DNA of 64,000 nucleotides, taken from assembly GCF_025460835.1 (NCBI RefSeq), contig NZ_JAMXAY010000022.1:1-64000 (forward strand), given 5' to 3'. Position numbers and translations under genes: made by a program. The notes under the pieces are model-generated. The model saw only the letters and a program-made list of their open reading frames with translations, had not been told where the DNA came from and ran no database searches. Positions within the stretch are counted from its first letter, which is position 1, and the number at the start of each line of letters is the position of its first letter. Source of the stretch: Parapedobacter soli (GTDB lineage: Bacteria > Bacteroidota > Bacteroidia > Sphingobacteriales > Sphingobacteriaceae). Of the stretch, positions 1 to 64,000 are shown piece by piece.

Positions 1-1334
1 GGTAAGCTAAAATTCGATTACCCACACTATCCGTCATAGAGCCAAGTAAATACTTATTCGAAGCAAATTTCAGGTACGACGGTTCGTCTAGGTTTGCTGA
101 AGGAAATCAATGGGGCTTCTTCCCTTCATTGTCGGTAGGATGGCGATTGGATCAGGAAGATTTTCTAGCATCTCAAGATTGGGTCTCTGCGTTGAAATTA
201 CGGGGATCATATGGTGTATTGGGTAATCAAGATATTCCAAATTTCAGTTATGTCAATCTCATTCAAACGGGTCATGAATATTTGTTCGGCGGAAATGTAG
301 GGTCAGGGGTTGCCGTTACATCATTCCGGGATCCGAATATTACATGGGAAACAACAAAAATCAGCAACCTTGGAATCGATGCTTCATTGCTTAACAACCG
401 TTTTGACATCACAATAGATTTATACGACAAGCGAACGGATGATATCTTAAGACCGGTGAACTTGCCTGCACAAGTAGGTAACCTTGGCGGGCCGATAAAA
501 AATATTGGATCGGTCAAGAATGTGGGGTTAGATTTGGGAATCACCCATCGTAATAGGGTTGGAAGCCTAGACTATGGAATCAATTTAGGATTGAATTACA
601 ATATAAATGAAGTAACGAATTTGAATGGTGAAATTATCTATGGTGGAAACAAATTTATCACATTAGAGGGTTATCCCATAGATTCATATTTTGTTTTGGA
701 AAGCGACGGACTTTTCCAATCTGAAGCAGAAATCGAAGCCAATCCATTCCAGAACATTACAACTAAACCCGGTTACATTAAGTACGTAGACCAAAATAAT
801 GATAATGTCATTAATTCTGATGACCGGAAGGTCACCGGAAGTGTGTTGCCAGATTATACGTACAGCTTCGGATTTGATTTGTCGTATAGGCGTTTTAGTC
901 TGAATGCGTTTTTTCAAGGAGTCAAAGGTGTGAATACCTATCCGGAAGCCATTATCGCGATGCCATTCTGGTTTGCAACATCGGTAACCGAGAGATGGGC
1001 GAATGAATCCTGGACACCGGAGCGACCTAATGCGCCGTTGCCTATCCTGACGTCTTATGAAGACTCCCAAAATGATAACTTCCTCACCTCCGATTTTTGG
1101 TTGCTGGATGCATCTTACCTGCGGTTGAAGAACATCCAATTGGGTTATACCGTTCCAGAACGTTTCCTAAGCAAAATCGGGGTTAGCCGATGCATGTTCT
1201 TCGTTAACGGGCAAAACGTGTTGACTTTCTCGAAGATGAATGACTTCGATCCAGAAAGGAATGTAAAACAGGCCAACTACTATGAATATCCATCGGTAAA
1301 AATGTATACTGCCGGAATCAATCTGACTTTTTAA
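1..1334 (+). CDS. SusC/RagA-type TonB-dependent outer membrane receptor, 3' part
   Basis: C-terminal barrel half of a SusC-family glycan importer, the outer membrane pore that pairs with the SusD lipoprotein encoded next. The stretch FEANFRYDGSSRF near position 57, the late barrel segment LRLKNIQLGYTVP and the ending TAGINLTF are typical of SusC. The gene enters from the left edge, so the signal peptide, plug and first strands are outside the window. The frame is open only from position 6. The expected upstream residues (GKLKFDY) are readable in another frame at 1-21, so about 20 extra bases (22-41) appear to break the frame. The gene may therefore be inactive, or the edge may contain an error. 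It is followed after 10 bp by susD, and the two surely form one operon with the sulfatases. Confidence 0.88.
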
Positions 1335-1344
1335 TACGACAACT

Positions 1345-2841
1345 ATGAAATACTTACTCGCCTCTATATTGATTATACTCTCGATTGTGTCGTGCAATGA
1401 CGCATTGTTGGTGGATCCAAGCGACCAGTATAGTGCTAATACATTTTGGACGGAACCCGAGCACTTTGAAGCGGGGCTTGCGGGAGTTTATAATTCCCTA
1501 TACGGCATGTATAACCTTTTTAACGGAGAAACAGATATGATTACTCCCAATGCCAAAGCGTATAATGAAGCAAACGGGACGGATGCCATTGCTAACGGAT
1601 CAGCTTTGGCGACAACCGGGCTTTTTTCTTCCCTTTGGAATAACGCTTATCAGGGAATTGGCAGATGTAATACGCTGCTTGACCGCCTTGAAAACAGTCC
1701 CATGCAACTGGAAGAATCGCAATTGATTGCAGGACAAGCGTTGTTTATCAGAAGCTTGCTTTATCACTATCTCGTAGATCATTTTGGCGGAGTGCCCCTT
1801 ATTTTGGAGACACCGGATCCAGAACTTCATGGACGCCTGCCAAGGACAGAAAAAAATATAATTATAGACCGGATTATTTCAGACCTAGATCGCGCGGCAA
1901 CAGTATTGCCAATTCGCTATGATCAAGCCGGGTTGGGAAAAGCGACTAAAGGAGCGGCGTTAGCACTGAAGTCGAGAGTTTTGCTCTTCGAAGAGCGTTG
2001 GAGCGAAGCCGCTCAGGCAGCCAAAGCAGTAATCGACTTGAATCGATATGAATTATTTGGTGATTATCGGGGAATCTGGTACCTTGAAAATGAAAACAAT
2101 GTTGAGGTCATTTTCGATATCCAATACCAAGTGCCATTTTTTACACATGGCTTTGATCATGTCTCGAAATTACTGAACCGACCTGCGCCACTGAAAGACT
2201 TGGTAGATGCTTATTTGATGATTGACGGGACATCGATTGACGAATCCGAACTATATAATTCGGAAAAACCATATGAGAATCGGGATCCGAGGCTCCACCA
2301 ATCCATAGTTGTCGCAGGGTATCCATATAATGGTCAAATAGCTACCAGTCAAGATGTGGTGACTACCGGATTCGGAAACAAGAAGCATACGGTGTACAAG
2401 GACGATGTTGCGATAGCCAACGTTGTTGCTAATAATTCGGAATTGAATATCATCATCATGCGCTATGCCGAGGTTCTCCTAAATTATGCTGAAGCGCTGA
2501 ATGAATCTACGGGCCCGACTGATAACGTGTACTGGGCATTGAACGAAATCAGGAAAAGGCCTTCTGTCGGAATGCCTTTGGTGAAACAAGGGTTAACGAA
2601 GGATGAGATGAGGGAGGTAATACGCTTGGAGAGGCGGGTCGAATTGGCGCTTGAAGGGCGCTATTATTCAGATATAAGACGGTGGAAAATCGCTGAACAA
2701 ACCAATAATAGTCCGATTTATAACGCAGCAGGTGGTGTGATCGAAAGAAGGACATTTAATAGTCAGCGGGACTATCTTTGGGCTATCCCACCTAGCCAAA
2801 TTGATTTGAACCCCGAACTAGAACAAAATCCGAATTGGTAA
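1345..2841 (+). CDS. RagB/SusD family glycan-binding lipoprotein
   Basis: Surface lipoprotein of 498 aa that captures oligosaccharide and caps the SusC pore. Residues 1-17 form a lipoprotein signal ending in the lipobox IVSC (Cys17). The mature protein starts with the SusD-typical segment DALLVDPSDQYSANTFW. The C-terminal region has the usual RRVELALEGRYYSDIRRW stretch followed by the ending LWAIPPSQIDLNPELEQNPNW, which is the SusD family end. It lies 10 bp after the susC fragment and 17 bp before the first sulfatase, so co-transcription is very likely. The glycan is unknown. The downstream sulfatases suggest a sulfated polysaccharide. Confidence 0.93.
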   Translation: MKYLLASILIILSIVSCNDALLVDPSDQYSANTFWTEPEHFEAGLAGVYNSLYGMYNLFNGETDMITPNAKAYNEANGTDAIANGSALATTGLFSSLWNNAYQGIGRCNTLLDRLENSPMQLEESQLIAGQALFIRSLLYHYLVDHFGGVPLILETPDPELHGRLPRTEKNIIIDRIISDLDRAATVLPIRYDQAGLGKATKGAALALKSRVLLFEERWSEAAQAAKAVIDLNRYELFGDYRGIWYLENENNVEVIFDIQYQVPFFTHGFDHVSKLLNRPAPLKDLVDAYLMIDGTSIDESELYNSEKPYENRDPRLHQSIVVAGYPYNGQIATSQDVVTTGFGNKKHTVYKDDVAIANVVANNSELNIIIMRYAEVLLNYAEALNESTGPTDNVYWALNEIRKRPSVGMPLVKQGLTKDEMREVIRLERRVELALEGRYYSDIRRWKIAEQTNNSPIYNAAGGVIERRTFNSQRDYLWAIPPSQIDLNPELEQNPNW

Positions 2842-2858
2842 ATAAATTCATCAGAAAT

Positions 2859-4241
2859 ATGGGAAAATTAAGAAGAATCGCATTCATTGGATTGGTGGCG
2901 TTAGGAAGTGTTGTGACTGAAACGGTTTTGGCACAGACCAAACCCAATGTCATCGTTATTTTGGCCGACGACTTGGGAACCATCGATTTGAACTGCTACG
3001 GATCGGACGACTTGGCAACGCCGAATCTCGACCGTTTGGCAAGCATTGGTGTTCGGTTTACCCAATTCTATGCTGTTGCACCGGTATGCTCTCCCTCACG
3101 TGCTGGACTTTTAACAGGTAAATCTAATTTGGGAGCAGGATTGCCGGGAAACGTACCTATTCCGGAAAAGGATACAGGGATGGCCGGTGGACTGCCATCG
3201 ACGGAGATAACCATGGCGGAGTTGTTGAAAAGCAGTGGCTACTATACCGCACTGGTTGGTAAGTGGCACCTAGGCCATGCACCTGACAAACTTCCCAATG
3301 CACAGGGGTTCGACTATTTTTTTGGTCACCAGCGCGGGTGTATAGATAACTATTCTCATTTCTTTTTTTGGAGTGGCCCGAACAAACATGATTTATTCCA
3401 GAATGAAAAGGAAGTATACCGACCGGGGGAATATTTCCCGGATTTAATGGTAGCGGAAATAAATGCGATTATAGACCAGGAGCGAAGCCAACCGTTCTTT
3501 ATCTATTGGGCAGCCAATATACCGCACTATCCTTATCAAGGCACACAGAGGTGGTTAGATTATTACGAAAATGTTGCCTCACCTCGCAGGGAATATGCTG
3601 CGTTTGTATCGACATTGGATGAACGCATTGGACAGGTAATTAGAAAATTAGAAGAAACTGGACAGTTGGAGAATACGGTAATTGTCTTTCAATCAGATCA
3701 TGGCCATTCTTACGAAGAGCGTGCATTTTGGGGAGGAGGGAATTCCGGTCCCTATCGTGGAGGCAAATTTAGTATGTTTGAGGGAGGAATCAGAGTGCCA
3801 GCCATTATTAGCTATCCGGGGATTGTTCCACAAGGAGTGAAGTACGATGCCGTCGCATCTGGAATGGATTGGTTTCCAACAATAGCCGCCATTACCGGTG
3901 CTAAGTACGAGCATCAGGGTGTTGAAGGAGTCAATTTACTTCCCTTCCTGCAGGAGAACCATCGGGATATACCGTCGCGTGAGCTTCACTGGCAAACAGG
4001 TTCCTACGATGACAGCGTCAGTAGCTGGGCTGTGCGGAAAGGCGATTGGAAGTTGTTAGGTAACCCTGTCGATTCAAATCCTCATCAAGATGCGGATCTC
4101 AAAGTAAATGAAAACCGACTGTTTTTGGTACATTTACCATCAGATGTAGGCGAAGAGGTGAATCTGGCCGGGGAATACCCGGAAAAAGTAGCAGAATTGT
4201 TAGTACTGCACAAGTCATGGCTCGATAGCGTACAGCGATAA
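2859..4241 (+). CDS. secreted S1-family sulfatase (arylsulfatase A-like)
   Basis: Formylglycine-dependent sulfatase of 460 aa. The first in-frame ATG at 2859 is preferred over a TTG at 2835 that overlaps susD, because it gives a clean Sec signal peptide ending VLA. The metal-binding start NVIVILADDLG and the C-x-P-S-R signature CSPSR (Cys77, the residue converted to formylglycine) are present, followed by GKWHLGH and the second metal motif QSDHGHS. It removes sulfate esters from a glycan in the periplasm or at the surface. It belongs to the susCD-sulfatase operon. By eye its base composition is more A/T-rich than the next sulfatase, like the susC/susD genes. Substrate position specificity cannot be read from the sequence. 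Confidence 0.92.
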   Translation: MGKLRRIAFIGLVALGSVVTETVLAQTKPNVIVILADDLGTIDLNCYGSDDLATPNLDRLASIGVRFTQFYAVAPVCSPSRAGLLTGKSNLGAGLPGNVPIPEKDTGMAGGLPSTEITMAELLKSSGYYTALVGKWHLGHAPDKLPNAQGFDYFFGHQRGCIDNYSHFFFWSGPNKHDLFQNEKEVYRPGEYFPDLMVAEINAIIDQERSQPFFIYWAANIPHYPYQGTQRWLDYYENVASPRREYAAFVSTLDERIGQVIRKLEETGQLENTVIVFQSDHGHSYEERAFWGGGNSGPYRGGKFSMFEGGIRVPAIISYPGIVPQGVKYDAVASGMDWFPTIAAITGAKYEHQGVEGVNLLPFLQENHRDIPSRELHWQTGSYDDSVSSWAVRKGDWKLLGNPVDSNPHQDADLKVNENRLFLVHLPSDVGEEVNLAGEYPEKVAELLVLHKSWLDSVQR

Positions 4242-4250
4242 TGGAACCGA

Positions 4251-4293
4251 AATGTAAATAGCCCTGACAAACACGGCAATAATTATTTACATT
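4251..4293 (+). other. intercistronic hairpin with perfect 10-bp arms between two sulfatases
   Basis: AATGTAAATA (4251-4260) and its exact reverse complement TATTTACATT (4284-4293) flank a 23-nt loop, inside which GCC (4261-4263) and GGC (4275-4277) can extend the stem. No T-run follows, so a simple intrinsic terminator is unlikely. It could be an mRNA stability or processing element, or an operator. It fills the only gap in the sulfatase operon. Confidence 0.7.
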
Positions 4294-4318
4294 GAGCTCA
4301 TCAGTCATTGAAAAAATT

Positions 4319-5938
4319 ATGAAAGCTATTATTAGTGTTTGGAGTTTCATAGGAATTGCCGTCGTCGGATTTGGAATGTCTTGTACACAACGGAAAAGCA
4401 ATGAACATGTTCGCCCCAACATCGTTTACATCATGAGCGACGACCACGGCTACCAGGCGGTGGGTGCCTATGGATACGGAATGAACAAGACACCGAATAT
4501 TGACCGGATTGCAGCCGAGGGAGTATTATTCACACGGGCAACGGTTACCAACTCGCTGTGCGCACCGAGCCGGGCGGTGCTACTTACTGGCAAGCATAGT
4601 TTTATAAATGGTAAGGTGGACAATGTAGCGAAATTCGATTGGGAGCAGGACAATTTTCCCAAGCTGCTGCGACAAGCCGGCTACCAGACGGCAATGGTTG
4701 GCAAGATCCACATGGACGGTCTGCCTCAGGGTTTCGACTATTCGGCGGTTGTGCCCGGACAGGGGCACTATTACAACCCGGATTTCATCGTGAACGGCGA
4801 GAAGGAGCGGATGCATGGATACGTGACGGACATCACCACGGACTTGGCATTGGAGTGGCTGGAAGGGCGTGATAAAGATAAACCTTTCTGCCTGCTGTTC
4901 CACCAGAAGGCACCGCACCGCGAATGGCTGGCTGCCGAGCGGCACTACAAGGAATACGCAAAGATGAGATTCCCTGAGCCCGAGACATTGTTTGACGATT
5001 ATGAGGGGCGCGGTACGGCAGCTAAATCAGCGGAGATGAATATCCTCAAGGATATGAACTGGGCAGGCGATTCCAAGGTCAAGCCGGAGCTGATGGATGA
5101 ACTCGGTATACCGAGTACCCTGGATTGGGACAAGGACGCCTACAATAACAATTTGGGACGGATGGACTCAGCGCAACGTGCAGCTTGGGATGCCGTGTAC
5201 GACCCCATAAACGAAGATTTCAAAAAGCGTTATCCTTCGATGTCGCAGGAAGACCTGATGCGCTGGCGCTATCAGCGGTATATGCAGGATTACCTGGCCA
5301 CCATCGCCGCGGTGGACGATGGTGTGGGGCGGGTGCTTGATTACCTGAAAGAGCACGGACTGGAGGAAAACACGATCGTGGTTTATACGTCGGACCAAGG
5401 TTTCTATATGGGTGAACATGGATGGTTTGACAAGCGGTTTATGTACGAGGAATCGCTGAAGACTCCGCTTATGATTCGCTATCCGAAAGAGATTAAGGCA
5501 GGCACGGAGAGCGATGCCTTGGTGCAGAACCTGGATTTCGCACCGACATTCCTGGACTATGCCGGCGTAGAGGTTCCCACCGATATGCAAGGCGAATCGT
5601 TCAGGCAATTGGTGTCAGGAAAAACGGACGATTGGCGGGATGCCATTTATTACACCTACTACGAATACCCATCCATCCACATGGTGAAACGGCACTACGG
5701 TATCCGAACGGACCGCTACAAGTTAATTCATTTCTATTACGATATTGACGAGTGGGAACTGTATGATCTGGAGAAGGATCCGAAGGAAATGCACAATGTG
5801 TATGGGGACCCATCGTACGCCGATATCCGGGAGGAACTGCATAAAAAGCTGGATGAGACCCGAAAAAAGTACAAGGACTCGGATGAAAATGACCAAAAGT
5901 ACCTCGATAACTACCTGTCGGCAACTCCAGCGAATTAA
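4319..5938 (+). CDS. S1-family sulfatase lipoprotein
   Basis: Second formylglycine sulfatase, 539 aa. The ATG at 4319 is chosen over a TTG at 4292 because it directly starts a signal peptide ending GMSC (Cys22), a relaxed Bacteroidota lipobox, so the protein is probably lipid-anchored. Motifs: NIVYIMSDDHG (metal site), CAPSR with Cys81 as the formylglycine precursor, GKIHMDG, and the late SDQGFYMGEHGW followed by KRFMYEESLKTPL, as in GlcNAc-6-sulfatase and N-sulfoglucosamine-sulfohydrolase-like enzymes. A DUF4976-type tail (LYDLEKDPKEMHN) ends the protein. It is richer in G+C by eye than the preceding three genes. It ends 10 bp from a convergent gene. Activity on an amino sugar is possible but not shown. 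Confidence 0.92.
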   Translation: MKAIISVWSFIGIAVVGFGMSCTQRKSNEHVRPNIVYIMSDDHGYQAVGAYGYGMNKTPNIDRIAAEGVLFTRATVTNSLCAPSRAVLLTGKHSFINGKVDNVAKFDWEQDNFPKLLRQAGYQTAMVGKIHMDGLPQGFDYSAVVPGQGHYYNPDFIVNGEKERMHGYVTDITTDLALEWLEGRDKDKPFCLLFHQKAPHREWLAAERHYKEYAKMRFPEPETLFDDYEGRGTAAKSAEMNILKDMNWAGDSKVKPELMDELGIPSTLDWDKDAYNNNLGRMDSAQRAAWDAVYDPINEDFKKRYPSMSQEDLMRWRYQRYMQDYLATIAAVDDGVGRVLDYLKEHGLEENTIVVYTSDQGFYMGEHGWFDKRFMYEESLKTPLMIRYPKEIKAGTESDALVQNLDFAPTFLDYAGVEVPTDMQGESFRQLVSGKTDDWRDAIYYTYYEYPSIHMVKRHYGIRTDRYKLIHFYYDIDEWELYDLEKDPKEMHNVYGDPSYADIREELHKKLDETRKKYKDSDENDQKYLDNYLSATPAN

Positions 5939-5948
5939 TATACTACAT

Positions 5949-6422
5949 TCACTGCACCACCTTGTTCGCACAAGCCGAGCTTGCAAATGCCTCTGGCTTC
6001 GCTTTGAATACAAAACCCATGCTGAGGATATAACCCATGGCATCATGCAATGCCAGGTTTGATTTGAACATCGGATTGGTGTTGATGTCAGCATGCACTT
6101 CGAGGTCTACGTGGTACCGGTCCAAGAGATCGCAGAGTGCGTAAGCAATTTCAATGGAGCGCTGCACCTCGGCAAGCATGCGCTCCTTGATGCTCATTTT
6201 TTGGGTGGTGCGGTCTTGATGGATGTACATGAAACCGCCCTTGCCCTCGCGCACGAAAACAATAACGGTCGCGAATTCGGTGGTGCCGGCTTTCACCTGC
6301 GAGTCGGTGCCGATGCAGACTTTGAGTTTGTTGCCCAGGGCATATTCGCGGGCAATCGCGGTGGATACTTCGTCAATAATGGGTTGGCGGATGGGTTCGC
6401 CACTGAATTTTTTCCAAGTCAT
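5949..6422 (-). CDS. YkuK-family RNase H-like protein (DUF458)
   Basis: Protein of 157 aa matching the DUF458/YkuK family, predicted to have an RNase H-like fold. Visible family features are the start MTWKKFSGEPI, the acidic motif IGTDSQVKAGTTEFATVI around residues 37-54, and the later EVHADINTNPMFKSN. Asp/Glu residues in these motifs would form the metal-binding site if it is a nuclease. Some relatives are linked to sporulation or stress in Firmicutes, but no role is established in Bacteroidota. It stands alone and converges on the sulfatase operon with a 10-bp gap. I found no convincing TAnnTTTG promoter in front of it. Confidence 0.85.
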   Translation of the reverse strand: MTWKKFSGEPIRQPIIDEVSTAIAREYALGNKLKVCIGTDSQVKAGTTEFATVIVFVREGKGGFMYIHQDRTTQKMSIKERMLAEVQRSIEIAYALCDLLDRYHVDLEVHADINTNPMFKSNLALHDAMGYILSMGFVFKAKPEAFASSACANKVVQ

Positions 6423-6788
6423 AAAATTGGTTTTTAATGAACGATACGGAAAAGAACGCTATAGTAAGCGAGTTAAAGGTAAAGATAAAAGGGCCTTAAT
6501 ACCAATAACTTAATGTGAAGTTTTTATTAACACTTGACCGGTTTTTAACATCAAAGACGGGTAATCTGATATGTTGCCAGGTGGGTTATTGTGCCTTACG
6601 ATATTATTTGGTCTCCTACTGCCCGAAGGACTTACTTTTCGATTCTTGGCTATTTAAATGACAGCTGGACACGTCGAGAACTTACTAACTTGTGAAAAAG
6701 ACATTAAAAACGCTTGATTTGATAGCCGATAGCCCGTCCGAAAGGCTCCTGGCTCATTGAAGCTGTAGTCTTATTTAGTTGGCGACAG
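6423..6788. other. 366-bp intergenic stretch, nothing recognised
   Basis: Lies upstream of the ykuK-like gene and downstream of upp. I see no ORF above 30 codons with family features, no strong hairpin and no repeat. It may hold the ykuK promoter. A weak TACCTTTA-like element on the minus strand near 6475 is the only candidate. Confidence 0.4.
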
Positions 6789-7433
6789 CTAATCTTTCAC
6801 CCCATAAGCCAAATCACCTGCATCGCCCAAGCCCGGCACAATGTACGCCTTGCTGGTGAGCTCGCTATCCACATCACCCACCCATAGCTGGGCCTGTGGC
6901 AAGAATGCCTGTACGTGCGCGATGCCTTCTTCGCTCGCGATGGCGGTAACAATGATGAGCGATTTGATATCGAAATCGTCAAGCAGCTCCTTGCACGTAA
7001 GTACCATGGTCCGGCCGGTAGCGAGCATCGGGTCCACAAGGATGACGGTGCGACCATTGAGGTCAACACTGCTCACGTATTCTTTGCGCACTTCGAATGC
7101 ACCGCTTTTCTTGGTTTTTCGGTAGGCACCGATGAACGTGCTCTCGGCTTGGTCGAATATGTTCAGCATCCCTTGGTGCATGGCTACACCAGCCCGTAAG
7201 ATGGTGGCCAACACCGGCTGCTCAGCAAGGAGCGTGGTTTCAGCAATGCCTAGCGGAGTTTCTATCTCGGCAGGGTCATAAGCGAACGTCTTGCTGATTT
7301 CGTAGGCAAAAATCTCTCCCAACCGTTCCAGGTTACGCCTGAAACGCATGCGATCTTGCTGTACTTCGATATTACGCAGTTCAGCGAGGAAATGGTTGGC
7401 GATACTGTTCCGTTGGGTTAAGACGTGGACCAT
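6789..7433 (-). CDS. upp: uracil phosphoribosyltransferase
   Basis: Salvages uracil with PRPP to UMP in the cytoplasm. The 214-aa product carries the PRPP-binding loop VILVDPMLATGRTM, the upstream ATILRAGVAMHQGML segment, and the C-terminal uracil-binding segment YIVPGLGDAGDLAYG. The ATG at 7433 is chosen over an upstream TTG at 7439, because a complete promoter ends 3 bp before this ATG, so the TTG would lie outside the transcript. The transcript is predicted to be leaderless. The gene follows the DUF4197 lipoprotein gene on the same strand but has its own promoter. Confidence 0.96.
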   Translation of the reverse strand: MVHVLTQRNSIANHFLAELRNIEVQQDRMRFRRNLERLGEIFAYEISKTFAYDPAEIETPLGIAETTLLAEQPVLATILRAGVAMHQGMLNIFDQAESTFIGAYRKTKKSGAFEVRKEYVSSVDLNGRTVILVDPMLATGRTMVLTCKELLDDFDIKSLIIVTAIASEEGIAHVQAFLPQAQLWVGDVDSELTSKAYIVPGLGDAGDLAYGVKD

Positions 7434-7436
7434 GCT

Positions 7437-7468
7437 CAAACTTAGATAAAGTTAGTTGGATATCCAAA
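7437..7468 (-). promoter_or_regulatory. upp promoter, full Bacteroidota sigma-ABfr type
   Basis: On the minus strand: -33 TTTG (7468-7465), 20-bp spacer, -7 TAAGTTTG (7444-7437). Both boxes match the Bacteroidota consensus TTTG / TAnnTTTG exactly. Counting from the boxes puts +1 at about 7433, which is the A of the upp ATG. Confidence 0.8.
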
Positions 7469-7509
7469 CGATGCCGGCCTAACTTAACGGCTTTTTTTCA
7501 GTAATGCTG

Positions 7510-8274
7510 TTAGTTTTTCTGTTGATCGGCATAGCCGAACACCTTCTGCAGCAGCGGTGTGGTACGGGAACCGCCCAGGTTGTCGCGTATTTTAAGTTCT
7601 TCTTGAGCTACCTTAAGGAATAGCCCATCAATCGCTTTACCCGTAACGTACTTCGTCAAATCGGTTTCTATTTTCTCGTTCACCAGCGGAATCTGGTTGT
7701 AACGCGTTACCACAGCATTCCAATACTGGGCTACATTGTGCTTGCCGAGGGCGCCCTCTACGATGGGGCTGAACCGCGAGGCTAGTTCATCGGTAGTGGT
7801 ACGTTTGAAAAACTGGGTGGCAGCGTCTTGCTGGCCGCTGAGTAGAATATTGGTCGCATCGCGGATGGTCAACTTCGAGAGTGCCGAAACGAAAACTGGT
7901 GCGGCCTCACTCACGGCACTCTCTGCGGCGCGGTTGAGGCTTTGGATAAGGTTGTCGCAAAGTGAGCCCAGCCCGATGCCGCGGAGCGCGCTCTCCACTT
8001 TCTGTGCTTCGGGCGGCATGAGTATCTTCACAGCCGCGTTGCCCAAAAAACCGTCGGTAACCGATAAGGATTTAATACTGCGATCCAGGCCTTGGCTCAA
8101 GGCCTGTTTGATGCCTGATGCTGCCTCGCTGGAACTCACGGATGATGAGCTCGAACTGCTGCTGGAAGAAGTGGCCGATCCCGAGGTGCCGCTACCAGGT
8201 AATTGGCTAAGCGTATCGCATTGGGTGAAAAACAGTAAACAGGACGCCAGGGAGAATAGTTTTAACGTGTTCAT
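7510..8274 (-). CDS. DUF4197 lipoprotein
   Basis: Predicted lipoprotein of 254 aa. The signal peptide ends FFTQC, a relaxed lipobox. A serine-rich linker (about residues 35-50, ten consecutive Ser) follows, then a DUF4197 domain with the family stretches IKQALSQGLDRSIKSLS, FKRTTTDELASRFSPIVEGAL and the C-terminal KAIDGLFLKVAQEELKIRDN. DUF4197 proteins are periplasmic or outer membrane-associated and of unknown function. The gene starts 31 bp after the GDPD-EEP gene ends on the same strand, so the two may be co-transcribed. Confidence 0.88.
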   Translation of the reverse strand: MNTLKLFSLASCLLFFTQCDTLSQLPGSGTSGSATSSSSSSSSSSVSSSEAASGIKQALSQGLDRSIKSLSVTDGFLGNAAVKILMPPEAQKVESALRGIGLGSLCDNLIQSLNRAAESAVSEAAPVFVSALSKLTIRDATNILLSGQQDAATQFFKRTTTDELASRFSPIVEGALGKHNVAQYWNAVVTRYNQIPLVNEKIETDLTKYVTGKAIDGLFLKVAQEELKIRDNLGGSRTTPLLQKVFGYADQQKN

Positions 8275-8305
8275 GGGGTAAAGTTGTGTCGTATCATTAA
8301 TCTTA

Positions 8306-9871
8306 TCAGTAGCGCACCGTGGCCATTACCGGAAAATGGTCGGATGGTGTCTTCCCTTCATAGCTGTCTGTGAGGATTCCGTAGCGGGTCACATCAAACG
8401 GCTTTGACAGGAAGATATGGTCAATGCGGCTGTCGCCTTTGCGCTTCACGTCGAAGCCGGTAAAAGTAGGGCTTGGTGCATACCGCACCGCCGCCAGTTC
8501 GTACGCGTCGGTTACTTCGCCACCTTCGTTGAGTACGCGATAGCTTTCGTTGTGTTGATCGACATTGAAATCGCCCATGATGATCATCGGTATACCGGCA
8601 CCCAGTTCATGCGCTTTTTTGACAATCAATTTGGCACTTTCCTTACGGGCCTCTACGCCTCGGTGGTCGAAGTGCGCATTGAAAAGAAAAAACTCGAAAC
8701 CTGTTTGCTTATCTTTGAAAAGACCCCAAGTGCAGATGCGTGGAAGGACGGCATCCCATCCTTTATTAGGTATCTCTGTGTTTTCGGCAAGCCAGAAGTC
8801 GCCTTTTTTCACCACTTCAAATCGGTCGGTACGGAAAAATATCGCAGAATGTTCGCCCCCGTCCTTGCCATCGTTACGGCCTACGCCGATATAGGCATAA
8901 CCCGGTAGCATACCGGAAAGGTCTTCGAGCTGGTGCTTGAGGCCCTCTTGCGTACCGAAGATATCGAATCCGTGGAATTTGATAAGCTGTGCCAGATGCG
9001 GCGAGCGGTCTTTCCAGAGGTTACCGGTATCACTGGCCGCATCATACCGGATGTTGTAGGTAGCCACGTTGAACTCCCTGGTATGTTGCTCGGCATTGAA
9101 GCGGTCGATTACATCAAACAACAACGCGGGCTCATCGGTGGTGATAAATTCAACGTGCTGGTTCAGTAGATTGCGCATCTCGTCTTCGGTATTAACCGTC
9201 CACGCATTCACGGCAAGTCCTAAATCATGGGCTTCTTTTATCCAGGTCGGGTTTTGCTTGAATGCATTGAAATGGTAATCCGGGCCGGCAAGGCCATCTT
9301 GTTTGAGTTGCGCCGGAGGCAAGTCGCTGTTGAGGTAATACACCTTTGCATTCGGGTCAAGTTCAACGATACGCTTGCATGCATCGTAATCAAAAGCGAT
9401 ATACTCTACCATGTCCTCCGCGCCCAAGCGCTTAACGAGCGCAACGGATAGGTCGGCTGAGTGCAGCGTACGTTCCTTACCCAGTTTGGAAGTTTTGAGC
9501 TCGTAGATCAGTTTGGTCTTTTGCTGCTTCATCCCTTCGCGGAGATAAGCCTCCGCAGTAGGGATGGCTTCACCGTTAGGGAGTTTTTTAGCCAACAATT
9601 CCGCATAGGTGGCCGTACCGATATCGATTCCATAAAAATCGTTGTCGTGGTTTACTACCAGCACGTCATCTTTGGTGAGGTGGACATCAAACTCGGTGCC
9701 TGCACATCCCAATTCGATCGCGCGATGCAGCGATGCGATGGAGTTTTGCGGAAGACCCTCTACTTTCCATGCCCCGCGGTGGGCGATGACCTGGCTGACG
9801 GATTGAGCGGAAGTTACCTGCCACATGGTGCATACGATTAACATGATGAAAATACGGATCAAGGGCTTCAT
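8306..9871 (-). CDS. secreted glycerophosphodiester phosphodiesterase / endonuclease-exonuclease-phosphatase fusion
   Basis: Two phosphodiesterase domains in one 521-aa exported protein. After a Sec signal ending TSA, residues about 27-255 form a GDPD domain: the catalytic VIAHRGAW (His31-Arg32), then TEFDVHLTKDDVLVVNHD with the metal-binding acidic residues. Residues about 266-521 form an EEP domain (DNase I / inositol polyphosphate phosphatase fold): FNVATYNIRYD, FDIFGTQEG, IMGDFNVD, DSRIDHIF and the final SDHFPVMATV His. The first domain should cleave deacylated phospholipids to glycerol-3-phosphate and alcohol. The second could remove phosphate from inositol or sugar phosphates, or attack nucleic acid. 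All catalytic motifs of both domains look intact. Phosphate or phospholipid scavenging is inferred. Confidence 0.9.
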   Translation of the reverse strand: MKPLIRIFIMLIVCTMWQVTSAQSVSQVIAHRGAWKVEGLPQNSIASLHRAIELGCAGTEFDVHLTKDDVLVVNHDNDFYGIDIGTATYAELLAKKLPNGEAIPTAEAYLREGMKQQKTKLIYELKTSKLGKERTLHSADLSVALVKRLGAEDMVEYIAFDYDACKRIVELDPNAKVYYLNSDLPPAQLKQDGLAGPDYHFNAFKQNPTWIKEAHDLGLAVNAWTVNTEDEMRNLLNQHVEFITTDEPALLFDVIDRFNAEQHTREFNVATYNIRYDAASDTGNLWKDRSPHLAQLIKFHGFDIFGTQEGLKHQLEDLSGMLPGYAYIGVGRNDGKDGGEHSAIFFRTDRFEVVKKGDFWLAENTEIPNKGWDAVLPRICTWGLFKDKQTGFEFFLFNAHFDHRGVEARKESAKLIVKKAHELGAGIPMIIMGDFNVDQHNESYRVLNEGGEVTDAYELAAVRYAPSPTFTGFDVKRKGDSRIDHIFLSKPFDVTRYGILTDSYEGKTPSDHFPVMATVRY

Positions 9872-9900
9872 ATTTTATTTTTTTACAAAATCGAACGGTA

Positions 9901-9917
9901 CTAATCCACCGGATTAG
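9901..9917. promoter_or_regulatory. 7-bp dyad upstream of the GDPD-EEP gene
   Basis: CTAATCC-acc-GGATTAG is a perfect 7+7 dyad 30 bp before the start of the GDPD-EEP gene, a position suited to an operator or 5' leader hairpin. A TACCTTTA element on the minus strand at 9931-9924 may be the -7 box of the same gene, which would place the dyad at about +8 to +24 of the transcript. Confidence 0.35.
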
Positions 9918-10011
9918 ACGGGTTAAAGGTAAACATTTTATCAAAGGGGTGAAATCGGGATAACGATAATTTAGAAATCTATTGTAACTTTATGATTTAA
10001 TAAGTGTCCTA

Positions 10012-10335
10012 GTGGAAATGTACGGTAGCTATGCGCTTTCTAAGTTGCCCATCGAATGGATGTGCTGGATAGCGGCGTTGGGATTGCTTTACTTCTCCGA
10101 TCCGCATGTGCACCACTTCTCGTTGTGCCCGCTGGATAATTTGGGCATAGCCTGGTGTCCCGGGTGTGGGGTGGGGCGCTCAATTGCCCTGCTGATGCAC
10201 GGGAACATCGAAGCCTCGTTAGGCATGCATTGGCTCGGCATACCGGCTTTTCTGGTCATCGTTTACCGGATCTTCGTATTATCAAAAAGAGAATATTATC
10301 TATTGACAAAATATAACCAACATGAGCAACCGTAA
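10012..10335 (+). CDS. DUF2752 membrane protein
   Basis: Small membrane protein of 107 aa (105 if the ATG at 10018 is used rather than the GTG at 10012). It has the DUF2752 hallmarks: CPLDNLGIAWCPGCGVGRS in the middle, and hydrophobic segments at about residues 13-27 and 73-90. The CPGCG motif suggests metal or disulfide chemistry, but the function is unknown. Its last 14 bp overlap the TM2-domain gene, so the two are translationally linked. Confidence 0.85.
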   Translation: MEMYGSYALSKLPIEWMCWIAALGLLYFSDPHVHHFSLCPLDNLGIAWCPGCGVGRSIALLMHGNIEASLGMHWLGIPAFLVIVYRIFVLSKREYYLLTKYNQHEQP

Positions 10336-10678
10336 TATACTGATGACCATCCGGGGTATTTCTCCCGAAGAGTTGGTATACTTGGAGCATGCCACCAAGA
10401 CATTTACCGAGGAGCAAACGAAACATTTCGTGTTTATTTATGATAGTAAAAGGAAAAATGCCCAAGATATCCTGCTATTTACATTGCTTGGCTTCCTCGG
10501 GTTTGCAGGTGTCCAGCGTTTCGTGCTCAATCAGGTGGCGATGGGGATCATCTATTTTCTGACGCTTGGTTTCTGCTGGATAGGGACCATCGTAGACCTC
10601 ATCAATCACAAAAGCATGACCGATGAGTATAACCAGCAGGCGGCCCGGGATGCAGCGATGATGGTGATGGGAAGTTAA
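10322..10678 (+). CDS. TM2 domain protein
   Basis: 118-aa membrane protein with a TM2 domain: two predicted helices around LFTLLGFLGFAGVQRFVLNQ and GIIYFLTLGFCWIGTIVDL. The polar N-terminal 50 residues are of unknown role. It overlaps the DUF2752 gene by 14 bp, a pairing seen often in Bacteroidota. Its TAA overlaps the stop codon of the convergent methyltransferase gene. Confidence 0.87.
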   Translation: MSNRNILMTIRGISPEELVYLEHATKTFTEEQTKHFVFIYDSKRKNAQDILLFTLLGFLGFAGVQRFVLNQVAMGIIYFLTLGFCWIGTIVDLINHKSMTDEYNQQAARDAAMMVMGS

Positions 10679-11841
10679 GGGTGGGCCCTGCGGCTGCCTT
10701 CGTAGATTTCGTATTCCAAAAGGCGGCAATCGAGCTTCCCGTTGTAAAATTCAACCCTACGCGATGTGTGGAGGCCGATTTTCTTGGCCAGATCCGGATT
10801 GCCTGTAAACACATAACCATGCTTGCCGGCACACCGTTGTTTGAGGAAATCGCCAATACGGGCATAAGTGGCTTCTAGCTTGGTATGGACGCCCATCCGC
10901 TCACCATACTCGGGGTTGAATACCACCACCCCCGGCCCCTCCGGGAAGGGGGTATCTGCAAAGTCGCATACCTGGAAATCGATTAGCTGATCCACCCCGG
11001 CGGTTTTTGCGTTAGCCCGTGCGATCTCTACCGCCTCTCTCGATAAGTCGGTAGCGATGATCGTAGCCGCAGCTTTTTTATTTACCTGTTCTTTCAGTCG
11101 CCGCCGTTCGGCAAAAAATACCTGCTCGTCATAGCCGAGGATGTGCATGAACGCGTAGTTCATCCGGAACAGGCCCGGCTTGCGGTTGGTGGCAATGAGT
11201 GCTGCCTCGATGGCCAGCGTACCCGAGCCACACATGGGGTTCACAAAGGGCGATTGGCCATCCCACTTCGTGGCATATACCACACCCGCGGCCAGCGCTT
11301 CCAGCATCGGTGCTTTGCCCGGATGCTTGCGGTAGCCGTGCTTGGCCAATGTTTCACCCGAAGTATCGAGGAATACCTCCGCCTGGTCGTCTTGCCAATA
11401 AAGATGCACCACGGCTTTATGTTGGTCGGGACCGCTGTCCGGCCGGAGCCCTTTCTTGGCTTTAATACGGTCGGCAATGGCGTCCTTCACCTTTAAGTTG
11501 GCAAATAATGGTGTGGTAATCGTCGGGTTGTTGACGTTGGACGTAACGGAAACATAGCCGTCAAAAGCAATGAGCTCTTCCCATGCAATACGCGATAACG
11601 CTTCGTAAAGCTCTTCCGGGTTACGCGCGCGGAAGGTTGCCAAGGAGTAAAGCACCTGGCTCGCACAATGCAGGTTGAGGTTCAGCCGGATGCAGTCGCT
11701 TACGGTAGCAAATAGCTCTACGCCGGTGGCAAAACCACGCTTGATGTCGAATCCCAGCTGCCGCACTTCCGCCTGCAGGTAGGACGAGAGTCGTCTGTTG
11801 CAGGTAATGATGATTTTACTCGGGGTGTTGAAAACTTCCAT
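10675..11841 (-). CDS. THUMP-domain 23S rRNA methyltransferase (RlmL N-terminal / YpsC-like)
   Basis: 388-aa SAM-dependent RNA methyltransferase, probably making N2-methylguanosine in 23S rRNA. The N-terminal third is a ferredoxin-like/THUMP region (residues about 1-160). The Rossmann domain follows with NPMCGSGTLAIEAALIA (motif I region), IIATDLSREAVEIA, and the catalytic-loop motif NPEYGERMG in place of NPPYGER. It lacks the RlmK half present in E. coli RlmKL. The TACCTTTG box 11 bp upstream gives a short leader of about 8 nt. Stop codons overlap with the TM2 gene. Confidence 0.88.
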   Translation of the reverse strand: MEVFNTPSKIIITCNRRLSSYLQAEVRQLGFDIKRGFATGVELFATVSDCIRLNLNLHCASQVLYSLATFRARNPEELYEALSRIAWEELIAFDGYVSVTSNVNNPTITTPLFANLKVKDAIADRIKAKKGLRPDSGPDQHKAVVHLYWQDDQAEVFLDTSGETLAKHGYRKHPGKAPMLEALAAGVVYATKWDGQSPFVNPMCGSGTLAIEAALIATNRKPGLFRMNYAFMHILGYDEQVFFAERRRLKEQVNKKAAATIIATDLSREAVEIARANAKTAGVDQLIDFQVCDFADTPFPEGPGVVVFNPEYGERMGVHTKLEATYARIGDFLKQRCAGKHGYVFTGNPDLAKKIGLHTSRRVEFYNGKLDCRLLEYEIYEGSRRAHP

Positions 11842-11851
11842 AAGATTTTGG

Positions 11852-11859
11852 CAAAGGTA
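11852..11859 (-). promoter_or_regulatory. -7 box of the rRNA methyltransferase gene
   Basis: Minus-strand TACCTTTG, a perfect TAnnTTTG, whose end is 11 bp before the ATG. No clear TTTG is found 19-22 bp upstream. Confidence 0.5.
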
Positions 11860-11986
11860 GGTATTATCGTAAGCAAAAAATGCCTAATTTTACCATTTCA
11901 TTAAAGATAAGTAATTGTAATAACCGGAATGGCGGAACTGGGCTGGTAGCGATTATCCGGCCGGATTTGCCAAAAAGAAAGAAGTA

Positions 11987-12373
11987 ATGGAAATACGAGG
12001 AAAAGTACACGAGATTGGCGATGTGCAGCAAGTGACAGACACATTCAAGAAGCGGGATCTAATCGTACAGTATGCGGAAAATCCGCAATTTGTTGAATAC
12101 ATCCGGTTTGAAGCAACCCAGGATCGGACAGCGTTGTTCGACAGCTTGAATGTCGGCGATGAAGTAGAAGTGTCGTTTAATCTGCGTGGACGTCCGTGGA
12201 CAAATAAAGACGGCGTAACCAGCTATTTCAATTCGCTGGTGGCGTGGCGCGTAGCTAAGGTAACCGCCGAGCCGGTGACGGCAGGACAACCAGGAGCCAC
12301 GCAGCAGGCAGTTGCGCCACCAACCGTGGATATTTCTGCCGATGATGGGAAAGATGATGACTTGCCATTTTAG
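11987..12373 (+). CDS. DUF3127 protein with SSB-like C-terminal tail
   Basis: 128-aa cytoplasmic protein of the DUF3127 family, found almost only in Bacteroidota. Residues 1-95 look like one small beta-rich domain (MEIRGKVHEIGDVQQVTDTF, FNLRGRPWTNKDGVTSYFNSLVAW). A flexible linker rich in Ala/Gln/Thr follows, and the protein ends in the acidic tip DDGKDDDLPF. That ending closely resembles the C-terminal tip of bacterial SSB (DDDIPF/DDDLPF), which recruits DNA repair proteins. An OB-fold and nucleic-acid role are therefore inferred, not shown. It is monocistronic with a strong terminator downstream. Confidence 0.85.
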   Translation: MEIRGKVHEIGDVQQVTDTFKKRDLIVQYAENPQFVEYIRFEATQDRTALFDSLNVGDEVEVSFNLRGRPWTNKDGVTSYFNSLVAWRVAKVTAEPVTAGQPGATQQAVAPPTVDISADDGKDDDLPF

Positions 12374-12405
12374 AAGAATAATATAGTTTGAGTTGATTGT
12401 AAATC

Positions 12406-12441
12406 AAAAAAGTGTCCCGCCATCGGCGGGACGCTTTTTTT
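12406..12441. terminator. bidirectional intrinsic terminator
   Basis: Stem GTCCCGCC (12414-12421), 3-nt loop ATC, GGCGGGAC (12425-12432), flanked by A6 on the left and T7 on the right. It works in both directions and separates the DUF3127 gene from the convergent barrel-protein gene. Confidence 0.93.
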
Positions 12442-12488
12442 GTGTTTGCATGTTTTTCATACATTCATTAGTGTGCAGCCACCTACGC

Positions 12489-13028
12489 TCAAAACTTAAA
12501 CGTTACCCCCACCGCCAATACCGATACACCGTATCCCAATTCGGCATAGGCCCCCACGTTTTCCGTAAAAAGCCACCGTCCGCCCACAAACCCTGAGAGG
12601 CCGAGGCCACTGCCATAGCTGTTGGCCAGATCGGCGCCAGCCCCATCGGCGGTGTACTTGACGATGTTATATCCCAGCATCACCCCACCATAGACGTCCA
12701 GGTTGGACAGCTCCGTAAAACCGTTGTAGTGGTAAGCACCCCGGGCGCCGACAACGATGTAATTCCATTTCGCCGTGTAGCCGGCGTCGGTGTATTTGTA
12801 CCCGGTATTGCCGACGTAACCACCCAGGCTGATTACACCAGGCCCCCCAATGTCCCAAAAGCCATGGTCTACCGAAACACCGATGGCAGGGCGAGCCTTC
12901 CCGAGCCCGCCCAGGGCAGTCCCCAGGCCGATGCCGACGTTGGCGGCAGTTGTCCCTTTCTGGAATGGTTGTGCGTTTACTGATACGGCTATAAAGGCAG
13001 CCAAGAGAATAAAAATTGCTTTTTTCAT
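12489..13028 (-). CDS. small outer membrane beta-barrel protein
   Basis: About 179 aa. The ATG at 13028 is preferred over a GTG three codons upstream, because it begins a standard Sec signal (MKKAIFILLAAFIAVSVNAQ). The mature part is Gly-rich with alternating aromatic/hydrophobic residues and ends in VGVTFKF, a C-terminal aromatic typical of barrels inserted by BAM. It is probably an 8-stranded OmpX/OmpW-size barrel, and its ligand is unknown. A -7 box TACCTTTG at 13091-13084 predicts a leader of about 50 nt. It is divergent from the sensor kinase gene. Confidence 0.82.
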   Translation of the reverse strand: MKKAIFILLAAFIAVSVNAQPFQKGTTAANVGIGLGTALGGLGKARPAIGVSVDHGFWDIGGPGVISLGGYVGNTGYKYTDAGYTAKWNYIVVGARGAYHYNGFTELSNLDVYGGVMLGYNIVKYTADGAGADLANSYGSGLGLSGFVGGRWLFTENVGAYAELGYGVSVLAVGVTFKF

Positions 13029-13083
13029 GCTTATCACTAGTTAAATTGTTGCGTATGTCACGATGTTTATAAAATAGTGGGAG

Positions 13084-13091
13084 CAAAGGTA
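13084..13091 (-). promoter_or_regulatory. -7 box of the barrel-protein gene
   Basis: Minus-strand TACCTTTG, a perfect TAnnTTTG, 56 bp before the ATG. The -33 position shows no TTTG. Confidence 0.5.
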
Positions 13092-13114
13092 TAGCTGCCA
13101 ACATTGCCACGTTA

Positions 13115-13133
13115 CCCCCCAAAGGGGGTTTTT
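13115..13133 (+). other. GC hairpin followed by T5 between divergent genes
   Basis: C6-AAA-G5 immediately followed by TTTTT. It has the form of a miniature intrinsic terminator for plus-strand transcription, but no plus-strand gene lies upstream. It sits at about -47 to -29 of the predicted sensor-kinase promoter and about -53 to -35 of the divergent one. Confidence 0.45.
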
Positions 13134-13150
13134 ACTGCGTATAAATACGT

Positions 13151-13158
13151 TACTTTTG
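13151..13158 (+). promoter_or_regulatory. -7 box of the sensor kinase gene
   Basis: TACTTTTG, a perfect TAnnTTTG. The predicted +1 is near 13162 and the leader about 46 nt. The -33 region is poor. Confidence 0.5.
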
Positions 13159-13207
13159 TTTGTAAGTTTACTGGCAGAATGATAGGCAACCACTTATTGA
13201 TAACTTT

Positions 13208-15163
13208 ATGATAGGCTATAAAGGCAGACAGGCATCCTTGTGGCAGCTGCTCGTTGTAGTGACCGCAATTGGCTTCCCACCGGCACTGTCGGCACAACCA
13301 TCGGATTCATTGGACTCATTGGAACGGGTGTTGGCAAAGGAAGGGCTGACTGACGCCGAAAAAATCGATGCCTTTAAAGGCCTGGCCCAGGGGTATATCA
13401 ATGACGACCCTGGGCGGTCCCGGTATTTCAGTGCAAAAGGGCTGGATTTAGCGGAGACGACTGGCGACCAAAAGTCTGAGGCAGCATTTTTGTATTACGT
13501 AGGGTCTTCTTATTATATGGATGCGGTATTAGACTCCGCAGTTTTCTTTTTCGACAAGGCGCTAACGTCAACACGGCAAGCCAATGATCGCTATGGCGAA
13601 GTATCCGTTCTCAAAATGTACGGACAGCTCTACCGAAGGCAAGGGCAGTATGACGAGGCATTGGAGAAGTATCTGGAAGCAGTGACGATAGGCGAACAGT
13701 TCGAAGATGACCGGAAATTGTGTGACGTTTATATGGGCATAGGCGGAACCTATCACCTGATGCAGAATAATGAACAGGCATTGGTCTATTACGAGAAGGC
13801 AGAAGAAATTGCCCTGAAAAATGGAGATATGCAAAACCTGGGTGATATCTATTTCTCTTTGAGTAGTGTCTATAAATACGAAGATGACGGCAAAGAGAAA
13901 GCAATCCATTATGCCCAGGAGTCACTTAGGATCCACCGGGAATCAGGGAGCCGCTTTAACGAGATCAACTCGTTGCAAACACTTGCCGGTGCGTATTTTC
14001 ACTATGACGACTATACCAGCGCGCTGAAATACGCCGAAGAGGCACTTCGTCTCGCAAAAGGGATTGCCAATACGGATCTCATCGCCCACTCATACTCGGA
14101 TATCTCCAGTATCCTCTATTGTAAGCAGCAATATGAAAAATCAGCCGAGGCGGCGTTGGCCGCGTTGGAAGTTGACTCAACGAACCATCACATAAGGCTA
14201 ACGGTATATTCCAACCTGCCTGTCATATATGCCCGCTTGGGGAATTTCGATTTAATGGAGGATTATTTTGATCGGTACCGCGAAGCTGTAAATAGTTACA
14301 GCAATGAATCATTCCAGCAATCGCTCTCCGGGATGGAGGCAAAATATGAAACCGAGAAGAAAGAACTCAAAATAGCCGCCCTGGAAAAGCAACATCAACT
14401 ATATGTCTGGCTGGGGGTGGCCGGAGCTATCATCCTTCTCATTGCCCTGGCTTTCGCGTTTATACGTTACCGGTTAGCTGTGAGCCGCCGTAAATTGGCC
14501 GAAGAAGAAACCCAACGGCTGGAGAAAGAGCGGCAGTTGGTGGCGGTACAGGCAACATTGGATGGCGAAGCCGCCGAACGGTCGCGACTAGCGAAAGACT
14601 TGCACGACGGGTTGGGAAGTATGCTGTCGCTCGTGAAATTCAATCTCCCACAGGTGAAGGGTGACGCGGTACTGGAAGCCATCGACGTGTCCCGGTTCCA
14701 GACGGCGTTGGGCATGCTCGATGATTCCATACAGGAGCTTCGCCGCGTAGCACACCACATGATGCCCGAGTCACTCCTACGGTTTGGCCTCAAAGCTTCA
14801 CTGGCAGATTTCTGTGCAGCACTCCCAATAGCCGATTTCCATTACTTCGGCGATGAAAGCCGGCTGCCCGAAAAGCTGGAGATCATGATTTACCGCTGTA
14901 TCCACGAACTCGTGAGCAACGCCCTTAAGCATGCCCAGGCCGAACACATCAACGTGCAGCTGGTGCAAGAAGTAGACCGCATATCATTTACCGTGCAAGA
15001 CGATGGTATAGGGTTCGACCAGCAACAAGTACAGGAGGGCATGGGCCTCAAAAATGTACGGCAGCGCGTGGCAGCCTTCCAAGGGCAGGTGCACATCTAT
15101 TCTTCCGGTCAGGGAACCGAAATCCATGTGGAACTGGACTTGGCTACTCCCAGCGCTTCTTAG
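13208..15163 (+). CDS. TPR-sensor histidine kinase (NarX/DesK-like output)
   Basis: 651-aa membrane sensor. A Sec signal (residues 1-29) leads into a periplasmic region of tetratricopeptide repeats (about 35-390). One transmembrane helix follows (about 399-420, WLGVAGAIILLIALAFAF), then a short coiled coil, a HisKA_3 dimerisation helix with RLAKDLHDGLGS (phospho-acceptor His466) and a HATPase domain with HELVSNALKHAQ, DDGIGFD and GMGLKNVRQRV. Such kinases pass phosphate to LuxR/NarL-type regulators, but no response regulator gene is adjacent, so the partner is elsewhere. The last 20 bp overlap the convergent lipoprotein gene. The signal sensed is unknown. Confidence 0.92.
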   Translation: MIGYKGRQASLWQLLVVVTAIGFPPALSAQPSDSLDSLERVLAKEGLTDAEKIDAFKGLAQGYINDDPGRSRYFSAKGLDLAETTGDQKSEAAFLYYVGSSYYMDAVLDSAVFFFDKALTSTRQANDRYGEVSVLKMYGQLYRRQGQYDEALEKYLEAVTIGEQFEDDRKLCDVYMGIGGTYHLMQNNEQALVYYEKAEEIALKNGDMQNLGDIYFSLSSVYKYEDDGKEKAIHYAQESLRIHRESGSRFNEINSLQTLAGAYFHYDDYTSALKYAEEALRLAKGIANTDLIAHSYSDISSILYCKQQYEKSAEAALAALEVDSTNHHIRLTVYSNLPVIYARLGNFDLMEDYFDRYREAVNSYSNESFQQSLSGMEAKYETEKKELKIAALEKQHQLYVWLGVAGAIILLIALAFAFIRYRLAVSRRKLAEEETQRLEKERQLVAVQATLDGEAAERSRLAKDLHDGLGSMLSLVKFNLPQVKGDAVLEAIDVSRFQTALGMLDDSIQELRRVAHHMMPESLLRFGLKASLADFCAALPIADFHYFGDESRLPEKLEIMIYRCIHELVSNALKHAQAEHINVQLVQEVDRISFTVQDDGIGFDQQQVQEGMGLKNVRQRVAAFQGQVHIYSSGQGTEIHVELDLATPSAS

Positions 15164-15650
15164 GAACGCAGGTGATATCGGCCGTTTTACGCAGTAACAA
15201 CGGTCGAGGATCGTAGCGGTTTTCGAGCATCAGCGAGTCGGCTGTATATCGCACGATTTTGAACCGTGGAAGGTATTGCCCCGAGCGGTAACAGCCTGAT
15301 ATTTTTTGCCGCCAATCCGGTTTGGTATATAGTCCATCAACAATTAAACTGTCGCCCCGCACCACATAAACCCCTTTGGCATATTCAATCCACTGGCCAT
15401 CGTTATAACAGGAGTCGGCGATATTCCTCACCTTTGAGGTGACCCACATGGTGGCATAGATGGAATCGCATGTAAACTTCAGCTCGTGCCGCGTATATTG
15501 GAGCAAGGCATGTTGCATGGGGATGCTGTCTTGGATCCAAACCCCCTGCAGGTAATCCGCTCCTTGATGCTGGATGTCGGGATTAAAACGGCAACTGCTC
15601 GCAAGCAAAAAAAGTACGCCGGCCAGGAAGGCTAGGAGAGGCTGCTTCAC
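15144..15650 (-). CDS. small lipoprotein downstream of fumC
   Basis: 168-aa predicted lipoprotein: signal peptide ending LLASSC, then a Cys- and Tyr-rich domain (LQGVWIQDSIPMQHALLQYTRHEL) of unknown fold, perhaps lipocalin-like. It starts with GTG directly after the fumC TAA (0-bp gap), so it is translated from the fumC transcript. Bacteroidota databases sometimes label such genes fumarate hydratase because of this linkage. I see no fumarase motif in it. Confidence 0.75.
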   Translation of the reverse strand: MKQPLLAFLAGVLFLLASSCRFNPDIQHQGADYLQGVWIQDSIPMQHALLQYTRHELKFTCDSIYATMWVTSKVRNIADSCYNDGQWIEYAKGVYVVRGDSLIVDGLYTKPDWRQKISGCYRSGQYLPRFKIVRYTADSLMLENRYDPRPLLLRKTADITCVPKKRWE

Positions 15651-17048
15651 TTATTTCAACCCCCCGATCATGTCCTCTGGCCGTACCCACTCGTCGAATT
15701 GTTCATTGGTGAGCAGCCCGAGCGCTAAGGCCGCTTCGCGTAGTGAAGTGTTTTCCTTATGCGCCTTCTTAGCGATTTTCGCTGCATTCTCATAGCCGAT
15801 ATGCGGGTTGAGTGCTGTTACCAGCATCAGCGAGTTCTCGAGGTGTTTTTTGATGCCGTCGTAGTTGGGCTCGATGCCTGCCGCACAATGATCGTTGAAC
15901 GAAACGCAGGCATCCCCGATAAGCTGGGCAGATTGGAGGAAATTTGCTGCCATAACGGGTTTGAACACATTGAGCTCATATTGTCCGTTGGCCCCGCCAA
16001 AAGCGATGGTTACGTCGTTGCCGATGACTTGCGCGGCCACCATGGTGAGTGCTTCGCACTGGGTGGGGTTTACCTTACCCGGCATAATGGAAGAGCCCGG
16101 CTCGTTTTCCGGGATGGTGATCTCACCAATGCCGGACCGCGGGCCCGATGCGAGCATACGGATATCGTTGGCTATCTTGTGCAGTGATACGGCTAATTGT
16201 TTCAATGCCCCGTGGCTTTCCACGATAGCGTCGTGCGCGGCAAGGGCTTCGAATTTGTTGGGTGCTGTGCGGAAGGGCAGCCCTGTAAAATCAGCGATGT
16301 ACCGGGCGACGTTTTCGGCATACCCTTTCGGCGTATTGATGCCGGTGCCCACGGCCGTTCCACCCAAGGCCAGTTCGGAGAGGTGGGCCAAGGTGTTGCG
16401 GAGTGCCTTGAGGCCATAATCGAGCTGCGCCACATACCCAGAGAATTCCTGCCCCAGCGTAAGGGGAGTGGCGTCCATCAGGTGGGTGCGCCCGATCTTG
16501 ACCACATTGGCAAACGCTTCAGACTTGGCCTTCAGTGTGTCGCGCAGCTTCTCCACCCCCGGAATCGTCGTTTCCACCAATCGCTTATAAGCAGCGATAT
16601 GCATGGCGGTCGGATAGGTGTCGTTAGATGATTGCGATTTGTTTACATCGTCGTTAGGGTGGATAAACGGCTTCCCTTCGCCCAGCTTGTGGCCCTGAAG
16701 TACATGGGCACGGTTGGACACGACTTCGTTGACGTTCATGTTGGATTGCGTGCCCGACCCGGTTTGCCAGATTACCAGTGGAAACTGATCTGCCAATTGG
16801 CCAGCCAGTATCTCGTCGCATACCTGAGCGATAAGATCCCGTTTTTCGGCCGGCAACACACCCGCATCCGCATTCGTGTAAGCAGCCGCTTTTTTAAGGT
16901 AAGCAAATGCTTCGATGATTTCTTTGGGCATGGAAGCCGAAGGGCCTATCTTGAAGTTGTTTCGGGAACGCTCTGTCTGCGCGCCCCAGTACTTGTCGGC
17001 AGGTACTTCCACCTCGCCCATCGTATCGTGTTCTATTCGGTATGACAT
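15651..17048 (-). CDS. fumC: class II fumarate hydratase
   Basis: Fe-independent fumarase converting fumarate to L-malate in the TCA cycle, 465 aa, the normal family length. The ATG at 17048 is chosen (start [25 protein letters not shown]), as further upstream codons are not fumarase-like. The superfamily signature [15 protein letters not shown] is intact, as are [30 protein letters not shown] and the TAVGTGIN segment. A TAACTTTG -7 box at 17080-17073 predicts a leader of about 21 nt. A lipoprotein gene follows immediately. Confidence 0.97.
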
Positions 17049-17072
17049 GGAATCGTTATTTTTGATATACTG

Positions 17073-17080
17073 CAAAGTTA
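17073..17080 (-). promoter_or_regulatory. -7 box of fumC
   Basis: Minus-strand TAACTTTG, a perfect TAnnTTTG, 24 bp before the ATG. A weak TTTC lies near the expected -33 position. Confidence 0.5.
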
Positions 17081-17112
17081 AGAAGATACAGGAGATGTGA
17101 AAATGAAAAGCA

Positions 17113-17307
17113 TTGGCCAATAGTAGAGAATCAATTTCGCAGTATCCAAGATTGAAAGGTGCCACGGGAGATCAATTGAGAAATTACCAACTCATCGGAA
17201 AGGGGACCGGTGTCCATTGGCCGTATGTGGATGAAGATTTAAGCCTAAAGGGATTTCTTAAAAACAGCCTGAGAAACATTGTCTATAATAAACATAAAGT
17301 CGCTTAA
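17113..17307 (+). pseudogene. DUF2442 protein remnant
   Basis: 64-codon frame from a TTG, whose second half is clearly DUF2442: [19 protein letters not shown], then HWPYVDEDLSLKGFL. DUF2442 proteins are small, often toxin-antitoxin-linked, DNA-binding-like proteins. Here the usual N-terminal strands are missing. An in-frame stop lies at 17104, and the segment before YPRL appears to lack about four residues. It is wedged between fumC and the membrane protein gene without a partner. Probably a decayed copy, although expression of a short form cannot be excluded. Confidence 0.6.
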
Positions 17308-17317
17308 ATACTCCCAC

Positions 17318-18550
17318 TTAGAAATGTCTCTTCCTTTGACTCAAAAATATCCCCATAATACCGAGAAGGAGTATGCCGGCTGCGGCCGCGAGCAACAGCG
17401 GGATGTGGTTTATAGGGGTACGCGCCAATCCTGAAATTCCCTGTGTCATCAGGAGCAATTCATTCAATATAACGCCGATTACTAAGACGGTGGTCGACCA
17501 GCGGGCCAGCCGGTTGATCCGTAGGCATCCGTGCATATAGCCGTATGCGATAACGAATAGGCTGATGACGGCTAGTAAAACAAGGTGTAAATAGCCGATA
17601 ACGATGGGACGGAAGCTATAGCTCAATTGGCTCAACGACGGAATAACCGATAGTCCCTGGAGGATAAACTTGATTGTGGCAGCGATGGCAACACCGAGGA
17701 GCAACCACTTTGCCACGGCAACGAGTAAATGTTTCAACTGCAGCAGGTTCGCCGTGCAGCTACGCAGCCACAGCCCCCATGCTATACTCTGTGCAATCAC
17801 CGCGGCTACCAAGCCGATGTAAAGCCAGATCGGCATGTCCCACCAAAGCACCGAAAGCAGGTAATTGACCAGGCATGTTATCGCGAATAACCAAAAGATG
17901 GTTTTGGAATGGTTGATAATGATGTCTTTCTGATGGAGCCAGTGGTATAGCAGTGCCATGCATGCGAAGAAGAACCAGCCATTGTACTGGAAATGCAGGT
18001 AGAAATATACGGCCGCGAGCTGCAACCGGGAGTCCATGTTGTTGGACGTCATGAGGTGGGCCAGGTAAAACGTACCTATAGACGACAATACGAGAAAGAC
18101 CAGTGCCGCTCGCAGCCAGCGGCGGGCAAGCGGACTGCTGTTGCTTTTCGATAGGTCCCGCCAACACATGGCTGCAAAAATATAGGAAATGACCACCCCC
18201 GCCGATGATGCAATGATGGAATAAAGCCCATAACCTTGCAGGAAAAAACCAATGAGCATACCATAACTAGCCAGTAGATTGCCAATAATCGTAAGCTGGT
18301 ATTTCCAAGGTAAACTGTCGTGTTGCTTCCGGTTGAAGACCATTGCCACGACCAATACCATCAATGCATGCGATACCCAGCCGGAGAATGCAAAGTGGGA
18401 GTGGGCATGGAGAAGGAATTTTTGGTTGATGGAAGGCAGGGGAAGCAAGACCTTCAGGCGCATCAATAGACCGAGGGCAGCAACCAATAGCAGATTGAAC
18501 AAGGCCAAAACCACCCATTGGCGTACGGAAATATGTTTAAGAACCGTCAC
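17318..18550 (-). CDS. heme-copper oxidase subunit I-like polytopic membrane protein
   Basis: 410-aa protein with about 12 hydrophobic segments. A GTG at 18550 is chosen as start: it overlaps the crp stop codon (TAGTG), which implies coupled translation. The next upstream ATG lies inside crp. Conserved-looking histidines are in HAHSHFAFSGWVSHALM (helix near residue 45), YFYLHFQYNGWFFFACMALLYHW, and IGYLHLVLL. The first matches the helix II region of heme-copper oxidases and NO reductases. The HPEVY copper-site motif of true oxidases is absent, so it is a distant family member of unknown activity. Pairing with a Crp/Fnr regulator beside nos suggests a role in N-oxide or redox metabolism. Confidence 0.75.
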   Translation of the reverse strand: MTVLKHISVRQWVVLALFNLLLVAALGLLMRLKVLLPLPSINQKFLLHAHSHFAFSGWVSHALMVLVVAMVFNRKQHDSLPWKYQLTIIGNLLASYGMLIGFFLQGYGLYSIIASSAGVVISYIFAAMCWRDLSKSNSSPLARRWLRAALVFLVLSSIGTFYLAHLMTSNNMDSRLQLAAVYFYLHFQYNGWFFFACMALLYHWLHQKDIIINHSKTIFWLFAITCLVNYLLSVLWWDMPIWLYIGLVAAVIAQSIAWGLWLRSCTANLLQLKHLLVAVAKWLLLGVAIAATIKFILQGLSVIPSLSQLSYSFRPIVIGYLHLVLLAVISLFVIAYGYMHGCLRINRLARWSTTVLVIGVILNELLLMTQGISGLARTPINHIPLLLAAAAGILLLGIMGIFLSQRKRHF

Positions 18551-19158
18551 TATATCCCGTCTGCTGGAATGAATACTTTCCCTTTCACGATGCATAATTT
18601 GTCTTCCTGTTGCAGTTGCTTGATAGCACGGATGACCGTTTCGACCCGTAAGCCGGCCATGTTGGCCAACTGCTGCCGGGTAACCATCAGGCGGTTGCAG
18701 TCTTTGCATATCAGTTTGCCATGTTGGTTAAAATAGTCTATAAGTTCGACAAGAACAGTTTGGGGATTGTTTTTGGATAGTGCATTCAGTAAGAAAAATT
18801 TGAAACGGAGATGCGAAACCAATGATTTGCTGAATGCAAGGTGGATGTCGGGCCGCTCGGCAAGCAGTTCGTGAAACGATGCGGCGCTCAGCCGCAGAAT
18901 GGTACAGGGCGAATCCGCTATGGCACTCGCCGCGTAGGGTTCGCCATCAAACAGCGGAAACTCGCCGAAGGCTTCACCATCTTCAACGATTTTATGGAGC
19001 ACTTCTTTGCCGTTGTCCTCAAAATGAGACCACCTCACCCTGCCCGACACCAGTTGATAATAGAATGCAGCCGGTGCACCTTCGTTGAAGATGACCTCAC
19101 CCGCTTCGGTATACCGATACGTTGCGCCTTTTTCTAACAGCAAATTGGTGTCGATCAT
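18550..19158 (-). CDS. Crp/Fnr family transcriptional regulator
   Basis: 202-aa regulator: an N-terminal cyclic-nucleotide-binding-like domain (residues about 10-120, with GEAFGEFPLFDGEPYAAS) and a C-terminal winged helix (about 145-200). The recognition-helix region is VTRQQLANMAGLRVETVIRAIKQL. No N-terminal Cys cluster is present, so it is not an Fe-S FNR. A CxxC (ICKDC near residue 150) lies in the linker before the helix-turn-helix. It is divergent from the nos operon and co-transcribed with the oxidase-like gene. It is the obvious candidate regulator of nos and nrdD in this island. A predicted self-site lies at -41 of its own promoter. Confidence 0.92.
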   Translation of the reverse strand: MIDTNLLLEKGATYRYTEAGEVIFNEGAPAAFYYQLVSGRVRWSHFEDNGKEVLHKIVEDGEAFGEFPLFDGEPYAASAIADSPCTILRLSAASFHELLAERPDIHLAFSKSLVSHLRFKFFLLNALSKNNPQTVLVELIDYFNQHGKLICKDCNRLMVTRQQLANMAGLRVETVIRAIKQLQQEDKLCIVKGKVFIPADGI

Positions 19159-19209
19159 GGTATGTTGAGATTAAAGTGGTACGGCCATCCCATTGACCAC
19201 CGCTATAGG

Positions 19210-19254
19210 CAAAGATAACAATTACTATATAGACACCCGCATGACTGTGGTCAA
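19210..19254 (-). promoter_or_regulatory. crp promoter with Fnr-type box at -41
   Basis: Minus-strand -7 box TATCTTTG (19217-19210) predicts +1 near 19206. The dyad ATGAC-TGTG-GTCAA (19241-19254, on the plus strand) is centred about 41 bp upstream, the class II activator position, and no -33 TTTG is present. Its core TGAC-N4-GTCA matches Fnr/Dnr-type operators. Confidence 0.6.
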
Positions 19255-19362
19255 CTGTAGAAGTGACAACAATCATAAATCAATAAATTGCGTTTGTAAG
19301 GTGTTGATTTGTAGTGATGTCTTTCGTTCCTGCTGTTAGATAGTGTGATAAAGCAAACCTTT

Positions 19363-19408
19363 TTGTGACTGTACGCATAAAATCAACGCGCGGTACTGGG
19401 TAGTTTTG
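19363..19408 (+). promoter_or_regulatory. nos operon promoter with Crp/Fnr-like site
   Basis: The -7 box TAGTTTTG (19401-19408) predicts +1 near 19411 and a leader of about 88 nt before the cytochrome gene. The 18-mer TTGTGACTGTACGCATAA (19363-19380), an imperfect dyad, is centred 40 bp upstream of +1. Read in reverse complement it matches the nrdD-upstream site at 14 of 18 positions. Confidence 0.55.
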
Positions 19409-19499
19409 CTTCCAATGAAACGAACACGTATACGGCAAATGAGAAAACAATTTGTACCTTTATGGGTTACCATATTAATTAACCCTAAAAACAATTAAA

Positions 19500-19964
19500 A
19501 TGAAAAAGTTACTGGTTCTACTGACACTGGGAATCGCACTTTACGCGTGCTCCCAAGGAGGAAAACAAAACAACGACAACAACACAGCTGTCCGATCGGC
19601 AGCTAATCCCGAAGACTACGATCCTACGCGAGGCGAGGGAAAATTCGACAATGTCGACGTAGGTGAACAATTGGATGTGGCCATGGCGCAGGAAGGGAAA
19701 GTGATTGCCGACCTGAAATGTGCAAGCTGCCATAAGTATACCGACGAGCGACTGGTTGGTCCGGGATGGGCTGGTGTTTCGGAAAAACACCGTCCCGAGT
19801 GGATTATGAATTTTATCACAAACCCCGATCCGATGATAGACAAGGATCCCGAATTGCAGGCCCAGCTGGAAATCTGTTTGGTACGCATGCCCAATCAGAA
19901 CCTCTCGGATGAGGATGCACGGCAAATCCTTGAATTCATGAGGCAAAATGACGGGCTAAAATAG
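19500..19964 (+). CDS. nosC: monoheme cytochrome c lipoprotein of the nos cluster
   Basis: 154-aa periplasmic, lipid-anchored c-type cytochrome. Lipobox LYAC (Cys17), then an Asn/Asp-rich linker. The heme site CASCH sits at Cys74, Cys77 and His78. Met130 in VRMPNQNLS is the likely sixth ligand. It is the first gene of the nos operon, 95 bp ahead of nosZ, so it most likely delivers electrons to nitrous oxide reductase. The symbol follows the usage for clade II nos clusters. Confidence 0.85.
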   Translation: MKKLLVLLTLGIALYACSQGGKQNNDNNTAVRSAANPEDYDPTRGEGKFDNVDVGEQLDVAMAQEGKVIADLKCASCHKYTDERLVGPGWAGVSEKHRPEWIMNFITNPDPMIDKDPELQAQLEICLVRMPNQNLSDEDARQILEFMRQNDGLK

Positions 19965-20059
19965 CGATTTTTAAACAATCACTAATACGAATATATTAAT
20001 AATGAGCCTGTCGTAGTTAAATAGCGTGGGCTCTATGACGCCACAAAAACAATTTTATC

Positions 20060-22030
20060 ATGAAACCAAAAAAATGTCTCTTATGGGTGGCAGCCGTCGC
20101 GGCGGTATCGCTATCTTTCAACGCTTGTCGGCCCAAAGGTGCCGGGAGCGCGGTATCAGGAAACGCAGCCCAGCGGACGTATGTGCCCCCAGGGCAGTAC
20201 GATGAGTTTTACACATTCACATCCGGTGGGTTCAGCGGGCAGATGAGTGTGTATGGATTGCCCAGTGGTCGGTTATTCCGGGTAATACCCGTGTTTTCGG
20301 TCGACCCCGAAAAAGCATGGGGGTTCAGCGAAGAAACCAAGCCTATGCTGATGACATCACATGGCTTCGTGCCTTGGGATGACCTCCACCACATCGAATC
20401 GTCTTTTACAGACGGCATGCCCGATGGCAAGTGGATGTTTGCAAACTCCAACAACACACCGCGGTTGGCGAGGATCGATTTAACGACTTTCCGTACGGCC
20501 GAAATCATTGAAATACCCAATACCGGCGGGAACCACTGTTCGCCATTTACCACCGAAAACTCCGAGTATGTCATTGCGGCAACCCGCTTCAGCGTACCGC
20601 CCGACGGACCGGAGAGCGACGTGCCCATCGACTCCTATAAGGAGAATTTCAAAGGGCATATCAGCTTTGTAAGTGTGGATAAAGAAACCGGCGAATTCGA
20701 TATTGCGTTCCAGCTAAAAACACCAGGACTCAACTTCGACTTGTCGAGCGCCGGAAAGGGCGTGTCAAACGGATGGCTGTTTATCAGCTGCTATAATTCA
20801 GAACAAGCCCATACGTTGCAGGAGGTTAATTCCTCACAAAACGATAAGGACTTCATCATGGCCATCAACTGGAAGAAAGCCGAAGAGTATTTCAAGGCCG
20901 GACGAGGCACGGTGCAAACCAACGTGCGTTATGCCCATAACAAATGGGATGAACATACCCACAGCGCTACCTCCGAAATAAAAACCGAGGTAACCGTATT
21001 GGATGTGGCTGATTTTGACGACTTGGCTTACCTGATCCCGTGTCCGAAATCACCCCACGGTGCTGACGTGAATCCAACCGGTGAGTATATCGTCGGTAGC
21101 GGGAAGCTGGCTGCACTGATCCCAGTGTTCAGTTTTGCAAAATTGCAGGATGCTATCGCCAACAAGGATTTTGAAGGTGAAAAGTATGGCGGCATACCTG
21201 TAGTGAAATATGAGTCTGCACTGCATGGCGAAGTTCAAAAACCAGGATTGGGCCCGTTGCACACCGAGTTTGATGCAAAAGGAAATGCCTACACGTCTTT
21301 CTTCGTTTCGTCAGAAGTAGTGAAATGGAATGTGGAGTCGCTCGAAGTACTTGATAGGCAGCCTACCTACTATTCCGTAGGTCACCTGATGGTGGCTGGC
21401 GGGAACTCCAAGAATCCGTATGGTAAGTATCTGGTGGCTTACAACAAAATAACGAAAGACCGCTTCTTACCTACTGGGCCGGAGCTCTGCCACAGCGCAC
21501 AGTTGTTTGACATCAGTGGCGACAAAATGGAATTACTGCTTGACTTCCCAACGATCGGGGAGCCACACTATGCGCAGTCTATTCCGGCCGATATGCTGAT
21601 GGATAAATCGCTGAAGATATATGATATCAATGCCAACCAGCACCCCCATAAGACGAATGGCGAAGCCGAAGCGCGCGTAGAGCGCGACGGGAATATTGTG
21701 CGGGTATACATGACCACCATCCGGTCTCACCTCACTCCAGACGTTATCGAAGGGATCCAGTTGGGCGACGAGGTTTATTTCCACGTTACCAACATCGAGC
21801 AAGATTGGGATATGCCTCACGGGTTTGCTATCAAAGGGGCAAACAACTCTGAACTGCTGATCATGCCCGGCGAAACGACAACGCTCAAGTGGGTACCAGA
21901 CCGCGTAGGTATCTTCCCCTTCTATTGTACGGATTTCTGCTCCGCATTGCACCAAGAGATGTCTGGTTACGTGCGGGTATCACCTAAAGGAAGTAATGTG
22001 CCCATTACGGCCTATACCGGTACAAAATAA
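20060..22030 (+). CDS. nosZ: nitrous oxide reductase, clade II (Sec-exported)
   Basis: Reduces N2O to N2 in the periplasm, 656 aa. The N-terminus has no twin-arginine motif. It is a Sec/lipoprotein-type signal with possible lipobox FNAC (Cys23), as expected for clade II. The seven CuZ histidines are all visible: His110-His111 (DLHHIES), His159 (GGNHCSP), His333 (PHGADVNP), His401 (GPLHTEF), His478 (LCHSAQ) and His503 (EPHYAQ). The C-terminal cupredoxin domain holds the CuA site Cys623, Cys627, His631, Met634 (CTDFCSALHQEM). No denitrification gene (nirS/K, norB) is in the window, so N2O reduction without full denitrification is possible. Confidence 0.98.
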   Translation: MKPKKCLLWVAAVAAVSLSFNACRPKGAGSAVSGNAAQRTYVPPGQYDEFYTFTSGGFSGQMSVYGLPSGRLFRVIPVFSVDPEKAWGFSEETKPMLMTSHGFVPWDDLHHIESSFTDGMPDGKWMFANSNNTPRLARIDLTTFRTAEIIEIPNTGGNHCSPFTTENSEYVIAATRFSVPPDGPESDVPIDSYKENFKGHISFVSVDKETGEFDIAFQLKTPGLNFDLSSAGKGVSNGWLFISCYNSEQAHTLQEVNSSQNDKDFIMAINWKKAEEYFKAGRGTVQTNVRYAHNKWDEHTHSATSEIKTEVTVLDVADFDDLAYLIPCPKSPHGADVNPTGEYIVGSGKLAALIPVFSFAKLQDAIANKDFEGEKYGGIPVVKYESALHGEVQKPGLGPLHTEFDAKGNAYTSFFVSSEVVKWNVESLEVLDRQPTYYSVGHLMVAGGNSKNPYGKYLVAYNKITKDRFLPTGPELCHSAQLFDISGDKMELLLDFPTIGEPHYAQSIPADMLMDKSLKIYDINANQHPHKTNGEAEARVERDGNIVRVYMTTIRSHLTPDVIEGIQLGDEVYFHVTNIEQDWDMPHGFAIKGANNSELLIMPGETTTLKWVPDRVGIFPFYCTDFCSALHQEMSGYVRVSPKGSNVPITAYTGTK

Positions 22031-22053
22031 ATAACGTGGGAAGTCAACATCCT

Positions 22054-22632
22054 ATGAAGTCATTGCACAGAGCCATACTCGTTATCAGCGGGTTGGCTCT
22101 GCTTGCAGTCATCATATTGCCGATATGGCGTATTGAGTTGGACGCAGCCCAATACCCCGAAGGGCTCGAACTGTTGATCTATAGTTATAAACTCGACGGG
22201 CACGTCGATATAATCAACGGGTTGAACCATTATATCGGAATGAAAGTACTCCGTGCTGATGATTTCATTGAGTTCACAGTACTACCCTATTTGGTCGGTA
22301 TCTATGGCCTTGCCTTTATCTTGGTCGGGCTTGTCGGAAGGCGCCGGTGGTTGTATGTGTTGTTTGGTGCGTTCCTGCTGTTCGGAATCGTAGCTATGGT
22401 CGATTTCTGGCGCTGGCTGTACGAATACGGGCACGATCTCGACCCGACAGCACCCATACAGGTGCCCGGCATGGCATACCAGCCGCCCCTGATCGGGTTT
22501 AAACAGCTCCTCAACTTCGGTGCATTTTCAATACCCGACATCGGAGGTTGGATATTTATTTCGTGTGGTGTGCTGCTGGCGTATTGCGTGTATGCCGAGT
22601 GGCGCCCCTTAAAAGCAAAACAGATATCATGA
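22054..22632 (+). CDS. membrane protein between nosZ and nosL (NosB-like)
   Basis: 192-aa inner membrane protein. The ATG at 22054 is preferred over a GTG at 22036. There are about four hydrophobic segments: AILVISGLALLAVIILPIW, LPYLVGIYGLAFILVGLVG, WLYVLFGAFLLFGIVAMVDFW and a C-terminal helix ending WRPLK. Other notable pieces are WRIELDAAQYPEGLELLIY and GLNHYIGMKVL. The position directly after nosZ fits the NosB-type proteins of clade II clusters, whose function is unknown. Identity as NosB is inferred from context and topology. Its TGA overlaps the nosL ATG (ATGA). Confidence 0.72.
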   Translation: MKSLHRAILVISGLALLAVIILPIWRIELDAAQYPEGLELLIYSYKLDGHVDIINGLNHYIGMKVLRADDFIEFTVLPYLVGIYGLAFILVGLVGRRRWLYVLFGAFLLFGIVAMVDFWRWLYEYGHDLDPTAPIQVPGMAYQPPLIGFKQLLNFGAFSIPDIGGWIFISCGVLLAYCVYAEWRPLKAKQIS

Positions 22633-23075
22633 AGGTAATTCGGTTGTTAAGTATATTCACATTCGGAATCGTGCTGGCACTGGCCGCACAGGCCTGCGGT
22701 AGCGACGGCCCTACACCGATCAACTACGGCCACGAACAGTGCGCCCATTGTAGGATGACCGTCAGCGATGCGCGTTTTGGATGCCAACTGGCAACCAAGA
22801 AGGGACGTGCTTATAACTTCGACGATGTGCAGTGCATGGTCGCGTTTGTGAAGGCCGGTGGTGTTGCCGAAGAAGAAGTGGCAAAGTTCTATCTGCCGGA
22901 CTACAGTAATTCGAATGAATTACTCCCCTCGGAAGGGCTTTTCCTGTTGAAAAGCGAATCGTTGAAAAGCCCGATGCGCGGTGATGTCGCCGCATTTGCC
23001 AGTAAAGAAGATTTAATGAAGGTGCAGGAGGTCCACGGTGGCGAGGAGCTAACGTGGGACGAGTTATGGAAGTAG
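22629..23075 (+). CDS. nosL: NosL copper-binding lipoprotein
   Basis: 148-aa outer membrane or periplasmic lipoprotein that supplies Cu(I) to apo-NosZ. Signal peptide with lipobox AQAC; Cu-site CAHCRM (Cys38, Cys41, Met43) and RFGCQLATKKGRAYNFDDVQCM typical of NosL. Start by overlap ATGA with the preceding gene, so translation is coupled. It precedes nosD by 15 bp. Confidence 0.93.
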   Translation: MKVIRLLSIFTFGIVLALAAQACGSDGPTPINYGHEQCAHCRMTVSDARFGCQLATKKGRAYNFDDVQCMVAFVKAGGVAEEEVAKFYLPDYSNSNELLPSEGLFLLKSESLKSPMRGDVAAFASKEDLMKVQEVHGGEELTWDELWK

Positions 23076-23090
23076 GAGAGGTAGGGAAAG

Positions 23091-24338
23091 ATGAGGAGGG
23101 GGATTTATATTGTTTTTAGTGTGTGTGTTTCCCTGATGGTGGGCGGCATGGCGCATGCCGCTACCATTCAGGTTGGCACATCATACCCAGTTAAATCCAT
23201 CAAGCAGGCCTTGGAAAAAGCAGCGGACGGAGACACCATCCGAGTGCATGGTGGGACCTATCGCGAGGGTAATATTGCCATCCACAAGAGCGTAGCGCTG
23301 ATGGGAGTGGACAACCCGGTAATAGATGGTGAAAAGGAACATGAACAGTTTTCCGTTTTTGTGCCCTATGTAACGATAAACGGATTTACCGTTATAGCAT
23401 CGGGCAAATCGTCGATACGGGATATCGCGGCGATAAAGGTCTACGATACCCACCACGCGACAATTGAAAACAACATCCTCGACGATAACTTCTTCGGTAT
23501 CTATATACAAAGCTCCAAGCAGTGCACGATACGGAACAATAAGCTCACCGCCTACGGCGAAACCGAGCAGCTTACCGGAAACGGCATACACAGCTGGAAA
23601 AGTGATAGCCTCTATATCGCGGGCAATACGATTGTTGGGCACCGCGATGGAGTGTACCTGGAGTTTGTAACACACACGGAGGTGCGCGACAACCAGGCGC
23701 TGGATAATCGCCGGTATGGGTTGCATTTTATGTTTTCGCACCAAAACGGCTATTATCACAATACATTTTCCAGAAACGGTGCCGGCGTAGCGGTGATGTA
23801 TACCAAACAGGTGCGCATGGAAAACAATACCTTCAGCGAAAATTGGGGTGATGCGGCGTATGGGCTGTTGCTTAAAGACATTACCGATAGTCACATAGAG
23901 CATAATGTGTTTTCACGGAATACCACAGGGATACTGATGGAAGGGAGCAACCGCGTGCAAATACAGCGTAACCAATTTGAAGGGAATGGGTGGGCGCTGA
24001 AAATGCAATCCAGCTGTATGGACAACGAGCTCACGCAGAATAACTTTGTGCAAAACACATTTGATCTGGCTACTAACGGCTCGTTGAAACTCAATAGGTT
24101 TATACGCAATTATTGGGATAAATACGAAGGGTACGATCTCAACAAGGACCGGGAGGGAGATGTCCCATACCGGCCTGTTAGTCTGTTTTCGATGGTAGTA
24201 GAGAAGTATCCGATGGCCATGCTGCTGTTCCGTAGCTTCATGGTTACGCTGCTCGACCGTACCGAACGGGTGGTACCCAGCCTGATACCGGAAGATTTAA
24301 AAGATGATGCCCCGATGATGAAGCCTGTAGCATTATGA
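23091..24338 (+). CDS. nosD: NosD periplasmic copper-maturation protein
   Basis: 415-aa periplasmic protein with a Sec signal ending AHA and a right-handed parallel beta-helix made of repeats with Asn ladders (IENNILDDNFFGIYIQ, IRNNKLTAYG, MENNTFSENWG). It works with the NosFY ABC transporter in building the CuZ centre of NosZ. The C-terminal NRFIRNYWDKYEGYDLN and DVPYRPV are NosD features. Its end overlaps nosF by 4 bp. Confidence 0.95.
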   Translation: MRRGIYIVFSVCVSLMVGGMAHAATIQVGTSYPVKSIKQALEKAADGDTIRVHGGTYREGNIAIHKSVALMGVDNPVIDGEKEHEQFSVFVPYVTINGFTVIASGKSSIRDIAAIKVYDTHHATIENNILDDNFFGIYIQSSKQCTIRNNKLTAYGETEQLTGNGIHSWKSDSLYIAGNTIVGHRDGVYLEFVTHTEVRDNQALDNRRYGLHFMFSHQNGYYHNTFSRNGAGVAVMYTKQVRMENNTFSENWGDAAYGLLLKDITDSHIEHNVFSRNTTGILMEGSNRVQIQRNQFEGNGWALKMQSSCMDNELTQNNFVQNTFDLATNGSLKLNRFIRNYWDKYEGYDLNKDREGDVPYRPVSLFSMVVEKYPMAMLLFRSFMVTLLDRTERVVPSLIPEDLKDDAPMMKPVAL

Positions 24339-25066
24339 TTACGATTCAACACATATCCAAAAGGTTTGGAAAACTGCAGGTGCTAAATGACGTTTCGCTC
24401 ACCCTGGAGGGAGGGCAGTGCATCGCATTGATTGGCCCGAATGGCAGCGGAAAAACCACATTGATTAAAACCATACTGGGTATGGTGGTGCCGCAATCGG
24501 GTACGTTGCTCTTTAAAGGTAACCCCATTGGACGACAATGGGAGTACCGGCGCGATATCGGATATATGCCGCAGATCGGCAGATATCCGGAAAACATGAC
24601 CATTGGCCAGGTGCTGGACATGATGCAGGATATCCGTAAAGTGCCGGAAGCCGCATTGGATAGGGAGCTTTTTGAAGTCTTCGAACTCCACACGATGTTA
24701 GACAAGCGTATGGGTACGCTGTCGGGTGGCACAAGGCAAAAGGTCAGCGCCTGCCTGGCGTTTATGTTCAGGCCCGAAGTACTTATCCTCGACGAGCCCA
24801 CGGCGGGACTCGATCCGGTGGCCACCGAGTTGTTGAAAGATAAAATCCTGGCGGAGAGAAATAAAGAGAAGTTGATTGTTATCACATCGCACGTATTGAG
24901 CGACCTGGATGAGCTGGTCACTGAAGTGGTGTATATGCAGGAAGGCCGCCCGCTGTTCCACAAATCGCTCGATGCATTGAAGGAAGAAACAGGTACCGAT
25001 AAACTTGGAAAGGCGATTGCAAAAGTGATGACCAACGAAGAACCAACGAAAGGGGTTTCCGTATGA
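24335..25066 (+). CDS. nosF: NosF ABC transporter ATPase
   Basis: 243-aa cytoplasmic ATPase of the NosDFY maturation complex. Walker A GPNGSGKTT (residues 34-42), signature LSGGTRQKVSACLA, Walker B LILDEPTAGLD and the H-loop TSHVLSDLDEL are complete. Four-base overlaps with nosD and nosY show translational coupling. The likely cargo is a sulfur species for CuZ, by analogy with studied NosDFY. Confidence 0.95.
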   Translation: MITIQHISKRFGKLQVLNDVSLTLEGGQCIALIGPNGSGKTTLIKTILGMVVPQSGTLLFKGNPIGRQWEYRRDIGYMPQIGRYPENMTIGQVLDMMQDIRKVPEAALDRELFEVFELHTMLDKRMGTLSGGTRQKVSACLAFMFRPEVLILDEPTAGLDPVATELLKDKILAERNKEKLIVITSHVLSDLDELVTEVVYMQEGRPLFHKSLDALKEETGTDKLGKAIAKVMTNEEPTKGVSV

Positions 25067-25830
25067 ATAAAATCATCAAATACGTCATCGCAGACTTGCT
25101 CCGCAGCAGGGCAATATTGGTGTACGCTGTCGTATTATTCGTTTTGGCCGGCAGTGTATTCAGCATAGAAGACAATGCCGATAAAGGCGTGGTGAGCTTG
25201 CTGAACATCATCTTGTTTGTGGTACCGCTGGTGAGTATTATTTTTTCTACGGTATACCTATATAATAGTGCGGAATTTATCGAATTGCTGGTGAGCCAGC
25301 CGCTGAAGAGGAAGACGATATGGCTTAGTATATTTACCGGATTGGCCGGTACCATGGCACTCGCCTTTCTAATCGGCGTAGGTATACCGATCGTGCTTTA
25401 TTCATTCACCCCCTCGGGCATGATATTGTTGCTTTGCGGAACGATACTTTCTGTCGTTTTCGTATCGGTGGCGATGTGGGCCGCTGTGCGTATCCGCGAT
25501 AAAGCAAAGGGGATAGGCCTATCCATATTGTTGTGGCTCTATTTCGCATTGCTTTTTGACGCATTAGTATTGTTTATCTTATTCCAGTTCTCGGACTATC
25601 CGATTGAAAACGGGATGATTGCCGTATCCATGCTGAACCCGATTGATATCAGCCGGATATTGATTTTATTGCAGGTAGATCTATCAGCAATGATGGGGTA
25701 TACTGGTGCTATATTCCGGAATTTCTTCGGAACAGGGTGGGGCATGGCGATAACGGCCTTGGTGTTGTTGCTGTGGGTTGCTGTTCCGGCATGGTTCTCA
25801 ACGAGGTTTTTCGAGCGGCGGGACCTTTGA
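25063..25830 (+). CDS. nosY: NosY ABC transporter permease
   Basis: 255-aa inner membrane permease with six predicted helices, partner of NosF. It is recognised by NosY-like order and segments (IIKYVIADLLRSRAILVYAV at the N-terminus, YNSAEFIELLVSQPLKRKTIW between helices). It is the last gene of the nos operon. No terminator-like hairpin is evident in the 150 bp that follow. Confidence 0.93.
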   Translation: MNKIIKYVIADLLRSRAILVYAVVLFVLAGSVFSIEDNADKGVVSLLNIILFVVPLVSIIFSTVYLYNSAEFIELLVSQPLKRKTIWLSIFTGLAGTMALAFLIGVGIPIVLYSFTPSGMILLLCGTILSVVFVSVAMWAAVRIRDKAKGIGLSILLWLYFALLFDALVLFILFQFSDYPIENGMIAVSMLNPIDISRILILLQVDLSAMMGYTGAIFRNFFGTGWGMAITALVLLLWVAVPAWFSTRFFERRDL

Positions 25831-25888
25831 TGGTAAAGGCAAATCGACCTAGCTATTCAGGTAAGATGTGTGTAGTAGCGCAATGAAA

Positions 25889-25943
25889 TGACAACATAGT
25901 GTCAAAAAATAAAGTTGTAAATAAATAAAGGACAAAAATGTCC
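25889..25943. promoter_or_regulatory. two dyads 40 bp apart upstream of ric
   Basis: TGACA-N6-TGTCA (25889-25904) and GGACA-AAAA-TGTCC (25930-25943) are both perfect 5+5 dyads sharing the core GACA...TGTC. Their centres are 40 bp apart. The second lies 36 bp before the ric ATG and looks like an operator. The spacing differs from the Crp/Fnr-type sites elsewhere in this island, so a separate nitrosative-stress regulator is possible. Confidence 0.5.
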
Positions 25944-25979
25944 GATATTAGCAAGTGTTTAACAATAAACGGTGTAATC

Positions 25980-26936
25980 ATGATTAAAACAGCAGTACTG
26001 GATGTTACGCAGATCGAACCGCGGCTAAAACATCCCACGATTTTCGAGCATTTCGATGCGTTGGAGCAAGGCGAAAGCTTCATCATCCACAACGACCATG
26101 ACCCGCGCCCCCTTTATTACCAATTGCTGGGCGAACGTGGCAATATTTTCACTTGGGATTACCTGCAATCGGGTCCCGACGTCTGGGAAGTGCAGATTAC
26201 CAAACCCGCTAAGGAGCAGGCTGAAGAGACTGTCGGCGAGATTGCGGCAAAGGATGTGCGTAAGGCTGACGTTTTCAAGAAACTGGGTATCGATTTCTGC
26301 TGCGGCGGCAAGCTCACGTTGAAAGAGGCAATAGCCGAAGCGGGTCTGGACGAAGAAGAAGTCAAGGCCGCATTGGCGCGCTCGGAAGCAGCGGGCGGCG
26401 GGCAGGCTACACACGATTTCGACTCATGGGACTTAGGTTTCTTGGCAGACTATATCTATAACGTACACCACAAGTACACGCGCGAGAACGGCCCGATCAT
26501 CGAGCAGCTTGCTGATAAGGTTGCATCGCGCCACGGCAATACCCACCCCGAATTGTTTGAACTGGCAAAAGGAGTGAAGGTTTTGATGGAAAACCTGTAT
26601 AGCCACCTCCAAAAGGAAGAGCGGGTGTTGTTTCCGGCAATCAAAACATTGGAGAGCAGCGGTGAGCGCGCACAGATGACGGTAGGAATTGAAGGGCCGG
26701 TGCATATGATGGAAGCTGAACATGATGATACAGGCGATGAGCTCAGAGAGCTTAGGAGGCTGACCAAAGGGTATGAACTGCCGGCCGATGCTTGCAACTC
26801 ATACACCTATCTCTTCGATAAAATCAAGGAGTTTGAGGATGACCTCTTCCAACATATCCATTTGGAAAATAATATCCTGTTCCCCAAGGCATTGAAGCTG
26901 GAGAAAGAACGCCTCAGCAATGCTGATGCGGTATAG
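25980..26936 (+). CDS. ric: iron-sulfur cluster repair di-iron protein (RIC/YtfE/ScdA) with N-terminal DUF2249
   Basis: 318-aa cytoplasmic protein that repairs Fe-S clusters damaged by NO or oxidants. The ATG at 25980 is chosen because the upstream ATG at 25938 lies inside a dyad. Residues about 5-75 form DUF2249 (LDVTQIEPRLKHPTIFEHFD). Next is the ScdA_N motif KADVFKKLGIDFCCGGK (Cys107-Cys108), then a hemerythrin-like four-helix domain with its His/Glu ligands (YNVHHKYTRENG, HLQKEERVLFPAI, MMEAEHDDTGDEL, HIHLENNILFP). Its place after nos fits protection during N-oxide respiration. Confidence 0.95.
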   Translation: MIKTAVLDVTQIEPRLKHPTIFEHFDALEQGESFIIHNDHDPRPLYYQLLGERGNIFTWDYLQSGPDVWEVQITKPAKEQAEETVGEIAAKDVRKADVFKKLGIDFCCGGKLTLKEAIAEAGLDEEEVKAALARSEAAGGGQATHDFDSWDLGFLADYIYNVHHKYTRENGPIIEQLADKVASRHGNTHPELFELAKGVKVLMENLYSHLQKEERVLFPAIKTLESSGERAQMTVGIEGPVHMMEAEHDDTGDELRELRRLTKGYELPADACNSYTYLFDKIKEFEDDLFQHIHLENNILFPKALKLEKERLSNADAV

Positions 26937-26963
26937 GCCAGTCAAAGGCATAACAGCGATGGT

Positions 26964-27015
26964 TGCGGCGGGTGATGGCGCCGCAGGTCACGTTGGCATG
27001 GGGGTCAACGTGACC
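26964..27015 (+). other. two abutting hairpins between ric and the DUF59 gene
   Basis: Hairpin 1: TGCGGCG (26964-26970) with CGCCGCA (26979-26985). Hairpin 2: GGTCACGTTG (26986-26995) with CAACGTGACC (27006-27015). Both stems are perfect and no base separates them. A short T-rich stretch (CTTTTA) follows a few bases later. It may be a terminator of the ric transcript or a processed RNA element. Confidence 0.65.
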
Positions 27016-27044
27016 AACTTTTAATAATCCCCCAACAACGACAG

Positions 27045-27374
27045 ATGGAAATAAAACTCAATGACCCGTTTGCCGCCGAATTACTCAAAACACAGACGGC
27101 GCTGATGCAGGTGATCGACCCCGAGCTCTGTGTCAATATCGTTGACCTCGGTTTCATCTATGGCGTCGATTTTACAGATGCGGCGAAAGTAAAGGTAACC
27201 ATGACCCTCACCACACCCGGCTGCCCCATGGGCGGCGCTATCGTAAACGGGGTGGAAAACGCGCTGGGGGCCGCTTTCCCCGATCGCCAAACCGAAATTG
27301 AGGTTGTCTGGGAGCCTTCCTGGAATTACGATATGATCTCTGACGAGGGAAAAATACAGATGGGACTGGAATAA
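27045..27374 (+). CDS. DUF59 / MIP18 family Fe-S assembly protein (SufT/PaaD-like)
   Basis: 109-aa cytoplasmic protein. The family core VIDPELCVNIVDLGFIYGVD, VTMTLTTPGCPMGGAIVNGV and the C-terminal VWEPSWNYDMISDEGK are all present, with the reactive Cys in the TPGCPMG loop. Such proteins help transfer Fe-S clusters to target enzymes. Its place after ric, and before a Cys-containing unknown protein, suggests a small Fe-S maintenance group. Separated from ric by a structured 108-bp gap. Confidence 0.9.
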   Translation: MEIKLNDPFAAELLKTQTALMQVIDPELCVNIVDLGFIYGVDFTDAAKVKVTMTLTTPGCPMGGAIVNGVENALGAAFPDRQTEIEVVWEPSWNYDMISDEGKIQMGLE

Positions 27375-27396
27375 ATAAGTGCAAGCTAACCGTAAC

Positions 27397-27463
27397 TTGT
27401 GACAGCTATCAATTATGCAGCTGAGCGCAGTCACCCAATGCGGGTGTGGAACCCCTAATTTTG
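27397..27463 (+). promoter_or_regulatory. promoter of the 607-aa unknown gene with a Crp-like site near -61
   Basis: The -7 box TAATTTTG (27456-27463) predicts +1 near 27467, 15 nt before the ATG. TTGTGACAGCTATCAATT (27397-27414) begins with the same TTGTGAC half-site as the nos site and is centred about 61 bp upstream of +1, the class I activator distance. The right half is weak. Confidence 0.45.
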
Positions 27464-27481
27464 TAAACCAACACATACACA

Positions 27482-29305
27482 ATGAACAGTACCAATCATA
27501 CATTTCATATACCCGTAATGGGGCTGGGTTTTACGATCGATACACCGCTGAAAGTAGCACGGTTTGGCATTTCATCAGCACTATCACTGGCTGATGACCA
27601 TTTACTGGAGCAGATGCGTGAGTTTTACGCGGCACAGACCGGCCGGCCATTCGATCCTATTCCGGCCAAATCAGAAGATCACCGGGCCAAGCGGATCACC
27701 GCCTATCTTAACCTGCTAAAGGATATCGTTGATGGGCAGATGGAGCGGCTGCGCGACGGCTCCTTTGAACAAGACAGCGACCTTACCCGTTATTTCGAAT
27801 TACTCCCAGAAGGTGCTCCGATGAAAAACAGGTATGTCACCCTACGCGGAAGCAGTGGTAACGAGCGCATGGAGCTTGAAGCGGCCCTCCGCGCGGCCGT
27901 CACCGCTGGGGACATTGACGTAAATATCATGACGAAGGTCGACAAAACCAATTATGCGCCGGATGGCACCCCATTGCCCCCCGAATATTCGGATGCGTCA
28001 GCTGCACTCCGGGGCTTTGCGATGAGTGAACTCCAATCGTCCGTTATTTTGTCTGCGGGACTCAATCCGCGCCTATACAGCTATTTTGAGCAATTTGATG
28101 ATTTTTACCCCGATGGGCAAGGAAAGCTAGCCAAGCGGATTATTTTAAAAGTAAGCGACTATCGGTCGGCCCTCATCCAAGGCAAACTATTGGCAAAGAA
28201 GGGGCTTTGGGTATCCGAATTCCGGATTGAGTCGGGCCTGAACTGCGGTGGGCACGCTTTCATTAGCGACGGGGTTTTGCTTGGCCCTATCATGGAAGCC
28301 TTCAAGTCGCAACGGGAGGTCCTTTACGCCGAAATGAAGCAGCTGTGTGACGCTGCGCTTGCTGCGAAAGGCCGGTACGGGTTTGTTGTGGCACCGTCCC
28401 AACGCATTACGGTGCAGGGCGGAATCGGTACCGTGGGGGAGGATCGGTTTCTGATAGATTATTACCAATTGGATGGGACAGGGTGGGGCAGCCCATTTCT
28501 ACTGGTGCCCGAGGCAACCAACGTAGACGACGATACGCTCACCAAGTTGGCGAATGCCCAGCCGGATGATTTTTACCTAAGCGATGCATCGCCACTGGGC
28601 GTACCGTTCCATAATTTCCGGCTAAGCAGCTCCGAGGAGCAGCGCAAACAACGGGTTGTACGTAACCGGCCCGGCAGCCCCTGCCACAAGAAATTCCTGT
28701 CGTTCAATACGGAGTTTACCGATAAACCCATCTGCACAGCATCCAGGCAGTACCAAAACCTCAAACTTAAGGAGGCTCGGGCCAACTTCCCCGACGAACA
28801 AGTGTACCGGCAGGCGGCCGAAGCGATTGTCGAAAAAGATTGCCTGTGCGAAGGGCTTGCAGCCCCGGCGGTGCTTACCAATGGTATTCCACCTAAGCAT
28901 AAGCTCAAAGCAGTGACAATATGCCCGGGCCCTAACTTGGTATACTTTTCCAAAATTGCATCGCTAAAAGAAATGGTGGGCCATATTTACGGAAGGGCCA
29001 ACCTGCTGAACAGCCGGTTCCGCTCCAACCTGTTCGTCAACGAGCTGCGTCTTTATATCGATTACCTGAAGGGCGAAATCGAAAAACAGCAACAGCAGTT
29101 TACCGAAAAGCAAATCAACCATTACCGAAGGTTTAGGGACAATTTATTGCAAGGTATCGAGTACTACCGGTCCATTATCCCATCGATGCAGCAATACGCG
29201 CAAACAAACATGGATGATATGAAATCGGCGATGGAAGCCGCGGAGGAGGCACTGCTCCAATTAGCCGCGTTTGACGTTAAAATACCAGCATTGAAGCCAG
29301 CTTAA
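27482..29305 (+). CDS. unknown 607-aa protein, possible TIM-barrel FMN enzyme with Cys-rich C-terminal half
   Basis: Not confidently assigned. The start HIPVMGLGFTIDTPLKVARFG and the stretch VQGGIGTVGEDRFLIDYYQL then GTGWGSPFLLVPEAT resemble the phosphate-binding glycines of nitronate monooxygenase / FabK / PfaD-type barrels, but this is by eye only. The centre has FRIESGLNCGGHAF (Cys255). The C-terminal third carries Cys401 (SPCHKK), Cys418 (PICTAS), Cys454 and Cys456 (DCLCEG), and Cys481 (ICPGPN), enough ligands for an Fe-S cluster. No signal peptide or membrane segment is seen. The last 90 residues are helical and Gln/Glu-rich. A dedicated promoter with a Crp-like site links it to the nos/nrdD island. 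Confidence 0.5.
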   Translation: MNSTNHTFHIPVMGLGFTIDTPLKVARFGISSALSLADDHLLEQMREFYAAQTGRPFDPIPAKSEDHRAKRITAYLNLLKDIVDGQMERLRDGSFEQDSDLTRYFELLPEGAPMKNRYVTLRGSSGNERMELEAALRAAVTAGDIDVNIMTKVDKTNYAPDGTPLPPEYSDASAALRGFAMSELQSSVILSAGLNPRLYSYFEQFDDFYPDGQGKLAKRIILKVSDYRSALIQGKLLAKKGLWVSEFRIESGLNCGGHAFISDGVLLGPIMEAFKSQREVLYAEMKQLCDAALAAKGRYGFVVAPSQRITVQGGIGTVGEDRFLIDYYQLDGTGWGSPFLLVPEATNVDDDTLTKLANAQPDDFYLSDASPLGVPFHNFRLSSSEEQRKQRVVRNRPGSPCHKKFLSFNTEFTDKPICTASRQYQNLKLKEARANFPDEQVYRQAAEAIVEKDCLCEGLAAPAVLTNGIPPKHKLKAVTICPGPNLVYFSKIASLKEMVGHIYGRANLLNSRFRSNLFVNELRLYIDYLKGEIEKQQQQFTEKQINHYRRFRDNLLQGIEYYRSIIPSMQQYAQTNMDDMKSAMEAAEEALLQLAAFDVKIPALKPA

Positions 29306-29329
29306 CCCCTATGCCGCTATAAAACACGG

Positions 29330-30529
29330 TTAACCATCGATTTGTTGCGGTTTGGCAACGTTGATGCCCATTACGTATAATACGAGAGAGGCTGCGACGA
29401 GTAGGAAAAAAGGCGTTTCCCAGTTGCCCGCCAAGTCATACAGGGCGCCGAAGAGTGGTGGCCCCACCGCAGCGAGCGCATATCCGAAAGATTGCGCCAT
29501 ACCCGAAATCCGGGCGGCCTCATGCGTTGTCCTTGTGCGAAGCACGAACCACATCATCACCACGGCAAATGCCAGCCCCGTACCCAAGCCGAATAAAATA
29601 ACGGCAGGAATGATAAACTGCGTGCGCCAGCCAATGATCAACGCCAGGCTCAATATCAATGTGCCCCCAATAAACCACACCAGCGGGGTGTGGTCTTTCA
29701 TGCGGCCAGCGATAATGGGGCCTACAAAAACAACGGGAAGCTGGGTGAATTGCACGAATGATAATACCCAGCCCGAGGTTTCGGATGCCATCCCCCACTC
29801 CTGGAGAACCACTGGTAGCCAAGCTACCGCGCAGTAGAAAAGCAACGATTGGAGCCCCATGAAAATCGTGATGCACCATGCGAGCCTCGACCTAAGCATG
29901 GATTTGCCCGCCTTTTGGCGGACAGCAGACCGATTAGCGTGTGCTTCCTCCGGATGGCCCTTCAATTGCGGAATCCAGAAAAGAATGGCAATAACCGAAA
30001 AAACCACCCATACACCGATAGATCCCTTCCAGCCCTGGCCCGTCCACTGGCCGATGGCGATACTGAAGCCCGAAGCCAGCGATGCGGTGATGTTCATCGC
30101 CACACTATAAATACCCGTAACCAGTCCGATCTTTCGCGGGAAACGATGTTTGATGAATGGCGGAACAAGGACATTCCCGAACGCGATGCCACACCCCACC
30201 AGTGCGGCTCCCGTAAAGAGCAGCACGGCGTTTGACGACGCCCGCACAACCAGTCCTATCCCGATTGTCCATATAGCCGCCCATAGCAGCGTCTCGATGC
30301 GCCACTTGTCTGCCAATTTGGACGCCACCGGCGAAAGAAGGGCGAATGCCAGCAACGGGATGGTAGTGATGAGGCCGGCCAACGTATTGGAGAGACGCAG
30401 GGCGTCTTGGATCTGGGGGACCACAGGGCCTACGCTCGTAATAGGGGCGCGGAGATTGGTAGCTATCAATATAATGCCCGTAAGTAAAAAGAATTTACCC
30501 AATCGCGTAGTCTCTGCTGTTTTATCCAT
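29330..30529 (-). CDS. MFS transporter, CynX/NimT (cyanate permease-like) family
   Basis: 399-aa inner membrane transporter with 12 hydrophobic segments. The internal ATG at 30529 is preferred, since it lies just before the first helix (MDKTAETTRLGKFFLLTGII). The family start ATNLRAPITSVGPVVPQI is a CynX/NimT hallmark. Substrates of relatives include cyanate and 2-nitroimidazole, and the true substrate is unknown. It is divergent from nrdD across about 210 bp and convergent with the 607-aa unknown gene. Confidence 0.88.
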   Translation of the reverse strand: MDKTAETTRLGKFFLLTGIILIATNLRAPITSVGPVVPQIQDALRLSNTLAGLITTIPLLAFALLSPVASKLADKWRIETLLWAAIWTIGIGLVVRASSNAVLLFTGAALVGCGIAFGNVLVPPFIKHRFPRKIGLVTGIYSVAMNITASLASGFSIAIGQWTGQGWKGSIGVWVVFSVIAILFWIPQLKGHPEEAHANRSAVRQKAGKSMLRSRLAWCITIFMGLQSLLFYCAVAWLPVVLQEWGMASETSGWVLSFVQFTQLPVVFVGPIIAGRMKDHTPLVWFIGGTLILSLALIIGWRTQFIIPAVILFGLGTGLAFAVVMMWFVLRTRTTHEAARISGMAQSFGYALAAVGPPLFGALYDLAGNWETPFFLLVAASLVLYVMGINVAKPQQIDG

Positions 30530-30690
30530 CCTGTCAAATAGGGGTCGCCCCTTCAATACGGCCGCGAAAGTAGGATTAATTTAGGTGATTTGGACCGCAT
30601 TTCCGTATTTTGACAGTAGGATTATCAACCGGGCGCCCAGCCCCGAGATATCCACACTCATCGCATTTTGTGAATATCTTTTCCCGCCGT

Positions 30691-30736
30691 TTGTGCGTAT
30701 GGTCATAAAGCCTACTTCCATAGTGGGGTACTTTTG
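30691..30736 (+). promoter_or_regulatory. nrdD promoter with Crp/Fnr-like site
   Basis: The -7 box TACTTTTG (30729-30736) ends 5 bp before the nrdD ATG, predicting +1 near 30740 and almost no leader. The 18-mer TTGTGCGTATGGTCATAA (30691-30708) is centred 40 bp upstream. Its right half GTCATAA is the exact complement of a TTATGAC half-site. Confidence 0.55.
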
Positions 30737-30741
30737 TGTGT

Positions 30742-32865
30742 ATGGAAAAATACGTTATCAAACGAAGTGGCGCCTATGAGCCGTTTATGCCCTACAAGAT
30801 CAGCGATGCGATCGCCAAGGGGTTTGAAAGTGTATCGCAGCCGCTGGACCCGGAGGTTGGCGATGCGGTGATGGAATCGCTAAACCAAAAGGACACCTGG
30901 GCGGTGGAAGAGATCCAAGATTGTATCGAGAAGGCACTCTACGATAGGGGGCACTTCGAAGCCATGCGGTCGTTTATGCTATACCGCCATACGCGGAAAC
31001 TGCAGCGGGAACATATCCACGGCTTTAATGAAGATACCACTTACGTGGATAGCACACAGACTATCGAGGAATACATCAGCCAAACCGATTGGCGTATCAA
31101 TGCGAATGCGAATGTCTCCTATTCCAGTGCCGGGCTGATAAACAATACCGCAGGAAAGGTAATCGCCAATTACTGGCTGGATAAGGTGTACAGCAAGGAA
31201 GAAGGATATGCCCACCGTAACGGCGATATCCATATTCACGACTTGGATTGCCTTACCGGGTATTGTGCAGGATGGAGCCTGCGGGTATTGCTCGACGAAG
31301 GGTTCAACGGTGTACGTGGCCGCGTAGAAAGCAGACCCCCCAACCATTTCAGGGAAGCATTGGGGCAGATGGCCAATTTCCTGGGTATTTTGCAAAGCGA
31401 ATGGGCTGGGGCACAGGCATTCAGTTCGTTCGATACCTACCTCGCACCTTATGTGTTCAAAGATCGGCTACCTTATGTCGAGGTGCTGAAGGCTATACGT
31501 AGTTTTGTATATAATGTGAACGTGCCGGCCCGATGGGGACAGTCGCCCTTTACCAACATTACTTTGGACTGGAATGTGCCGGATGACTTAAAGGATCAGA
31601 TACCTACAAAGCGGACTGCACACCTCTTTGCAGGTATACAGGATGAAGCATTACTCCGCTTGGCCCGGCAGCGCGGGGCAGACACGTTGGAAGACCTCTG
31701 CTATAAGCACTTCCAGCCGGAAATGGATGTAATCAACAAAGCATACTATACCGTAATGACGGAAGGGGATGCCAATGGACAGCCATTTACGTTCCCCATT
31801 CCTACCGTCAACATCACCGAAGATTTCGACTGGGAAAGCGAGAACGCTACGCTATTGTTCGAAAATACAGCGAAGATCGGCTCTTCCTATTTCCAGAACT
31901 TTGTGGGAAGCCAGTATATGCTCGACGAGTCGGGTAACCGGGTGGAGAACCCCGAAGCGTATAAGCCCAACGCCGTGCGCAGCATGTGCTGCAGGCTGCA
32001 ACTGGATCTCCGCGAGCTGCTTAAACGGGGTAACGGGCTGTTCGGCAGTGCGGAGATGACCGGCAGCATCGGCGTGGTCACCGTCAACATGGCCCGCCTC
32101 GGTTATCGCTATAAAGGAAACAAGGCGGGTCTCTTTAAGCAGCTCGACCATTGGCTTTACCTGGCAAAATCAACCTTGGAGAAAAAACGGAAGTTCATCC
32201 AGGAATTGTACGATAGGGGGCTGTACCCCTACACCAAGCGCTACCTGCCGCATTTCCGCAACCATTTCTCGACCATCGGCGTCAACGGGATGAATGAGAT
32301 GATAAGGAATTTTTCCGAAGATAAGCTGGATATCGTGTCGGATGAAGGTATGGCCCTGGCCACGGAAATCCTGGAACACATCCGTAACCGTATGCGGGAG
32401 TTTCAGGAAGACACCGGAAACCTATATAACCTGGAGGCCACACCGGCCGAAGGGACGACATACCGCTTCGCCAAAGAGGACAAAAAGCGGTTCCCGGATA
32501 TCCTGCAGGCGGGACAGGGCGAGAATATTTACTATACCAACAGCTCGCAGTTACCGGTAGACTATACCGAAGACCCGTTCGAAGCGTTGCTGTTGCAGGA
32601 TAGTCTCCAGTGCAAGTACACGGGTGGTACGGTGTTGCACCTGTATATGAGCGAACAGATCAGTTCGCCCGATGCTTGCCGCAACTTTGTGCGGACGGTA
32701 ATCAGCAATTTTAAATTGCCTTATATCACCGTTACACCGGTATTCAGTATCTGCCCCGTGCACGGCTACCTTAATGGAGAGCACGAATACTGCCCTAAAT
32801 GCGACGATCTTATTTTAGCAACTCACCAACATACAATACAAGATGACTACACAACAGCAACATGA
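30742..32865 (+). CDS. nrdD: anaerobic ribonucleoside-triphosphate reductase, large part lacking the glycyl-radical motif
   Basis: Class III ribonucleotide reductase for dNTP synthesis without oxygen, 707 aa. An ATP-cone (residues about 1-95), the ten-stranded barrel with the thiyl cysteine motif RSMCCRLQLD (Cys416-Cys417), and the C-terminal zinc site CPVH...CPKC (Cys671, His674, Cys684, Cys687) are visible. The protein then ends 20 residues later (ILATHQHTIQDDYTTAT) without the RxxGY glycyl-radical motif that normally follows the zinc site almost at once. That motif is found in the next, overlapping reading frame. The ATG at 30742 is favoured over a GTG two codons earlier. Predicted near-leaderless. 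Confidence 0.95.
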   Translation: MEKYVIKRSGAYEPFMPYKISDAIAKGFESVSQPLDPEVGDAVMESLNQKDTWAVEEIQDCIEKALYDRGHFEAMRSFMLYRHTRKLQREHIHGFNEDTTYVDSTQTIEEYISQTDWRINANANVSYSSAGLINNTAGKVIANYWLDKVYSKEEGYAHRNGDIHIHDLDCLTGYCAGWSLRVLLDEGFNGVRGRVESRPPNHFREALGQMANFLGILQSEWAGAQAFSSFDTYLAPYVFKDRLPYVEVLKAIRSFVYNVNVPARWGQSPFTNITLDWNVPDDLKDQIPTKRTAHLFAGIQDEALLRLARQRGADTLEDLCYKHFQPEMDVINKAYYTVMTEGDANGQPFTFPIPTVNITEDFDWESENATLLFENTAKIGSSYFQNFVGSQYMLDESGNRVENPEAYKPNAVRSMCCRLQLDLRELLKRGNGLFGSAEMTGSIGVVTVNMARLGYRYKGNKAGLFKQLDHWLYLAKSTLEKKRKFIQELYDRGLYPYTKRYLPHFRNHFSTIGVNGMNEMIRNFSEDKLDIVSDEGMALATEILEHIRNRMREFQEDTGNLYNLEATPAEGTTYRFAKEDKKRFPDILQAGQGENIYYTNSSQLPVDYTEDPFEALLLQDSLQCKYTGGTVLHLYMSEQISSPDACRNFVRTVISNFKLPYITVTPVFSICPVHGYLNGEHEYCPKCDDLILATHQHTIQDDYTTAT

Positions 32866-33025
32866 CCTGGTTTTGCAGCAAAATCAGGGGGAACGAAGCA
32901 AATGCTTGGTTTACACGAGAGTAATGGGGTACCACCGTCCGGTAGAGAGTTTCAATATCGGAAAGAAGGGTGAACATCGGCAACGTACGCATTTTACCGA
33001 ACGCCGTGCCAACACCCATCTATAG
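32843..33025 (+). CDS. separate glycyl-radical peptide of the class III ribonucleotide reductase
   Basis: 60-aa ORF in the +1 frame relative to nrdD, overlapping its last 23 bp. Residues 21-36 read CLVYTRVMGYHRPVES, followed by FNIGKKGEHRQRTHF. This is the C-terminal end normally fused to NrdD (C-x-VY-x-R-V-x-GY-x-RPV), with Gly29 as the radical-bearing glycine. A Gln-rich N-terminus (MTTQQQHDLVLQQNQGERSK) replaces the direct fusion. The gene therefore looks like a true split subunit, analogous in principle to the autonomous glycyl-radical cofactor GrcA of pyruvate formate-lyase. Less likely, a +1 programmed frameshift joins it to NrdD. It overlaps nrdG by 56 bp. Confidence 0.82.
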   Translation: MTTQQQHDLVLQQNQGERSKCLVYTRVMGYHRPVESFNIGKKGEHRQRTHFTERRANTHL

Positions 33026-33683
33026 CATCACCCCTTTTACGTTATTGGATTATCCCGGTAAGACAGCCTGCATCCTTTGGTTTGCAGGCTGTAATATGCA
33101 CTGCACGTATTGCTACAACCCCGATATTGTGCTGGGCAAAGGCCGGATGTCCATTGAAAAAGCACTGGAGTTCCTGCGGTCGCGCAAAGGGTTGTTGCAG
33201 GGCGTGGTACTGAGCGGAGGGGAATGCACGTTACACCCAACGATTTTCCCATTGCTTGAGGCAGCGAAAGCGTTTGGTTTTGAGGTAAAGATCGATACCA
33301 ATGGCTCGCGGCCCCAAGTACTGGAGGCGCTGATTGCACAAGGGCTTATTGATTACGTAGCCCTCGATTTCAAGGCGTTGGAGCAACGTTACCACGCCAT
33401 TACAAAATCGGGGCTATTCCCCCAATTCACAGCAAGCTTGTCGTTGCTCAACCGGTCGAACGTCCCGTTTGAGGTACGTACCACTGTGCACAGTGACCTG
33501 ATCACGACAGCCGATTTACAGCAGATGGTCCACTTTCTGCAGCAGCACGATTACCGGGGCTCCTATTATATCCAGCATTATGTAAATGGTGTGCCCGTGC
33601 TCGGTGAGCTCGGCCGGTCGGTGAAACATGCGCGCCTGTCGGAGCTGTCGGTCGATGGCATCGAAGTGGTGGAGCGCGGTTGA
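32970..33683 (+). CDS. nrdG: anaerobic ribonucleoside-triphosphate reductase activating protein (radical SAM)
   Basis: 237-aa radical SAM activase that would place the glycyl radical on the NrdD system. The CxxxCxxC cluster motif is CNMHCTYC (Cys41, Cys45, Cys48), preceded by ITPFTLLDYPGKTACILWFAG as in NrdG/PflA-like activases (TIGR02495 type). GGE motif: VVLSGGECTLHP. The GTG at 32970 is used here, and another GTG at 33006 is possible. Either overlaps the glycyl-radical peptide gene, implying coupled translation of nrdD, the peptide and nrdG. Confidence 0.92.
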   Translation: MNIGNVRILPNAVPTPIYSITPFTLLDYPGKTACILWFAGCNMHCTYCYNPDIVLGKGRMSIEKALEFLRSRKGLLQGVVLSGGECTLHPTIFPLLEAAKAFGFEVKIDTNGSRPQVLEALIAQGLIDYVALDFKALEQRYHAITKSGLFPQFTASLSLLNRSNVPFEVRTTVHSDLITTADLQQMVHFLQQHDYRGSYYIQHYVNGVPVLGELGRSVKHARLSELSVDGIEVVERG

Positions 33684-33693
33684 CGGCCAACGC

Positions 33694-33738
33694 GGGGCTT
33701 CAAAAAAGAGCCCCGATAACCGTTATGGCATCGGGGCT
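33694..33738. terminator. overlapping alternative hairpins between nrdG and carB
   Basis: GGGGCT (33694-33699) pairs with AGCCCC (33709-33714). The same AGCCCCGAT (33709-33717) pairs even better with ATCGGGGCT (33730-33738). The two hairpins exclude each other. The position between convergent genes suggests a terminator pair, but there is no long T-run. Confidence 0.6.
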
Positions 33739-33759
33739 GTATAAATACTTGGTGTACCG

Positions 33760-36576
33760 CTACTTACTCAGATACATCGACTTCTTGGCATACATCTCCC
33801 TGAAAAACGGGTCGTCGAGGTCCTTGATGAAACGGATGGCCTCGCCGGTGGACTTCATTTCCGGTCCGAGCTGCTTGTCCACGTCAGGGAACTTGTCAAA
33901 CGAGAAAATGGGTTCTTTGATGGCATAGCCTTTCAGTTTGCGCTCGATGGTAAAGTCTTTGAGTTTGTTGGCTCCCAGCATCACCTTGGTTGCAATATTG
34001 ACGTAAGGCACATCATAAGCCTTGGCAATAAACGGCACCGTGCGCGATGCACGCGGGTTAGCCTCAATTACATATACTTTCTCATCTTTAATAGCAAACT
34101 GGATGTTAAGCAGGCCGCAGACATTCAGCGCTTTGGCGAGTTTGATGGTATATTCCTCCATCTTGCGCTTCACATTTTCAGATAAGCTGAATGGCGGCAA
34201 TACCGCGCTCGAATCGCCGGAGTGTATCCCTGCCGGCTCAATGTGCTCCATCATGCCGATGATGTGCACATCCTCTCCATCGCAGATGGAATCAGACTCA
34301 GCCTCTTCTGCGCGGTCGAGGAAATGGTCGATCAGCACCCGGTTTCCGGGTAGGTTACGCAGCAGTTTCACTACAGCGGTTTCCAATTCATCGTCGTTGA
34401 TCACAATACTCATGCGCTCACCACCCAATACGTAACTTGGGCGGACAAGTACGGGGTAACCTACTTTTTTGGCTACTTCAAGGGCCTCTTCCGCACTTTC
34501 GGCGACGCCATACTTGGGATATGGGATATCCAGCGATTTGAGCAGGTCGGAGAAGCGGCCACGGTCTTCCGCCAGGTCCATGTTTTGGAAAGAAGTACCG
34601 ATGATTTTGATGCCGTTGGACTCGAGCAGCTCGGCCATCTTCAGTGCGGTTTGCCCACCTAGCTGCACAATAACCCCTTCCGGTTTTTCCAGTTCGATGA
34701 TTTCACGGACATGCTCCCAGTAAACGGGCTCAAAATAAAGCTTATCGGCCATATTGAAGTCGGTCGATACCGTTTCGGGGTTACAGTTGACCATGATCGA
34801 CTCGTACCCCGCTTGCTTGGCGGCCAATAGGCCATGCACACAAGAGTAATCGAACTCAATGCCTTGCCCGATGCGGTTGGGTCCCGAACCCAGCACGATG
34901 ATTTTCTTTTTGTCGGATGCCACCGATTCGTTCTCTTCCTCGAAGGTTGAATAGTAATACGGTGTATGGGCAGGGAATTCAGCGGCACAAGTGTCTACCA
35001 TCTTATATACCCGGCGGATACCCAGCTCCCGGCGGCGGTTGTATACATCATCTTCCGATACGTTGCCCAGCAACCAGGCAATCTGCGTATCCGAATAGCC
35101 TTTTTGTTTGAGGGTGATGAAGAAGTCTTTAGGGATATTGTTGAGTTGGTAACGGCGTAATTCGGTCTCCAGGGTTACCAGCTCCTGGATCTGGGTTAAG
35201 AACCATTTGTCAATATTCGTTGCTTTGCGGATAGACTCAAGCGGTACACCCAGCTCAAAGGCATCCTTGATGTGGAAGAGCCGGTCGCTGCTGGGGTGTT
35301 CGAGGCTGTGCATGATTTCCTCCAGGTTGCGCAACTGCTTTCCGTCGGCACCCAGGCCATGGCGGCCTGTTTCCAGGCTTTGGCAGGCTTTCTGCAATGC
35401 CTCGATGAACGTGCGGCCGATGGCCATCACCTCGCCCACCGACTTCATCTGTAAGCCGAGCTCGCGGTTGGCGCCTTTGAACTTGGCGAAATTCCAGCGG
35501 GGGACTTTTACGATCACGTAATCCAGTGTAGGCTCGAAATAAGCTGAAGTGGTTTTGGTAATCTGGTTTTGGATTTCGTCGAGGTTGTAGCCGATAGCAA
35601 GCTTTGATGCGATCTTGGCGATGGGATAGCCGGTTGCTTTGGAAGCTAGTGCCGACGAGCGTGACACCCGTGGGTTGATTTCGATGGCAATGATATCTTC
35701 GTTTTCGGGGTTTACCGAAAACTGTACGTTACAGCCGCCTGCGAAGTTGCCGATGGCACGCATCATCTTGATGGCCTGGTTGCGCATCTCCTGGTAGCAA
35801 CGGTCGCTCAGCGTCATGCCCGGCGCTACCGTAATCGAGTCGCCCGTATGCACGCCCATCGGATCGAAGTTTTCGATGGTACAGATGATGATCACATTAT
35901 CCGCATTGTCGCGCAGCAATTCGAGTTCGAACTCTTTCCAGCCCAATACGGCCTGCTCCACCAATACTTCATGTGTGGGCGATGCTTGGAGCCCACGGCT
36001 CAATGCGGCCTCAAACTCTTCTTTCTTGTGGACAAAGCCACCGCCGGTACCGCCTAACGTGTACGAAGGCCGGATGACCAACGGGAAACCGATTTGTTGT
36101 GCGGCTTCCTTGCCCTCGAGGAATGAGTTGGCAATTTGGGATTTGGCCACACCGATACCGATATCGACCATCAGCTTGCGGAACTCTTCCCGGTTCTCGG
36201 TTTTCTCAATAGCAGCCACGTCAACACCGATGACTTGGACGTTGTACTTCTCCCAAAGCCCGCGTTCTGACGCCTCGATACATAGGTTCAAGGCCGTTTG
36301 TCCGCCCATGGTGGGAAGTACGGCATCGATCTGCTGCTCCTGTAAAATCTGTTCGATACTCTCGCACGTAAGCGGCAGTAAGTACACATGGTCGGCAATT
36401 ACGTTGTCGGTCATGATGGTGGCCGGATTGGAGTTGATGATGGATACTTCAATCCCCTCTTCTTTAAGCGAAAGGGCGGCCTGTGATCCGGAATAATCAA
36501 ATTCGCAGGCTTGTCCGATAACGATAGGGCCTGAACCGATAATTAAAACCGAGTTAATGGAAGTGTTTCTGGGCAT
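33760..36576 (-). CDS. carB: carbamoyl-phosphate synthase large subunit, short form
   Basis: Makes carbamoyl phosphate for arginine and pyrimidine synthesis, using ammonia from the CarA glutaminase subunit (not in the window). 938 aa against about 1070 in enterobacteria. The two homologous ATP-grasp halves are complete (first: [22 protein letters not shown]; second: [22 protein letters not shown]), but the protein stops after the second ATP-grasp region. The C-terminal allosteric MGS-like domain that binds UMP and ornithine is therefore missing. Short CarB of this kind is known in Bacteroidota. The leader is long (about 99 nt) if the -7 box at 36686-36679 is used. Confidence 0.95.
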
Positions 36577-36678
36577 TATATGGTGAAAAATGTTAATTAA
36601 TTTTCAACGCTACATTTGCTAAACAGTGGGAATGTCTGGGATGATGCGTGAGGATATTCCGACTGTTTTGTCGGAGTG

Positions 36679-36731
36679 CAAAGGTATGCTTTTTAAATGG
36701 AATAATGGTTAATAATTTCAATAACCATTAT
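36679..36731 (-). promoter_or_regulatory. carB promoter and 10-bp inverted repeat
   Basis: Minus-strand -7 box TACCTTTG (36686-36679) predicts +1 near 36675. ATAATGGTTA (36702-36711) and TAACCATTAT (36722-36731) form a perfect 10-bp inverted repeat with a 10-bp spacer, centred about 41 bp upstream of that +1, where a -33 TTTG is lacking. An activator or repressor site for carB, or for the divergent barrel gene, is likely. Confidence 0.55.
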
Positions 36732-36822
36732 ATTACTGCCGTGGGTACCGTGTCGGCCTACCTGTTTTTAGGTATTTTTTTCTTATGTAAAGAAATTATT
36801 TTCTCCTAACCGTGGAATAGCT

Positions 36823-36830
36823 TACTTTTG
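36823..36830 (+). promoter_or_regulatory. -7 box of the 170-aa barrel-protein gene
   Basis: TACTTTTG, perfect TAnnTTTG, giving +1 near 36834 and a leader of about 24 nt. A T-rich TTTTC about 20 bp upstream may serve as a weak -33 element. Confidence 0.5.
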
Positions 36831-36857
36831 GACGTTTTTTAATATAAAGATAAGACC

Positions 36858-37370
36858 ATGAAAATTAAATTGACGTTATTGGCCCTGTTTGCTGCATTTG
36901 CTTTCACGGCATCTGCACAGAGTGATTACAAGAACTCTATCGGTCTCCGGTTGGGTGGCGGCTACTATGATCTGATCGGTGCGGCCTTCAAGACTTTTAT
37001 TTCTGAACCTGCCGCGTTGGAGTTTGACTTGGGTTTCAAGCCAAGCATTGGTTATGGAATTTACAGTGACGGGATTACTAACCTGTCATTATCCGGTGCC
37101 TATCAGCATCATTTTCCCATCGGTAATATCGAAGGGTTTAAATGGTTTGTAGGTGGTGGTGCTATCATTGCCAACACGTTTTCTGATTATGAAGATTGGG
37201 GTGGTGTTTCAATCGGTATTTTCCCTACCGGTGGGGTGGATTACAAACTGAAGAATGCGCCGTTTGCATTTTCTGCTGATTTGAGACCTACTGCACACTT
37301 CGTGAAGTCTTATGGTGGTATCAACGGGTTCTTATTCAATAGCGGCTTGACAGCCCGTTACGTATTTTAG
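36858..37370 (+). CDS. small outer membrane beta-barrel protein
   Basis: 170-aa exported protein. Sec signal MKIKLTLLALFAAFAFTASAQ, then an 8-strand-size barrel with Gly/aromatic alternation (IGLRLGGGYYDLIGAAFK, WFVGGGAIIANTF) and a C-terminal phenylalanine (GLTARYVF) that suits BAM recognition. Function unknown, and similar in size to the protein at 12489-13028 but with little shared sequence. Monocistronic: own promoter and a strong terminator. Confidence 0.82.
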   Translation: MKIKLTLLALFAAFAFTASAQSDYKNSIGLRLGGGYYDLIGAAFKTFISEPAALEFDLGFKPSIGYGIYSDGITNLSLSGAYQHHFPIGNIEGFKWFVGGGAIIANTFSDYEDWGGVSIGIFPTGGVDYKLKNAPFAFSADLRPTAHFVKSYGGINGFLFNSGLTARYVF

Positions 37371-37401
37371 ATAAGAGCGGTTTTATCCGCGTCCGCGAGT
37401 G

Positions 37402-37439
37402 ATTGCCATTGGTTGCTGAAGCCAATGGCAATTTTTTTT
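37402..37439 (+). terminator. intrinsic terminator of the barrel-protein gene
   Basis: Perfect 11-bp stem ATTGCCATTGG / CCAATGGCAAT (37402-37412, 37422-37432), 9-nt loop, followed by a run of eight T (37432-37439). Confidence 0.94.
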
Positions 37440-37478
37440 AGTGCCTATGCCGAGACCTGTATGGTACGAGCGGTGGTA

Positions 37479-37534
37479 GCCCATGCCCCTGAGACGGGCC
37501 GGGCATGGCTAAGCTTTGGCTAAGGCCATGCCCG
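37479..37534. repeat. competing GC-rich hairpins
   Basis: CGGGCATGGC (37500-37509) pairs perfectly with GCCATGCCCG (37525-37534) around a 15-nt loop. The same left arm can instead pair with AGCCCATGCCC (37479-37489) with a one-base bulge. There is no gene here; frames that cross the region are composed of low-complexity peptide. Confidence 0.65.
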
Positions 37535-37543
37535 CCGGGTGTT

Positions 37544-37686
37544 CGAGTGGCCGTCGGCTGCCCTTCGACAAGTTGCCGAAGGGCAGCCGAACCGTTCCCG
37601 AACAATTCCCGAAGCAGTCTCGAAGGATTGTCGAAGGATTGTCGAAGGATTGTCGAAGGCCACTCGAACAACTGTCGAACAACTGG
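37544..37686. repeat. 11-bp phased repeat array, 13 units
   Basis: A CG-starting 11-mer recurs with exact 11-bp spacing at 37544, 37555, 37566, 37577, 37588, 37599, 37610, 37621, 37632, 37643, 37654, 37665 and 37676. The last ten all begin CGAA. Three central units are identical (CGAAGGATTGT, 37621-37653), and the others diverge after CGAA. Since 11 is not a multiple of three, the array is not built as a protein repeat. The period is close to one helical turn. Confidence 0.85.
37554..37590. repeat. 14-bp perfect inverted repeat
   Basis: TCGGCTGCCCTTCG (37554-37567) and CGAAGGGCAGCCGA (37577-37590) are exact reverse complements with a 9-nt loop. It lies at the left end of the 11-bp array and shares its phase. 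Confidence 0.85.
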
Positions 37687-37731
37687 CAGCGATTGGCAGT
37701 GATTTATGCCAAATGCTGCCAATTACTGCCA
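37684..37731. repeat. 16-bp imperfect inverted repeat at the right end of the array
   Basis: TGGCAGCGATTGGCAG (37684-37699) pairs with CTGCCAATTACTGCCA (37716-37731) at 14 of 16 positions, around a 16-nt loop. Each arm itself contains two TGGCAG copies. Confidence 0.7.
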
Positions 37732-37883
37732 AAAGTTGAAGCGGGGCTTTTGTCCACCTACGTTTGTGACCAGAAAGCAAATGGTGATTTACATTGGTGG
37801 CGGTGTATTGGCCAGCGTTTAAATCAAAAAATAACCATACATTTAACACCAATTTTACATGCTATGAGTAAAATCAAAATGAT

Positions 37884-37998
37884 ATGTTCTACGTTGCCTA
37901 TATATTCGGTTTCTTTGCGCTGGCCATGGTGGCAAACCTGTTTTTTTGTGCTGTTCGTGTTGCCGGAAACCAAGAATAAGTCGCTGGAACAACTGTAA
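37884..37998 (+). pseudogene. C-terminal remnant of a sugar MFS transporter
   Basis: From 37884 the frame reads MFYVAYIFGFFALAMVANLF, then needs a one-base shift in a T7 run (37941-37947) to continue FVLFVLPETKNKSLEQL and stop at 37998. This is the last helix and the PETKxKSLEE-type tail of a sugar porter. Nothing upstream encodes the other eleven helices, so this is a leftover of a transporter gene once in front of the aldolase and dehydratase genes. The array and hairpins sit where the gene should be. Confidence 0.7.
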
Positions 37999-38021
37999 AA
38001 GAGCTGAGTGGCCAATAAGAT

Positions 38022-38636
38022 ATGACGAAAGAAGAAATTATAGCAAGGATACAAACGGAACGGCTTATCGCCATTGTGCGGTTGGCTGAAGAAGCCGAAG
38101 TGTTGCCTACGGTGTCGAGGCTGGTGGCTTCCGGCGTACGCGTATTGGAAATAACGAGCAATACGCCTGGTTACGGCCAGGCCATCAAGCAGGCACGGAC
38201 GGAATTTCCGGATGTGTTGATCGGCGCTGGGACGATACTGAATGATACCCTGGCAGACGAAGCCCTGTCGTTCGGTGCCCAGTTCCTGGTTACGCCTAAC
38301 ATGAATATTGACGTAATCACAACGGCGCATCGCAACGGTGTTCCCGTGGTGATGGGAGCGCTGACGCCCACGGAGGTAGCTGAAGGGATAAATTATGGCG
38401 CCGATTTCATCAAGCTATTCCCGGCATCGGTAATGGGGCCGGCCTACCTGAAGGCGCTCCTTGGCCCTTATAACGGTATACGGGTCATTGCCGTGGGTGG
38501 CGTAGACTTTTCCAATGCCGGCGACTGGTTCCGTGCCGGTGCGGTGGGTGTGGGCATGGGCGGGAGCCTCCTATCGGACGATCCAACAACCATTAGCCAG
38601 TCCATCACTAAATTGCACCATACTTTCGAATCATAA
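38022..38636 (+). CDS. eda: bifunctional KHG/KDPG aldolase family protein
   Basis: 204-aa cytoplasmic class I aldolase that splits 2-keto-3-deoxy sugar acids (phosphates) to pyruvate and an aldehyde. Schiff-base Lys131 in DFIKLFPAS; RLIAIVRL, VLEITSNTPG with the catalytic Glu, and GAGTILN are all present. It is followed after 6 bp by a galactonate dehydratase gene, so it probably acts as the aldolase of a galactonate or related sugar-acid path (DgoA role). No kinase gene for the phosphorylated route is in the window. Confidence 0.92.
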   Translation: MTKEEIIARIQTERLIAIVRLAEEAEVLPTVSRLVASGVRVLEITSNTPGYGQAIKQARTEFPDVLIGAGTILNDTLADEALSFGAQFLVTPNMNIDVITTAHRNGVPVVMGALTPTEVAEGINYGADFIKLFPASVMGPAYLKALLGPYNGIRVIAVGGVDFSNAGDWFRAGAVGVGMGGSLLSDDPTTISQSITKLHHTFES

Positions 38637-38642
38637 AACCGT

Positions 38643-39809
38643 ATGACCATGCAAGATAAACTGATCATTGAGAAATTGGAGTTGTTCACCGTGCCACCGC
38701 GTTGGCTTTTCCTCAAGGTAACCACGAAGGAAGGGATCATCGGATGGGGGGAGCCCGTCGTGGAAGGACGTGCCGATACCGTAGCCGCCTGCGTTCGGGA
38801 GCTGGAGTCATACGTCGTGGGCCGGTCGGCCCACGACATCCAGGACCTGTGGCAAGTATTGTACCGAGGTGGCTTTTACCGTGGCGGCCCGATATTGATG
38901 AGTGCCATTTCGGGTATCGACCAAGCACTGTGGGATATCAAAGGTAAGTCGATAGGCCTGCCGGTATACCAGCTGCTGGGCGGCGCCGTGCGCCAGCAGA
39001 TGAAAATGTATTGCTGGATCGGCGGCGACCATCCCGAGGTCGTGATCAGCCAGGCACGCGACCGGGTAAACGAAGGGTATACGGCTGTGAAGATGAATGC
39101 CACTGGCGCGATGGATTGGATAGCCGCCCAGCAGGATATCACCCAAGTGGTGGAGAACATCCGGCTGCTGCGCGAGGAGTTCGGCGACCAGCTCGACGTC
39201 GGATTGGACTTCCATGGCCGGGTGCACAAGGGGATGGTGCGTAGGCTAATCGACGAGGTGGCGCCCTATAAGCCCATGTTTATCGAAGAGCCGGTGTTGA
39301 GCGAACATTCGGAAGCGTTGGCACAGATTGCCGCTTATAGCAGTATCCCCATCGCCACGGGCGAGCGGATGTTTTCGAGGTGGGATTTCAAGCATCTGTT
39401 GCATGATGGCCACGTGGACATCGTGCAACCCGACCTCAGCCATGCGGGCGGCGTTTCGGAGGTGATGCGGATAGCGGCGATGGCAGAAGCGTATGACGTG
39501 GCGCTGGCGCCACATTGCCCGTTGGGCCCGATATCCCTTGCCGCGGCACTCAACATCGACTTTGCCTGCATCAACGCCTTTATCCAGGAAAGCAGCATCG
39601 GTATCCACTACAACCAGGGCTTCGACCTATTGGATTACGTAGCTAATCCGGAGGATTTTGCGGTCAAAGACGGGTATATCCAGTTGTTCCAGCGCCCCGG
39701 GCTTGGGGTGGAGATCGACGAGCAGGCAGTCCGTAAAGCCCAAAAGGTGGGCCACCAATGGAAAAATCCCATCTGGCGGTTGAAAGACGGTAGTTTGGCC
39801 GAGTGGTAG
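38643..39809 (+). CDS. dgoD: D-galactonate dehydratase family protein (enolase superfamily)
   Basis: 388-aa dehydratase giving 2-keto-3-deoxygalactonate. It is an MR/MLE-type barrel with the DgoD-specific stretches WCWIGGD-like CWIGGDHPE, DFHGRVHKGMV (Asp and His ligands), FIEEPVLSEHSEAL, ATGERMF, HCPLGPISLAAA and QESSIGIHYN. The ATG at 38643 has a second Met two codons later. Forms a tight pair with the aldolase (6-bp gap). Related dehydratases act on other sugar acids, so substrate is probable, not certain. Confidence 0.88.
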   Translation: MTMQDKLIIEKLELFTVPPRWLFLKVTTKEGIIGWGEPVVEGRADTVAACVRELESYVVGRSAHDIQDLWQVLYRGGFYRGGPILMSAISGIDQALWDIKGKSIGLPVYQLLGGAVRQQMKMYCWIGGDHPEVVISQARDRVNEGYTAVKMNATGAMDWIAAQQDITQVVENIRLLREEFGDQLDVGLDFHGRVHKGMVRRLIDEVAPYKPMFIEEPVLSEHSEALAQIAAYSSIPIATGERMFSRWDFKHLLHDGHVDIVQPDLSHAGGVSEVMRIAAMAEAYDVALAPHCPLGPISLAAALNIDFACINAFIQESSIGIHYNQGFDLLDYVANPEDFAVKDGYIQLFQRPGLGVEIDEQAVRKAQKVGHQWKNPIWRLKDGSLAEW

Positions 39810-39967
39810 CCGTTACTGCGATTTCCGGACCGATAGGTGCAGGGGGAGTCGATCTACACCAAGGGCGGACCTGAACTCCTCCTCATCAGGTGAGTGCAGG
39901 ATACCGAATTCTCCGATTATCTGTAATCTTACCGCGAATAAAAGCCAGCTAGTTAACTTTACAGATT

Positions 39968-41707
39968 ATGATAAAAATAGGCGTGTCTTTGTTGATTGTA
40001 TTTCTACTGGGAAGCCTGAATGCGAAAGTGGCTTCAGGTCAAAGCGCTGCAATACATACCGACTCACTGAATGAGATCGTGCGCGAGTATGTATCGCCCA
40101 CCCGTATTTTGTGGCAATCGGGCGATATCCGCAATGAAGAGCAGTTGCTCCAGCCGGGGAATGGCCAAGCTGACCTGACCAACGCAAGCATCACCGTATT
40201 GAAAAATGAAGGACCGGCAAGAAGCAGCATCCTCCTCGATTTCGGGAAGGAGCTGCATGGCGGGTTGGAGATCGTGACCGGCATGTGGAACCCGGGGAAT
40301 ACGCCACGTAAGGTGCGTATCCGCTTCGGTGAATCGGCGAGTGAGGCGATGGCTGAACTCGGGGAGCGGGGGGCTACCAACGACCATGCCATCCGCGACA
40401 TGGAAATTTTGGTGCCCTGGCTCGGCAAGATACAGGTAGGGGAGAGTGGCTTCCGTTTTGTCCGCATAGACCTGCTGGATGGTGACGCCGAGCTGCACCT
40501 GAAAGAAGTGCGAGCGATATCTAGCTATCGGGATATACCCTACCTGGGCTCATTTCATAGCAGCGATGAACGCCTGAACCGGATTTGGCAAACGGGTGCC
40601 TATACGGTACACCTCAACATGCAGGACTACCTTTGGGACGGGATTAAGCGCGACCGCTTGGTTTGGGTGGGCGACCTGCATCCCGAAGTGGCCACGGTAA
40701 ATGCCGTATTCGGATACAACGAGGTGGTGCCGAAGAGCTTGGACCTGGCCCGGGACGTGACGCCGTTGCCGGGCTGGATGAGCGGAATCAGTACGTATTC
40801 GATGTGGTGGATCATCTTGCACCACGATTGGTATATGCATCACGGTGACCTGGCCTATCTCCGGGAGCAGCAGCCGTATCTGGCCGGCCTTGTCCGGCAG
40901 ATTGCCGGTAAAGTGAGGCAAGATGGCAAGGAGGAGATGGATGGCCACCGGTTCCTGGATTGGCCGACCAGCGAAGACCCAGTGGCGATCCATGCCGGCC
41001 TGCAGGCCATGACCCAGTGGTCGTTGGCTATTGCGGTGGAGCTGAGCGAAATATTGGGCGATACGGAAACAAAACAAGTCGCGGCCGATGCCGTTGACCG
41101 TCTTTCCCGCTATACGCCGGACGCAGGTTCCACCAAGCAAGCCGCAGCGCTGATGGCGTTGGTGGGCATGATGCCCGCAGAACAGGCCGAAGAAGTGTTA
41201 TTCGCGGGCGGTGCGGCAAACTTATCTACGTTTTATGGATATTACATGCTGCAGGCCATGGCGAAGGCCGGCAATTATGGCGGAGCGATGGAGGTAATCC
41301 GCGAATACTGGGGCGGTATGCTCGACTTGGGAGCGACAACGTTCTGGGAGCATTTCGATATCGGATGGATAAAGAATGCGGGCCGCATCGACGAGCTGGT
41401 TCCTGACGGCAAGATAGATGTGCACGGGGATTACGGTGACTACTGCTATGTGGGTTTTCGCCACAGTCTCTGCCATGGGTGGGCGTCGGGACCTACAGCA
41501 TGGCTTACCGAACATGTGCTGGGCATCAAGGTGCTGGAGCCGGGGAGTAAACGTATTTCCGTCAAGCCCCACCTCGGCGACCTCGATTTTGTGGAAGGTA
41601 CCTACCCCACGCCCTACGGCGTACTGCGTGTAAAGCACGAGAAACAGGCCGATGGGCAGGTGAAGTCGACCATTCATGCACCCAAAGGCGTTAAAATTAT
41701 CCGATAA
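39968..41707 (+). CDS. secreted alpha-L-rhamnosidase-like glycoside hydrolase (GH78-like, short)
   Basis: 579-aa exported protein: Sec signal (residues about 1-28), an N-terminal beta-sandwich segment (LLDFGKELHGGLEIVTGMW) and an (alpha/alpha)6 barrel with the GH78-like catalytic region QDYLWDGIKRDRLVWVGDLHPE in place of CPQRDERxGWxGD. The C-terminal part WASGPTAWLTEHVLGIKVLE and the closing sandwich are rhamnosidase-like. It probably releases rhamnose from pectin or glycoside side chains. Its TAA shares one base with the ATG of the next rhamnosidase. Confidence 0.83.
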   Translation: MIKIGVSLLIVFLLGSLNAKVASGQSAAIHTDSLNEIVREYVSPTRILWQSGDIRNEEQLLQPGNGQADLTNASITVLKNEGPARSSILLDFGKELHGGLEIVTGMWNPGNTPRKVRIRFGESASEAMAELGERGATNDHAIRDMEILVPWLGKIQVGESGFRFVRIDLLDGDAELHLKEVRAISSYRDIPYLGSFHSSDERLNRIWQTGAYTVHLNMQDYLWDGIKRDRLVWVGDLHPEVATVNAVFGYNEVVPKSLDLARDVTPLPGWMSGISTYSMWWIILHHDWYMHHGDLAYLREQQPYLAGLVRQIAGKVRQDGKEEMDGHRFLDWPTSEDPVAIHAGLQAMTQWSLAIAVELSEILGDTETKQVAADAVDRLSRYTPDAGSTKQAAALMALVGMMPAEQAEEVLFAGGAANLSTFYGYYMLQAMAKAGNYGGAMEVIREYWGGMLDLGATTFWEHFDIGWIKNAGRIDELVPDGKIDVHGDYGDYCYVGFRHSLCHGWASGPTAWLTEHVLGIKVLEPGSKRISVKPHLGDLDFVEGTYPTPYGVLRVKHEKQADGQVKSTIHAPKGVKIIR

Positions 41708-44556
41708 TGAAAAGTCTAGTTGTTTTCGCTTGGCTGTTAGCAGTTTGTTTTTCGTACGTGGATGGCAAAGAACTGTATCCTGTTTACCTCCGTGCAGAGT
41801 ATAAAGAAAGCCCCTTTATTGATGTAGCCAGTCCGCGGTTGAGCTGGGAGCTGGAGGCCAGCGGTGATGGTCAGTACCAGACGGCATACCAGGTGTTGGT
41901 CGCCTCGTCTGCCGAGTTATTGGACCAAGGCCGGGGCGACCTTTGGGATTCGGGGAAGGTGGATACGGACGCCACGAACCAGGTTGAATACCAAGGGAGC
42001 CCGATACCCGCCCGGACACGCGTATATTGGAAAGTAAGAAGTTGGGACAAGCATGACGAGCCGGGAGAGTGGAGCGAAGCCACGTGGTGGGAAACGGGGC
42101 TGTTGGATGCTGCCGATTGGAAAGCCGATTGGATTGGGTTTGACCTGACTGCCTACGGTAAGGGCGATACGTATCATTTGCCACCGGCGCCCTACCTAAG
42201 AAAAGAACAAAAAGTGACTCGCAATGTCGAGTCTGCCCGTTTATATGTTACGGCATTGGGCGTTTACGAGTTTTTCATCAATGGCGAGCGGGTAGGCGAC
42301 GACTACTTCGCACCGGGATGGACCGACTACAACAAACGTGTATATTATAACGTCTATGACGTAACGGAATACCTTCATTCTGGTAGCAATGCGTTTGCGG
42401 CCACACTCTCTTACGGGTGGTATGCCGGCTACCTCGGATACGCGCTGCTGGTGGGCTCGCCGACGGTTCGGGGTTTCTATGGCGATGTGCCGCTTATCAA
42501 GGCGCAGGTAGAAATAACGTATTCCGACGGAAGCCGGGAGACGATCTTGACGGATAACTCCTGGCGTGCAAGCCAAGGGCCTTTGCGGGAAACCGACCTT
42601 CTGCAGGGAGAGACGTACGATGCACGGTTAGCGCTGGACGGTTGGGCGCAGGCGGGCTTCGATGATAGCGCATGGGAGGCAGCCCAGGTTCATGCCGATC
42701 GCTCGGATCGCGCCATACAATTGTATCCCGGCAGTCCGGTGGAAATTACACACGAATTGAAAGCGAAGTCGGTTACACCACGGGGAGATGGGAAATACAT
42801 CGTTGACTTCGGGCAAAATTTTGCCGGCGTGGTACGGCTCCATGTAAAGGGCAATAAAGGGGATTCGGTGGTGCTCCGTTACGGTGAGATGCTGCATCCC
42901 GATGGGTCGTTGGTGACCGAGAACCTGCGCAGGGCACGGGCTACGGATACCTACGTACTCCGGGGAGACCCGGCAGGCGAACAATGGCAACCCCAGTTCA
43001 CCTTCCATGGATTCCAGTACGTAGAGATTAGTGGGTTACGGGGGGAGCCTGGCAACGATGTGCTGACCGGGCTGGCCATGAGTTCGTCAACACCGGAGGT
43101 AGGTGTATTCGAGACCGATAACGCCATGCTGAACCAGCTCTATAGCAACATCGTGTGGACGCAGCGCTCCAATTACCTCGATATCCCCACGGACTGCCCG
43201 CAGCGTGATGAACGGCAAGGGTGGACTGCCGATGCCCAGGTGTACATCCATTCGGCCACGTTCAATACTGACATTGCTGCATTCCACACCAAGTGGCTGC
43301 GCGATCTGAACGATGCACAATGGCCGAATGGCGCCTATCCGATTTATGCACCTATGCCGGTGGGGCCGGACGGAAAGGGGGCGATACGGGCGACCGATAC
43401 GTATTCTCCCGGATGGTCTGAGGCAGGTATCATCTGTGTTTACGAAATGTACCGGACCTATGGCGACACGCGCATCGTCGAGCAGTCGCTACCGTATATG
43501 GGAAAATTCATGGATTTTCTCCGCGGGAAGGCTGGAGGCGACCGGATATTCAAGGAAACCAGTTTCGATGAGGTAAGTCCGAAAGGAGGTTTCGGAGACT
43601 GGTTATCGATCGGCAAAAAGACCTCACCCGATTTACTCGCCACGCTGTACTATGCGTATTGCGCCCGGCTTATGGCCGAACTGGTCGAAGCCATAGGGGA
43701 TGACGAAGGATCTCGGCGATACACTGCCGAAAGTGAGGCGATCATGACGGCGTTTTTTGAGCACTATAGCGACGAGCAGGGTAAATTCATGACTGATACC
43801 ACTGCGTATGGCGACGGGAAAGGCTATGTAGACGGGCACTTGGGCTTCGATGGGAATACCCAAACGGCTTACGCGAACGCCATCTATATGCAGCTTTTGG
43901 ATTCATCACAGCAACAGAATGCGGGGCAGCGATTGCGCAAATTGGTTGAAGCCAATGGCAACAAGCTCACGACCGGATTTCTAGGGTTCAGGCCGCTATT
44001 GCCGGCATTGTCGGCAACGGGGAGTTCGGATAAGGCTTACCAGTTGATTTTGAGTACGGAGTATCCTTCGCTCGGTTTTGAGGTAGCCAACGGTGCCACA
44101 TCGATCTGGGAGCGTTGGGACAGCTATACGAAAGACAAGGGGTTTGTGCATAATGCGAGCATGAACTCGTTCAGCCACTATGCGTTCGGCGCGGTAAACG
44201 AGTGGATGTTCGGAAACATGGCCGGCATCCGATCGGATGGTGCAGGTTACCGGAAGATCACCATCAAGCCCGAGATTATCGATGCAGGGATCAACGAGCT
44301 TGATGCAGCATACCGCTCCATTAACGGTTGGATACGATCGTCTTGGCGCAAAACTGGGGATCGTGTTTACCAATCGGTAGAAATTCCGGTCAATACACAG
44401 GCAACGGTGTACGTCCCGGCGAATCGTGTGCAGGATGTGCTCGTAAATGGCAAGGCATTGAAAGATACGGAGCTGTATACGGGTGCCACGCAGTCGGAAG
44501 GTCATGTTGTTGTGCGCGTTGGCTCTGGTCGGTACCAGTTCGTTGTGATGAGGTAA
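41707..44556 (+). CDS. alpha-L-rhamnosidase, GH78
   Basis: 949-aa exported enzyme with full GH78 architecture: signal peptide, N-terminal sandwich and Bac_rhamnosid_N carbohydrate-binding region (YVTALGVYEFFINGERVGDDYF, APGWTDYNKRVYYNVYDVT), catalytic barrel with the acid motif DIPTDCPQRDERQGWTADAQ and the later WERWDSYTKDKGF, and C-terminal sandwich (GAGYRKITIKPEI). It hydrolyses terminal alpha-L-rhamnose. It is coupled to the preceding gene by a TAATG overlap. The stop is 1 bp before a hexanucleotide repeat. Confidence 0.94.
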   Translation: MKSLVVFAWLLAVCFSYVDGKELYPVYLRAEYKESPFIDVASPRLSWELEASGDGQYQTAYQVLVASSAELLDQGRGDLWDSGKVDTDATNQVEYQGSPIPARTRVYWKVRSWDKHDEPGEWSEATWWETGLLDAADWKADWIGFDLTAYGKGDTYHLPPAPYLRKEQKVTRNVESARLYVTALGVYEFFINGERVGDDYFAPGWTDYNKRVYYNVYDVTEYLHSGSNAFAATLSYGWYAGYLGYALLVGSPTVRGFYGDVPLIKAQVEITYSDGSRETILTDNSWRASQGPLRETDLLQGETYDARLALDGWAQAGFDDSAWEAAQVHADRSDRAIQLYPGSPVEITHELKAKSVTPRGDGKYIVDFGQNFAGVVRLHVKGNKGDSVVLRYGEMLHPDGSLVTENLRRARATDTYVLRGDPAGEQWQPQFTFHGFQYVEISGLRGEPGNDVLTGLAMSSSTPEVGVFETDNAMLNQLYSNIVWTQRSNYLDIPTDCPQRDERQGWTADAQVYIHSATFNTDIAAFHTKWLRDLNDAQWPNGAYPIYAPMPVGPDGKGAIRATDTYSPGWSEAGIICVYEMYRTYGDTRIVEQSLPYMGKFMDFLRGKAGGDRIFKETSFDEVSPKGGFGDWLSIGKKTSPDLLATLYYAYCARLMAELVEAIGDDEGSRRYTAESEAIMTAFFEHYSDEQGKFMTDTTAYGDGKGYVDGHLGFDGNTQTAYANAIYMQLLDSSQQQNAGQRLRKLVEANGNKLTTGFLGFRPLLPALSATGSSDKAYQLILSTEYPSLGFEVANGATSIWERWDSYTKDKGFVHNASMNSFSHYAFGAVNEWMFGNMAGIRSDGAGYRKITIKPEIIDAGINELDAAYRSINGWIRSSWRKTGDRVYQSVEIPVNTQATVYVPANRVQDVLVNGKALKDTELYTGATQSEGHVVVRVGSGRYQFVVMR

Positions 44557-44557
44557 C

Positions 44558-44593
44558 GGTGTAGGTGTAGGTGTAGGTGTAGGTGTAGGTGTA
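44558..44593 (+). repeat. hexanucleotide tandem repeat GGTGTA x6
   Basis: Six perfect copies of GGTGTA directly after the GH78 stop codon. Copy number is likely to vary between strains. On the minus strand it would code for Tyr-Thr repeats, but that frame belongs to a degenerate gene. Confidence 0.95.
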
Positions 44594-44699
44594 GATTGTC
44601 CGGATGGACAGTGAATGACAGGGGTGGAATTTTAAGCCGCTGGCTTCGGTGGTAGGAATGGGAGCAATAGAGTTTAATGGGCCTGGAATTCGAGGAATT

Positions 44700-44941
44700 G
44701 GAGACGGCAAACGTATCACATGGTTGAGGTATCCTTTATCGTGCTGCTCATAATACAGCATTCCTAATAGCCACAACGGTATCTTATTGCCTATGTAGTA
44801 ATAGGGTGTTTTTTCCCGTTCCGAGGCGCCCATGATGCCAATCAGTCCATTTGACCAATCGATAGTGTCATAAAGTGTGCGCTTGAACGTTAGGGATTGT
44901 CTTCCGACGATTCGGTTTGATTTGCCGATCAGCTCTTCCAT
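44700..44941 (-). pseudogene. N-terminal remnant of a DUF4143-type AAA ATPase
   Basis: MEELIGKSNRIVGRQSLTFK then TLYDTIDWSNGLIGIMGA matches the start of DUF4143-family ATPases, but the Walker A expected next (GxRGVGKTT) reads SEREKTP, and the rest soon loses resemblance and runs into the hexanucleotide repeat. No C-terminal domain exists. A decayed mobile-type ATPase gene. Confidence 0.6.
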
Positions 44942-45058
44942 ACGCCTATTATTGTTTTTTAAATATAGCAATATCAGTTAAAAGCGCTTTATTCAAATAG
45001 CATTTTCGGTTGATATTGCTCTCTGAGAAGAGCATATCGGCGATTCTCGAGGATAAAT

Positions 45059-45370
45059 TCATACGATATCGCACCGATCTTTCCACCATCTACAGGAATG
45101 CTCGTTCCGTTGATTTAAGCCGCGGAAGGCGATGCTAAGAATGCGGCCAACGCGGACTTTCTTGACGGAATCTTCTGCAGCGCCGGCAAAACTAGTGATT
45201 TCGGGGATGCTGAATTTATTGGGCAATAAAAGATTGGCTACTACAGCAGCCTTCTCTGCTTCAATGCCCTGTTTAAGCCCCTTTTGAATCATAAATCATG
45301 GCTCTATCTTTAATCGTTAACGGTAATTCCTTGGCAATCTCCTTCATCTGTTCTGCAGTAAAGGCCTAAA
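45059..45370 (-). pseudogene. C-terminal remnant of an Rpn/PD-(D/E)XK-type nuclease (transposase-like) gene
   Basis: Minus strand reads FTAEQMKEIAKELPLTIKDR (about 45362-45303), then after a frame change KGLKQGIEAEKAAVVANLLL and KFSIPEITSFAGAAEDSVKK. This Lys/Glu-rich tail with a final EI-x-x-x-x-G-x-x-x-x-x-VKK helix is typical of Rpn-family recombination-promoting nucleases. The catalytic N-terminal part is absent. Confidence 0.55.
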
Positions 45371-45457
45371 ACTTGTAATTTATTAGAGTATATGAAGGCT
45401 ATTCTTTTCGTCCATACTCGTGGCTTTCTGGTTAGTTAAATTATGGAAAATTGATTT

Positions 45458-47653
45458 TCAATTGTATATCGACTCCTTAATTCCAATTTCATCCAATAGA
45501 AAGTCTGCGCCATCGACTTTGTCGGCCACCCAGAGGACGTAACGGATATCAACGCCGATAGACCGGCTGTAGCTTTCGTTCCACGCAAAATCATTAATGG
45601 TGGCGTCGTAAGCACGGTCGAAATTGACACCGACCAGCTCGCCGCGGGCGTTCATGATGGGCGAACCCGAATTGCCGCCGGTGGTATCCATATCATACAG
45701 GATATTGACGGGGACATCACCCAGGTCGTCTTTGGCATACGGGCCGAAATCCTTGGCTTCCCAGCGCTCGCGGATGAGCGATGGATAGTCATAAACGGGA
45801 TTCCCGCTAGCACCCTTTTCAAGAAGGCCGCGGATGGTGGTGAATGGTTTCATGTAGGTAGCATCGGCGGGGGAATAGCCGCGGATATATCCGTAGGTGA
45901 GCCGCAGCGTAGCGTTGGCATCGGGTACGAAATCGCGCTTCAGGAAATGTTCTTTTACGGTGACGTAATCGCCCATCAGCCGGTTGAGCAGCCCTTCGCG
46001 CCGATCCTGTTCCGGCTTGATCCGCGTATCGATTTCCGCTGCCAACGCGGCTTCGAATTGCAGGAGCTCATCATTATAGGCTAGAATAGCTGATGCGGAT
46101 GCTAGTACCTCGTTGGTTACAAACGATTTATCGGTAAGCTGAGTGTTGCTAATCAGATTGCCGGCGAATGTTGCTACCTGTGGCGCTTCAGTGATACCCA
46201 AAGCCGCAATGGTTTGCAGTTCATTTTGCCCCTCGAATTGCCAGGCATCTTGCAACATTTTGCTAAAGATACCGGCGTCGACCGCTTCATTGAAACTGGC
46301 ATAGATACGGTCAAGGTAGCCTTTGAAAGCCGTGATATTGCTGGCAAACAGCTGTTCGCGCTGCTCGGATGTTTGCTGTTGCTGTAGTAATTTTTTCAGA
46401 TGGTTCAGGTTTCGTGCGACTTGGAGCAAGCTGGTACTGCTATATATTTGTGCCAGCCACATTTCCTGCTCGGCATCCGTGAAGATCTCCTGGTAGAGAG
46501 CATCGATATCTGTCATCAGCGTGCCATACTGCTTCTCCAATTCGGGTGTGTTCCGGATGAAGTTGGCCAGCGCGGCATCCTCTTCTTTTTTGGTCTGTAG
46601 CAGGTTGATGTTCCGCAGGCCTTTCAATTTGCCACGGTAGTTTTTCATCACGTTGGCGTTGCGTTTGATCCGTGTGGCCAACTGCAGTTCAACGGCTTTG
46701 TCCGCAGCACCCGCAGCTTCCATTTGCTGGATCTGGAAGTCATTGAGCTCCGACACATAGGGCAGGAGATACCGTTGTTGGTATTCGATATATTGGGCGG
46801 GCCGATGCCGGTAAGTTCGGCCGGGATAGCCTAAGATGAAGACAAAATCTTCTTCGTCTACGCCCTGCGGGTTGATTTTTAGGTGCTTCCGGGGTTTATA
46901 TGGTACATTTTCCTTGGCGTAGGGCGCTGATGAACCGTCTGGGGCCACATAGGCCCGTAGGAATGAATAGTCGCCGGTATGCCGCGGCCACTCCCAGTTG
47001 TCGGTCTCGCCCCCGAATTCGCCGATGTTTTGGCTGGGTACATATACGAGCCGTACATCTTCGATGGTTTGGTACTTGAAGAGGACGTAACTCTTGCCGA
47101 TAAACATCTCAGAGACTTCCGCCGTGATGGCCGGATCGGCAGCCACAGCTGCGTCGGCAATGGATTTGCTGGCCTCTTTGATGATACGGATGCGTTCTAC
47201 CGGGTCATCGACCCCGGCGATAGCCCCCAATATCCGGGCAGAAACGTCTTCATACCCAATGGTGATGCGGATGGTCAGCCCCTGGGCTCGGATTTCCTTT
47301 TCGCGGGTATCGGCAACAAACCCATGGGTGAGGTAGTCTTGCTCCGGTGTACTGGCCAATTGCACCGCGCTATATGCACAATGGTGGTTGGTGATGATTA
47401 AGCCGCTTTCCGACACGAACGATCCGGTGCAGCCACCAACCCTCACCAGGGCATCTACCAGACTGACCTGGCCGGGATTATAAATGTCTTTCAGGTCGAT
47501 TTCGAGACCAGCCTGCTGTAGCCCCGCACGGTCGAGATCGCTCAGGGGATACATCCCTTCGTCAGGAACGGTAGCGGAAAAATGTACACCTACCGCCAAG
47601 AATAGAAGAATAGCCAGTACTTTCTTTGAGATGATACGCAGTTGCCGTCGCAT
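45458..47653 (-). CDS. S46 family dipeptidyl-peptidase, DPP11-like (Asp/Glu-specific)
   Basis: Exported serine peptidase of about 731 aa, using the ATG at 47653 that begins the signal peptide. Catalytic His in TNHHCAY (His90/91), Asp region GGETDNWEWPRHTGDYSF, and Ser662 in TTGGNSGSP. Eighteen residues after the serine, VNFDRAY has Arg680, the position of Arg673 in Porphyromonas gingivalis DPP11, which selects acidic P1 residues; DPP7 has Gly there. It removes dipeptides from oligopeptide N-termini in the periplasm. The promoter GTTG-N21-TAGATTTG lies upstream. It stands alone between gene debris and glmS. Confidence 0.93.
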   Translation of the reverse strand: MRRQLRIISKKVLAILLFLAVGVHFSATVPDEGMYPLSDLDRAGLQQAGLEIDLKDIYNPGQVSLVDALVRVGGCTGSFVSESGLIITNHHCAYSAVQLASTPEQDYLTHGFVADTREKEIRAQGLTIRITIGYEDVSARILGAIAGVDDPVERIRIIKEASKSIADAAVAADPAITAEVSEMFIGKSYVLFKYQTIEDVRLVYVPSQNIGEFGGETDNWEWPRHTGDYSFLRAYVAPDGSSAPYAKENVPYKPRKHLKINPQGVDEEDFVFILGYPGRTYRHRPAQYIEYQQRYLLPYVSELNDFQIQQMEAAGAADKAVELQLATRIKRNANVMKNYRGKLKGLRNINLLQTKKEEDAALANFIRNTPELEKQYGTLMTDIDALYQEIFTDAEQEMWLAQIYSSTSLLQVARNLNHLKKLLQQQQTSEQREQLFASNITAFKGYLDRIYASFNEAVDAGIFSKMLQDAWQFEGQNELQTIAALGITEAPQVATFAGNLISNTQLTDKSFVTNEVLASASAILAYNDELLQFEAALAAEIDTRIKPEQDRREGLLNRLMGDYVTVKEHFLKRDFVPDANATLRLTYGYIRGYSPADATYMKPFTTIRGLLEKGASGNPVYDYPSLIRERWEAKDFGPYAKDDLGDVPVNILYDMDTTGGNSGSPIMNARGELVGVNFDRAYDATINDFAWNESYSRSIGVDIRYVLWVADKVDGADFLLDEIGIKESIYN

Positions 47654-47679
47654 AATAAGGGGGTTATATGTGTGCGTTC

Positions 47680-47712
47680 CAAATCTAATGAGAATAGTGT
47701 TGATAAGCAACA
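47680..47712 (-). promoter_or_regulatory. promoter of the S46 peptidase gene
   Basis: Minus-strand GTTG (47712-47709), 21-bp spacer, TAGATTTG (47687-47680). The predicted +1 near 47676 gives a leader of about 23 nt. Confidence 0.6.
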
Positions 47713-47802
47713 GTCGATCGTTTCGGGCTGCGCATCGGCCGCCTGGCGGCGAGTTTTTTTGAAAAAAAGCCTACGCAACCGATTGATTAATCTCAAAATC
47801 AT

Positions 47803-47810
47803 TATTTTTG
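47803..47810 (+). promoter_or_regulatory. -7 box of glmS
   Basis: TATTTTTG, a perfect TAnnTTTG, giving +1 near 47814 and a leader of about 30 nt. A TTGA lies 17 bp upstream. Confidence 0.45.
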
Positions 47811-47843
47811 CCGCCGTTAATGTTAAAAACTAAATAATACGCT

Positions 47844-49685
47844 ATGTGTGGAATCGTTGGCTATACCGGCCGAAATCAAGCCTATCCCATTCTGATTGAA
47901 GGACTGAAAAAGCTGGAATACCGGGGTTACGACAGCGCCGGGGTGGCATTGCACACCGGTAACCACCTCGCCGTTTATAAGAAGCAGGGGATGGTTGCGG
48001 CATTGGAAGAATTTGCCAACGGAGCTCCTACGCGGTCTACTACAGGTATTGGCCACACACGCTGGGCTACGCATGGCGAACCTTCAGACCGGAATGCACA
48101 CCCCCACCTGTCCAAATCGGGCAGGGTTGCGATGATCCACAACGGTATCATCGAAAACTATGCACAGCTCAAAGATGAACTGATAAAAAAGGGCTATACT
48201 TTCAGTAGCGATACCGACTCGGAAGTGCTGCTGAATTTCATCGAAGATATTAAGCTGAAAAATGAATGCTCGCTGGAGGAAGCCGTGCGGATTGCGCTGA
48301 AAAGGGTCTCGGGTGCGTATGTAATCTTACTCATAGAAACCGATCAGCCTGACACCATCATTGCTGCCCGTAAAGGGAGCCCATTGGTAATCGGTGTAGG
48401 CAAGGGTGAGCATTTTCTAGGCTCAGACGCCTCACCCATGCTGGCTTATACCAAGGAGGTGGTATATATAAACGACTATGAACTGGCTATAGTGAGGCCC
48501 GATGAACTGATATTGAAAAACCTGGGCAACGAGCGCATCACGCCCTTCGTGCAGGAGCTCGACCTGGAATTGGCGGCCATTGAGAAGGGTAATTTCGAGC
48601 ACTTCATGCTGAAAGAAATCCACGAGCAATCCCAGACTATCCGCGACTCGCTGCGGGGTAGGCTGAACGCCGAGGCAGGGCACATTACCTTGAGCGGGCT
48701 GGATAAGATTGCAGACAAGGTACGCGACGCCCACCGTATCGTCATCGTGGCCTGCGGCACGAGCTGGCACGCCGGCCTCGTAGGCGAATACCTCATCGAG
48801 GAGCTGTGCCGGCTAAACGTAGAGGTGGAGTATGCCTCGGAATACCGGTACCGCAACCCCATCGTGTCACGCAATGACATCATTCTGGCCATTTCACAAA
48901 GCGGCGAAACGGCCGATACACTGGTAGCACTCGAAAATGCAAAGCGGCAGGGGGCTACCATATTCGGTATCGTCAATGTGGTGGGCTCATCCATTGCCCG
49001 CATTACCGACGCGGGTGCGTATACCCATGCGGGGCCGGAAATCGGCGTAGCCAGTACTAAGGCATTTACCGCCCAGTTGGCTGTATTGCAGCTGATCGCA
49101 TTGAAATTGGCAGAGATCAGAGGTACGATTTCCAACGAACTGTTCCATACGTTGATGAAAGAGCTGGATGAGGTGCCGGCAAAGGTGGAATGGATTATCG
49201 AAAACCAGCTGCAGAACATCAAAGATATCGCCCTGCGGTACCAAGATGCGGAGAGCTTCCTGTTCTTAGGTAGGGGATACAACTTCCCCATAGCCCTGGA
49301 GGGGGCGCTGAAACTGAAGGAAATCTCCTATATCCATGCGGAAGGATATCCCGCGGCAGAAATGAAGCATGGCCCCATCGCACTGGTTGACGAGCGGCTC
49401 CCCGTGGTATTTGTGGCCACCAAGGACACGTACCACGAGAAGATCGTCAGCAACATCCAAGAGATACATGCACGGAAAGGCAATGTACTGGCGGTGGTAT
49501 CCGAAGGCGATAACTCGGTAGCCGGTCTTGCCCAAGCCGTGATGGTGGTGCCGCCGGCGCACGAAGTCATCGCTCCGCTACTCTCGGTCATCCCGTTGCA
49601 GTTGCTTTCGTATTACATCGGAGTGGCACGTGGCCTGGATGTGGATAAGCCGCGTAACCTGGCGAAATCGGTTACGGTAGAGTAA
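47844..49685 (+). CDS. glmS: glutamine-fructose-6-phosphate aminotransferase (isomerizing)
   Basis: 613-aa cytoplasmic enzyme making glucosamine-6-phosphate for peptidoglycan and lipopolysaccharide. N-terminal glutaminase with nucleophile Cys2 (MCGIVGYTGRNQA), GHTRWATHG and HNGIIENY. Two SIS domains carry ACGTSWHAGLVGEYLIEE, AISQSGETADT, and the end DKPRNLAKSVTVE. The 30-nt predicted leader is too short for a glmS ribozyme. It converges with the cold-shock gene at a 4-bp gap. Confidence 0.98.
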   Translation: MCGIVGYTGRNQAYPILIEGLKKLEYRGYDSAGVALHTGNHLAVYKKQGMVAALEEFANGAPTRSTTGIGHTRWATHGEPSDRNAHPHLSKSGRVAMIHNGIIENYAQLKDELIKKGYTFSSDTDSEVLLNFIEDIKLKNECSLEEAVRIALKRVSGAYVILLIETDQPDTIIAARKGSPLVIGVGKGEHFLGSDASPMLAYTKEVVYINDYELAIVRPDELILKNLGNERITPFVQELDLELAAIEKGNFEHFMLKEIHEQSQTIRDSLRGRLNAEAGHITLSGLDKIADKVRDAHRIVIVACGTSWHAGLVGEYLIEELCRLNVEVEYASEYRYRNPIVSRNDIILAISQSGETADTLVALENAKRQGATIFGIVNVVGSSIARITDAGAYTHAGPEIGVASTKAFTAQLAVLQLIALKLAEIRGTISNELFHTLMKELDEVPAKVEWIIENQLQNIKDIALRYQDAESFLFLGRGYNFPIALEGALKLKEISYIHAEGYPAAEMKHGPIALVDERLPVVFVATKDTYHEKIVSNIQEIHARKGNVLAVVSEGDNSVAGLAQAVMVVPPAHEVIAPLLSVIPLQLLSYYIGVARGLDVDKPRNLAKSVTVE

Positions 49686-49689
49686 GGCA

Positions 49690-50139
49690 TCAGTGTTTCA
49701 CCACCGACACAGCCTGCATGCCCCTCGGGCTACGCATGGGGGTGTAGGAAACCTTATCGCCCATACGGAGCTCGGTACCCGGCTGGCTGAGGTCGTTCAC
49801 GTGCACGAATAACCGCTCTTTGGTTTGGTCGTTGATGATAAATCCATAACCTTTAGACGGATCGAAATAACTGATCACGCCACTAAGTGCAGCATCGGGG
49901 TCTACTGCAGGTGCTTTGGGGACGCCGATGACGATGTCTTCAACAGCTACTTTCCGTATATTTTTCGGATCGGGTGGGGTGTCTGTGAGGTTGCCGTTCT
50001 CGTCTACGTAGGCCATCATTTCCTCCAGGGTTTTCTGCTTGGTTACCACGTTGCGCCGTTCTTCCCTCCGGAGTTCTTTTTCTCTTCTTCGTTCAATTTT
50101 CTTCTTTCTTCGTTCTCTTTTACTAAATGTTTCTGCCAT
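49690..50139 (-). CDS. cold-shock domain protein with basic N-terminal extension
   Basis: 149 aa. The last 65 residues form a CspA-like nucleic-acid-binding domain (GVISYFDPSKGYGFIINDQT, ERLFVHVNDL). Ahead of it is a highly charged coiled-coil-like segment (residues about 5-35, RRKKKIERRREKELRREERR) and an acidic linker. Such extended cold-shock proteins are common in Bacteroidota, and RNA chaperone or ribosome-linked activity is likely. No clear TAnnTTTG promoter in the 200 bp upstream. Confidence 0.9.
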   Translation of the reverse strand: MAETFSKRERRKKKIERRREKELRREERRNVVTKQKTLEEMMAYVDENGNLTDTPPDPKNIRKVAVEDIVIGVPKAPAVDPDAALSGVISYFDPSKGYGFIINDQTKERLFVHVNDLSQPGTELRMGDKVSYTPMRSPRGMQAVSVVKH

Positions 50140-50342
50140 TAATTAGATGAATTTATATGTGATTATTCTTGTTTGCATATACCCACAAGGCCAGGCCCCG
50201 CAGGGAGCCTGCAGGTTGTACCTTAATATTCAAAAAAGGAAATTATCAGAAAGCGTAGCCGATGAGCGACACTAGTGTATTTTTGTAAACGTGTATTGCC
50301 ATGAAATCGAACGAATATACGAAAAAATACCGAGAAAGTGAA

Positions 50343-51122
50343 TTATTTCTTCCTTGCGACGATGGCCACGGCATTCATATCGTTCTGATGGCTACGGAAA
50401 GTGCGGCGCATTTGTAGGATGCGTTTGCGCAGTTCGCCATGGGTGGTTACATTATACATGATTTTTAAGGTGCGCAACAGGCCTTCGTCTTGCAGTACGC
50501 GCCCGAGCTGGAGTAATGCCATCGCATTGGAGTCTACCCTGATGATTTCGAACCCTTCGCCCTGAAGCAGGTCGCACCATTCGGCCGTGGTGAGTGGCCG
50601 CGCGTGTACCCGTATATTGGAGCTAAGGTCTTTGTAAACGCGTTGCTTGATATCTTCGGAGATGCTGTCCGGGCACAACCCCAATTCATGGATACCATAG
50701 TAGCCGCCCGGCTTCAGGATGCGTGCTGCCTCGCGGACGATTTCTCTCTTGTGTTCTAACGGCTGCATGGTGAGCATCGCTTCGCCGTATACTTTAGTAG
50801 CGTGATTGTCCGGTAGGGTGGTATGTGCGGCATCGGCTACGATCATGGTCATCTTGTCGTAGTTCACGTTTTTCCTTGCTAGTTCGGATGCTTGTTTGTT
50901 GTTGTCCACGCCGGTATAGCTTCTCGGTTTTTTCGCGCAGGCAATTGCCGCGGTGAAACCTAGTCCGGGAGCGAACTCCACCACGTCGTCCGAGGGATTG
51001 ATGTCCATGTTTTTCATCAGGATTTGGGTTAGCTCACGGCCACCGGGCCGCAAAACTTTCTTGCCTACCTTTGCAAGTATCCAGTGTCCCTGTTTTTCAT
51101 TGAGTTTTTCTTCGATGGCCAT
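50343..51122 (-). CDS. class I SAM-dependent methyltransferase
   Basis: 259-aa cytoplasmic protein with motif I VVEFAPGLGFTAAIA (residues about 45-59), the acidic strand-2 end TGVDNNKQASELA, motif VVADAAHTTLPDNH and the post-motif ARILKPGGYYGIHELGL, as in small-molecule (UbiE-like) methyltransferases. Substrate unknown. Stands alone. A GAGAAG-A-CTTCTC dyad at 51181-51193 lies upstream. Confidence 0.82.
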   Translation of the reverse strand: MAIEEKLNEKQGHWILAKVGKKVLRPGGRELTQILMKNMDINPSDDVVEFAPGLGFTAAIACAKKPRSYTGVDNNKQASELARKNVNYDKMTMIVADAAHTTLPDNHATKVYGEAMLTMQPLEHKREIVREAARILKPGGYYGIHELGLCPDSISEDIKQRVYKDLSSNIRVHARPLTTAEWCDLLQGEGFEIIRVDSNAMALLQLGRVLQDEGLLRTLKIMYNVTTHGELRKRILQMRRTFRSHQNDMNAVAIVARKK

Positions 51123-51180
51123 TTCGTTGCATTTTTTAGTACGGTGCTCGGTATCGATAGCACTTAGATTCCACCGTTGT

Positions 51181-51193
51181 GAGAAGACTTCTC
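51181..51193. promoter_or_regulatory. GAGAAG-A-CTTCTC dyad
   Basis: Perfect 6+6 dyad with one central base, 59 bp before the methyltransferase start. Operator candidate only. Confidence 0.35.
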
Positions 51194-51306
51194 GCGCGAT
51201 TAGGCTAAGTTAAATATACCGTTGCAGCCGGCGAAGTCTGCTGATGAAATTTGACATGTAGTACACAATTGTGCCGGGCCTCAGGATAGGACATTAGCAG
51301 CCAATC

Positions 51307-51338
51307 CTTGAAAGTGAGACTTGTTATTTATATTTTTG
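51307..51338 (+). promoter_or_regulatory. promoter of the quinone oxidoreductase gene
   Basis: CTTG (51307-51310), 20-bp spacer, TATTTTTG (51331-51338). Predicted +1 near 51342, leader about 57 nt with a small CCCG/CGGG hairpin near its start. Confidence 0.6.
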
Positions 51339-51398
51339 TGCGTACCCGTTTGCGGGGACCGTATTGAAACCACCCGCGACGCACTAAATAATCTGTGA

Positions 51399-52334
51399 AT
51401 GAAAGCTGTTGTGATAACATCGTATGGCGACATAAGCCAATTGAATGACGCCGATATACCGATGCCGCTGATCGGTGAACAGGATGTCCTTGTGGAAATC
51501 CGTGCTGCGTCGGTCAATGCGGTCGATTGGAAAATCAGGTCCGGCTATATGAAGGAAATACTGGCCTACGAGTTTCCACTGGTGCTGGGCTTGGATATTG
51601 CTGGTGTAGTGAAAAAGGTGGGGGCAGCGGTCAGCCGTTTCAAAGTAGGGGATGCCGTGCTTGCCAAATCAAACTTGGCCGATAATGGTGGGTATGCAGC
51701 ATATACTGCGCTCCATGAGAACCTATTGGAAAAGATACCTAATGGTGTTTCCTTTGAGAAAGCGGCCGCACTTCCGTTGGCGGGGATGACTGCTTGGCAG
51801 GCGTTGACCACATTTGCCGGGCTGACAGCCGGCGAGCGGGTATTGATACAAGGGGGCGCCGGTGGTATCGGTAGCTTTGCTATACAGTTTGCGAAGGCTT
51901 TGGGGGCCAAAGTGATCGCTACCGCCAGCACGCGGCATGTGGCGTGGCTGAAGCGGTTGGGAGTGGACCATGCGATTGTTTACGACCAAGAGGATTTTGC
52001 CCAAGTGTTACGAGACATGCCGGTAGATGTGGTGCTTGACGCTGTAGGAGGAGAGGTATTGACACGAAGTTATGGCGTATTGAAAAGAGGTGGACGAATG
52101 GTGAGTATCCAGGAGCCGCCAAACCCAGCACTGGAGGAAATGTATGGGGTGAAAGCTAGCTTTTTCGTTACCTTGGAAGGAGGAAATCACTTGAATGAAA
52201 TCGTGAAACTGATGGACGAGGGGAAGGTGGATCCGCTTATCCGAACGGTGTTGCCCCTTACGGCCAACGGTATACGTGAGGCCCACTCCTTGATTGAAGA
52301 TGGCCATACGTATGGTAAAATTGTGTTGGCTTAG
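51399..52334 (+). CDS. zinc-independent NADP-dependent alcohol dehydrogenase / quinone oxidoreductase
   Basis: 311-aa medium-chain reductase. GroES-like N-terminal part (MKAVVITSYGDISQL, LGLDIAGVVKKVG, GDAVLAKSNL) and Rossmann part with VLIQGGAGGIGSFAIQFAK, then KVIATASTRH. The catalytic zinc cysteine ligand and the structural four-Cys zinc loop are absent, so it is the zeta-crystallin/QOR type, reducing quinones or enones. Own promoter; no operon partners. Confidence 0.9.
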   Translation: MKAVVITSYGDISQLNDADIPMPLIGEQDVLVEIRAASVNAVDWKIRSGYMKEILAYEFPLVLGLDIAGVVKKVGAAVSRFKVGDAVLAKSNLADNGGYAAYTALHENLLEKIPNGVSFEKAAALPLAGMTAWQALTTFAGLTAGERVLIQGGAGGIGSFAIQFAKALGAKVIATASTRHVAWLKRLGVDHAIVYDQEDFAQVLRDMPVDVVLDAVGGEVLTRSYGVLKRGGRMVSIQEPPNPALEEMYGVKASFFVTLEGGNHLNEIVKLMDEGKVDPLIRTVLPLTANGIREAHSLIEDGHTYGKIVLA

Positions 52335-52398
52335 TCTTTCTCATTTCCGTCAATTTTTTTAAGATATTCGTCTCGGTAGTGACCCAACGAGAGGGATA

Positions 52399-52554
52399 GA
52401 CGAACTTTTTTACCTGCTTATAGTCAGTGCATTATTTCTTATAGCCACCGCGGCGGCCGTGGTATCCCACCGTAAAAGGTCGCGGATGAAACGCGAAAGC
52501 CGTGAATTGGCAGCTAAGTTGGAAAAGCTGTCTAATGATACGATCGTAGCGTAG
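52399..52554 (+). pseudogene. small single-helix membrane protein, apparently without a start codon
   Basis: In-frame reading DELFYLLIVSALFLIATAAA, then VVSHRKRSRMKRESRELAAK and LEKLSNDTIVA ends at a TAG. It is a clear transmembrane helix, a basic stop-transfer stretch and an amphipathic helix, so the pattern looks protein-coding. I found no ATG, GTG or TTG in frame before it, so the N-terminus may be lost by a frameshift. Confidence 0.4.
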
Positions 52555-52592
52555 AGTAATTCATTTACGACCGACCGGTGTATGTGGAGTAA

Positions 52593-53132
52593 TCAGTCGT
52601 GTTTCACCCAGATCAAACGGCTGAGGTCATATCCGGCTTTACGGGCTATCTCCAGAAACTCCTCTTTCACTTCCGGGGATAAGGAGGTGGTGCGTGACAA
52701 AATCCAGATGTAATCGGTATTTTTCCCCATCACAAGTGCGTATTTGTAGCCGCCTTTTATAGTGACAATATTATAGGGCGAATAAAAGGGGCCGAAGAAA
52801 GAGACTTTTAGCTTACCCTCGTTTGGTTTGCCCACCATTCTAGCTTTACCGTTTGCAACCTTGTGCCGCTTCTTTACATAATCGTATCCGGAGTTGGTTA
52901 CATTCACCGTACCATCATCATTCAATGCATAATGTGCCCGCGTGTTTTTGAGGTTTTTTTCGAAGCGGAAGTCAAACCGAGCCACTTCGTACCAATCGCC
53001 AAGATAGCGTTTGAGATCGAAGTCCGTAACCACGTTAACACCTTTGGGCTTTGACTGCCAACAGCTGCTTAATGCGAAAGCTGCGGTGCCGACAATGAGA
53101 CCACCAGCAGCCAATATATATCGTTTGTCCAT
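52593..53132 (-). CDS. blc: outer membrane lipocalin (Blc-like)
   Basis: 179-aa lipoprotein: signal peptide with lipobox LSSC, then the lipocalin start VTDFDLKRYLGDWYEVARFD with the conserved GxW, and the Blc features YNIVTIKGGYKYALV and IWILSRTTSLS. Bacterial lipocalins bind fatty acids or lysophospholipids at the envelope under stress. Stands alone. A CCATATATGG palindrome overlaps its start codon region. Confidence 0.92.
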   Translation of the reverse strand: MDKRYILAAGGLIVGTAAFALSSCWQSKPKGVNVVTDFDLKRYLGDWYEVARFDFRFEKNLKNTRAHYALNDDGTVNVTNSGYDYVKKRHKVANGKARMVGKPNEGKLKVSFFGPFYSPYNIVTIKGGYKYALVMGKNTDYIWILSRTTSLSPEVKEEFLEIARKAGYDLSRLIWVKHD

Positions 53133-53256
53133 ATATGGAAAACAACCGCTAGCGCGATTTGTTCACCGCCATAGTTGCATAAGTTGTAAAAATAAGCATT
53201 TGGTTAAAGTGCTTGTCTTAAATTTACAAGCCTTTTTGGGGCGAATTTGAACCCTC

Positions 53257-54135
53257 CTATTTATAACGTACCCGATATTCCCGAGGACTGATTTCCATCT
53301 CGTGGGCAAATGCCTTGGAAAAGTGAAACGCATCGTAATAACCGAGTTTGAACGCAATCTCCTTGATTTTTAAATCGGTGAACTGCAGGAGAGAGCAGGC
53401 CCGCTGTATTTTTAGCTGGTTATAGTATTCGATCGGTGAAAAGGAGGTTCGCTCTTTGAATAGCACCCCGAAATAGGCAGGTGAGTAATTAACCGATCCG
53501 GCGATATCGGCCAGCGTTAGCTTATCTTCCAGGTGGCTTTTCATGTAGGCAATACTGGTGTTTACAATGTCTTGTTCACCGGTTATCGACAACCGATTGA
53601 ATTGCGGGACATACAAAAACGACGCGAGGAAATGCCGAAGGCATACACTGCTGTACTCCAGGTTGTCTTGAAGGTAACCGTTACTGAGGTTTTGGAAAAT
53701 TGATTCGAAAAGCCCCGTCCTGAAATCATGGTTGGTTTCCGGCCCGGCACCCGTGTTGAGTACCCTGCCCATAATGGACGCATAGCGTTCCACATGCCGC
53801 CCACAGAAATGTATCCAGTAGATGCTCCACGGAAATTGCTTATCCGCCGCATAAACATGCGGGGTGGATGCCGGAATAATCAATGCCTGCTTCTTAGAAA
53901 GGTTGAATTTGTCGCCGTCGATTTGGATCCATCCCAGCCCTTCCTCACAATAAATGATGATGTGCTCAGTGGCACCGGCTACGCGGTCGCGAAAATGGGA
54001 TTTGGCATGGGGATAGTAGCCAATATGCGTAACGTATAGGTTTTCCGTCAGTGTGTTTTCCGCTTGGAAATCACGGACGCTGTAGGGAAGCACGATGGCT
54101 TTTTCGCCTTTGAATCCATCAGGTATTTTTTCCAT
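53257..54135 (-). CDS. AraC family transcriptional regulator
   Basis: 292-aa regulator with an N-terminal cupin-like sugar-sensing domain (HIIIYCEEGLGWIQIDGDKF, IIPASTPHVYAAD, about residues 35-110) and a C-terminal double helix-turn-helix (about 190-292: LTLADIAGSVNYSPAYFGVLF, the first helix-turn-helix, and KIKEIAFKLGYYDAFHFSKAF with the end EISPREYRVRYK). Divergent from the sugar porter gene across 276 bp, so it most likely controls the porter-DUF5107-susCD operon in response to a sugar. An ATTGTT-N12-AACAAT dyad at 54217-54240 lies in the shared gap. Confidence 0.92.
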   Translation of the reverse strand: MEKIPDGFKGEKAIVLPYSVRDFQAENTLTENLYVTHIGYYPHAKSHFRDRVAGATEHIIIYCEEGLGWIQIDGDKFNLSKKQALIIPASTPHVYAADKQFPWSIYWIHFCGRHVERYASIMGRVLNTGAGPETNHDFRTGLFESIFQNLSNGYLQDNLEYSSVCLRHFLASFLYVPQFNRLSITGEQDIVNTSIAYMKSHLEDKLTLADIAGSVNYSPAYFGVLFKERTSFSPIEYYNQLKIQRACSLLQFTDLKIKEIAFKLGYYDAFHFSKAFAHEMEISPREYRVRYK

Positions 54136-54382
54136 ATATTTTCGTGGTTTTTAACAAAGGGCCGATAATATTGGTCATCTTCAAACAAAAATAATTCCAA
54201 TGCAAAGGTGGTAATTATTGTTAAATAATTGTAAAACAATGAGGTGTATGTTTAAGAATAGTGTTAGGAGTTGCTGGTTAGCCGTGGTTCTCATCCGCTT
54301 AATCAGGAGGTGTAAACGACGAGGTCGTATTTTTTTACATGTTTTTCAACGGATTCTACATTTTTCGCGGTTTGTGAACCCC

Positions 54383-54390
54383 TACTTTTG
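54383..54390 (+). promoter_or_regulatory. -7 box of the sugar porter operon
   Basis: TACTTTTG, perfect TAnnTTTG, giving +1 near 54394 and a leader of about 18 nt. A T5 run 17-18 bp upstream is the only -33 candidate, which fits an activator-dependent promoter. Confidence 0.5.
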
Positions 54391-54411
54391 CTTATTCAGT
54401 GACCGATAATT

Positions 54412-55800
54412 ATGATTAGTAAACGACTTGTATATACATTGATGGTCTCGCTGGTTGCGGCCATAGGAGGTTTCCTCTTCGGTTACGATTGGGTAGTTAT
54501 CGGTGGGGCAAAGCCATTTTACGAGATATACTTTGGTATAGCTGATGCACCGCTGATGCAAGGATGGGTGATGGGCAGTGCGATCATTGGCTGTATTGTC
54601 GGTGTAGTGGTATCGGGGTCGTTTTCGGATAGGCTTGGCAGAAAGCCACTAATGCTGGCAGCTGCCGTTATTTTCCTGCTGTCGGCTATCGGAACGGGAA
54701 TGGCCAATACGCTGTCGGCATTGATTACGTACCGGGTGCTCGGCGGAGTAGGAATCGGCATTGCCTCGGCGCTAGCGCCTCTATATATTGCTGAAATCGT
54801 TCCTGCCCGATCAAGGGGGGTGTATGTCTCCATCAATCAGCTAACCATCGTACTGGGTATCCTGATGGCGCAGGTGGTGAATTGGCTGATTGCTGAACCG
54901 GTTGGTGGGGGTGTTGATTTGGAACGCTCATGGAACGTGAACGAAGGATGGCGATGGATGTTTTGGGCATGCGGGGTGCCTGCGCTTCTGTATATGGTCT
55001 TGTTGATTTTCATTCCTGAAAGCCCGCGTTGGTTGACCCTGCACGGTAAGTATGGAAAGGCGCGAGCCATATTCAATCGGATCGGCGGTGAGGCGTATGC
55101 TGATGAGACCGTCGAAACAGCTAAGCAGACCTCGCAAACGGAGGAGGAGCACATCGCATGGCGATATTTCTTCACCCCACCAATACGGAAAATTCTGTTG
55201 ATTGGTATCGTCATTGCTGCATTTCAGCAATGGTGTGGCATTAACGTAATTTTCAATTATGCACAGGAGGTTTTTGAGGCTGCCGGTTATGGGGTGTCAG
55301 ATATCCTGTTCAATATCGTTATAACGGGTGCAACCAATGTGGTGTTTACCGTGGTGGGTATGTATGCCGTGGACCGGATTGGCCGGCGCACGTTGATGGT
55401 GGGTGGGGCATTGGGGTTAACCTGCATCTATGCATTGATGGGCTTCTGCTATTATATGGAAGTTTCGGGCATAGCGGTACTGCTATTGGTGGTCGCGGCG
55501 ATTGCTTGCTACGCCATGACGCTGGCTCCCGTGACATGGGTGGTGCTCTCGGAGATCTTCCCCAACCGGATTCGCGGTAGGGCAATGGGCATCGCCACGT
55601 TTTCGCTGTGGGTAGCATGCTTTATCCTGACTTATAGTTTCCCCTTGTTGAATACCGCCCTTGGTGCATACGGGACGTTCTGGCTGTATGGCGTGGTTTG
55701 CCTGCTGGGCTTCCTCTTCGTTAAAACACAGCTGCCCGAAACCAAGGGACAAACGTTGGAAGAAATTGAACAGAAACTGACCGGGCGTCGCCCGCGGTAG
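54412..55800 (+). CDS. MFS sugar porter (SP family, xylose/arabinose/galactose-type)
   Basis: 462-aa inner membrane transporter with 12 helices. Sugar porter signatures: GGFLFGYDWVVIGGAKPFY at helix 1, SDRLGRKPLML between helices 2 and 3, YIAEIVPARSRGVYVSINQL, IPESPRWL, FQQWCGINVIFNYAQEVFEAAG and the terminal PETKGQTLEEIEQK. It imports a monosaccharide by proton symport. First gene of an operon with the DUF5107 protein (19-bp gap), SusC and SusD. Exact sugar unknown. Confidence 0.95.
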   Translation: MISKRLVYTLMVSLVAAIGGFLFGYDWVVIGGAKPFYEIYFGIADAPLMQGWVMGSAIIGCIVGVVVSGSFSDRLGRKPLMLAAAVIFLLSAIGTGMANTLSALITYRVLGGVGIGIASALAPLYIAEIVPARSRGVYVSINQLTIVLGILMAQVVNWLIAEPVGGGVDLERSWNVNEGWRWMFWACGVPALLYMVLLIFIPESPRWLTLHGKYGKARAIFNRIGGEAYADETVETAKQTSQTEEEHIAWRYFFTPPIRKILLIGIVIAAFQQWCGINVIFNYAQEVFEAAGYGVSDILFNIVITGATNVVFTVVGMYAVDRIGRRTLMVGGALGLTCIYALMGFCYYMEVSGIAVLLLVVAAIACYAMTLAPVTWVVLSEIFPNRIRGRAMGIATFSLWVACFILTYSFPLLNTALGAYGTFWLYGVVCLLGFLFVKTQLPETKGQTLEEIEQKLTGRRPR

Positions 55801-55819
55801 GAGTTATAGCAACGATTAA

Positions 55820-58800
55820 ATGACGACAGACGAATCCATCAATTACTTAACAGCATCTACGGTGCAGGGAAATGCGGTAAGCGCGTGGGAGGAGACTATT
55901 TATCTGCCGACCTACGAAGTGGGCGAGGCGGAGAAGTATCCGATGTTTCTGGAAAAGCGGGTTTACCAGGGGAGTTCCGGCGTGGTTTATCCCTATCCGG
56001 TAATCGAGAAAATCGCCGACGAAAAAGTGAGTAAACCCTATATCGCTTTATTTATAGAAAACCAATACATCAAAGTGATGGTACTGCCCGAACTGGGAGG
56101 GCGTATACAGATGGCATACGACAAAGCGAACAAACGCCACTTTGTGTACTATAACCAAGTAATAAAGCCTGCGTTGGTAGGGCTCACGGGGCCGTGGATT
56201 TCGGGGGGAATCGAATTCAACTGGCCACAGCACCACCGGCCCAGCACCTTCCTGCCTACGGATTATCGAATAGAGGAGCATGAAGATGGCAGCATGACGT
56301 TGTGGTGCAGCGAGGTTGAGCGGATGTTCCGAACCAAGGGCATGCAGGGTTTCACTTTATACCCGGATAAAGCATATATCGAGGTTAAAGCAGCGGTGTA
56401 TAACCGGACTGCCTTTCCGCAAACGTTTCTATGGTGGGCAAATCCAGCTATCCCTGCGGGCGAGCACTACAAGTCGGTTTTCCCACCGGATGTACACGCG
56501 GTGTTTGACCACGGAAAGCGCGACGTATCTGCATTCCCGATAGCAACGGGTTTTTATTACAAACAGGATTATACGGCTGGGGTGGATATTTCGCGCTATA
56601 AGAACATACCAGTACCCACCTCCTACATGGCAATCAAGTCAGATTATGATTTTATCGGCGGCTACGACGATAACGAACGGGCAGGGCTATTGCATGTGGC
56701 GAACCACCATATTTCGCCGGGAAAGAAGCAATGGACCTGGGGATGCGGTGATTTCGGGAAAGCGTGGGACCGGAACCTTACCGACGAAGATGGCCCTTAT
56801 ATTGAGCTGATGACCGGCGTTTATACCGATAACCAGCCTGATTTCGCGTGGCTGCAACCGTACGAAGAGAAAACCTGGGTGCAATATTTCATGCCCTATA
56901 CGGAAGTGGGCTATGTGAAAGAAGCAACCAAAGATGCCGCGATTAACCTTGAACTGGTCGGCGAGAAGGCAAAGCTTATCATCTACACAACGGCTTACCA
57001 CGAACGCCTTCGGATCAGGTTGACGGCAATAGACGGGACACCGCTTTTTGACGACGTCGTTTCCTGCGGCCCGGCCACTCCTTTGGTACAAGAGATAGCT
57101 GTGGGGGGACGGCAGGCGAGTGAATTGAAACTCGTTGTCGCGGATGACGACGGTCATACATTGATTACCTACACCGAACAGCCGATGGTGGAACAGGCCA
57201 CGCCCGCGGCGGCAACGGCGCCCAAAAGACCAGAAGATGTGGAATCGGTTGAACAGCTTTATCTCATCGGGCTCCATCTGGAACAATACCGGCATGCCAC
57301 CTATAACCCGTTGGATTATTACTTCGAAGCACTAAAACGTGAACCGGGAGATGTACGATCCAATAATGCCGTGGGCTTGCTGTTGACGCGGCGCGGCAAA
57401 TTTGCAGCGGCAGAGCGCTATTTCCGTACCGCCATCGCCACCCTTACACGCCGCAACCCCAATCCGCAGTTCGGAGAGCCTTATTATCACTTAGGGTGGT
57501 GCCTGGTACTCCAAGGGAAGGTAGATGAAGCGTATGGGGCCTATTACAAAGCCATCTGGAATGAGGCATGGCGTGCCCCAGGATACTATGCACTGACGCT
57601 TTTGGATGTGCGGAAAGGCGATTGGGCATCGGCGCTTGAACACGTTGAGCAAAGCTTGGTCAACAACTGGCACCACCATAAAGCCCGCCAGTTGAAAGCT
57701 TCCATCCTGAGGAAAATGGGCCGTGTCAAAAAAGCAATGCGCTGGATTGACGAATCCTTGGAAATCGACCGCTTCAATGTGGGTTGCCTATTCGAAAAAT
57801 ACCTGCTGACTGGCGATAATACCGTGCTTGGCGAAATGAAAGTAGGTTTCCGCCGGAGTGCACATGATTGTATCGAATATGCGCTGGATTTTGCAAGTGC
57901 TGGATTGTATGAGGAAGCCCAACAGCTGTTGGAAACATTGGGAGATGATATCGGCGCCTACCCAATGACGTACTACACGTTAGGCTATATCGCCGCGAAA
58001 ATAGGGCGGAATGAACGGGCAGACGAACTGTTTGCCTATGCGCGGGGAGTATCGGCCGATTGGTGTTTCCCCAACCGGATAGAAGAGGTGGAGATCCTTG
58101 AAACCGCCGTCAAGTATTTTCCCGAAGATGCCAAAGCCTATTATTACTTGGGTAATTTCTGGTATGCCAACCGCCAATATGACGAGGCCATAATTGCTTG
58201 GGAGCGGTCGGCAGCCTTGGACAGGTCGTTTCCGATCGTGTTGCGCAACTTGGCAATAGCCCATTACAACAAACGGAACAACAAACAAAAAGCTGTTGAA
58301 CTGATGGAGGCGGCATTTGCGTGCGATGAAAGCGATGCCCGGTTGCTCATGGAGCTTGATCAGCTTTACAAAAAAATGAACCAGCCCCATGAGGAACGGT
58401 ACAAACGCCTAGCGAAGTACCGCAATTTGGTAGATCAACGGGATGACCTCTATGTGGAGTGGGTAACCTTACACAACCAATTGGGACGGTACGCACAGGC
58501 GAAAGACTTGATTGATAACCGGAAATTCCATCCCTGGGAGGGAGGTGAAGGGAAGATTACCCGACAGTATCTGCGTTGTCGACTGGAGTTGGCACGCCAA
58601 GCGATTGCAGCGGAAGACTTTGCTGGGGCACTCGAATTGCTTAACGAAACGGATGCCTTCCCCGAGAACCTGAGCGAGGGGAAGCTGGCCACCGTGGTGG
58701 AAAACGATATCCACTATTTCAAAGGTGTGGCCTACCGCGGCCTAGGGGAAGCAGCGCTGGCGGATGAATATTTCCAGCAGGCTACGCATGGTGCGGCAGA

Positions 58801-59146
58801 ACCGGTACAGGCATTTTTCTATAACGACCCGCAACCGGACCAGTTTTTCTTCAGTGGCATGGCATGGCGTGCACTTGGTGATGAGCAACGGGCACAATCG
58901 TATTTCCGACAACTGATTGAACATGGCCAAACACATCTGGACGATGATTGCCGGATTGATTACTTCGCGGTGTCGCTACCGGATTTGGCGATTTGGGAAG
59001 AGGATTTGAATGTACGCAACAAAGCACATTGCTATTACGTGATGGCATTGGGATATGCAGGATTAAACGAACAGGAAAATGCGCTTGAATATTATAACGC
59101 TGCGAAAGCGGCCGATTTAAACAAGCAACTGGTATCATGGGGATAG
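55820..59146 (+). CDS. DUF5107 / TPR protein
   Basis: 1108-aa protein without a signal peptide, so probably cytoplasmic. Residues about 20-400 form DUF5107, a supersandwich fold related to galactose mutarotases (NQYIKVMVLPELGGRIQMAY, GGIEFNWPQHHRP). Residues about 480-1100 are tetratricopeptide-like repeats (GRYAQAKDLIDN, ENALEYYNAAKAADL). It is found in many Bacteroidota sugar loci between a transporter and SusCD. It may bind or isomerise the incoming sugar and serve as a scaffold, but no reaction is established. Co-transcribed with the porter and 43 bp before susC. Confidence 0.9.
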   Translation: MTTDESINYLTASTVQGNAVSAWEETIYLPTYEVGEAEKYPMFLEKRVYQGSSGVVYPYPVIEKIADEKVSKPYIALFIENQYIKVMVLPELGGRIQMAYDKANKRHFVYYNQVIKPALVGLTGPWISGGIEFNWPQHHRPSTFLPTDYRIEEHEDGSMTLWCSEVERMFRTKGMQGFTLYPDKAYIEVKAAVYNRTAFPQTFLWWANPAIPAGEHYKSVFPPDVHAVFDHGKRDVSAFPIATGFYYKQDYTAGVDISRYKNIPVPTSYMAIKSDYDFIGGYDDNERAGLLHVANHHISPGKKQWTWGCGDFGKAWDRNLTDEDGPYIELMTGVYTDNQPDFAWLQPYEEKTWVQYFMPYTEVGYVKEATKDAAINLELVGEKAKLIIYTTAYHERLRIRLTAIDGTPLFDDVVSCGPATPLVQEIAVGGRQASELKLVVADDDGHTLITYTEQPMVEQATPAAATAPKRPEDVESVEQLYLIGLHLEQYRHATYNPLDYYFEALKREPGDVRSNNAVGLLLTRRGKFAAAERYFRTAIATLTRRNPNPQFGEPYYHLGWCLVLQGKVDEAYGAYYKAIWNEAWRAPGYYALTLLDVRKGDWASALEHVEQSLVNNWHHHKARQLKASILRKMGRVKKAMRWIDESLEIDRFNVGCLFEKYLLTGDNTVLGEMKVGFRRSAHDCIEYALDFASAGLYEEAQQLLETLGDDIGAYPMTYYTLGYIAAKIGRNERADELFAYARGVSADWCFPNRIEEVEILETAVKYFPEDAKAYYYLGNFWYANRQYDEAIIAWERSAALDRSFPIVLRNLAIAHYNKRNNKQKAVELMEAAFACDESDARLLMELDQLYKKMNQPHEERYKRLAKYRNLVDQRDDLYVEWVTLHNQLGRYAQAKDLIDNRKFHPWEGGEGKITRQYLRCRLELARQAIAAEDFAGALELLNETDAFPENLSEGKLATVVENDIHYFKGVAYRGLGEAALADEYFQQATHGAAEPVQAFFYNDPQPDQFFFSGMAWRALGDEQRAQSYFRQLIEHGQTHLDDDCRIDYFAVSLPDLAIWEEDLNVRNKAHCYYVMALGYAGLNEQENALEYYNAAKAADLNKQLVSWG

Positions 59147-59189
59147 TACCAGTTCATTTTGAATACACATAGCACTAAATAAATAAATT

Positions 59190-62100
59190 ATGAACCGAAA
59201 AATGAAAAGAAAGCGCCGGGGGTCAAGTGGGCCTGACGTGCGCAGACCATTTGTAGACCGGCTGATAAAGATACCACTTCTTTGTCTGGCGATCGCCTTC
59301 TTCGCTGCTGGAGGCGCCACAGCACAGGACGTGCGCACGGTCAATGGACTCGTGGTGAGCAGTGCAGACGGGACGCCTTTGGCGGGCGTGTCCGTACGGG
59401 TAAAAAACGGTACGGCGGCAAGCGGTACCGACGAAGAAGGCCGATTTGCGATCAGCGTGGCCCAAGATGCGACATTAGTATTTTCCTATGTTGGTTATGC
59501 AACCGCCGAAGTACCGGTTTCCGGTAACTTTTTGAATGTAACGTTGTATGAGGAACACCAAGGGCTCGATGAAGTGGTAGTGGTTGGTTACGGGACCCAG
59601 AAAAAAGAGAACCTCACGGGTGCAGTATCCACCATCAGCTCAGAAACGCTGAATGCGCGGCCGGTATCCAACACGGCCCAGGCGCTACAGGGTGCGGCCC
59701 CGGGCCTTAACATCACCCAAAGCGGAGCATTAGGTGGAAGCTTAGAAAATCGGCCAAGTATCAATGTACGGGGTGTCGGGACAATTGGGGAGGGGTCTAG
59801 CGGAGCACCGCTAATCTTGATTGACGGTATGGAGGGCGACATCAACGCCATCAGTCCTCAGGATATTGACAACATTTCTGTCCTTAAAGATGCTGCGGCT
59901 TCATCAATCTATGGTTCTAGGGCGCCTTTTGGCGTTATCCTGGTAACTACCAAATCCGGTAAGTCGGGAAAGGCTGTGGTACAGGCGAACGGCAATTTCC
60001 GTTCCAGTAGTCCGTTGCTGCTCCCCGAGATGATGGATTCGTACACCTTCGTGCACTATCTCAATGATGCCCGGCTGAACTCGGCACAGGGCGTCTTTTT
60101 CACGGATGAGCGGATACAGCGGATAAGAGATTATATGGATGGAAAAATAACCACTACGCTCGTGCCCCGACCCGGCCAAGAAAATATCTGGGGCGACGGC
60201 TATTTTGAGGGGAATGACAATGTGGATTGGTACAAGGCGATTTATCGATCCAGTGCACCATCGCAGGAGTACGCGCTGAGCGCGAGTGGCGGTACGGAGA
60301 AGGTAACCTATTACGTAGCGGGCAATTACTTGGATCAGACCGGTTTGATGCGATTCGGTGGCGATAACTACGGCCGTTATAATACGACAGGTCGAATTAA
60401 TGGCGCACTATCAGATAAAACGTCACTGACGTACATTATCCGTTATAGCCGGGAAGAGTTCGAACGGCCGAGCTACATGACCAATTCGTTGAATATGAAT
60501 ATTGGTAGGCAGGGCTGGCCGGTGCTGCCCCTCTACGATAACAACGGATACCTGTACGACAGTCCGTCGCCGGCATTGAGCCTACGCGACGGCGGCCGCG
60601 GTGCACGGCAGACCGACCGATTGGCCCAGCAGCTGAAATTGACGGTCGAACCGTTGGCAGGTTGGAAAGTAATGGGCGATATCAATTACAGCACCACGGA
60701 TGTATTTTACCACTGGGATTTGCAGCGGACCTATAACTATGATGTAAGCGGTCAGCCGTATCCAGCGTTGACGGCGTCGGAAGTACACGAGGAAGCCGGC
60801 CGCGAGAATTACATGAATACCAATATCTATACCGAATACGCACGTTCTTTCGGGGAACACCACTTGAAGGCATTGATAGGTACTCAAGCTGAATTGATGA
60901 AAACACGCGGCCTGATGGCAGAACGCCAGGGAATCATTGTTCCTTCCATGCCGGTGATCGATGGTACGTCTGGCAATGACCCCAATGGGAAGCCGGTACC
61001 ACCCGAAGTTTCGGGCGCCAACCAGCATTGGTCTACTCAAGGCTATTTCGGCCGGATAAACTACAACTATGACGAACGGTACCTGATAGAAGGTAATCTC
61101 CGCTACGACGGATCGTCACGGTTCCGTCAGGATAAACGCTGGATTTATTCGCCTTCGGTTTCCGCGGGGTGGAATTTATCGAATGAGAATTTTTGGTCGC
61201 CGGTGCAACGGTTTGTTAATGTGGTGAAAATAAGGGGATCATATGGTGAACTGAGCAACCAAAATACCGAAGATTGGTACCCGACCTATGTGGTAATGCC
61301 CATTAATAGTTCAAATGGTACGTGGTTAGTGAACGGCGCGCGGCCGAATACTGCTTCAGCGCCGGGGCTCATCAGTTCTACACTTTCGTGGGAACAGGTC
61401 CGTACATGGAACCTAGGGGCCGATTTGGGTTTTTTCGGCAACCGCCTGAGCGCGACAGTTGACTACTACACGCGGTATACCGATAACATGATCGGGCCGG
61501 CGCCTGAGCTACCTGTCAACTTGGGTACGGACGTACCGCGGACCAATAACACGGATCTGAAAACATCGGGTATCGAACTGGAAGTGGCTTGGAACGATCG
61601 GCTGGCCAATGGGCTGGGTTATCATGCGCGCTTTATGATGGCCGATTCGCGAACTAAGATCACACGGTACCCTAATCCGACAGGGAACCTGGGCACCTAC
61701 ATAGCAGGGCGCATGGCGGGCGAGATATGGGGATACCGCACTGTGGGCATTGCCAAAACCCAGGAGGAGATGGATGCACACCTGGCCGGCTTACCGAATG
61801 GTGGCCAAAACCCGCTGGGCAGCAACTGGCAGGCTGGCGATTTGATGTTTGCCGACCTCAACGGCGATGGGCTGGTCAACAACGGCTCCAATACCATCGG
61901 TGACCACGGTGATTTGGCTGTGATCGGTAACAGCTCCCCACGATATCTGACATCGCTCGATTTGGGCGCCAACTTCAAGGGGGTAGATTTACGCGTGTTT
62001 TTCCAGGCCGTATTGAAGCGCGACTACTTCAATAACAATATTTATTTCTGGGGAACAGCAGCCTCGGTATGGAATACGGTAGGGCTGAAATCGCATACCG

Positions 62101-62441
62101 ATTATTTCAGGGACGATCCAGATCATCCATTGGGGCTGAACGTCGATGCATATTATCCCCGGCCACTGCTGAGCGATAAAAACCATCACGTGCAAACGGG
62201 CTATCTGCAGGATGCATCCTATATCCGGCTGAAAAACCTCCAGGTGGGCTATACAGTCCCTGCACAACTCACCCAGAAAGTAGGCATCCAGCGCATGCGG
62301 GTTTATTTTTCGGGTGAGAACATCTGGACCATCACCAAGATGGCCAAGATGTTCGACCCCGAGACCGTAGACGGAGGGTGGGAAGGAAACGCCTACCCAC
62401 TCTCTAAAGTATATGCTTTCGGCCTCAGTTTAACCCTGTAA
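59190..62441 (+). CDS. SusC/RagA-type TonB-dependent outer membrane receptor
   Basis: 1083-aa glycan importer. Signal peptide with an unusually long basic start (about 45 residues, ending ATAQD; ATG at Met5 is a possible alternative). CarboxypepD_reg-like domain (about 50-130, VNGLVVSSADGTPLAGVSV), SusC hallmark DEVVVVGYGTQKKENLTGA, plug with LILIDGMEGD and SVLKDAAASSIYGSRAPFGV, and a 22-strand barrel ending AFGLSLTL. Complete and in frame. Pairs with the SusD gene 11 bp downstream. Confidence 0.96.
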   Translation: MNRKMKRKRRGSSGPDVRRPFVDRLIKIPLLCLAIAFFAAGGATAQDVRTVNGLVVSSADGTPLAGVSVRVKNGTAASGTDEEGRFAISVAQDATLVFSYVGYATAEVPVSGNFLNVTLYEEHQGLDEVVVVGYGTQKKENLTGAVSTISSETLNARPVSNTAQALQGAAPGLNITQSGALGGSLENRPSINVRGVGTIGEGSSGAPLILIDGMEGDINAISPQDIDNISVLKDAAASSIYGSRAPFGVILVTTKSGKSGKAVVQANGNFRSSSPLLLPEMMDSYTFVHYLNDARLNSAQGVFFTDERIQRIRDYMDGKITTTLVPRPGQENIWGDGYFEGNDNVDWYKAIYRSSAPSQEYALSASGGTEKVTYYVAGNYLDQTGLMRFGGDNYGRYNTTGRINGALSDKTSLTYIIRYSREEFERPSYMTNSLNMNIGRQGWPVLPLYDNNGYLYDSPSPALSLRDGGRGARQTDRLAQQLKLTVEPLAGWKVMGDINYSTTDVFYHWDLQRTYNYDVSGQPYPALTASEVHEEAGRENYMNTNIYTEYARSFGEHHLKALIGTQAELMKTRGLMAERQGIIVPSMPVIDGTSGNDPNGKPVPPEVSGANQHWSTQGYFGRINYNYDERYLIEGNLRYDGSSRFRQDKRWIYSPSVSAGWNLSNENFWSPVQRFVNVVKIRGSYGELSNQNTEDWYPTYVVMPINSSNGTWLVNGARPNTASAPGLISSTLSWEQVRTWNLGADLGFFGNRLSATVDYYTRYTDNMIGPAPELPVNLGTDVPRTNNTDLKTSGIELEVAWNDRLANGLGYHARFMMADSRTKITRYPNPTGNLGTYIAGRMAGEIWGYRTVGIAKTQEEMDAHLAGLPNGGQNPLGSNWQAGDLMFADLNGDGLVNNGSNTIGDHGDLAVIGNSSPRYLTSLDLGANFKGVDLRVFFQAVLKRDYFNNNIYFWGTAASVWNTVGLKSHTDYFRDDPDHPLGLNVDAYYPRPLLSDKNHHVQTGYLQDASYIRLKNLQVGYTVPAQLTQKVGIQRMRVYFSGENIWTITKMAKMFDPETVDGGWEGNAYPLSKVYAFGLSLTL

Positions 62442-62452
62442 AACGACAACAG

Positions 62453-64000
62453 ATGAAACAGCATAAGATAAAATTGATGATGCTGGCAGGCGTGGCCATG
62501 CTAGCACTTTACGCATGTAATAAGGAATTTCTGGAGCGGGAACCGCTGTCCGACATTATTCCCGAAAATTACCTGGTAGAAGAATCGCAGTTGGCTGCCT
62601 ATGCTATCAACCGGTATGGTACGCTAGCCGTATTCGAGCATTTCAACAAAGATATGCACACTGATGTGCAGGCGGGAAGATCATACAATAACCGGTTTGT
62701 GCCCGGTGAATGGAAGGTGGGGCAAAGCGGAGGTGAGTGGTCTTTTACCGAGATTTTCCAATGTAATTATTTCTTGCAAACGGTGGTGCCCCGTTTTGAG
62801 GCGGGCGATATTGCCGGCAATACGAGCGCGATAGGGCATTATATCGGCGAGATGTATTTCTTGCGGGCGTGGAATTACTTCCAGAAGCTCCAATCGCTAG
62901 GCGATTTCCCGATCATCAGGACCACGCTGCCCGACCAGATGGACGTACTGACCGAGGCAAGTAAACGTATGCCCCAAACCGAGGTTGCCCGTTTTATCCT
63001 TTCCGATCTCGACTCGGCCATCATACTGATGAATGAAGTATCTCCTGACGGCAAGAAGAACCGGTTGTCGAAAGCCAGCGCCCAGTTGCTGAAATCTCGG
63101 GTTGCCCTTTATCAAGGAACATTCCTGAAGTATTTCAGCGGTACCGCGTTCGTGCCGAACGGACCCGAATGGCCGGGAAAAAGCAAGGAGTACAACGCTT
63201 CGTATAACTTCCAATCGGGAAGCATTGAGGGTGAAATCGAATTCTTCCTGACACAGGCAATGGATGCGGCAAAAGCCGTGGCCGACGCGGTGCCGTTGGT
63301 GGCCAATACCATGACAGCGCGGGCCGAAACCGACAACCAGGCGTTTGCGTTGGCCAGCGAGGCCAATCCCTTTGCACAGATGTTTAGCGAAACCGACCTG
63401 TCGGGCTACAGCGAAGTGTTGTTGTGGCGCGATTACGACCTCGGGCTCGGAATAATGAACTCCATACCTAACGGTATCCAGGAACATAACGGATGGGGGT
63501 ATACCCGTGGTTACATAGACCGCTTTGTGATGGCAAACGGCCTACCTATCTATGCTCCGGGATCGGGTTATGCGGGCGATGATTACATCGAAGATGTGCG
63601 TACAGACCGCGATGGCCGCCTATGGCTCTTCCTGGCCCAGCCGGGACAGATTAATATTTTACACCCCTCGCCGTTGGGCACCCATGCAACCCCCATTGTA
63701 ATTGTTCCCGATATCCTGAACGTACTTGGCAACCACGACAATCCGACCGGCTATATTGCCCGCAAAGGCAATGTCTACGACGGCGCACAACATGGTAACG
63801 GGCGGGGTGATGTAGGGAGCATCGTGTTCAGAGCTGTTGAGGCGTACCTCAACTACATGGAAGCTTGCTACGAGAAGAACGGAAGCCTAGACGGAACGGC
63901 TCAATCGTATTGGCAGCAAATTAGGCAGCGGGCCGGCGTGGATACCGATTTCCAGAAAACCATCGAGGCGACCGACCTTTCTATCGAGGCGACGAATGAC
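62453..64000 (+). CDS. RagB/SusD family lipoprotein, 5' part
   Basis: At least 516 codons, open to the window end. ATG at 62453; lipobox LYAC, then NKEFLEREPLSDIIPENYLVEESQ as in SusD starts, and GEMYFLRAWNYFQKLQSLGDF-type SusD helix segments. RAVEAYLNYMEACYEKNG near 63830 is the late TPR-like SusD region, so little of the gene is missing. Partner of the preceding SusC. Confidence 0.93.
   Translation, partial: MKQHKIKLMMLAGVAMLALYACNKEFLEREPLSDIIPENYLVEESQLAAYAINRYGTLAVFEHFNKDMHTDVQAGRSYNNRFVPGEWKVGQSGGEWSFTEIFQCNYFLQTVVPRFEAGDIAGNTSAIGHYIGEMYFLRAWNYFQKLQSLGDFPIIRTTLPDQMDVLTEASKRMPQTEVARFILSDLDSAIILMNEVSPDGKKNRLSKASAQLLKSRVALYQGTFLKYFSGTAFVPNGPEWPGKSKEYNASYNFQSGSIEGEIEFFLTQAMDAAKAVADAVPLVANTMTARAETDNQAFALASEANPFAQMFSETDLSGYSEVLLWRDYDLGLGIMNSIPNGIQEHNGWGYTRGYIDRFVMANGLPIYAPGSGYAGDDYIEDVRTDRDGRLWLFLAQPGQINILHPSPLGTHATPIVIVPDILNVLGNHDNPTGYIARKGNVYDGAQHGNGRGDVGSIVFRAVEAYLNYMEACYEKNGSLDGTAQSYWQQIRQRAGVDTDFQKTIEATDLSIEATND

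Follow-up and report, generated by a model that had tools for sequence, protein, structure and literature searches.

The Split nrdD Locus

The window, by which we mean the whole 64,000-nucleotide stretch of Parapedobacter soli DNA that was analysed, carries an nrdD core gene, a small ORF for a glycyl-radical peptide and an nrdG gene, each overlapping the next (Table 1). The core has a mass of about 80 kDa and the peptide of about 7 kDa. The peptide includes the sequence RSKCLVYTRVMGYHRPVESFNIGKKGEH, has its Gly29 encoded by GGG at 32927–32929, and is composed of an N-terminal segment, MTTQQQHDLVLQQNQGE, followed by an NrdD tail, KCLVYTRVMGYHRPVESFNIGKKGEH. For nrdG the ORF listing gives a start at 32970; comparison with relatives makes the GTG at 33006 likelier.

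Table 1. Coordinates of the genes and protein features at the nrdD locus of the window.
Feature	Position	Strand	Description
nrdD core	30736..32865	+	709 aa from GTG; stop TGA at 32863; ATP-cone, barrel and zinc site
nrdD alternative start	30742		ATG, in frame, giving 707 aa; source of the Cys416/417 numbering in the earlier note
nrdD core key residues			Barrel residues Cys177 (active site, first strand), Cys418/Cys419 (radical cysteine pair) and Asn451 (sixth strand); compared in 55 aligned split and fused NrdD
Zinc site CPVHGYLNGEHEYCPKC	32752..32802	+	C673, H676, C686, C689
New core C-terminus DDLILATHQHTIQDDYTTAT	32803..32862	+	20 residues after the zinc site, then TGA
Glycyl-radical peptide ORF	32843..33025	+	60 aa, +1 frame relative to nrdD, 23-bp overlap
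nrdG	33006..33683	+	NrdG2-type radical-SAM activase; TIGR02495 E 2e-57; overlaps the peptide ORF

The family model PF13597 (NRDD) was divided between the two ORFs, with positions 2–528 of its 562 matched by the 709-aa ORF (E 1.5e-163) and positions 529–562 by the 60-aa ORF (E 6.5e-7). Because this coverage is complementary, the pairing of the two ORFs is not a matter of chance. No glycyl-radical motif was found in the core chain, which stops soon after the zinc site. The earlier note had described an nrdD that ends without this motif and a 60-codon, +1-frame ORF containing Gly29 that overlaps it by 23 bp, and both the ORFs and the division of PF13597 bear this description out. The core also contains the ATP-cone PF03477 (E 7.3e-16) and matches NF006126 (NCBIfam) with 1077.3 bits against a cut-off of 548. 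Of the sequence features that define a class III NrdD, the barrel, the ATP-cone, the key residues and NrdG are all present, and only the glycyl motif in the same chain is absent. The host genome (G000; 5.17 Mb in 177 contigs) contains the glycyl-radical tail once and a single match to PF02867 (class I/II RNR large subunit). The PFL-type Gly_radical domain PF01228 had no match in this genome, and the peptide matched PF13597 only.

Conserved Joint Between the Two Pieces

The zinc ligands C673, H676, C686 and C689, together with C177, C418 and C419, were kept in all 55 aligned rows of split and fused NrdD, and N451 in 54 of the 55. In the 18 fused NrdD sequences compared, 6–11 residues lead from the zinc site to the tail YxRxxGY, whereas the 74 split cores continue for 8–30 residues past the zinc site. 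After the last zinc cysteine, D is found at +1 in 74/74 cores, followed by E in 59/74, and L or I at +4 in 74/74. On the side of the peptide, R precedes the cysteine at −3 in 74/74, K at −1 in 71/74 and L at −10 in 69/74. The joint can therefore be written as DE-x-[LI][LI] on the core side, behind the zinc ligands, and [ILV]L-x6-R-[TSQ]-K-C in the peptide, and the conservation of both segments suggests that they would form a docking pair. It had been claimed that about 40 unrelated residues separate the two halves. The extra residues are indeed there, but to call them simply unrelated goes too far, as each piece has a short conserved segment of its own. An alignment that combined joined rows with rows of the core or the tail alone was left unused, since it placed tails (22–36% identical to the query) on the core.

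Relatives in the Genus and Family

A core search of 60 genomes, the host's own included, gave eight matches, one of them (G053) through the first 90 residues only. All six relatives with a full core were split, four from the genus (G003, G004, G006 and G007) and two from the family (G023 and G027). No fused NrdD was found among them, and the evolved two-piece enzyme proposed in the earlier note held on this one of the points at which it lay open to refutation. Among the best 80 of 502 relatives, the nearest named one found was Parapedobacter defluvii, at 92%. The small ORF starts with a conserved ATG in the window and four congeners. The tail ORF of G027 lies in another frame, with an ATGA overlap, and in G006 about 200 bases are inserted between the core stop and the tail ATG, leaving the tail ORF intact. 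A 140-base stretch of this insert has eight more matches in the same genome, of which one spans nearly all of it at 73% and the other seven cover 31–59 bases; the stretch therefore resembles a repeat element. Over 30 codons of the tail, the 10 pairs formed by five congeneric genomes differed by 11–17 synonymous and 1–3 nonsynonymous codons; judged by this codon comparison, the tail is under purifying selection.

An indel would leave just such a stop with the tail behind it in another frame, and this speaks for a recent frameshift mutation or an assembly error that left nrdD broken. Such an explanation has to contend with a layout shared by six of six full-core relatives and by other phyla, with the purifying selection on the tail, and with new segments on both halves. 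As the split layout recurs, assembly error is refuted, and a broken nrdD is left with next to no probability. A pseudogene or sequencing error was rejected on the grounds of recurrence, purifying selection and the conserved segments. The argument that a simple sequencing indel would not create this locus is likewise sustained by its recurrence in independent genomes, by other frames, by the insert of about 200 bases and by distantly placed genes. The sequences support an evolved two-piece enzyme.

Spread of the Split Layout Across Bacteria

The set of named genomes (L010–L089) consisted of the best 80 of the 502 relatives found with the core. These best 80 include Flavobacterium, Algoriphagus, Cyclobacterium, Mariniradius and Balneolaceae, as well as Sulfurimonas, Sulfurospirillum, Sulfuricurvum, Campylobacteraceae, Nautiliaceae and others. 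Four loci (L049, L068, L084 and L087), whose contigs end in or just after the core, were left out as unjudgeable. None of the other 76 was fused, and in 75 the tail formed an ORF of its own no more than about 1 kb away. The one exception (L077) has no tail in the 3,994 bases downstream; its tail lies on another contig, beside an nrdG-like ORF. The tail was found in 10 of the 12 genomes reached through loci and was not found in the remaining two of those searched (G449 and G454, the genomes of L068 and L087). In 74 loci from the best 80 of 502, the tail lay in the +1, +2 and 0 frames relative to the core in 44, 18 and 12 cases, respectively, and the motif was more than 300 bases from the core in three. 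Other ORFs separate core and tail in L073 and L074.

The tail profile A3 was the query for the counts in Bacteroidota, Campylobacterota and IMG/VR. It matched 23 of the 395 genomes in the Bacteroidota sample, which included the host's own. The lengths of the frames that hold the tail were bimodal in this sample, with split tails in 10 genomes (frames of 56–92 aa, E 4e-29 or better) and fused tails in 11 (frames of 714–805 aa, E 1e-11 to 3e-8); the remaining two matches were weak. The Campylobacterota sample had the tail in 129/298 genomes, of which 126 showed short frames only and three (G523, G599 and G702) long ones. Sixty genomes of this phylum were picked by hand rather than at random; the set is rich in multi-copy cases and takes in the fused ones besides others, and all 60 contained the core. 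The core and tail were less than 600 bases apart in 48 of the 60 (the three fused among them), 0.8–1.8 kb apart in six, and far apart in six. The far tails lie on a different contig in G448 and at least 60 kb from the core in G537, G651, G658, G670 and G719, on the opposite strand in G537 and G651. If the contigs are closed circles, the distances in G658 and G719 come by arithmetic to roughly 130 and 68 kb. In the four far tails inspected (L254, L258, L260 and L262), the neighbouring ORF was judged by eye to be nrdG. A second intact NrdD core was found in none of the 60 chosen genomes at E 1e-50 or better, a threshold that a distant NrdD could escape.

These arrangements also bear on a programmed +1 frameshift near the overlap, by which one fused NrdD would be made. 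The window itself is compatible with such an event, as its tail is in the +1 frame, the stop has the context TGA-C, and several congeners have similar DNA in the overlap. The relatives are not, for their tails occur in another frame or in the same frame past a stop, and behind gaps, an insert, further ORFs or at least 60 kb of DNA. ACA-TGA is not known as a slippery site. With three frames, gaps and distant loci there is no conserved frame relation, and a programmed-frameshift gene was rejected as very improbable in favour of two separate chains.

The layout is also carried by plasmids. Of the 28 matching plasmid records, 11 were examined, and nine of these contained a core and a separate tail, namely Cupriavidus necator H16 pHG1 and records from C. 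metallidurans, Bradyrhizobium, Sulfuricystis, Azospira, Aquabacterium, Paracoccus, Cereibacter and the campylobacterotal Sulfuricurvum. Allochromatium pALVIN01 has the tail alone, and the Thiothrix plasmid has the tail and nrdG, with no core found by the screen. On pHG1, 142 bases lie between the core and the small ORF, which is 66 aa long and has AAGGAG upstream; a second C. necator H16 record matches in the same way. Some small ORFs of the tail type are already named 'nrdD' in plasmid records, so the genes themselves are already on record. The strongest indication that a split NrdD functions in the cell comes from C. necator H16, in which NrdDG is essential for complete denitrification according to a passage of PMC2864759 that cites Siedow 1999. 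The split layout recurs in several bacterial phyla, including Pseudomonadota.

Phylogeny of NrdD

A quick IQ-TREE analysis with midpoint rooting was performed on 70 chosen rows and 668 core columns, the tail having been removed from all rows except one. One clade of 54 rows (SH-aLRT 99) united 51 split cores and three fused Campylobacterota NrdD, while the other 16 rows comprised 15 fused sequences and the viral split L211. The fused L252 and L253 fall inside the Campylobacter group, and the fused L251 branches close to the base of the part made up of Bacteroidota and Campylobacterota. The nested position of L252 and L253 makes it likely, as far as the core tree can tell, that these two were re-fused. 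The tree requires at least four changes between split and fused forms; the branches of L241, L192, L232, L235, L165 and L211 are long and unsure.

Translation Starts

Shine-Dalgarno-like sequences were sought before the candidate tail ATGs. They were found in 32/32 Campylobacterota, in 10/10 plasmid loci and in 21/37 viral loci (out of 46, the motif being unrecognised in nine), against a background of 0.08–0.12 per single random ATG; the test accepts any candidate ATG up to 45 residues from the motif and is thus biased to hits relative to single random ATGs. Bacteroidota and Balneolota had such a sequence in 3/43, which is no commoner than the background. Bacteroidota rarely use Shine-Dalgarno sequences. 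With this signal at background level in Bacteroidota, it is the conserved ATG and frame that speak for the window peptide being translated. We infer that the core and peptide ORFs are translated separately. A coupled, stoichiometric translation of the overlapping genes had also been suggested; it cannot be a general rule because gaps, Shine-Dalgarno sequences belonging to the tail itself and distant loci occur.

Structure Model of a Relative

The Sulfurimonas pair L058 was modelled with AlphaFold2 as one chain, in which the in-frame stop was read as a residue and six residues join the ORFs. The joined chain reached a pLDDT of 88.0 and a pTM of 0.83. Ten-residue blocks of the tail (701–754) had a pLDDT of 79–92, and the radical glycine, 729 in the model's own count, was placed between two strands. 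The radical-cysteine loop was poorly predicted, with the blocks of 411–440 at pLDDT 67, 55 and 58. The model was superposed on P. copri NrdD 8p2s_B with Z 32.9 and rmsd 2.7 over 556 aligned residues (79–752 on 85–735), on 1h7b with Z 32.6 and rmsd 2.5 (to residue 736), and on 4u3e_B with Z 31.3 and rmsd 3.0 (to 754), where the ranges denote the first and last aligned residues only. The text available of PMC11226230 places the glycyl-radical domain of PcNrdD at 676–739, with Gly711. As the model overlaps this domain, the tail can occupy the position of a fused tail. The one-chain prediction speaks for the compatibility of the two pieces rather than for their binding. When the PDB was searched with the tail profile A3, no match appeared up to E 1; as the profile is short, this does not count against homology.

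Comparison With Known Systems

The single-chain NrdD enzymes of Prevotella copri, Thermotoga maritima and Streptococcus thermophilus share with the window the barrel, ATP-cone, radical cysteines, formate-type Asn, zinc site, RxxGY tail and NrdG partner. In the window, unlike in these enzymes, the zinc half and the glycine half lie in two ORFs. In the glycyl-radical enzymes known to us, one chain bears both the radical glycine and the catalytic cysteine.

Among the PFL cofactors, E. coli GrcA/YfiD and Y06I from phage T4 are small, separate glycyl-radical proteins for a large enzyme, as the window peptide would be. The earlier note compared the peptide to GrcA, and a likeness in working is what the sequences suggest. 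The peptide is homologous to the tail of NrdD (PF13597) and not to that of PFL, so GrcA, a member of PF01228, is an analogue only. A further difference is that the large subunit in the window has no glycine of its own, and the peptide consequently seems to be an obligate part and more than a spare for repair. One could still suppose that both pieces are made and that the peptide mainly repairs damaged enzyme without being an obligate subunit, as extra and phage copies exist and GrcA, in the text available of PMC8683613, rescues a complete enzyme. Yet the cores of the split clade lack a glycyl motif, and none of the 60 chosen genomes was found to have more than one intact core. With no motif in the core and no second core found, there is no radical site without the peptide, and a mere repair part is improbable; an obligate subunit is preferred. 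According to passages of PMC8683613 and PMC12338860, cofactors of the GrcA/YfiD type exist in host and phage versions, and the former (2021) counts only two validated spare-part proteins, both for PFL, and speculates that there are more.

Split ribonucleotide reductases of other kinds have been described. The class II NrdJa-NrdJb of Pseudomonas aeruginosa, in a passage of PMC4520616 (2015) called the only split RNR in a non-viral organism, is likewise divided between two genes that share an operon, and its host is a free-living bacterium. It belongs to another class, and its split-off part does thiol-disulphide exchange, whereas that of the window bears the radical motif. Phage RNRs with genes in pieces, such as Aeh1 nrdA and interrupted nrdD, also have separate ORFs (PMC3653736, PMC2988022). 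In the portions available of these two papers, of which the first lists six interrupted phage nrdD, the breaks are mostly ascribed to homing endonucleases, introns and inteins in single phages, and the three pieces of phiAS4 nrdD are left unexplained. The NrdD split differs as an old break conserved over phyla, and no homing endonuclease, intron or intein was seen at the split loci read.

In the open-licence literature, as far as its text was available, we found no description of split cellular NrdD or lone viral NrdD tails; Siedow et al. 1999 on C. necator nrdDG, which may describe the small ORF, lies outside that literature. Here many species naturally have a gene of its own for the radical-bearing part, with free viral copies besides. 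This makes testable the radical on a free peptide, docking, swapping after oxygen damage and exploitation by phages. The split may also explain NrdD annotations that look truncated.

Proposed Mechanism

As read from the genes and their conservation, the window very probably encodes a class III RNR of two chains, in which a separate and possibly replaceable peptide would bear the glycyl radical. The core has retained the ATP-cone and the catalytic cysteines, together with the zinc half of its glycyl-radical domain, while the radical half is provided by the small ORF. NrdG would install the radical on the peptide, at Gly29, and the loop of the peptide would enter the barrel beside Cys418/Cys419 like the C-terminus of a single-chain NrdD. 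The new pair of short segments would hold the peptide in the core, and catalysis would follow the formate-type class III route with Asn451. Oxygen cuts the protein chain at a glycyl radical, and a separate peptide could for this reason be a cheap replacement, with the cell renewing about 7 kDa after oxygen damage instead of the whole enzyme. Such a replaceable peptide would suit facultative anaerobes and denitrifiers.

Lone Viral Copies

Viral copies have no place in the earlier note. In IMG/VR, the tail profile A3 found 53 loci. Of the 48 virus contigs checked whole with PF13597, 47 matched, 45 of them near the C-terminus only (G779 with a second weak piece), and two (L165 and L192) also had the core; L172 had no PF13597 match, yet it matched the tail profile A3. 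The tail thus occurs without an NrdD core in 46/48 checked contigs, which include several near-duplicates; some of the contigs are long (183, 177, 81 and 73 kb), though any virus contig may be a fragment. Five of the 45 (G790, G791 and G800–G802) are possible remnants, as the match extends upstream through stop codons. The neighbours in L152, L158 and L171 include endolysin domains above the cut-off (Amidase_2, SLT and Glyco_hydro_108), and holin matches near these tails were below it. Extra chromosomal copies in Campylobacterota lie among phage-like genes (L256, L257, L266 and L264, and L265 by eye), and L264 shares ORFs with the virus contig L171. A phage-borne lone peptide, supplied in trans, could keep the dNTP synthesis of the host running.

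A wider reading is that the glycyl-radical half is a general exchangeable protein cofactor, being an obligate subunit, renewable after oxygen damage, in an old NrdD lineage and a tiny auxiliary gene in phages of many hosts, those with single-chain NrdD included and in some cases beside lysis genes, that restarts or sustains host dNTP synthesis in trans. We put this forward tentatively and consider it somewhat more likely to be wrong than right.

Among INPHARED phages there were almost no lone tails, the matches being two records only: the ANMV-1 virus, with a 145-aa form of the tail peptide, and L208, a fused NrdD whose end was judged by eye to be glutaredoxin-like. PHROG 4132, a family of unknown function, was matched by the window peptide (E 1.9e-8) and by all five viral peptides given, and the split suggests a function for it.

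Gene neighbourhood of split nrdD

In the Parapedobacter soli window, four genes were located upstream of nrdD. A metal-sulfur assembly factor gene and a DUF2249 gene were also observed close to the split nrdD of Cupriavidus necator plasmid pHG1. The presence of these two gene types near split nrdD in both sequences hints at a shared anaerobic-respiration module.

Locations of neighbouring genes and of atypical NrdD and tail-peptide copies
Feature	Sequence	Position	Context
Sec-dependent nosZ	window	within 20060-27374	upstream of nrdD
nosD	window	within 20060-27374	upstream of nrdD
DUF2249/ScdA_N/hemerythrin protein gene	window	within 20060-27374	upstream of nrdD
SUF-type metal-sulfur assembly protein gene	window	within 20060-27374	upstream of nrdD
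NrdD ORF, 1461 aa	L211 (viral)	415-4797
Second NrdD copy	G681 (Campylobacterota)	C1:1340791-1342883	tail peptide directly downstream
Lone tail peptide	L206 (Allochromatium vinosum plasmid pALVIN01)	3501-3710	adjoins CHAP-domain gene
Fused NrdD	L208 (phage)	1530-3938

Atypical NrdD copies

Three Campylobacterota loci (L251, L252 and L253) encoded a fused NrdD amid split kin, and at least L252 and L253 look like re-fusions of a split enzyme. In the viral locus, an insertion apparently breaks up the NrdD ORF and the tail lies in a different frame, which is possibly an independent split. The second copy in the Campylobacterota genome consisted of two overlapping pieces, with the break within the barrel.

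The plasmid-borne lone tail peptide and its CHAP-domain neighbour may represent a phage remnant. Contig L014 is catalogued under a Bifidobacterium breve MAG but carries a Flavobacterium-like split nrdD, so that its assignment is probably a binning error. The fused NrdD of phage L208, and likewise several of the fused phage NrdD among L213-L237, displayed a C-terminal extension beyond the glycyl tail that was judged by eye to be glutaredoxin/thioredoxin-like.

Follow-up and report, generated by a model that had tools for sequence, protein, structure and literature searches.

Phased 11-bp CGAA arrays in Parapedobacter soli and related bacteria: a possible orphan copy of a DUF6266 upstream control region

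The window, a stretch of 64,000 nucleotides of Parapedobacter soli DNA, contains an array of 11-bp units with a CGAA core. The best explanation for the whole, in which we place about as much belief as doubt, is that the control region found upstream of a DUF6266 (PF19781) gene is present here as an orphan copy, with the arrays acting as a protein-binding operator. The window element aligned with G000:C89:5643-5925 at 79% identity over 305 bp and with C100:43244-43467 at 84% identity over 224 bp. The C89 copy lies directly upstream of a DUF6266 gene, 165 bp away, and the alignment showed that it has in common with the window copy the CGAA array, a 10-bp TGGCA/TGCCA array and the putative promoter box TACGTTTG. 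Since a KDPG aldolase gene, and not a DUF6266 gene, directly follows the window copy, it was called an orphan and not a functional member. No HTH_17 gene was found beside the window copy.

Array anatomy and locus in the window

Ten CGAA tetramers start at 37577, 37588, 37599, 37610, 37621, 37632, 37643, 37654, 37665 and 37676, with a strict spacing of 11 bp. When the whole window was scanned at periods of 9, 10, 12 and 13, no register held more than three. The first-pass annotation had described thirteen 11-bp units, three of them identical. The register, the ten CGAA and the three identical units (TCGAAGGATTG, spanning 37620-37652) were confirmed, while the three leading units keep the register but are inverted, with TTCG at 37542 and 37564 and a degenerate unit in between. 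Therefore, the array as a whole is an inverted repeat of unequal arms, short on the left and long on the right, a point missed in that first reading. The features are collected in Table 1.

Table 1. Features of the phased element, in window coordinates
Feature	Position	Strand	Basis
Left arm, inverted TTCG units in 11-bp register	37536..37568	-	Repeat and register analysis
Right arm, ten direct 11-bp units with CGAA core	37576..37685	+	Sequence, register scan
Central palindrome, 18-nt arms, 94% complementary, 1 nt apart	37554..37590	.	Repeat analysis
Second phased array, 10-bp spacing, TGGCA twice then inverted TGCCA three times	37684..37731	+	Sequence, repeat search, alignment
TACGTTTG, matches TAnnTTTG	37759..37766	+	Sequence; conserved in DUF6266-bearing copies
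Whole element, homologous to the region upstream of the contig C89 DUF6266 gene	37472..37782	+	Alignment

It had been proposed that CGAA would be shown on one face of the helix at every turn. A turn of B-DNA is 10.5 bp, and 11 bp is slightly more than one turn. The spacing is thus close to one turn, but each further unit shifts the face by about 17 degrees. In the 10-bp array, most columns are conserved at about 90% or more among the aligned type A copies. The arrays of the type A copies and of the window are followed by TAnnTTTG, the -7 box of Bacteroidota.

The window copy is intergenic. A secreted-type protein gene ends upstream at 37370, and the KDPG aldolase gene, the next conserved gene, starts at 38022. 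Synteny comparison indicated that the element is at a lineage-specific rearrangement junction, because three sister species lack the array and have another gene immediately after the upstream gene and its terminator. In those species, the gene after the terminator reads like an ATP-binding NadR-like protein. The synteny breakpoint in the window covers 37437-38000, where the aldolase gene is preceded by the array and by a short frame that ends in LPETKNKSLEQL and may be a remnant of a sugar transporter. Farther along the window, at 44558-44594, there is a perfect hexanucleotide repeat, GGTGTA, in 6.2 copies.

Distribution and conservation of the array family

A genome-wide search for four consecutive CGAA-N7 units gave 41 matches and the reversed-pattern control gave 0, so the array pattern is not due to chance. 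The genome of the window holds six arrays (contigs C93, C89, C100, C13, C101 and C134), and many more occur in relatives; the array is thus not unique. Their distribution is patchy: at the strict pattern, arrays were present in 6 of 9 Parapedobacter genomes, while in the family as a whole 19 of 121 genomes had them, and in the phylum 5 of 395. When named genomes were scanned, those with comparable arrays included Sphingobacterium, Olivibacter, Daejeonella, Pedobacter and Chryseobacterium. A repeat family confined to this lineage, as first suggested, is therefore too narrow a description, although the family itself exists. Pattern matches outside Bacteroidota resemble unrelated simple tandem repeats and were excluded from the family; the tally of 150 arrays does include such matches, mostly as single-orientation arrays.

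P. lycopersici carries about 22 copies of an element of about 220 bp at unrelated intergenic sites, some of them preceding genes that look like dnaK and rplC from their first residues. Its genome (G001; loci L242-L263) is 3.6 Mb, and the elements share a GCAAYGSRTTGC-like centre. In addition, 11-bp arrays that are nearly palindromic and made of GAACNATCGAA-type units occur in the rumen MAG RUG737 (Bacteroidales; L077, L085, L087, L088, L091, L103, L115 and L131), several of them at the ends of contigs.

Most CGAA arrays are not near DUF6266, and the arrays of P. lycopersici stand against a single DUF6266 gene in that genome. The element thus also behaves as a dispersed repeat, and since the arrays have spread to intergenic sites without DUF6266, it can propagate on its own. 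The main rival of the operator model starts from this behavior: the element would be a non-autonomous dispersed repeat, REP- or MITE-like, with the array as its body, grown by slippage or unequal exchange, and a phase without function. The P. lycopersici copies agree with this, as do the three type A copies of the window's genome, which lie in unrelated surroundings, the position of the window copy at a synteny breakpoint, the length differences between aligned copies, which are whole 11-bp units, and the precedent of BrickBuilt (PMC4596501). We nevertheless consider it unlikely, though worth serious attention, on account of conservation, polarity, ends and the DUF6266 loci described below. 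Identity to the consensus in the CGAA columns is 0.94 for P. lycopersici, 0.91 for type B and 0.96 for type A copies; within the same span, the remaining columns reach 0.71, 0.78 and 0.73, respectively. The core is thus conserved far above the rest between diverged copies. Core and spacing are kept while the rest of the unit drifts, just as had been noticed from the window alone. Moreover, the 18 aligned P. lycopersici copies have no sharp conserved termini.

Where an array has separate runs in both orientations, the order is TTCG-centre-CGAA in 70 of 70 cases and never the reverse, which also speaks against the mobile repeat. Most distances across the centre are 12-13, 22-24, 44 or 55 bp, values close to multiples of the unit length. 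To our knowledge, such a fixed polarity is not known from BldC or Xis operators, which counts against the operator model.

The inverted architecture would also suit an element that acts as RNA, whose transcript would form a long hairpin. Because 11 bp make one turn of A-form RNA, the repeated UUCG/CGAA pairs would all lie on the same side and would serve a double-strand-binding protein or an attenuator. The window array gave a folding z of -7.8, and the P. lycopersici copies gave values from -3 to -8. Against it, the forward arm alone gave a z of -0.08, the arms are very unequal in many copies, and arms of the same copy pair hardly better than arms taken across copies (p=0.04). The type A arrays lie upstream of the promoter box, and an Rfam search gave no match. 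On balance, this reading appears improbable.

The first-pass annotation had placed the array outside any gene. This holds for the window copy, while some related arrays are part of a leader that is open and apparently translated. The genes concerned are of TonB/TlpA type and were found in Parapedobacter, Sphingobacterium and Olivibacter. Their long open leader contains the array in frame, and its other frames have many stops; about 50-285 codons precede the array, and the leader runs in frame into the signal peptide (L229, L230, L232, L233, L234, L239, L240, L060, L124, L142, L147, L149, L150 and L176). Several of these loci have an XRE-type HTH gene divergently upstream. These leaders would fit a coding or phase-variation repeat, in which gain or loss of 11-bp units shifts the frame of the downstream gene, and unit changes are indeed whole units. 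Yet the copies of the window, of DUF6266 loci and of P. lycopersici lie for the most part outside such genes, and the units are too diverged for easy slippage; the coding repeat applies to the TonB/TlpA-type leaders only, and as an account of the window array it is very improbable.

Clusters of 11-bp repeats are bound by filament-forming proteins in ParR/parC-like systems. This general resemblance was counted for a domesticated chromosomal partition or replication site, with ParR/parC-like repeats or iterons. Many copies per genome at unrelated sites are at odds with such a site, no match was obtained in plasmid or phage records, and no recurrent par or rep gene was found next to the arrays. 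We give it hardly any weight, the least of the readings considered. A search of viral records likewise gave no match to the array. The RNA-hairpin, mobile-repeat and slippage readings explain parts only.

Phased arrays at DUF6266 genes

Regions of 420 nt upstream of 90 DUF6266 genes from genomes of the family were analyzed for 11-bp self-similarity, with a threshold above the 99th percentile of local single-base shuffles. Self-similarity above threshold was found in 61% at lag 11, 39% at lag 22 and 18% at lag 10, percentages that are not independent observations, because the loci are related by descent. The lag-11 controls gave 3% farther upstream, 1.9% upstream of 269 other genes and 0/30 downstream of DUF6266. 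Arrays serving as transposon ends would be expected downstream too, and this candidate was rejected on the last control. Pairs of CGAA/TTCG numbered 58 at spacing 11 against 0-8 at other spacings, and 16 loci had at least two spacing-11 pairs, compared with none in the control.

The arrays lie at a similar position across loci, typically about -170 to -115 relative to the gene, but the motif varies by gene (for example ATTCAAATCCG, GCTAACAGGGT, TTTTCATCGTA or TATAGGG). One mobile element cannot explain why most DUF6266 genes have phased arrays whose sequences are unrelated. Inverted copies often follow the direct units; such a copy, with at least 10/11 matches, was seen in 12 of 53 arrays. In other Bacteroidota families, most of the 14 DUF6266 genes tested show a 10- or 11-bp array, and one such locus (L388) has three direct and three inverted units. 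For the five-unit DUF6266 arrays, the clumping of conserved columns was not significant, and thus neutral duplication may account for them.

An HTH_17-type (Xis/BldC-like) gene was found just upstream, on the same strand, at 13 of the 90 loci, C89 among them; no HTH gene common to all 90 was found. The presence of HTH_17 tracks the 10-bp arrays (7/13 vs 8/77, p=0.0009) and shows no association with the 11-bp arrays (p=0.12). Therefore, no protein was assigned to the CGAA array. Upstream of a type A array, the encoded HTH protein has a weak match to phrog_66 (excisionase and transcriptional regulator).

The DUF6266 promoter context and the linked Xis/BldC-like genes make a protein-binding platform, already suggested in the first-pass annotation, the best-supported of the putative mechanisms. 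The arrays would be the operator of a small winged-helix protein (HTH_17, Xis/BldC-like), of which one protomer would bind per unit, head to tail, and the resulting cooperative filament would bend the DNA and switch the adjacent promoter. The arrays are taken as filament operators because BldC, Xis, Apl and RdfS bind or assemble head to tail on direct repeats one turn apart (PMC5859096, PMC7498355, PMC11963761): BldC protects 5-bp tracts one DNA turn apart (PMC5859096), Apl occupies five to seven repeats spaced 10-11 bp apart and acts as a promoter repressor (PMC7498355), and filament formation is described for RdfS (PMC11963761). By this analogy, a protein probably binds the arrays, would be of this type and would regulate the promoter.

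A wider form of the operator model can be put forward only tentatively, namely that each Bacteroidota DUF6266 gene has its private phased 10- or 11-bp address, read by a family of filament-forming winged-helix proteins, and that the CGAA version escaped and spread free-standing with fixed polarity. If true, the DUF6266 family would be a natural collection of operator/regulator pairs that shows how such proteins choose their repeats.

Comparison with known systems and DUF6266 neighbors

OmpR/PhoB-type boxes usually comprise two or three repeats. In such boxes, e.g., those of PhoP (PMC4832192), a direct 7-bp motif and a 4-bp spacer give the same 11-bp spacing, but no response regulator gene recurs beside the arrays described here. 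The operators of BldC, a MerR-like protein of Streptomyces, are closer in several respects, with a variable number of direct repeats one turn apart, a short conserved tract per unit and a location at promoters (PMC5859096), and HTH_17-type genes lie upstream of some DUF6266 arrays. However, BldC sites are few AT-rich repeats (AATTxxxxC), whereas the arrays here reach 12 units with a CGAA core, have an inverted arm of fixed polarity and a different motif for each DUF6266 gene, and their binding is predicted. The Xis/Apl/RdfS sites (PMC7498355, PMC11963761) are alike in the five to seven direct repeats of Apl at 10-11 bp spacing, in head-to-tail assembly and in a dual role as regulator, a likeness to which the phrog_66 match adds; they differ in that no integrase or attachment site was found beside the arrays here, nor any match in phage records.

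Among repeat families, the BrickBuilt MITE of Porphyromonas gingivalis (PMC4596501) is likewise a dispersed intergenic Bacteroidota element built on a tandem array, with about 20 copies per genome. In contrast, its unit is 23 bp, it has IS5-like terminal inverted repeats, and inverted arms or helical phasing have not been reported for it. The TAACTGA heptamers of Beggiatoaceae, Cyanobacteria and some Bacteroidetes (PMC4679880) are also direct repeats upstream of genes, changing by whole units and suspected to be binding sites, but their 7-bp units adjoin each other, share one motif and mostly sit beside start codons.

A literature search found neither a mention of DUF6266 nor a description of phased arrays before DUF6266 genes, and structure prediction from two sequences gave a mean pLDDT of 45, too poor for a fold search. 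If the wider model is true, DUF6266 would gain its first functional handle. Downstream of DUF6266 there is often a gene for a small membrane protein, a CHAP-domain protein, a small lipoprotein or DUF5675; taken together, these neighbors resemble a lysis cassette of the phage type. Lysis-type gene groups of this kind were observed downstream of DUF6266 at L287, L290, L294, L296, L300, L306, L312, L313 and L314.
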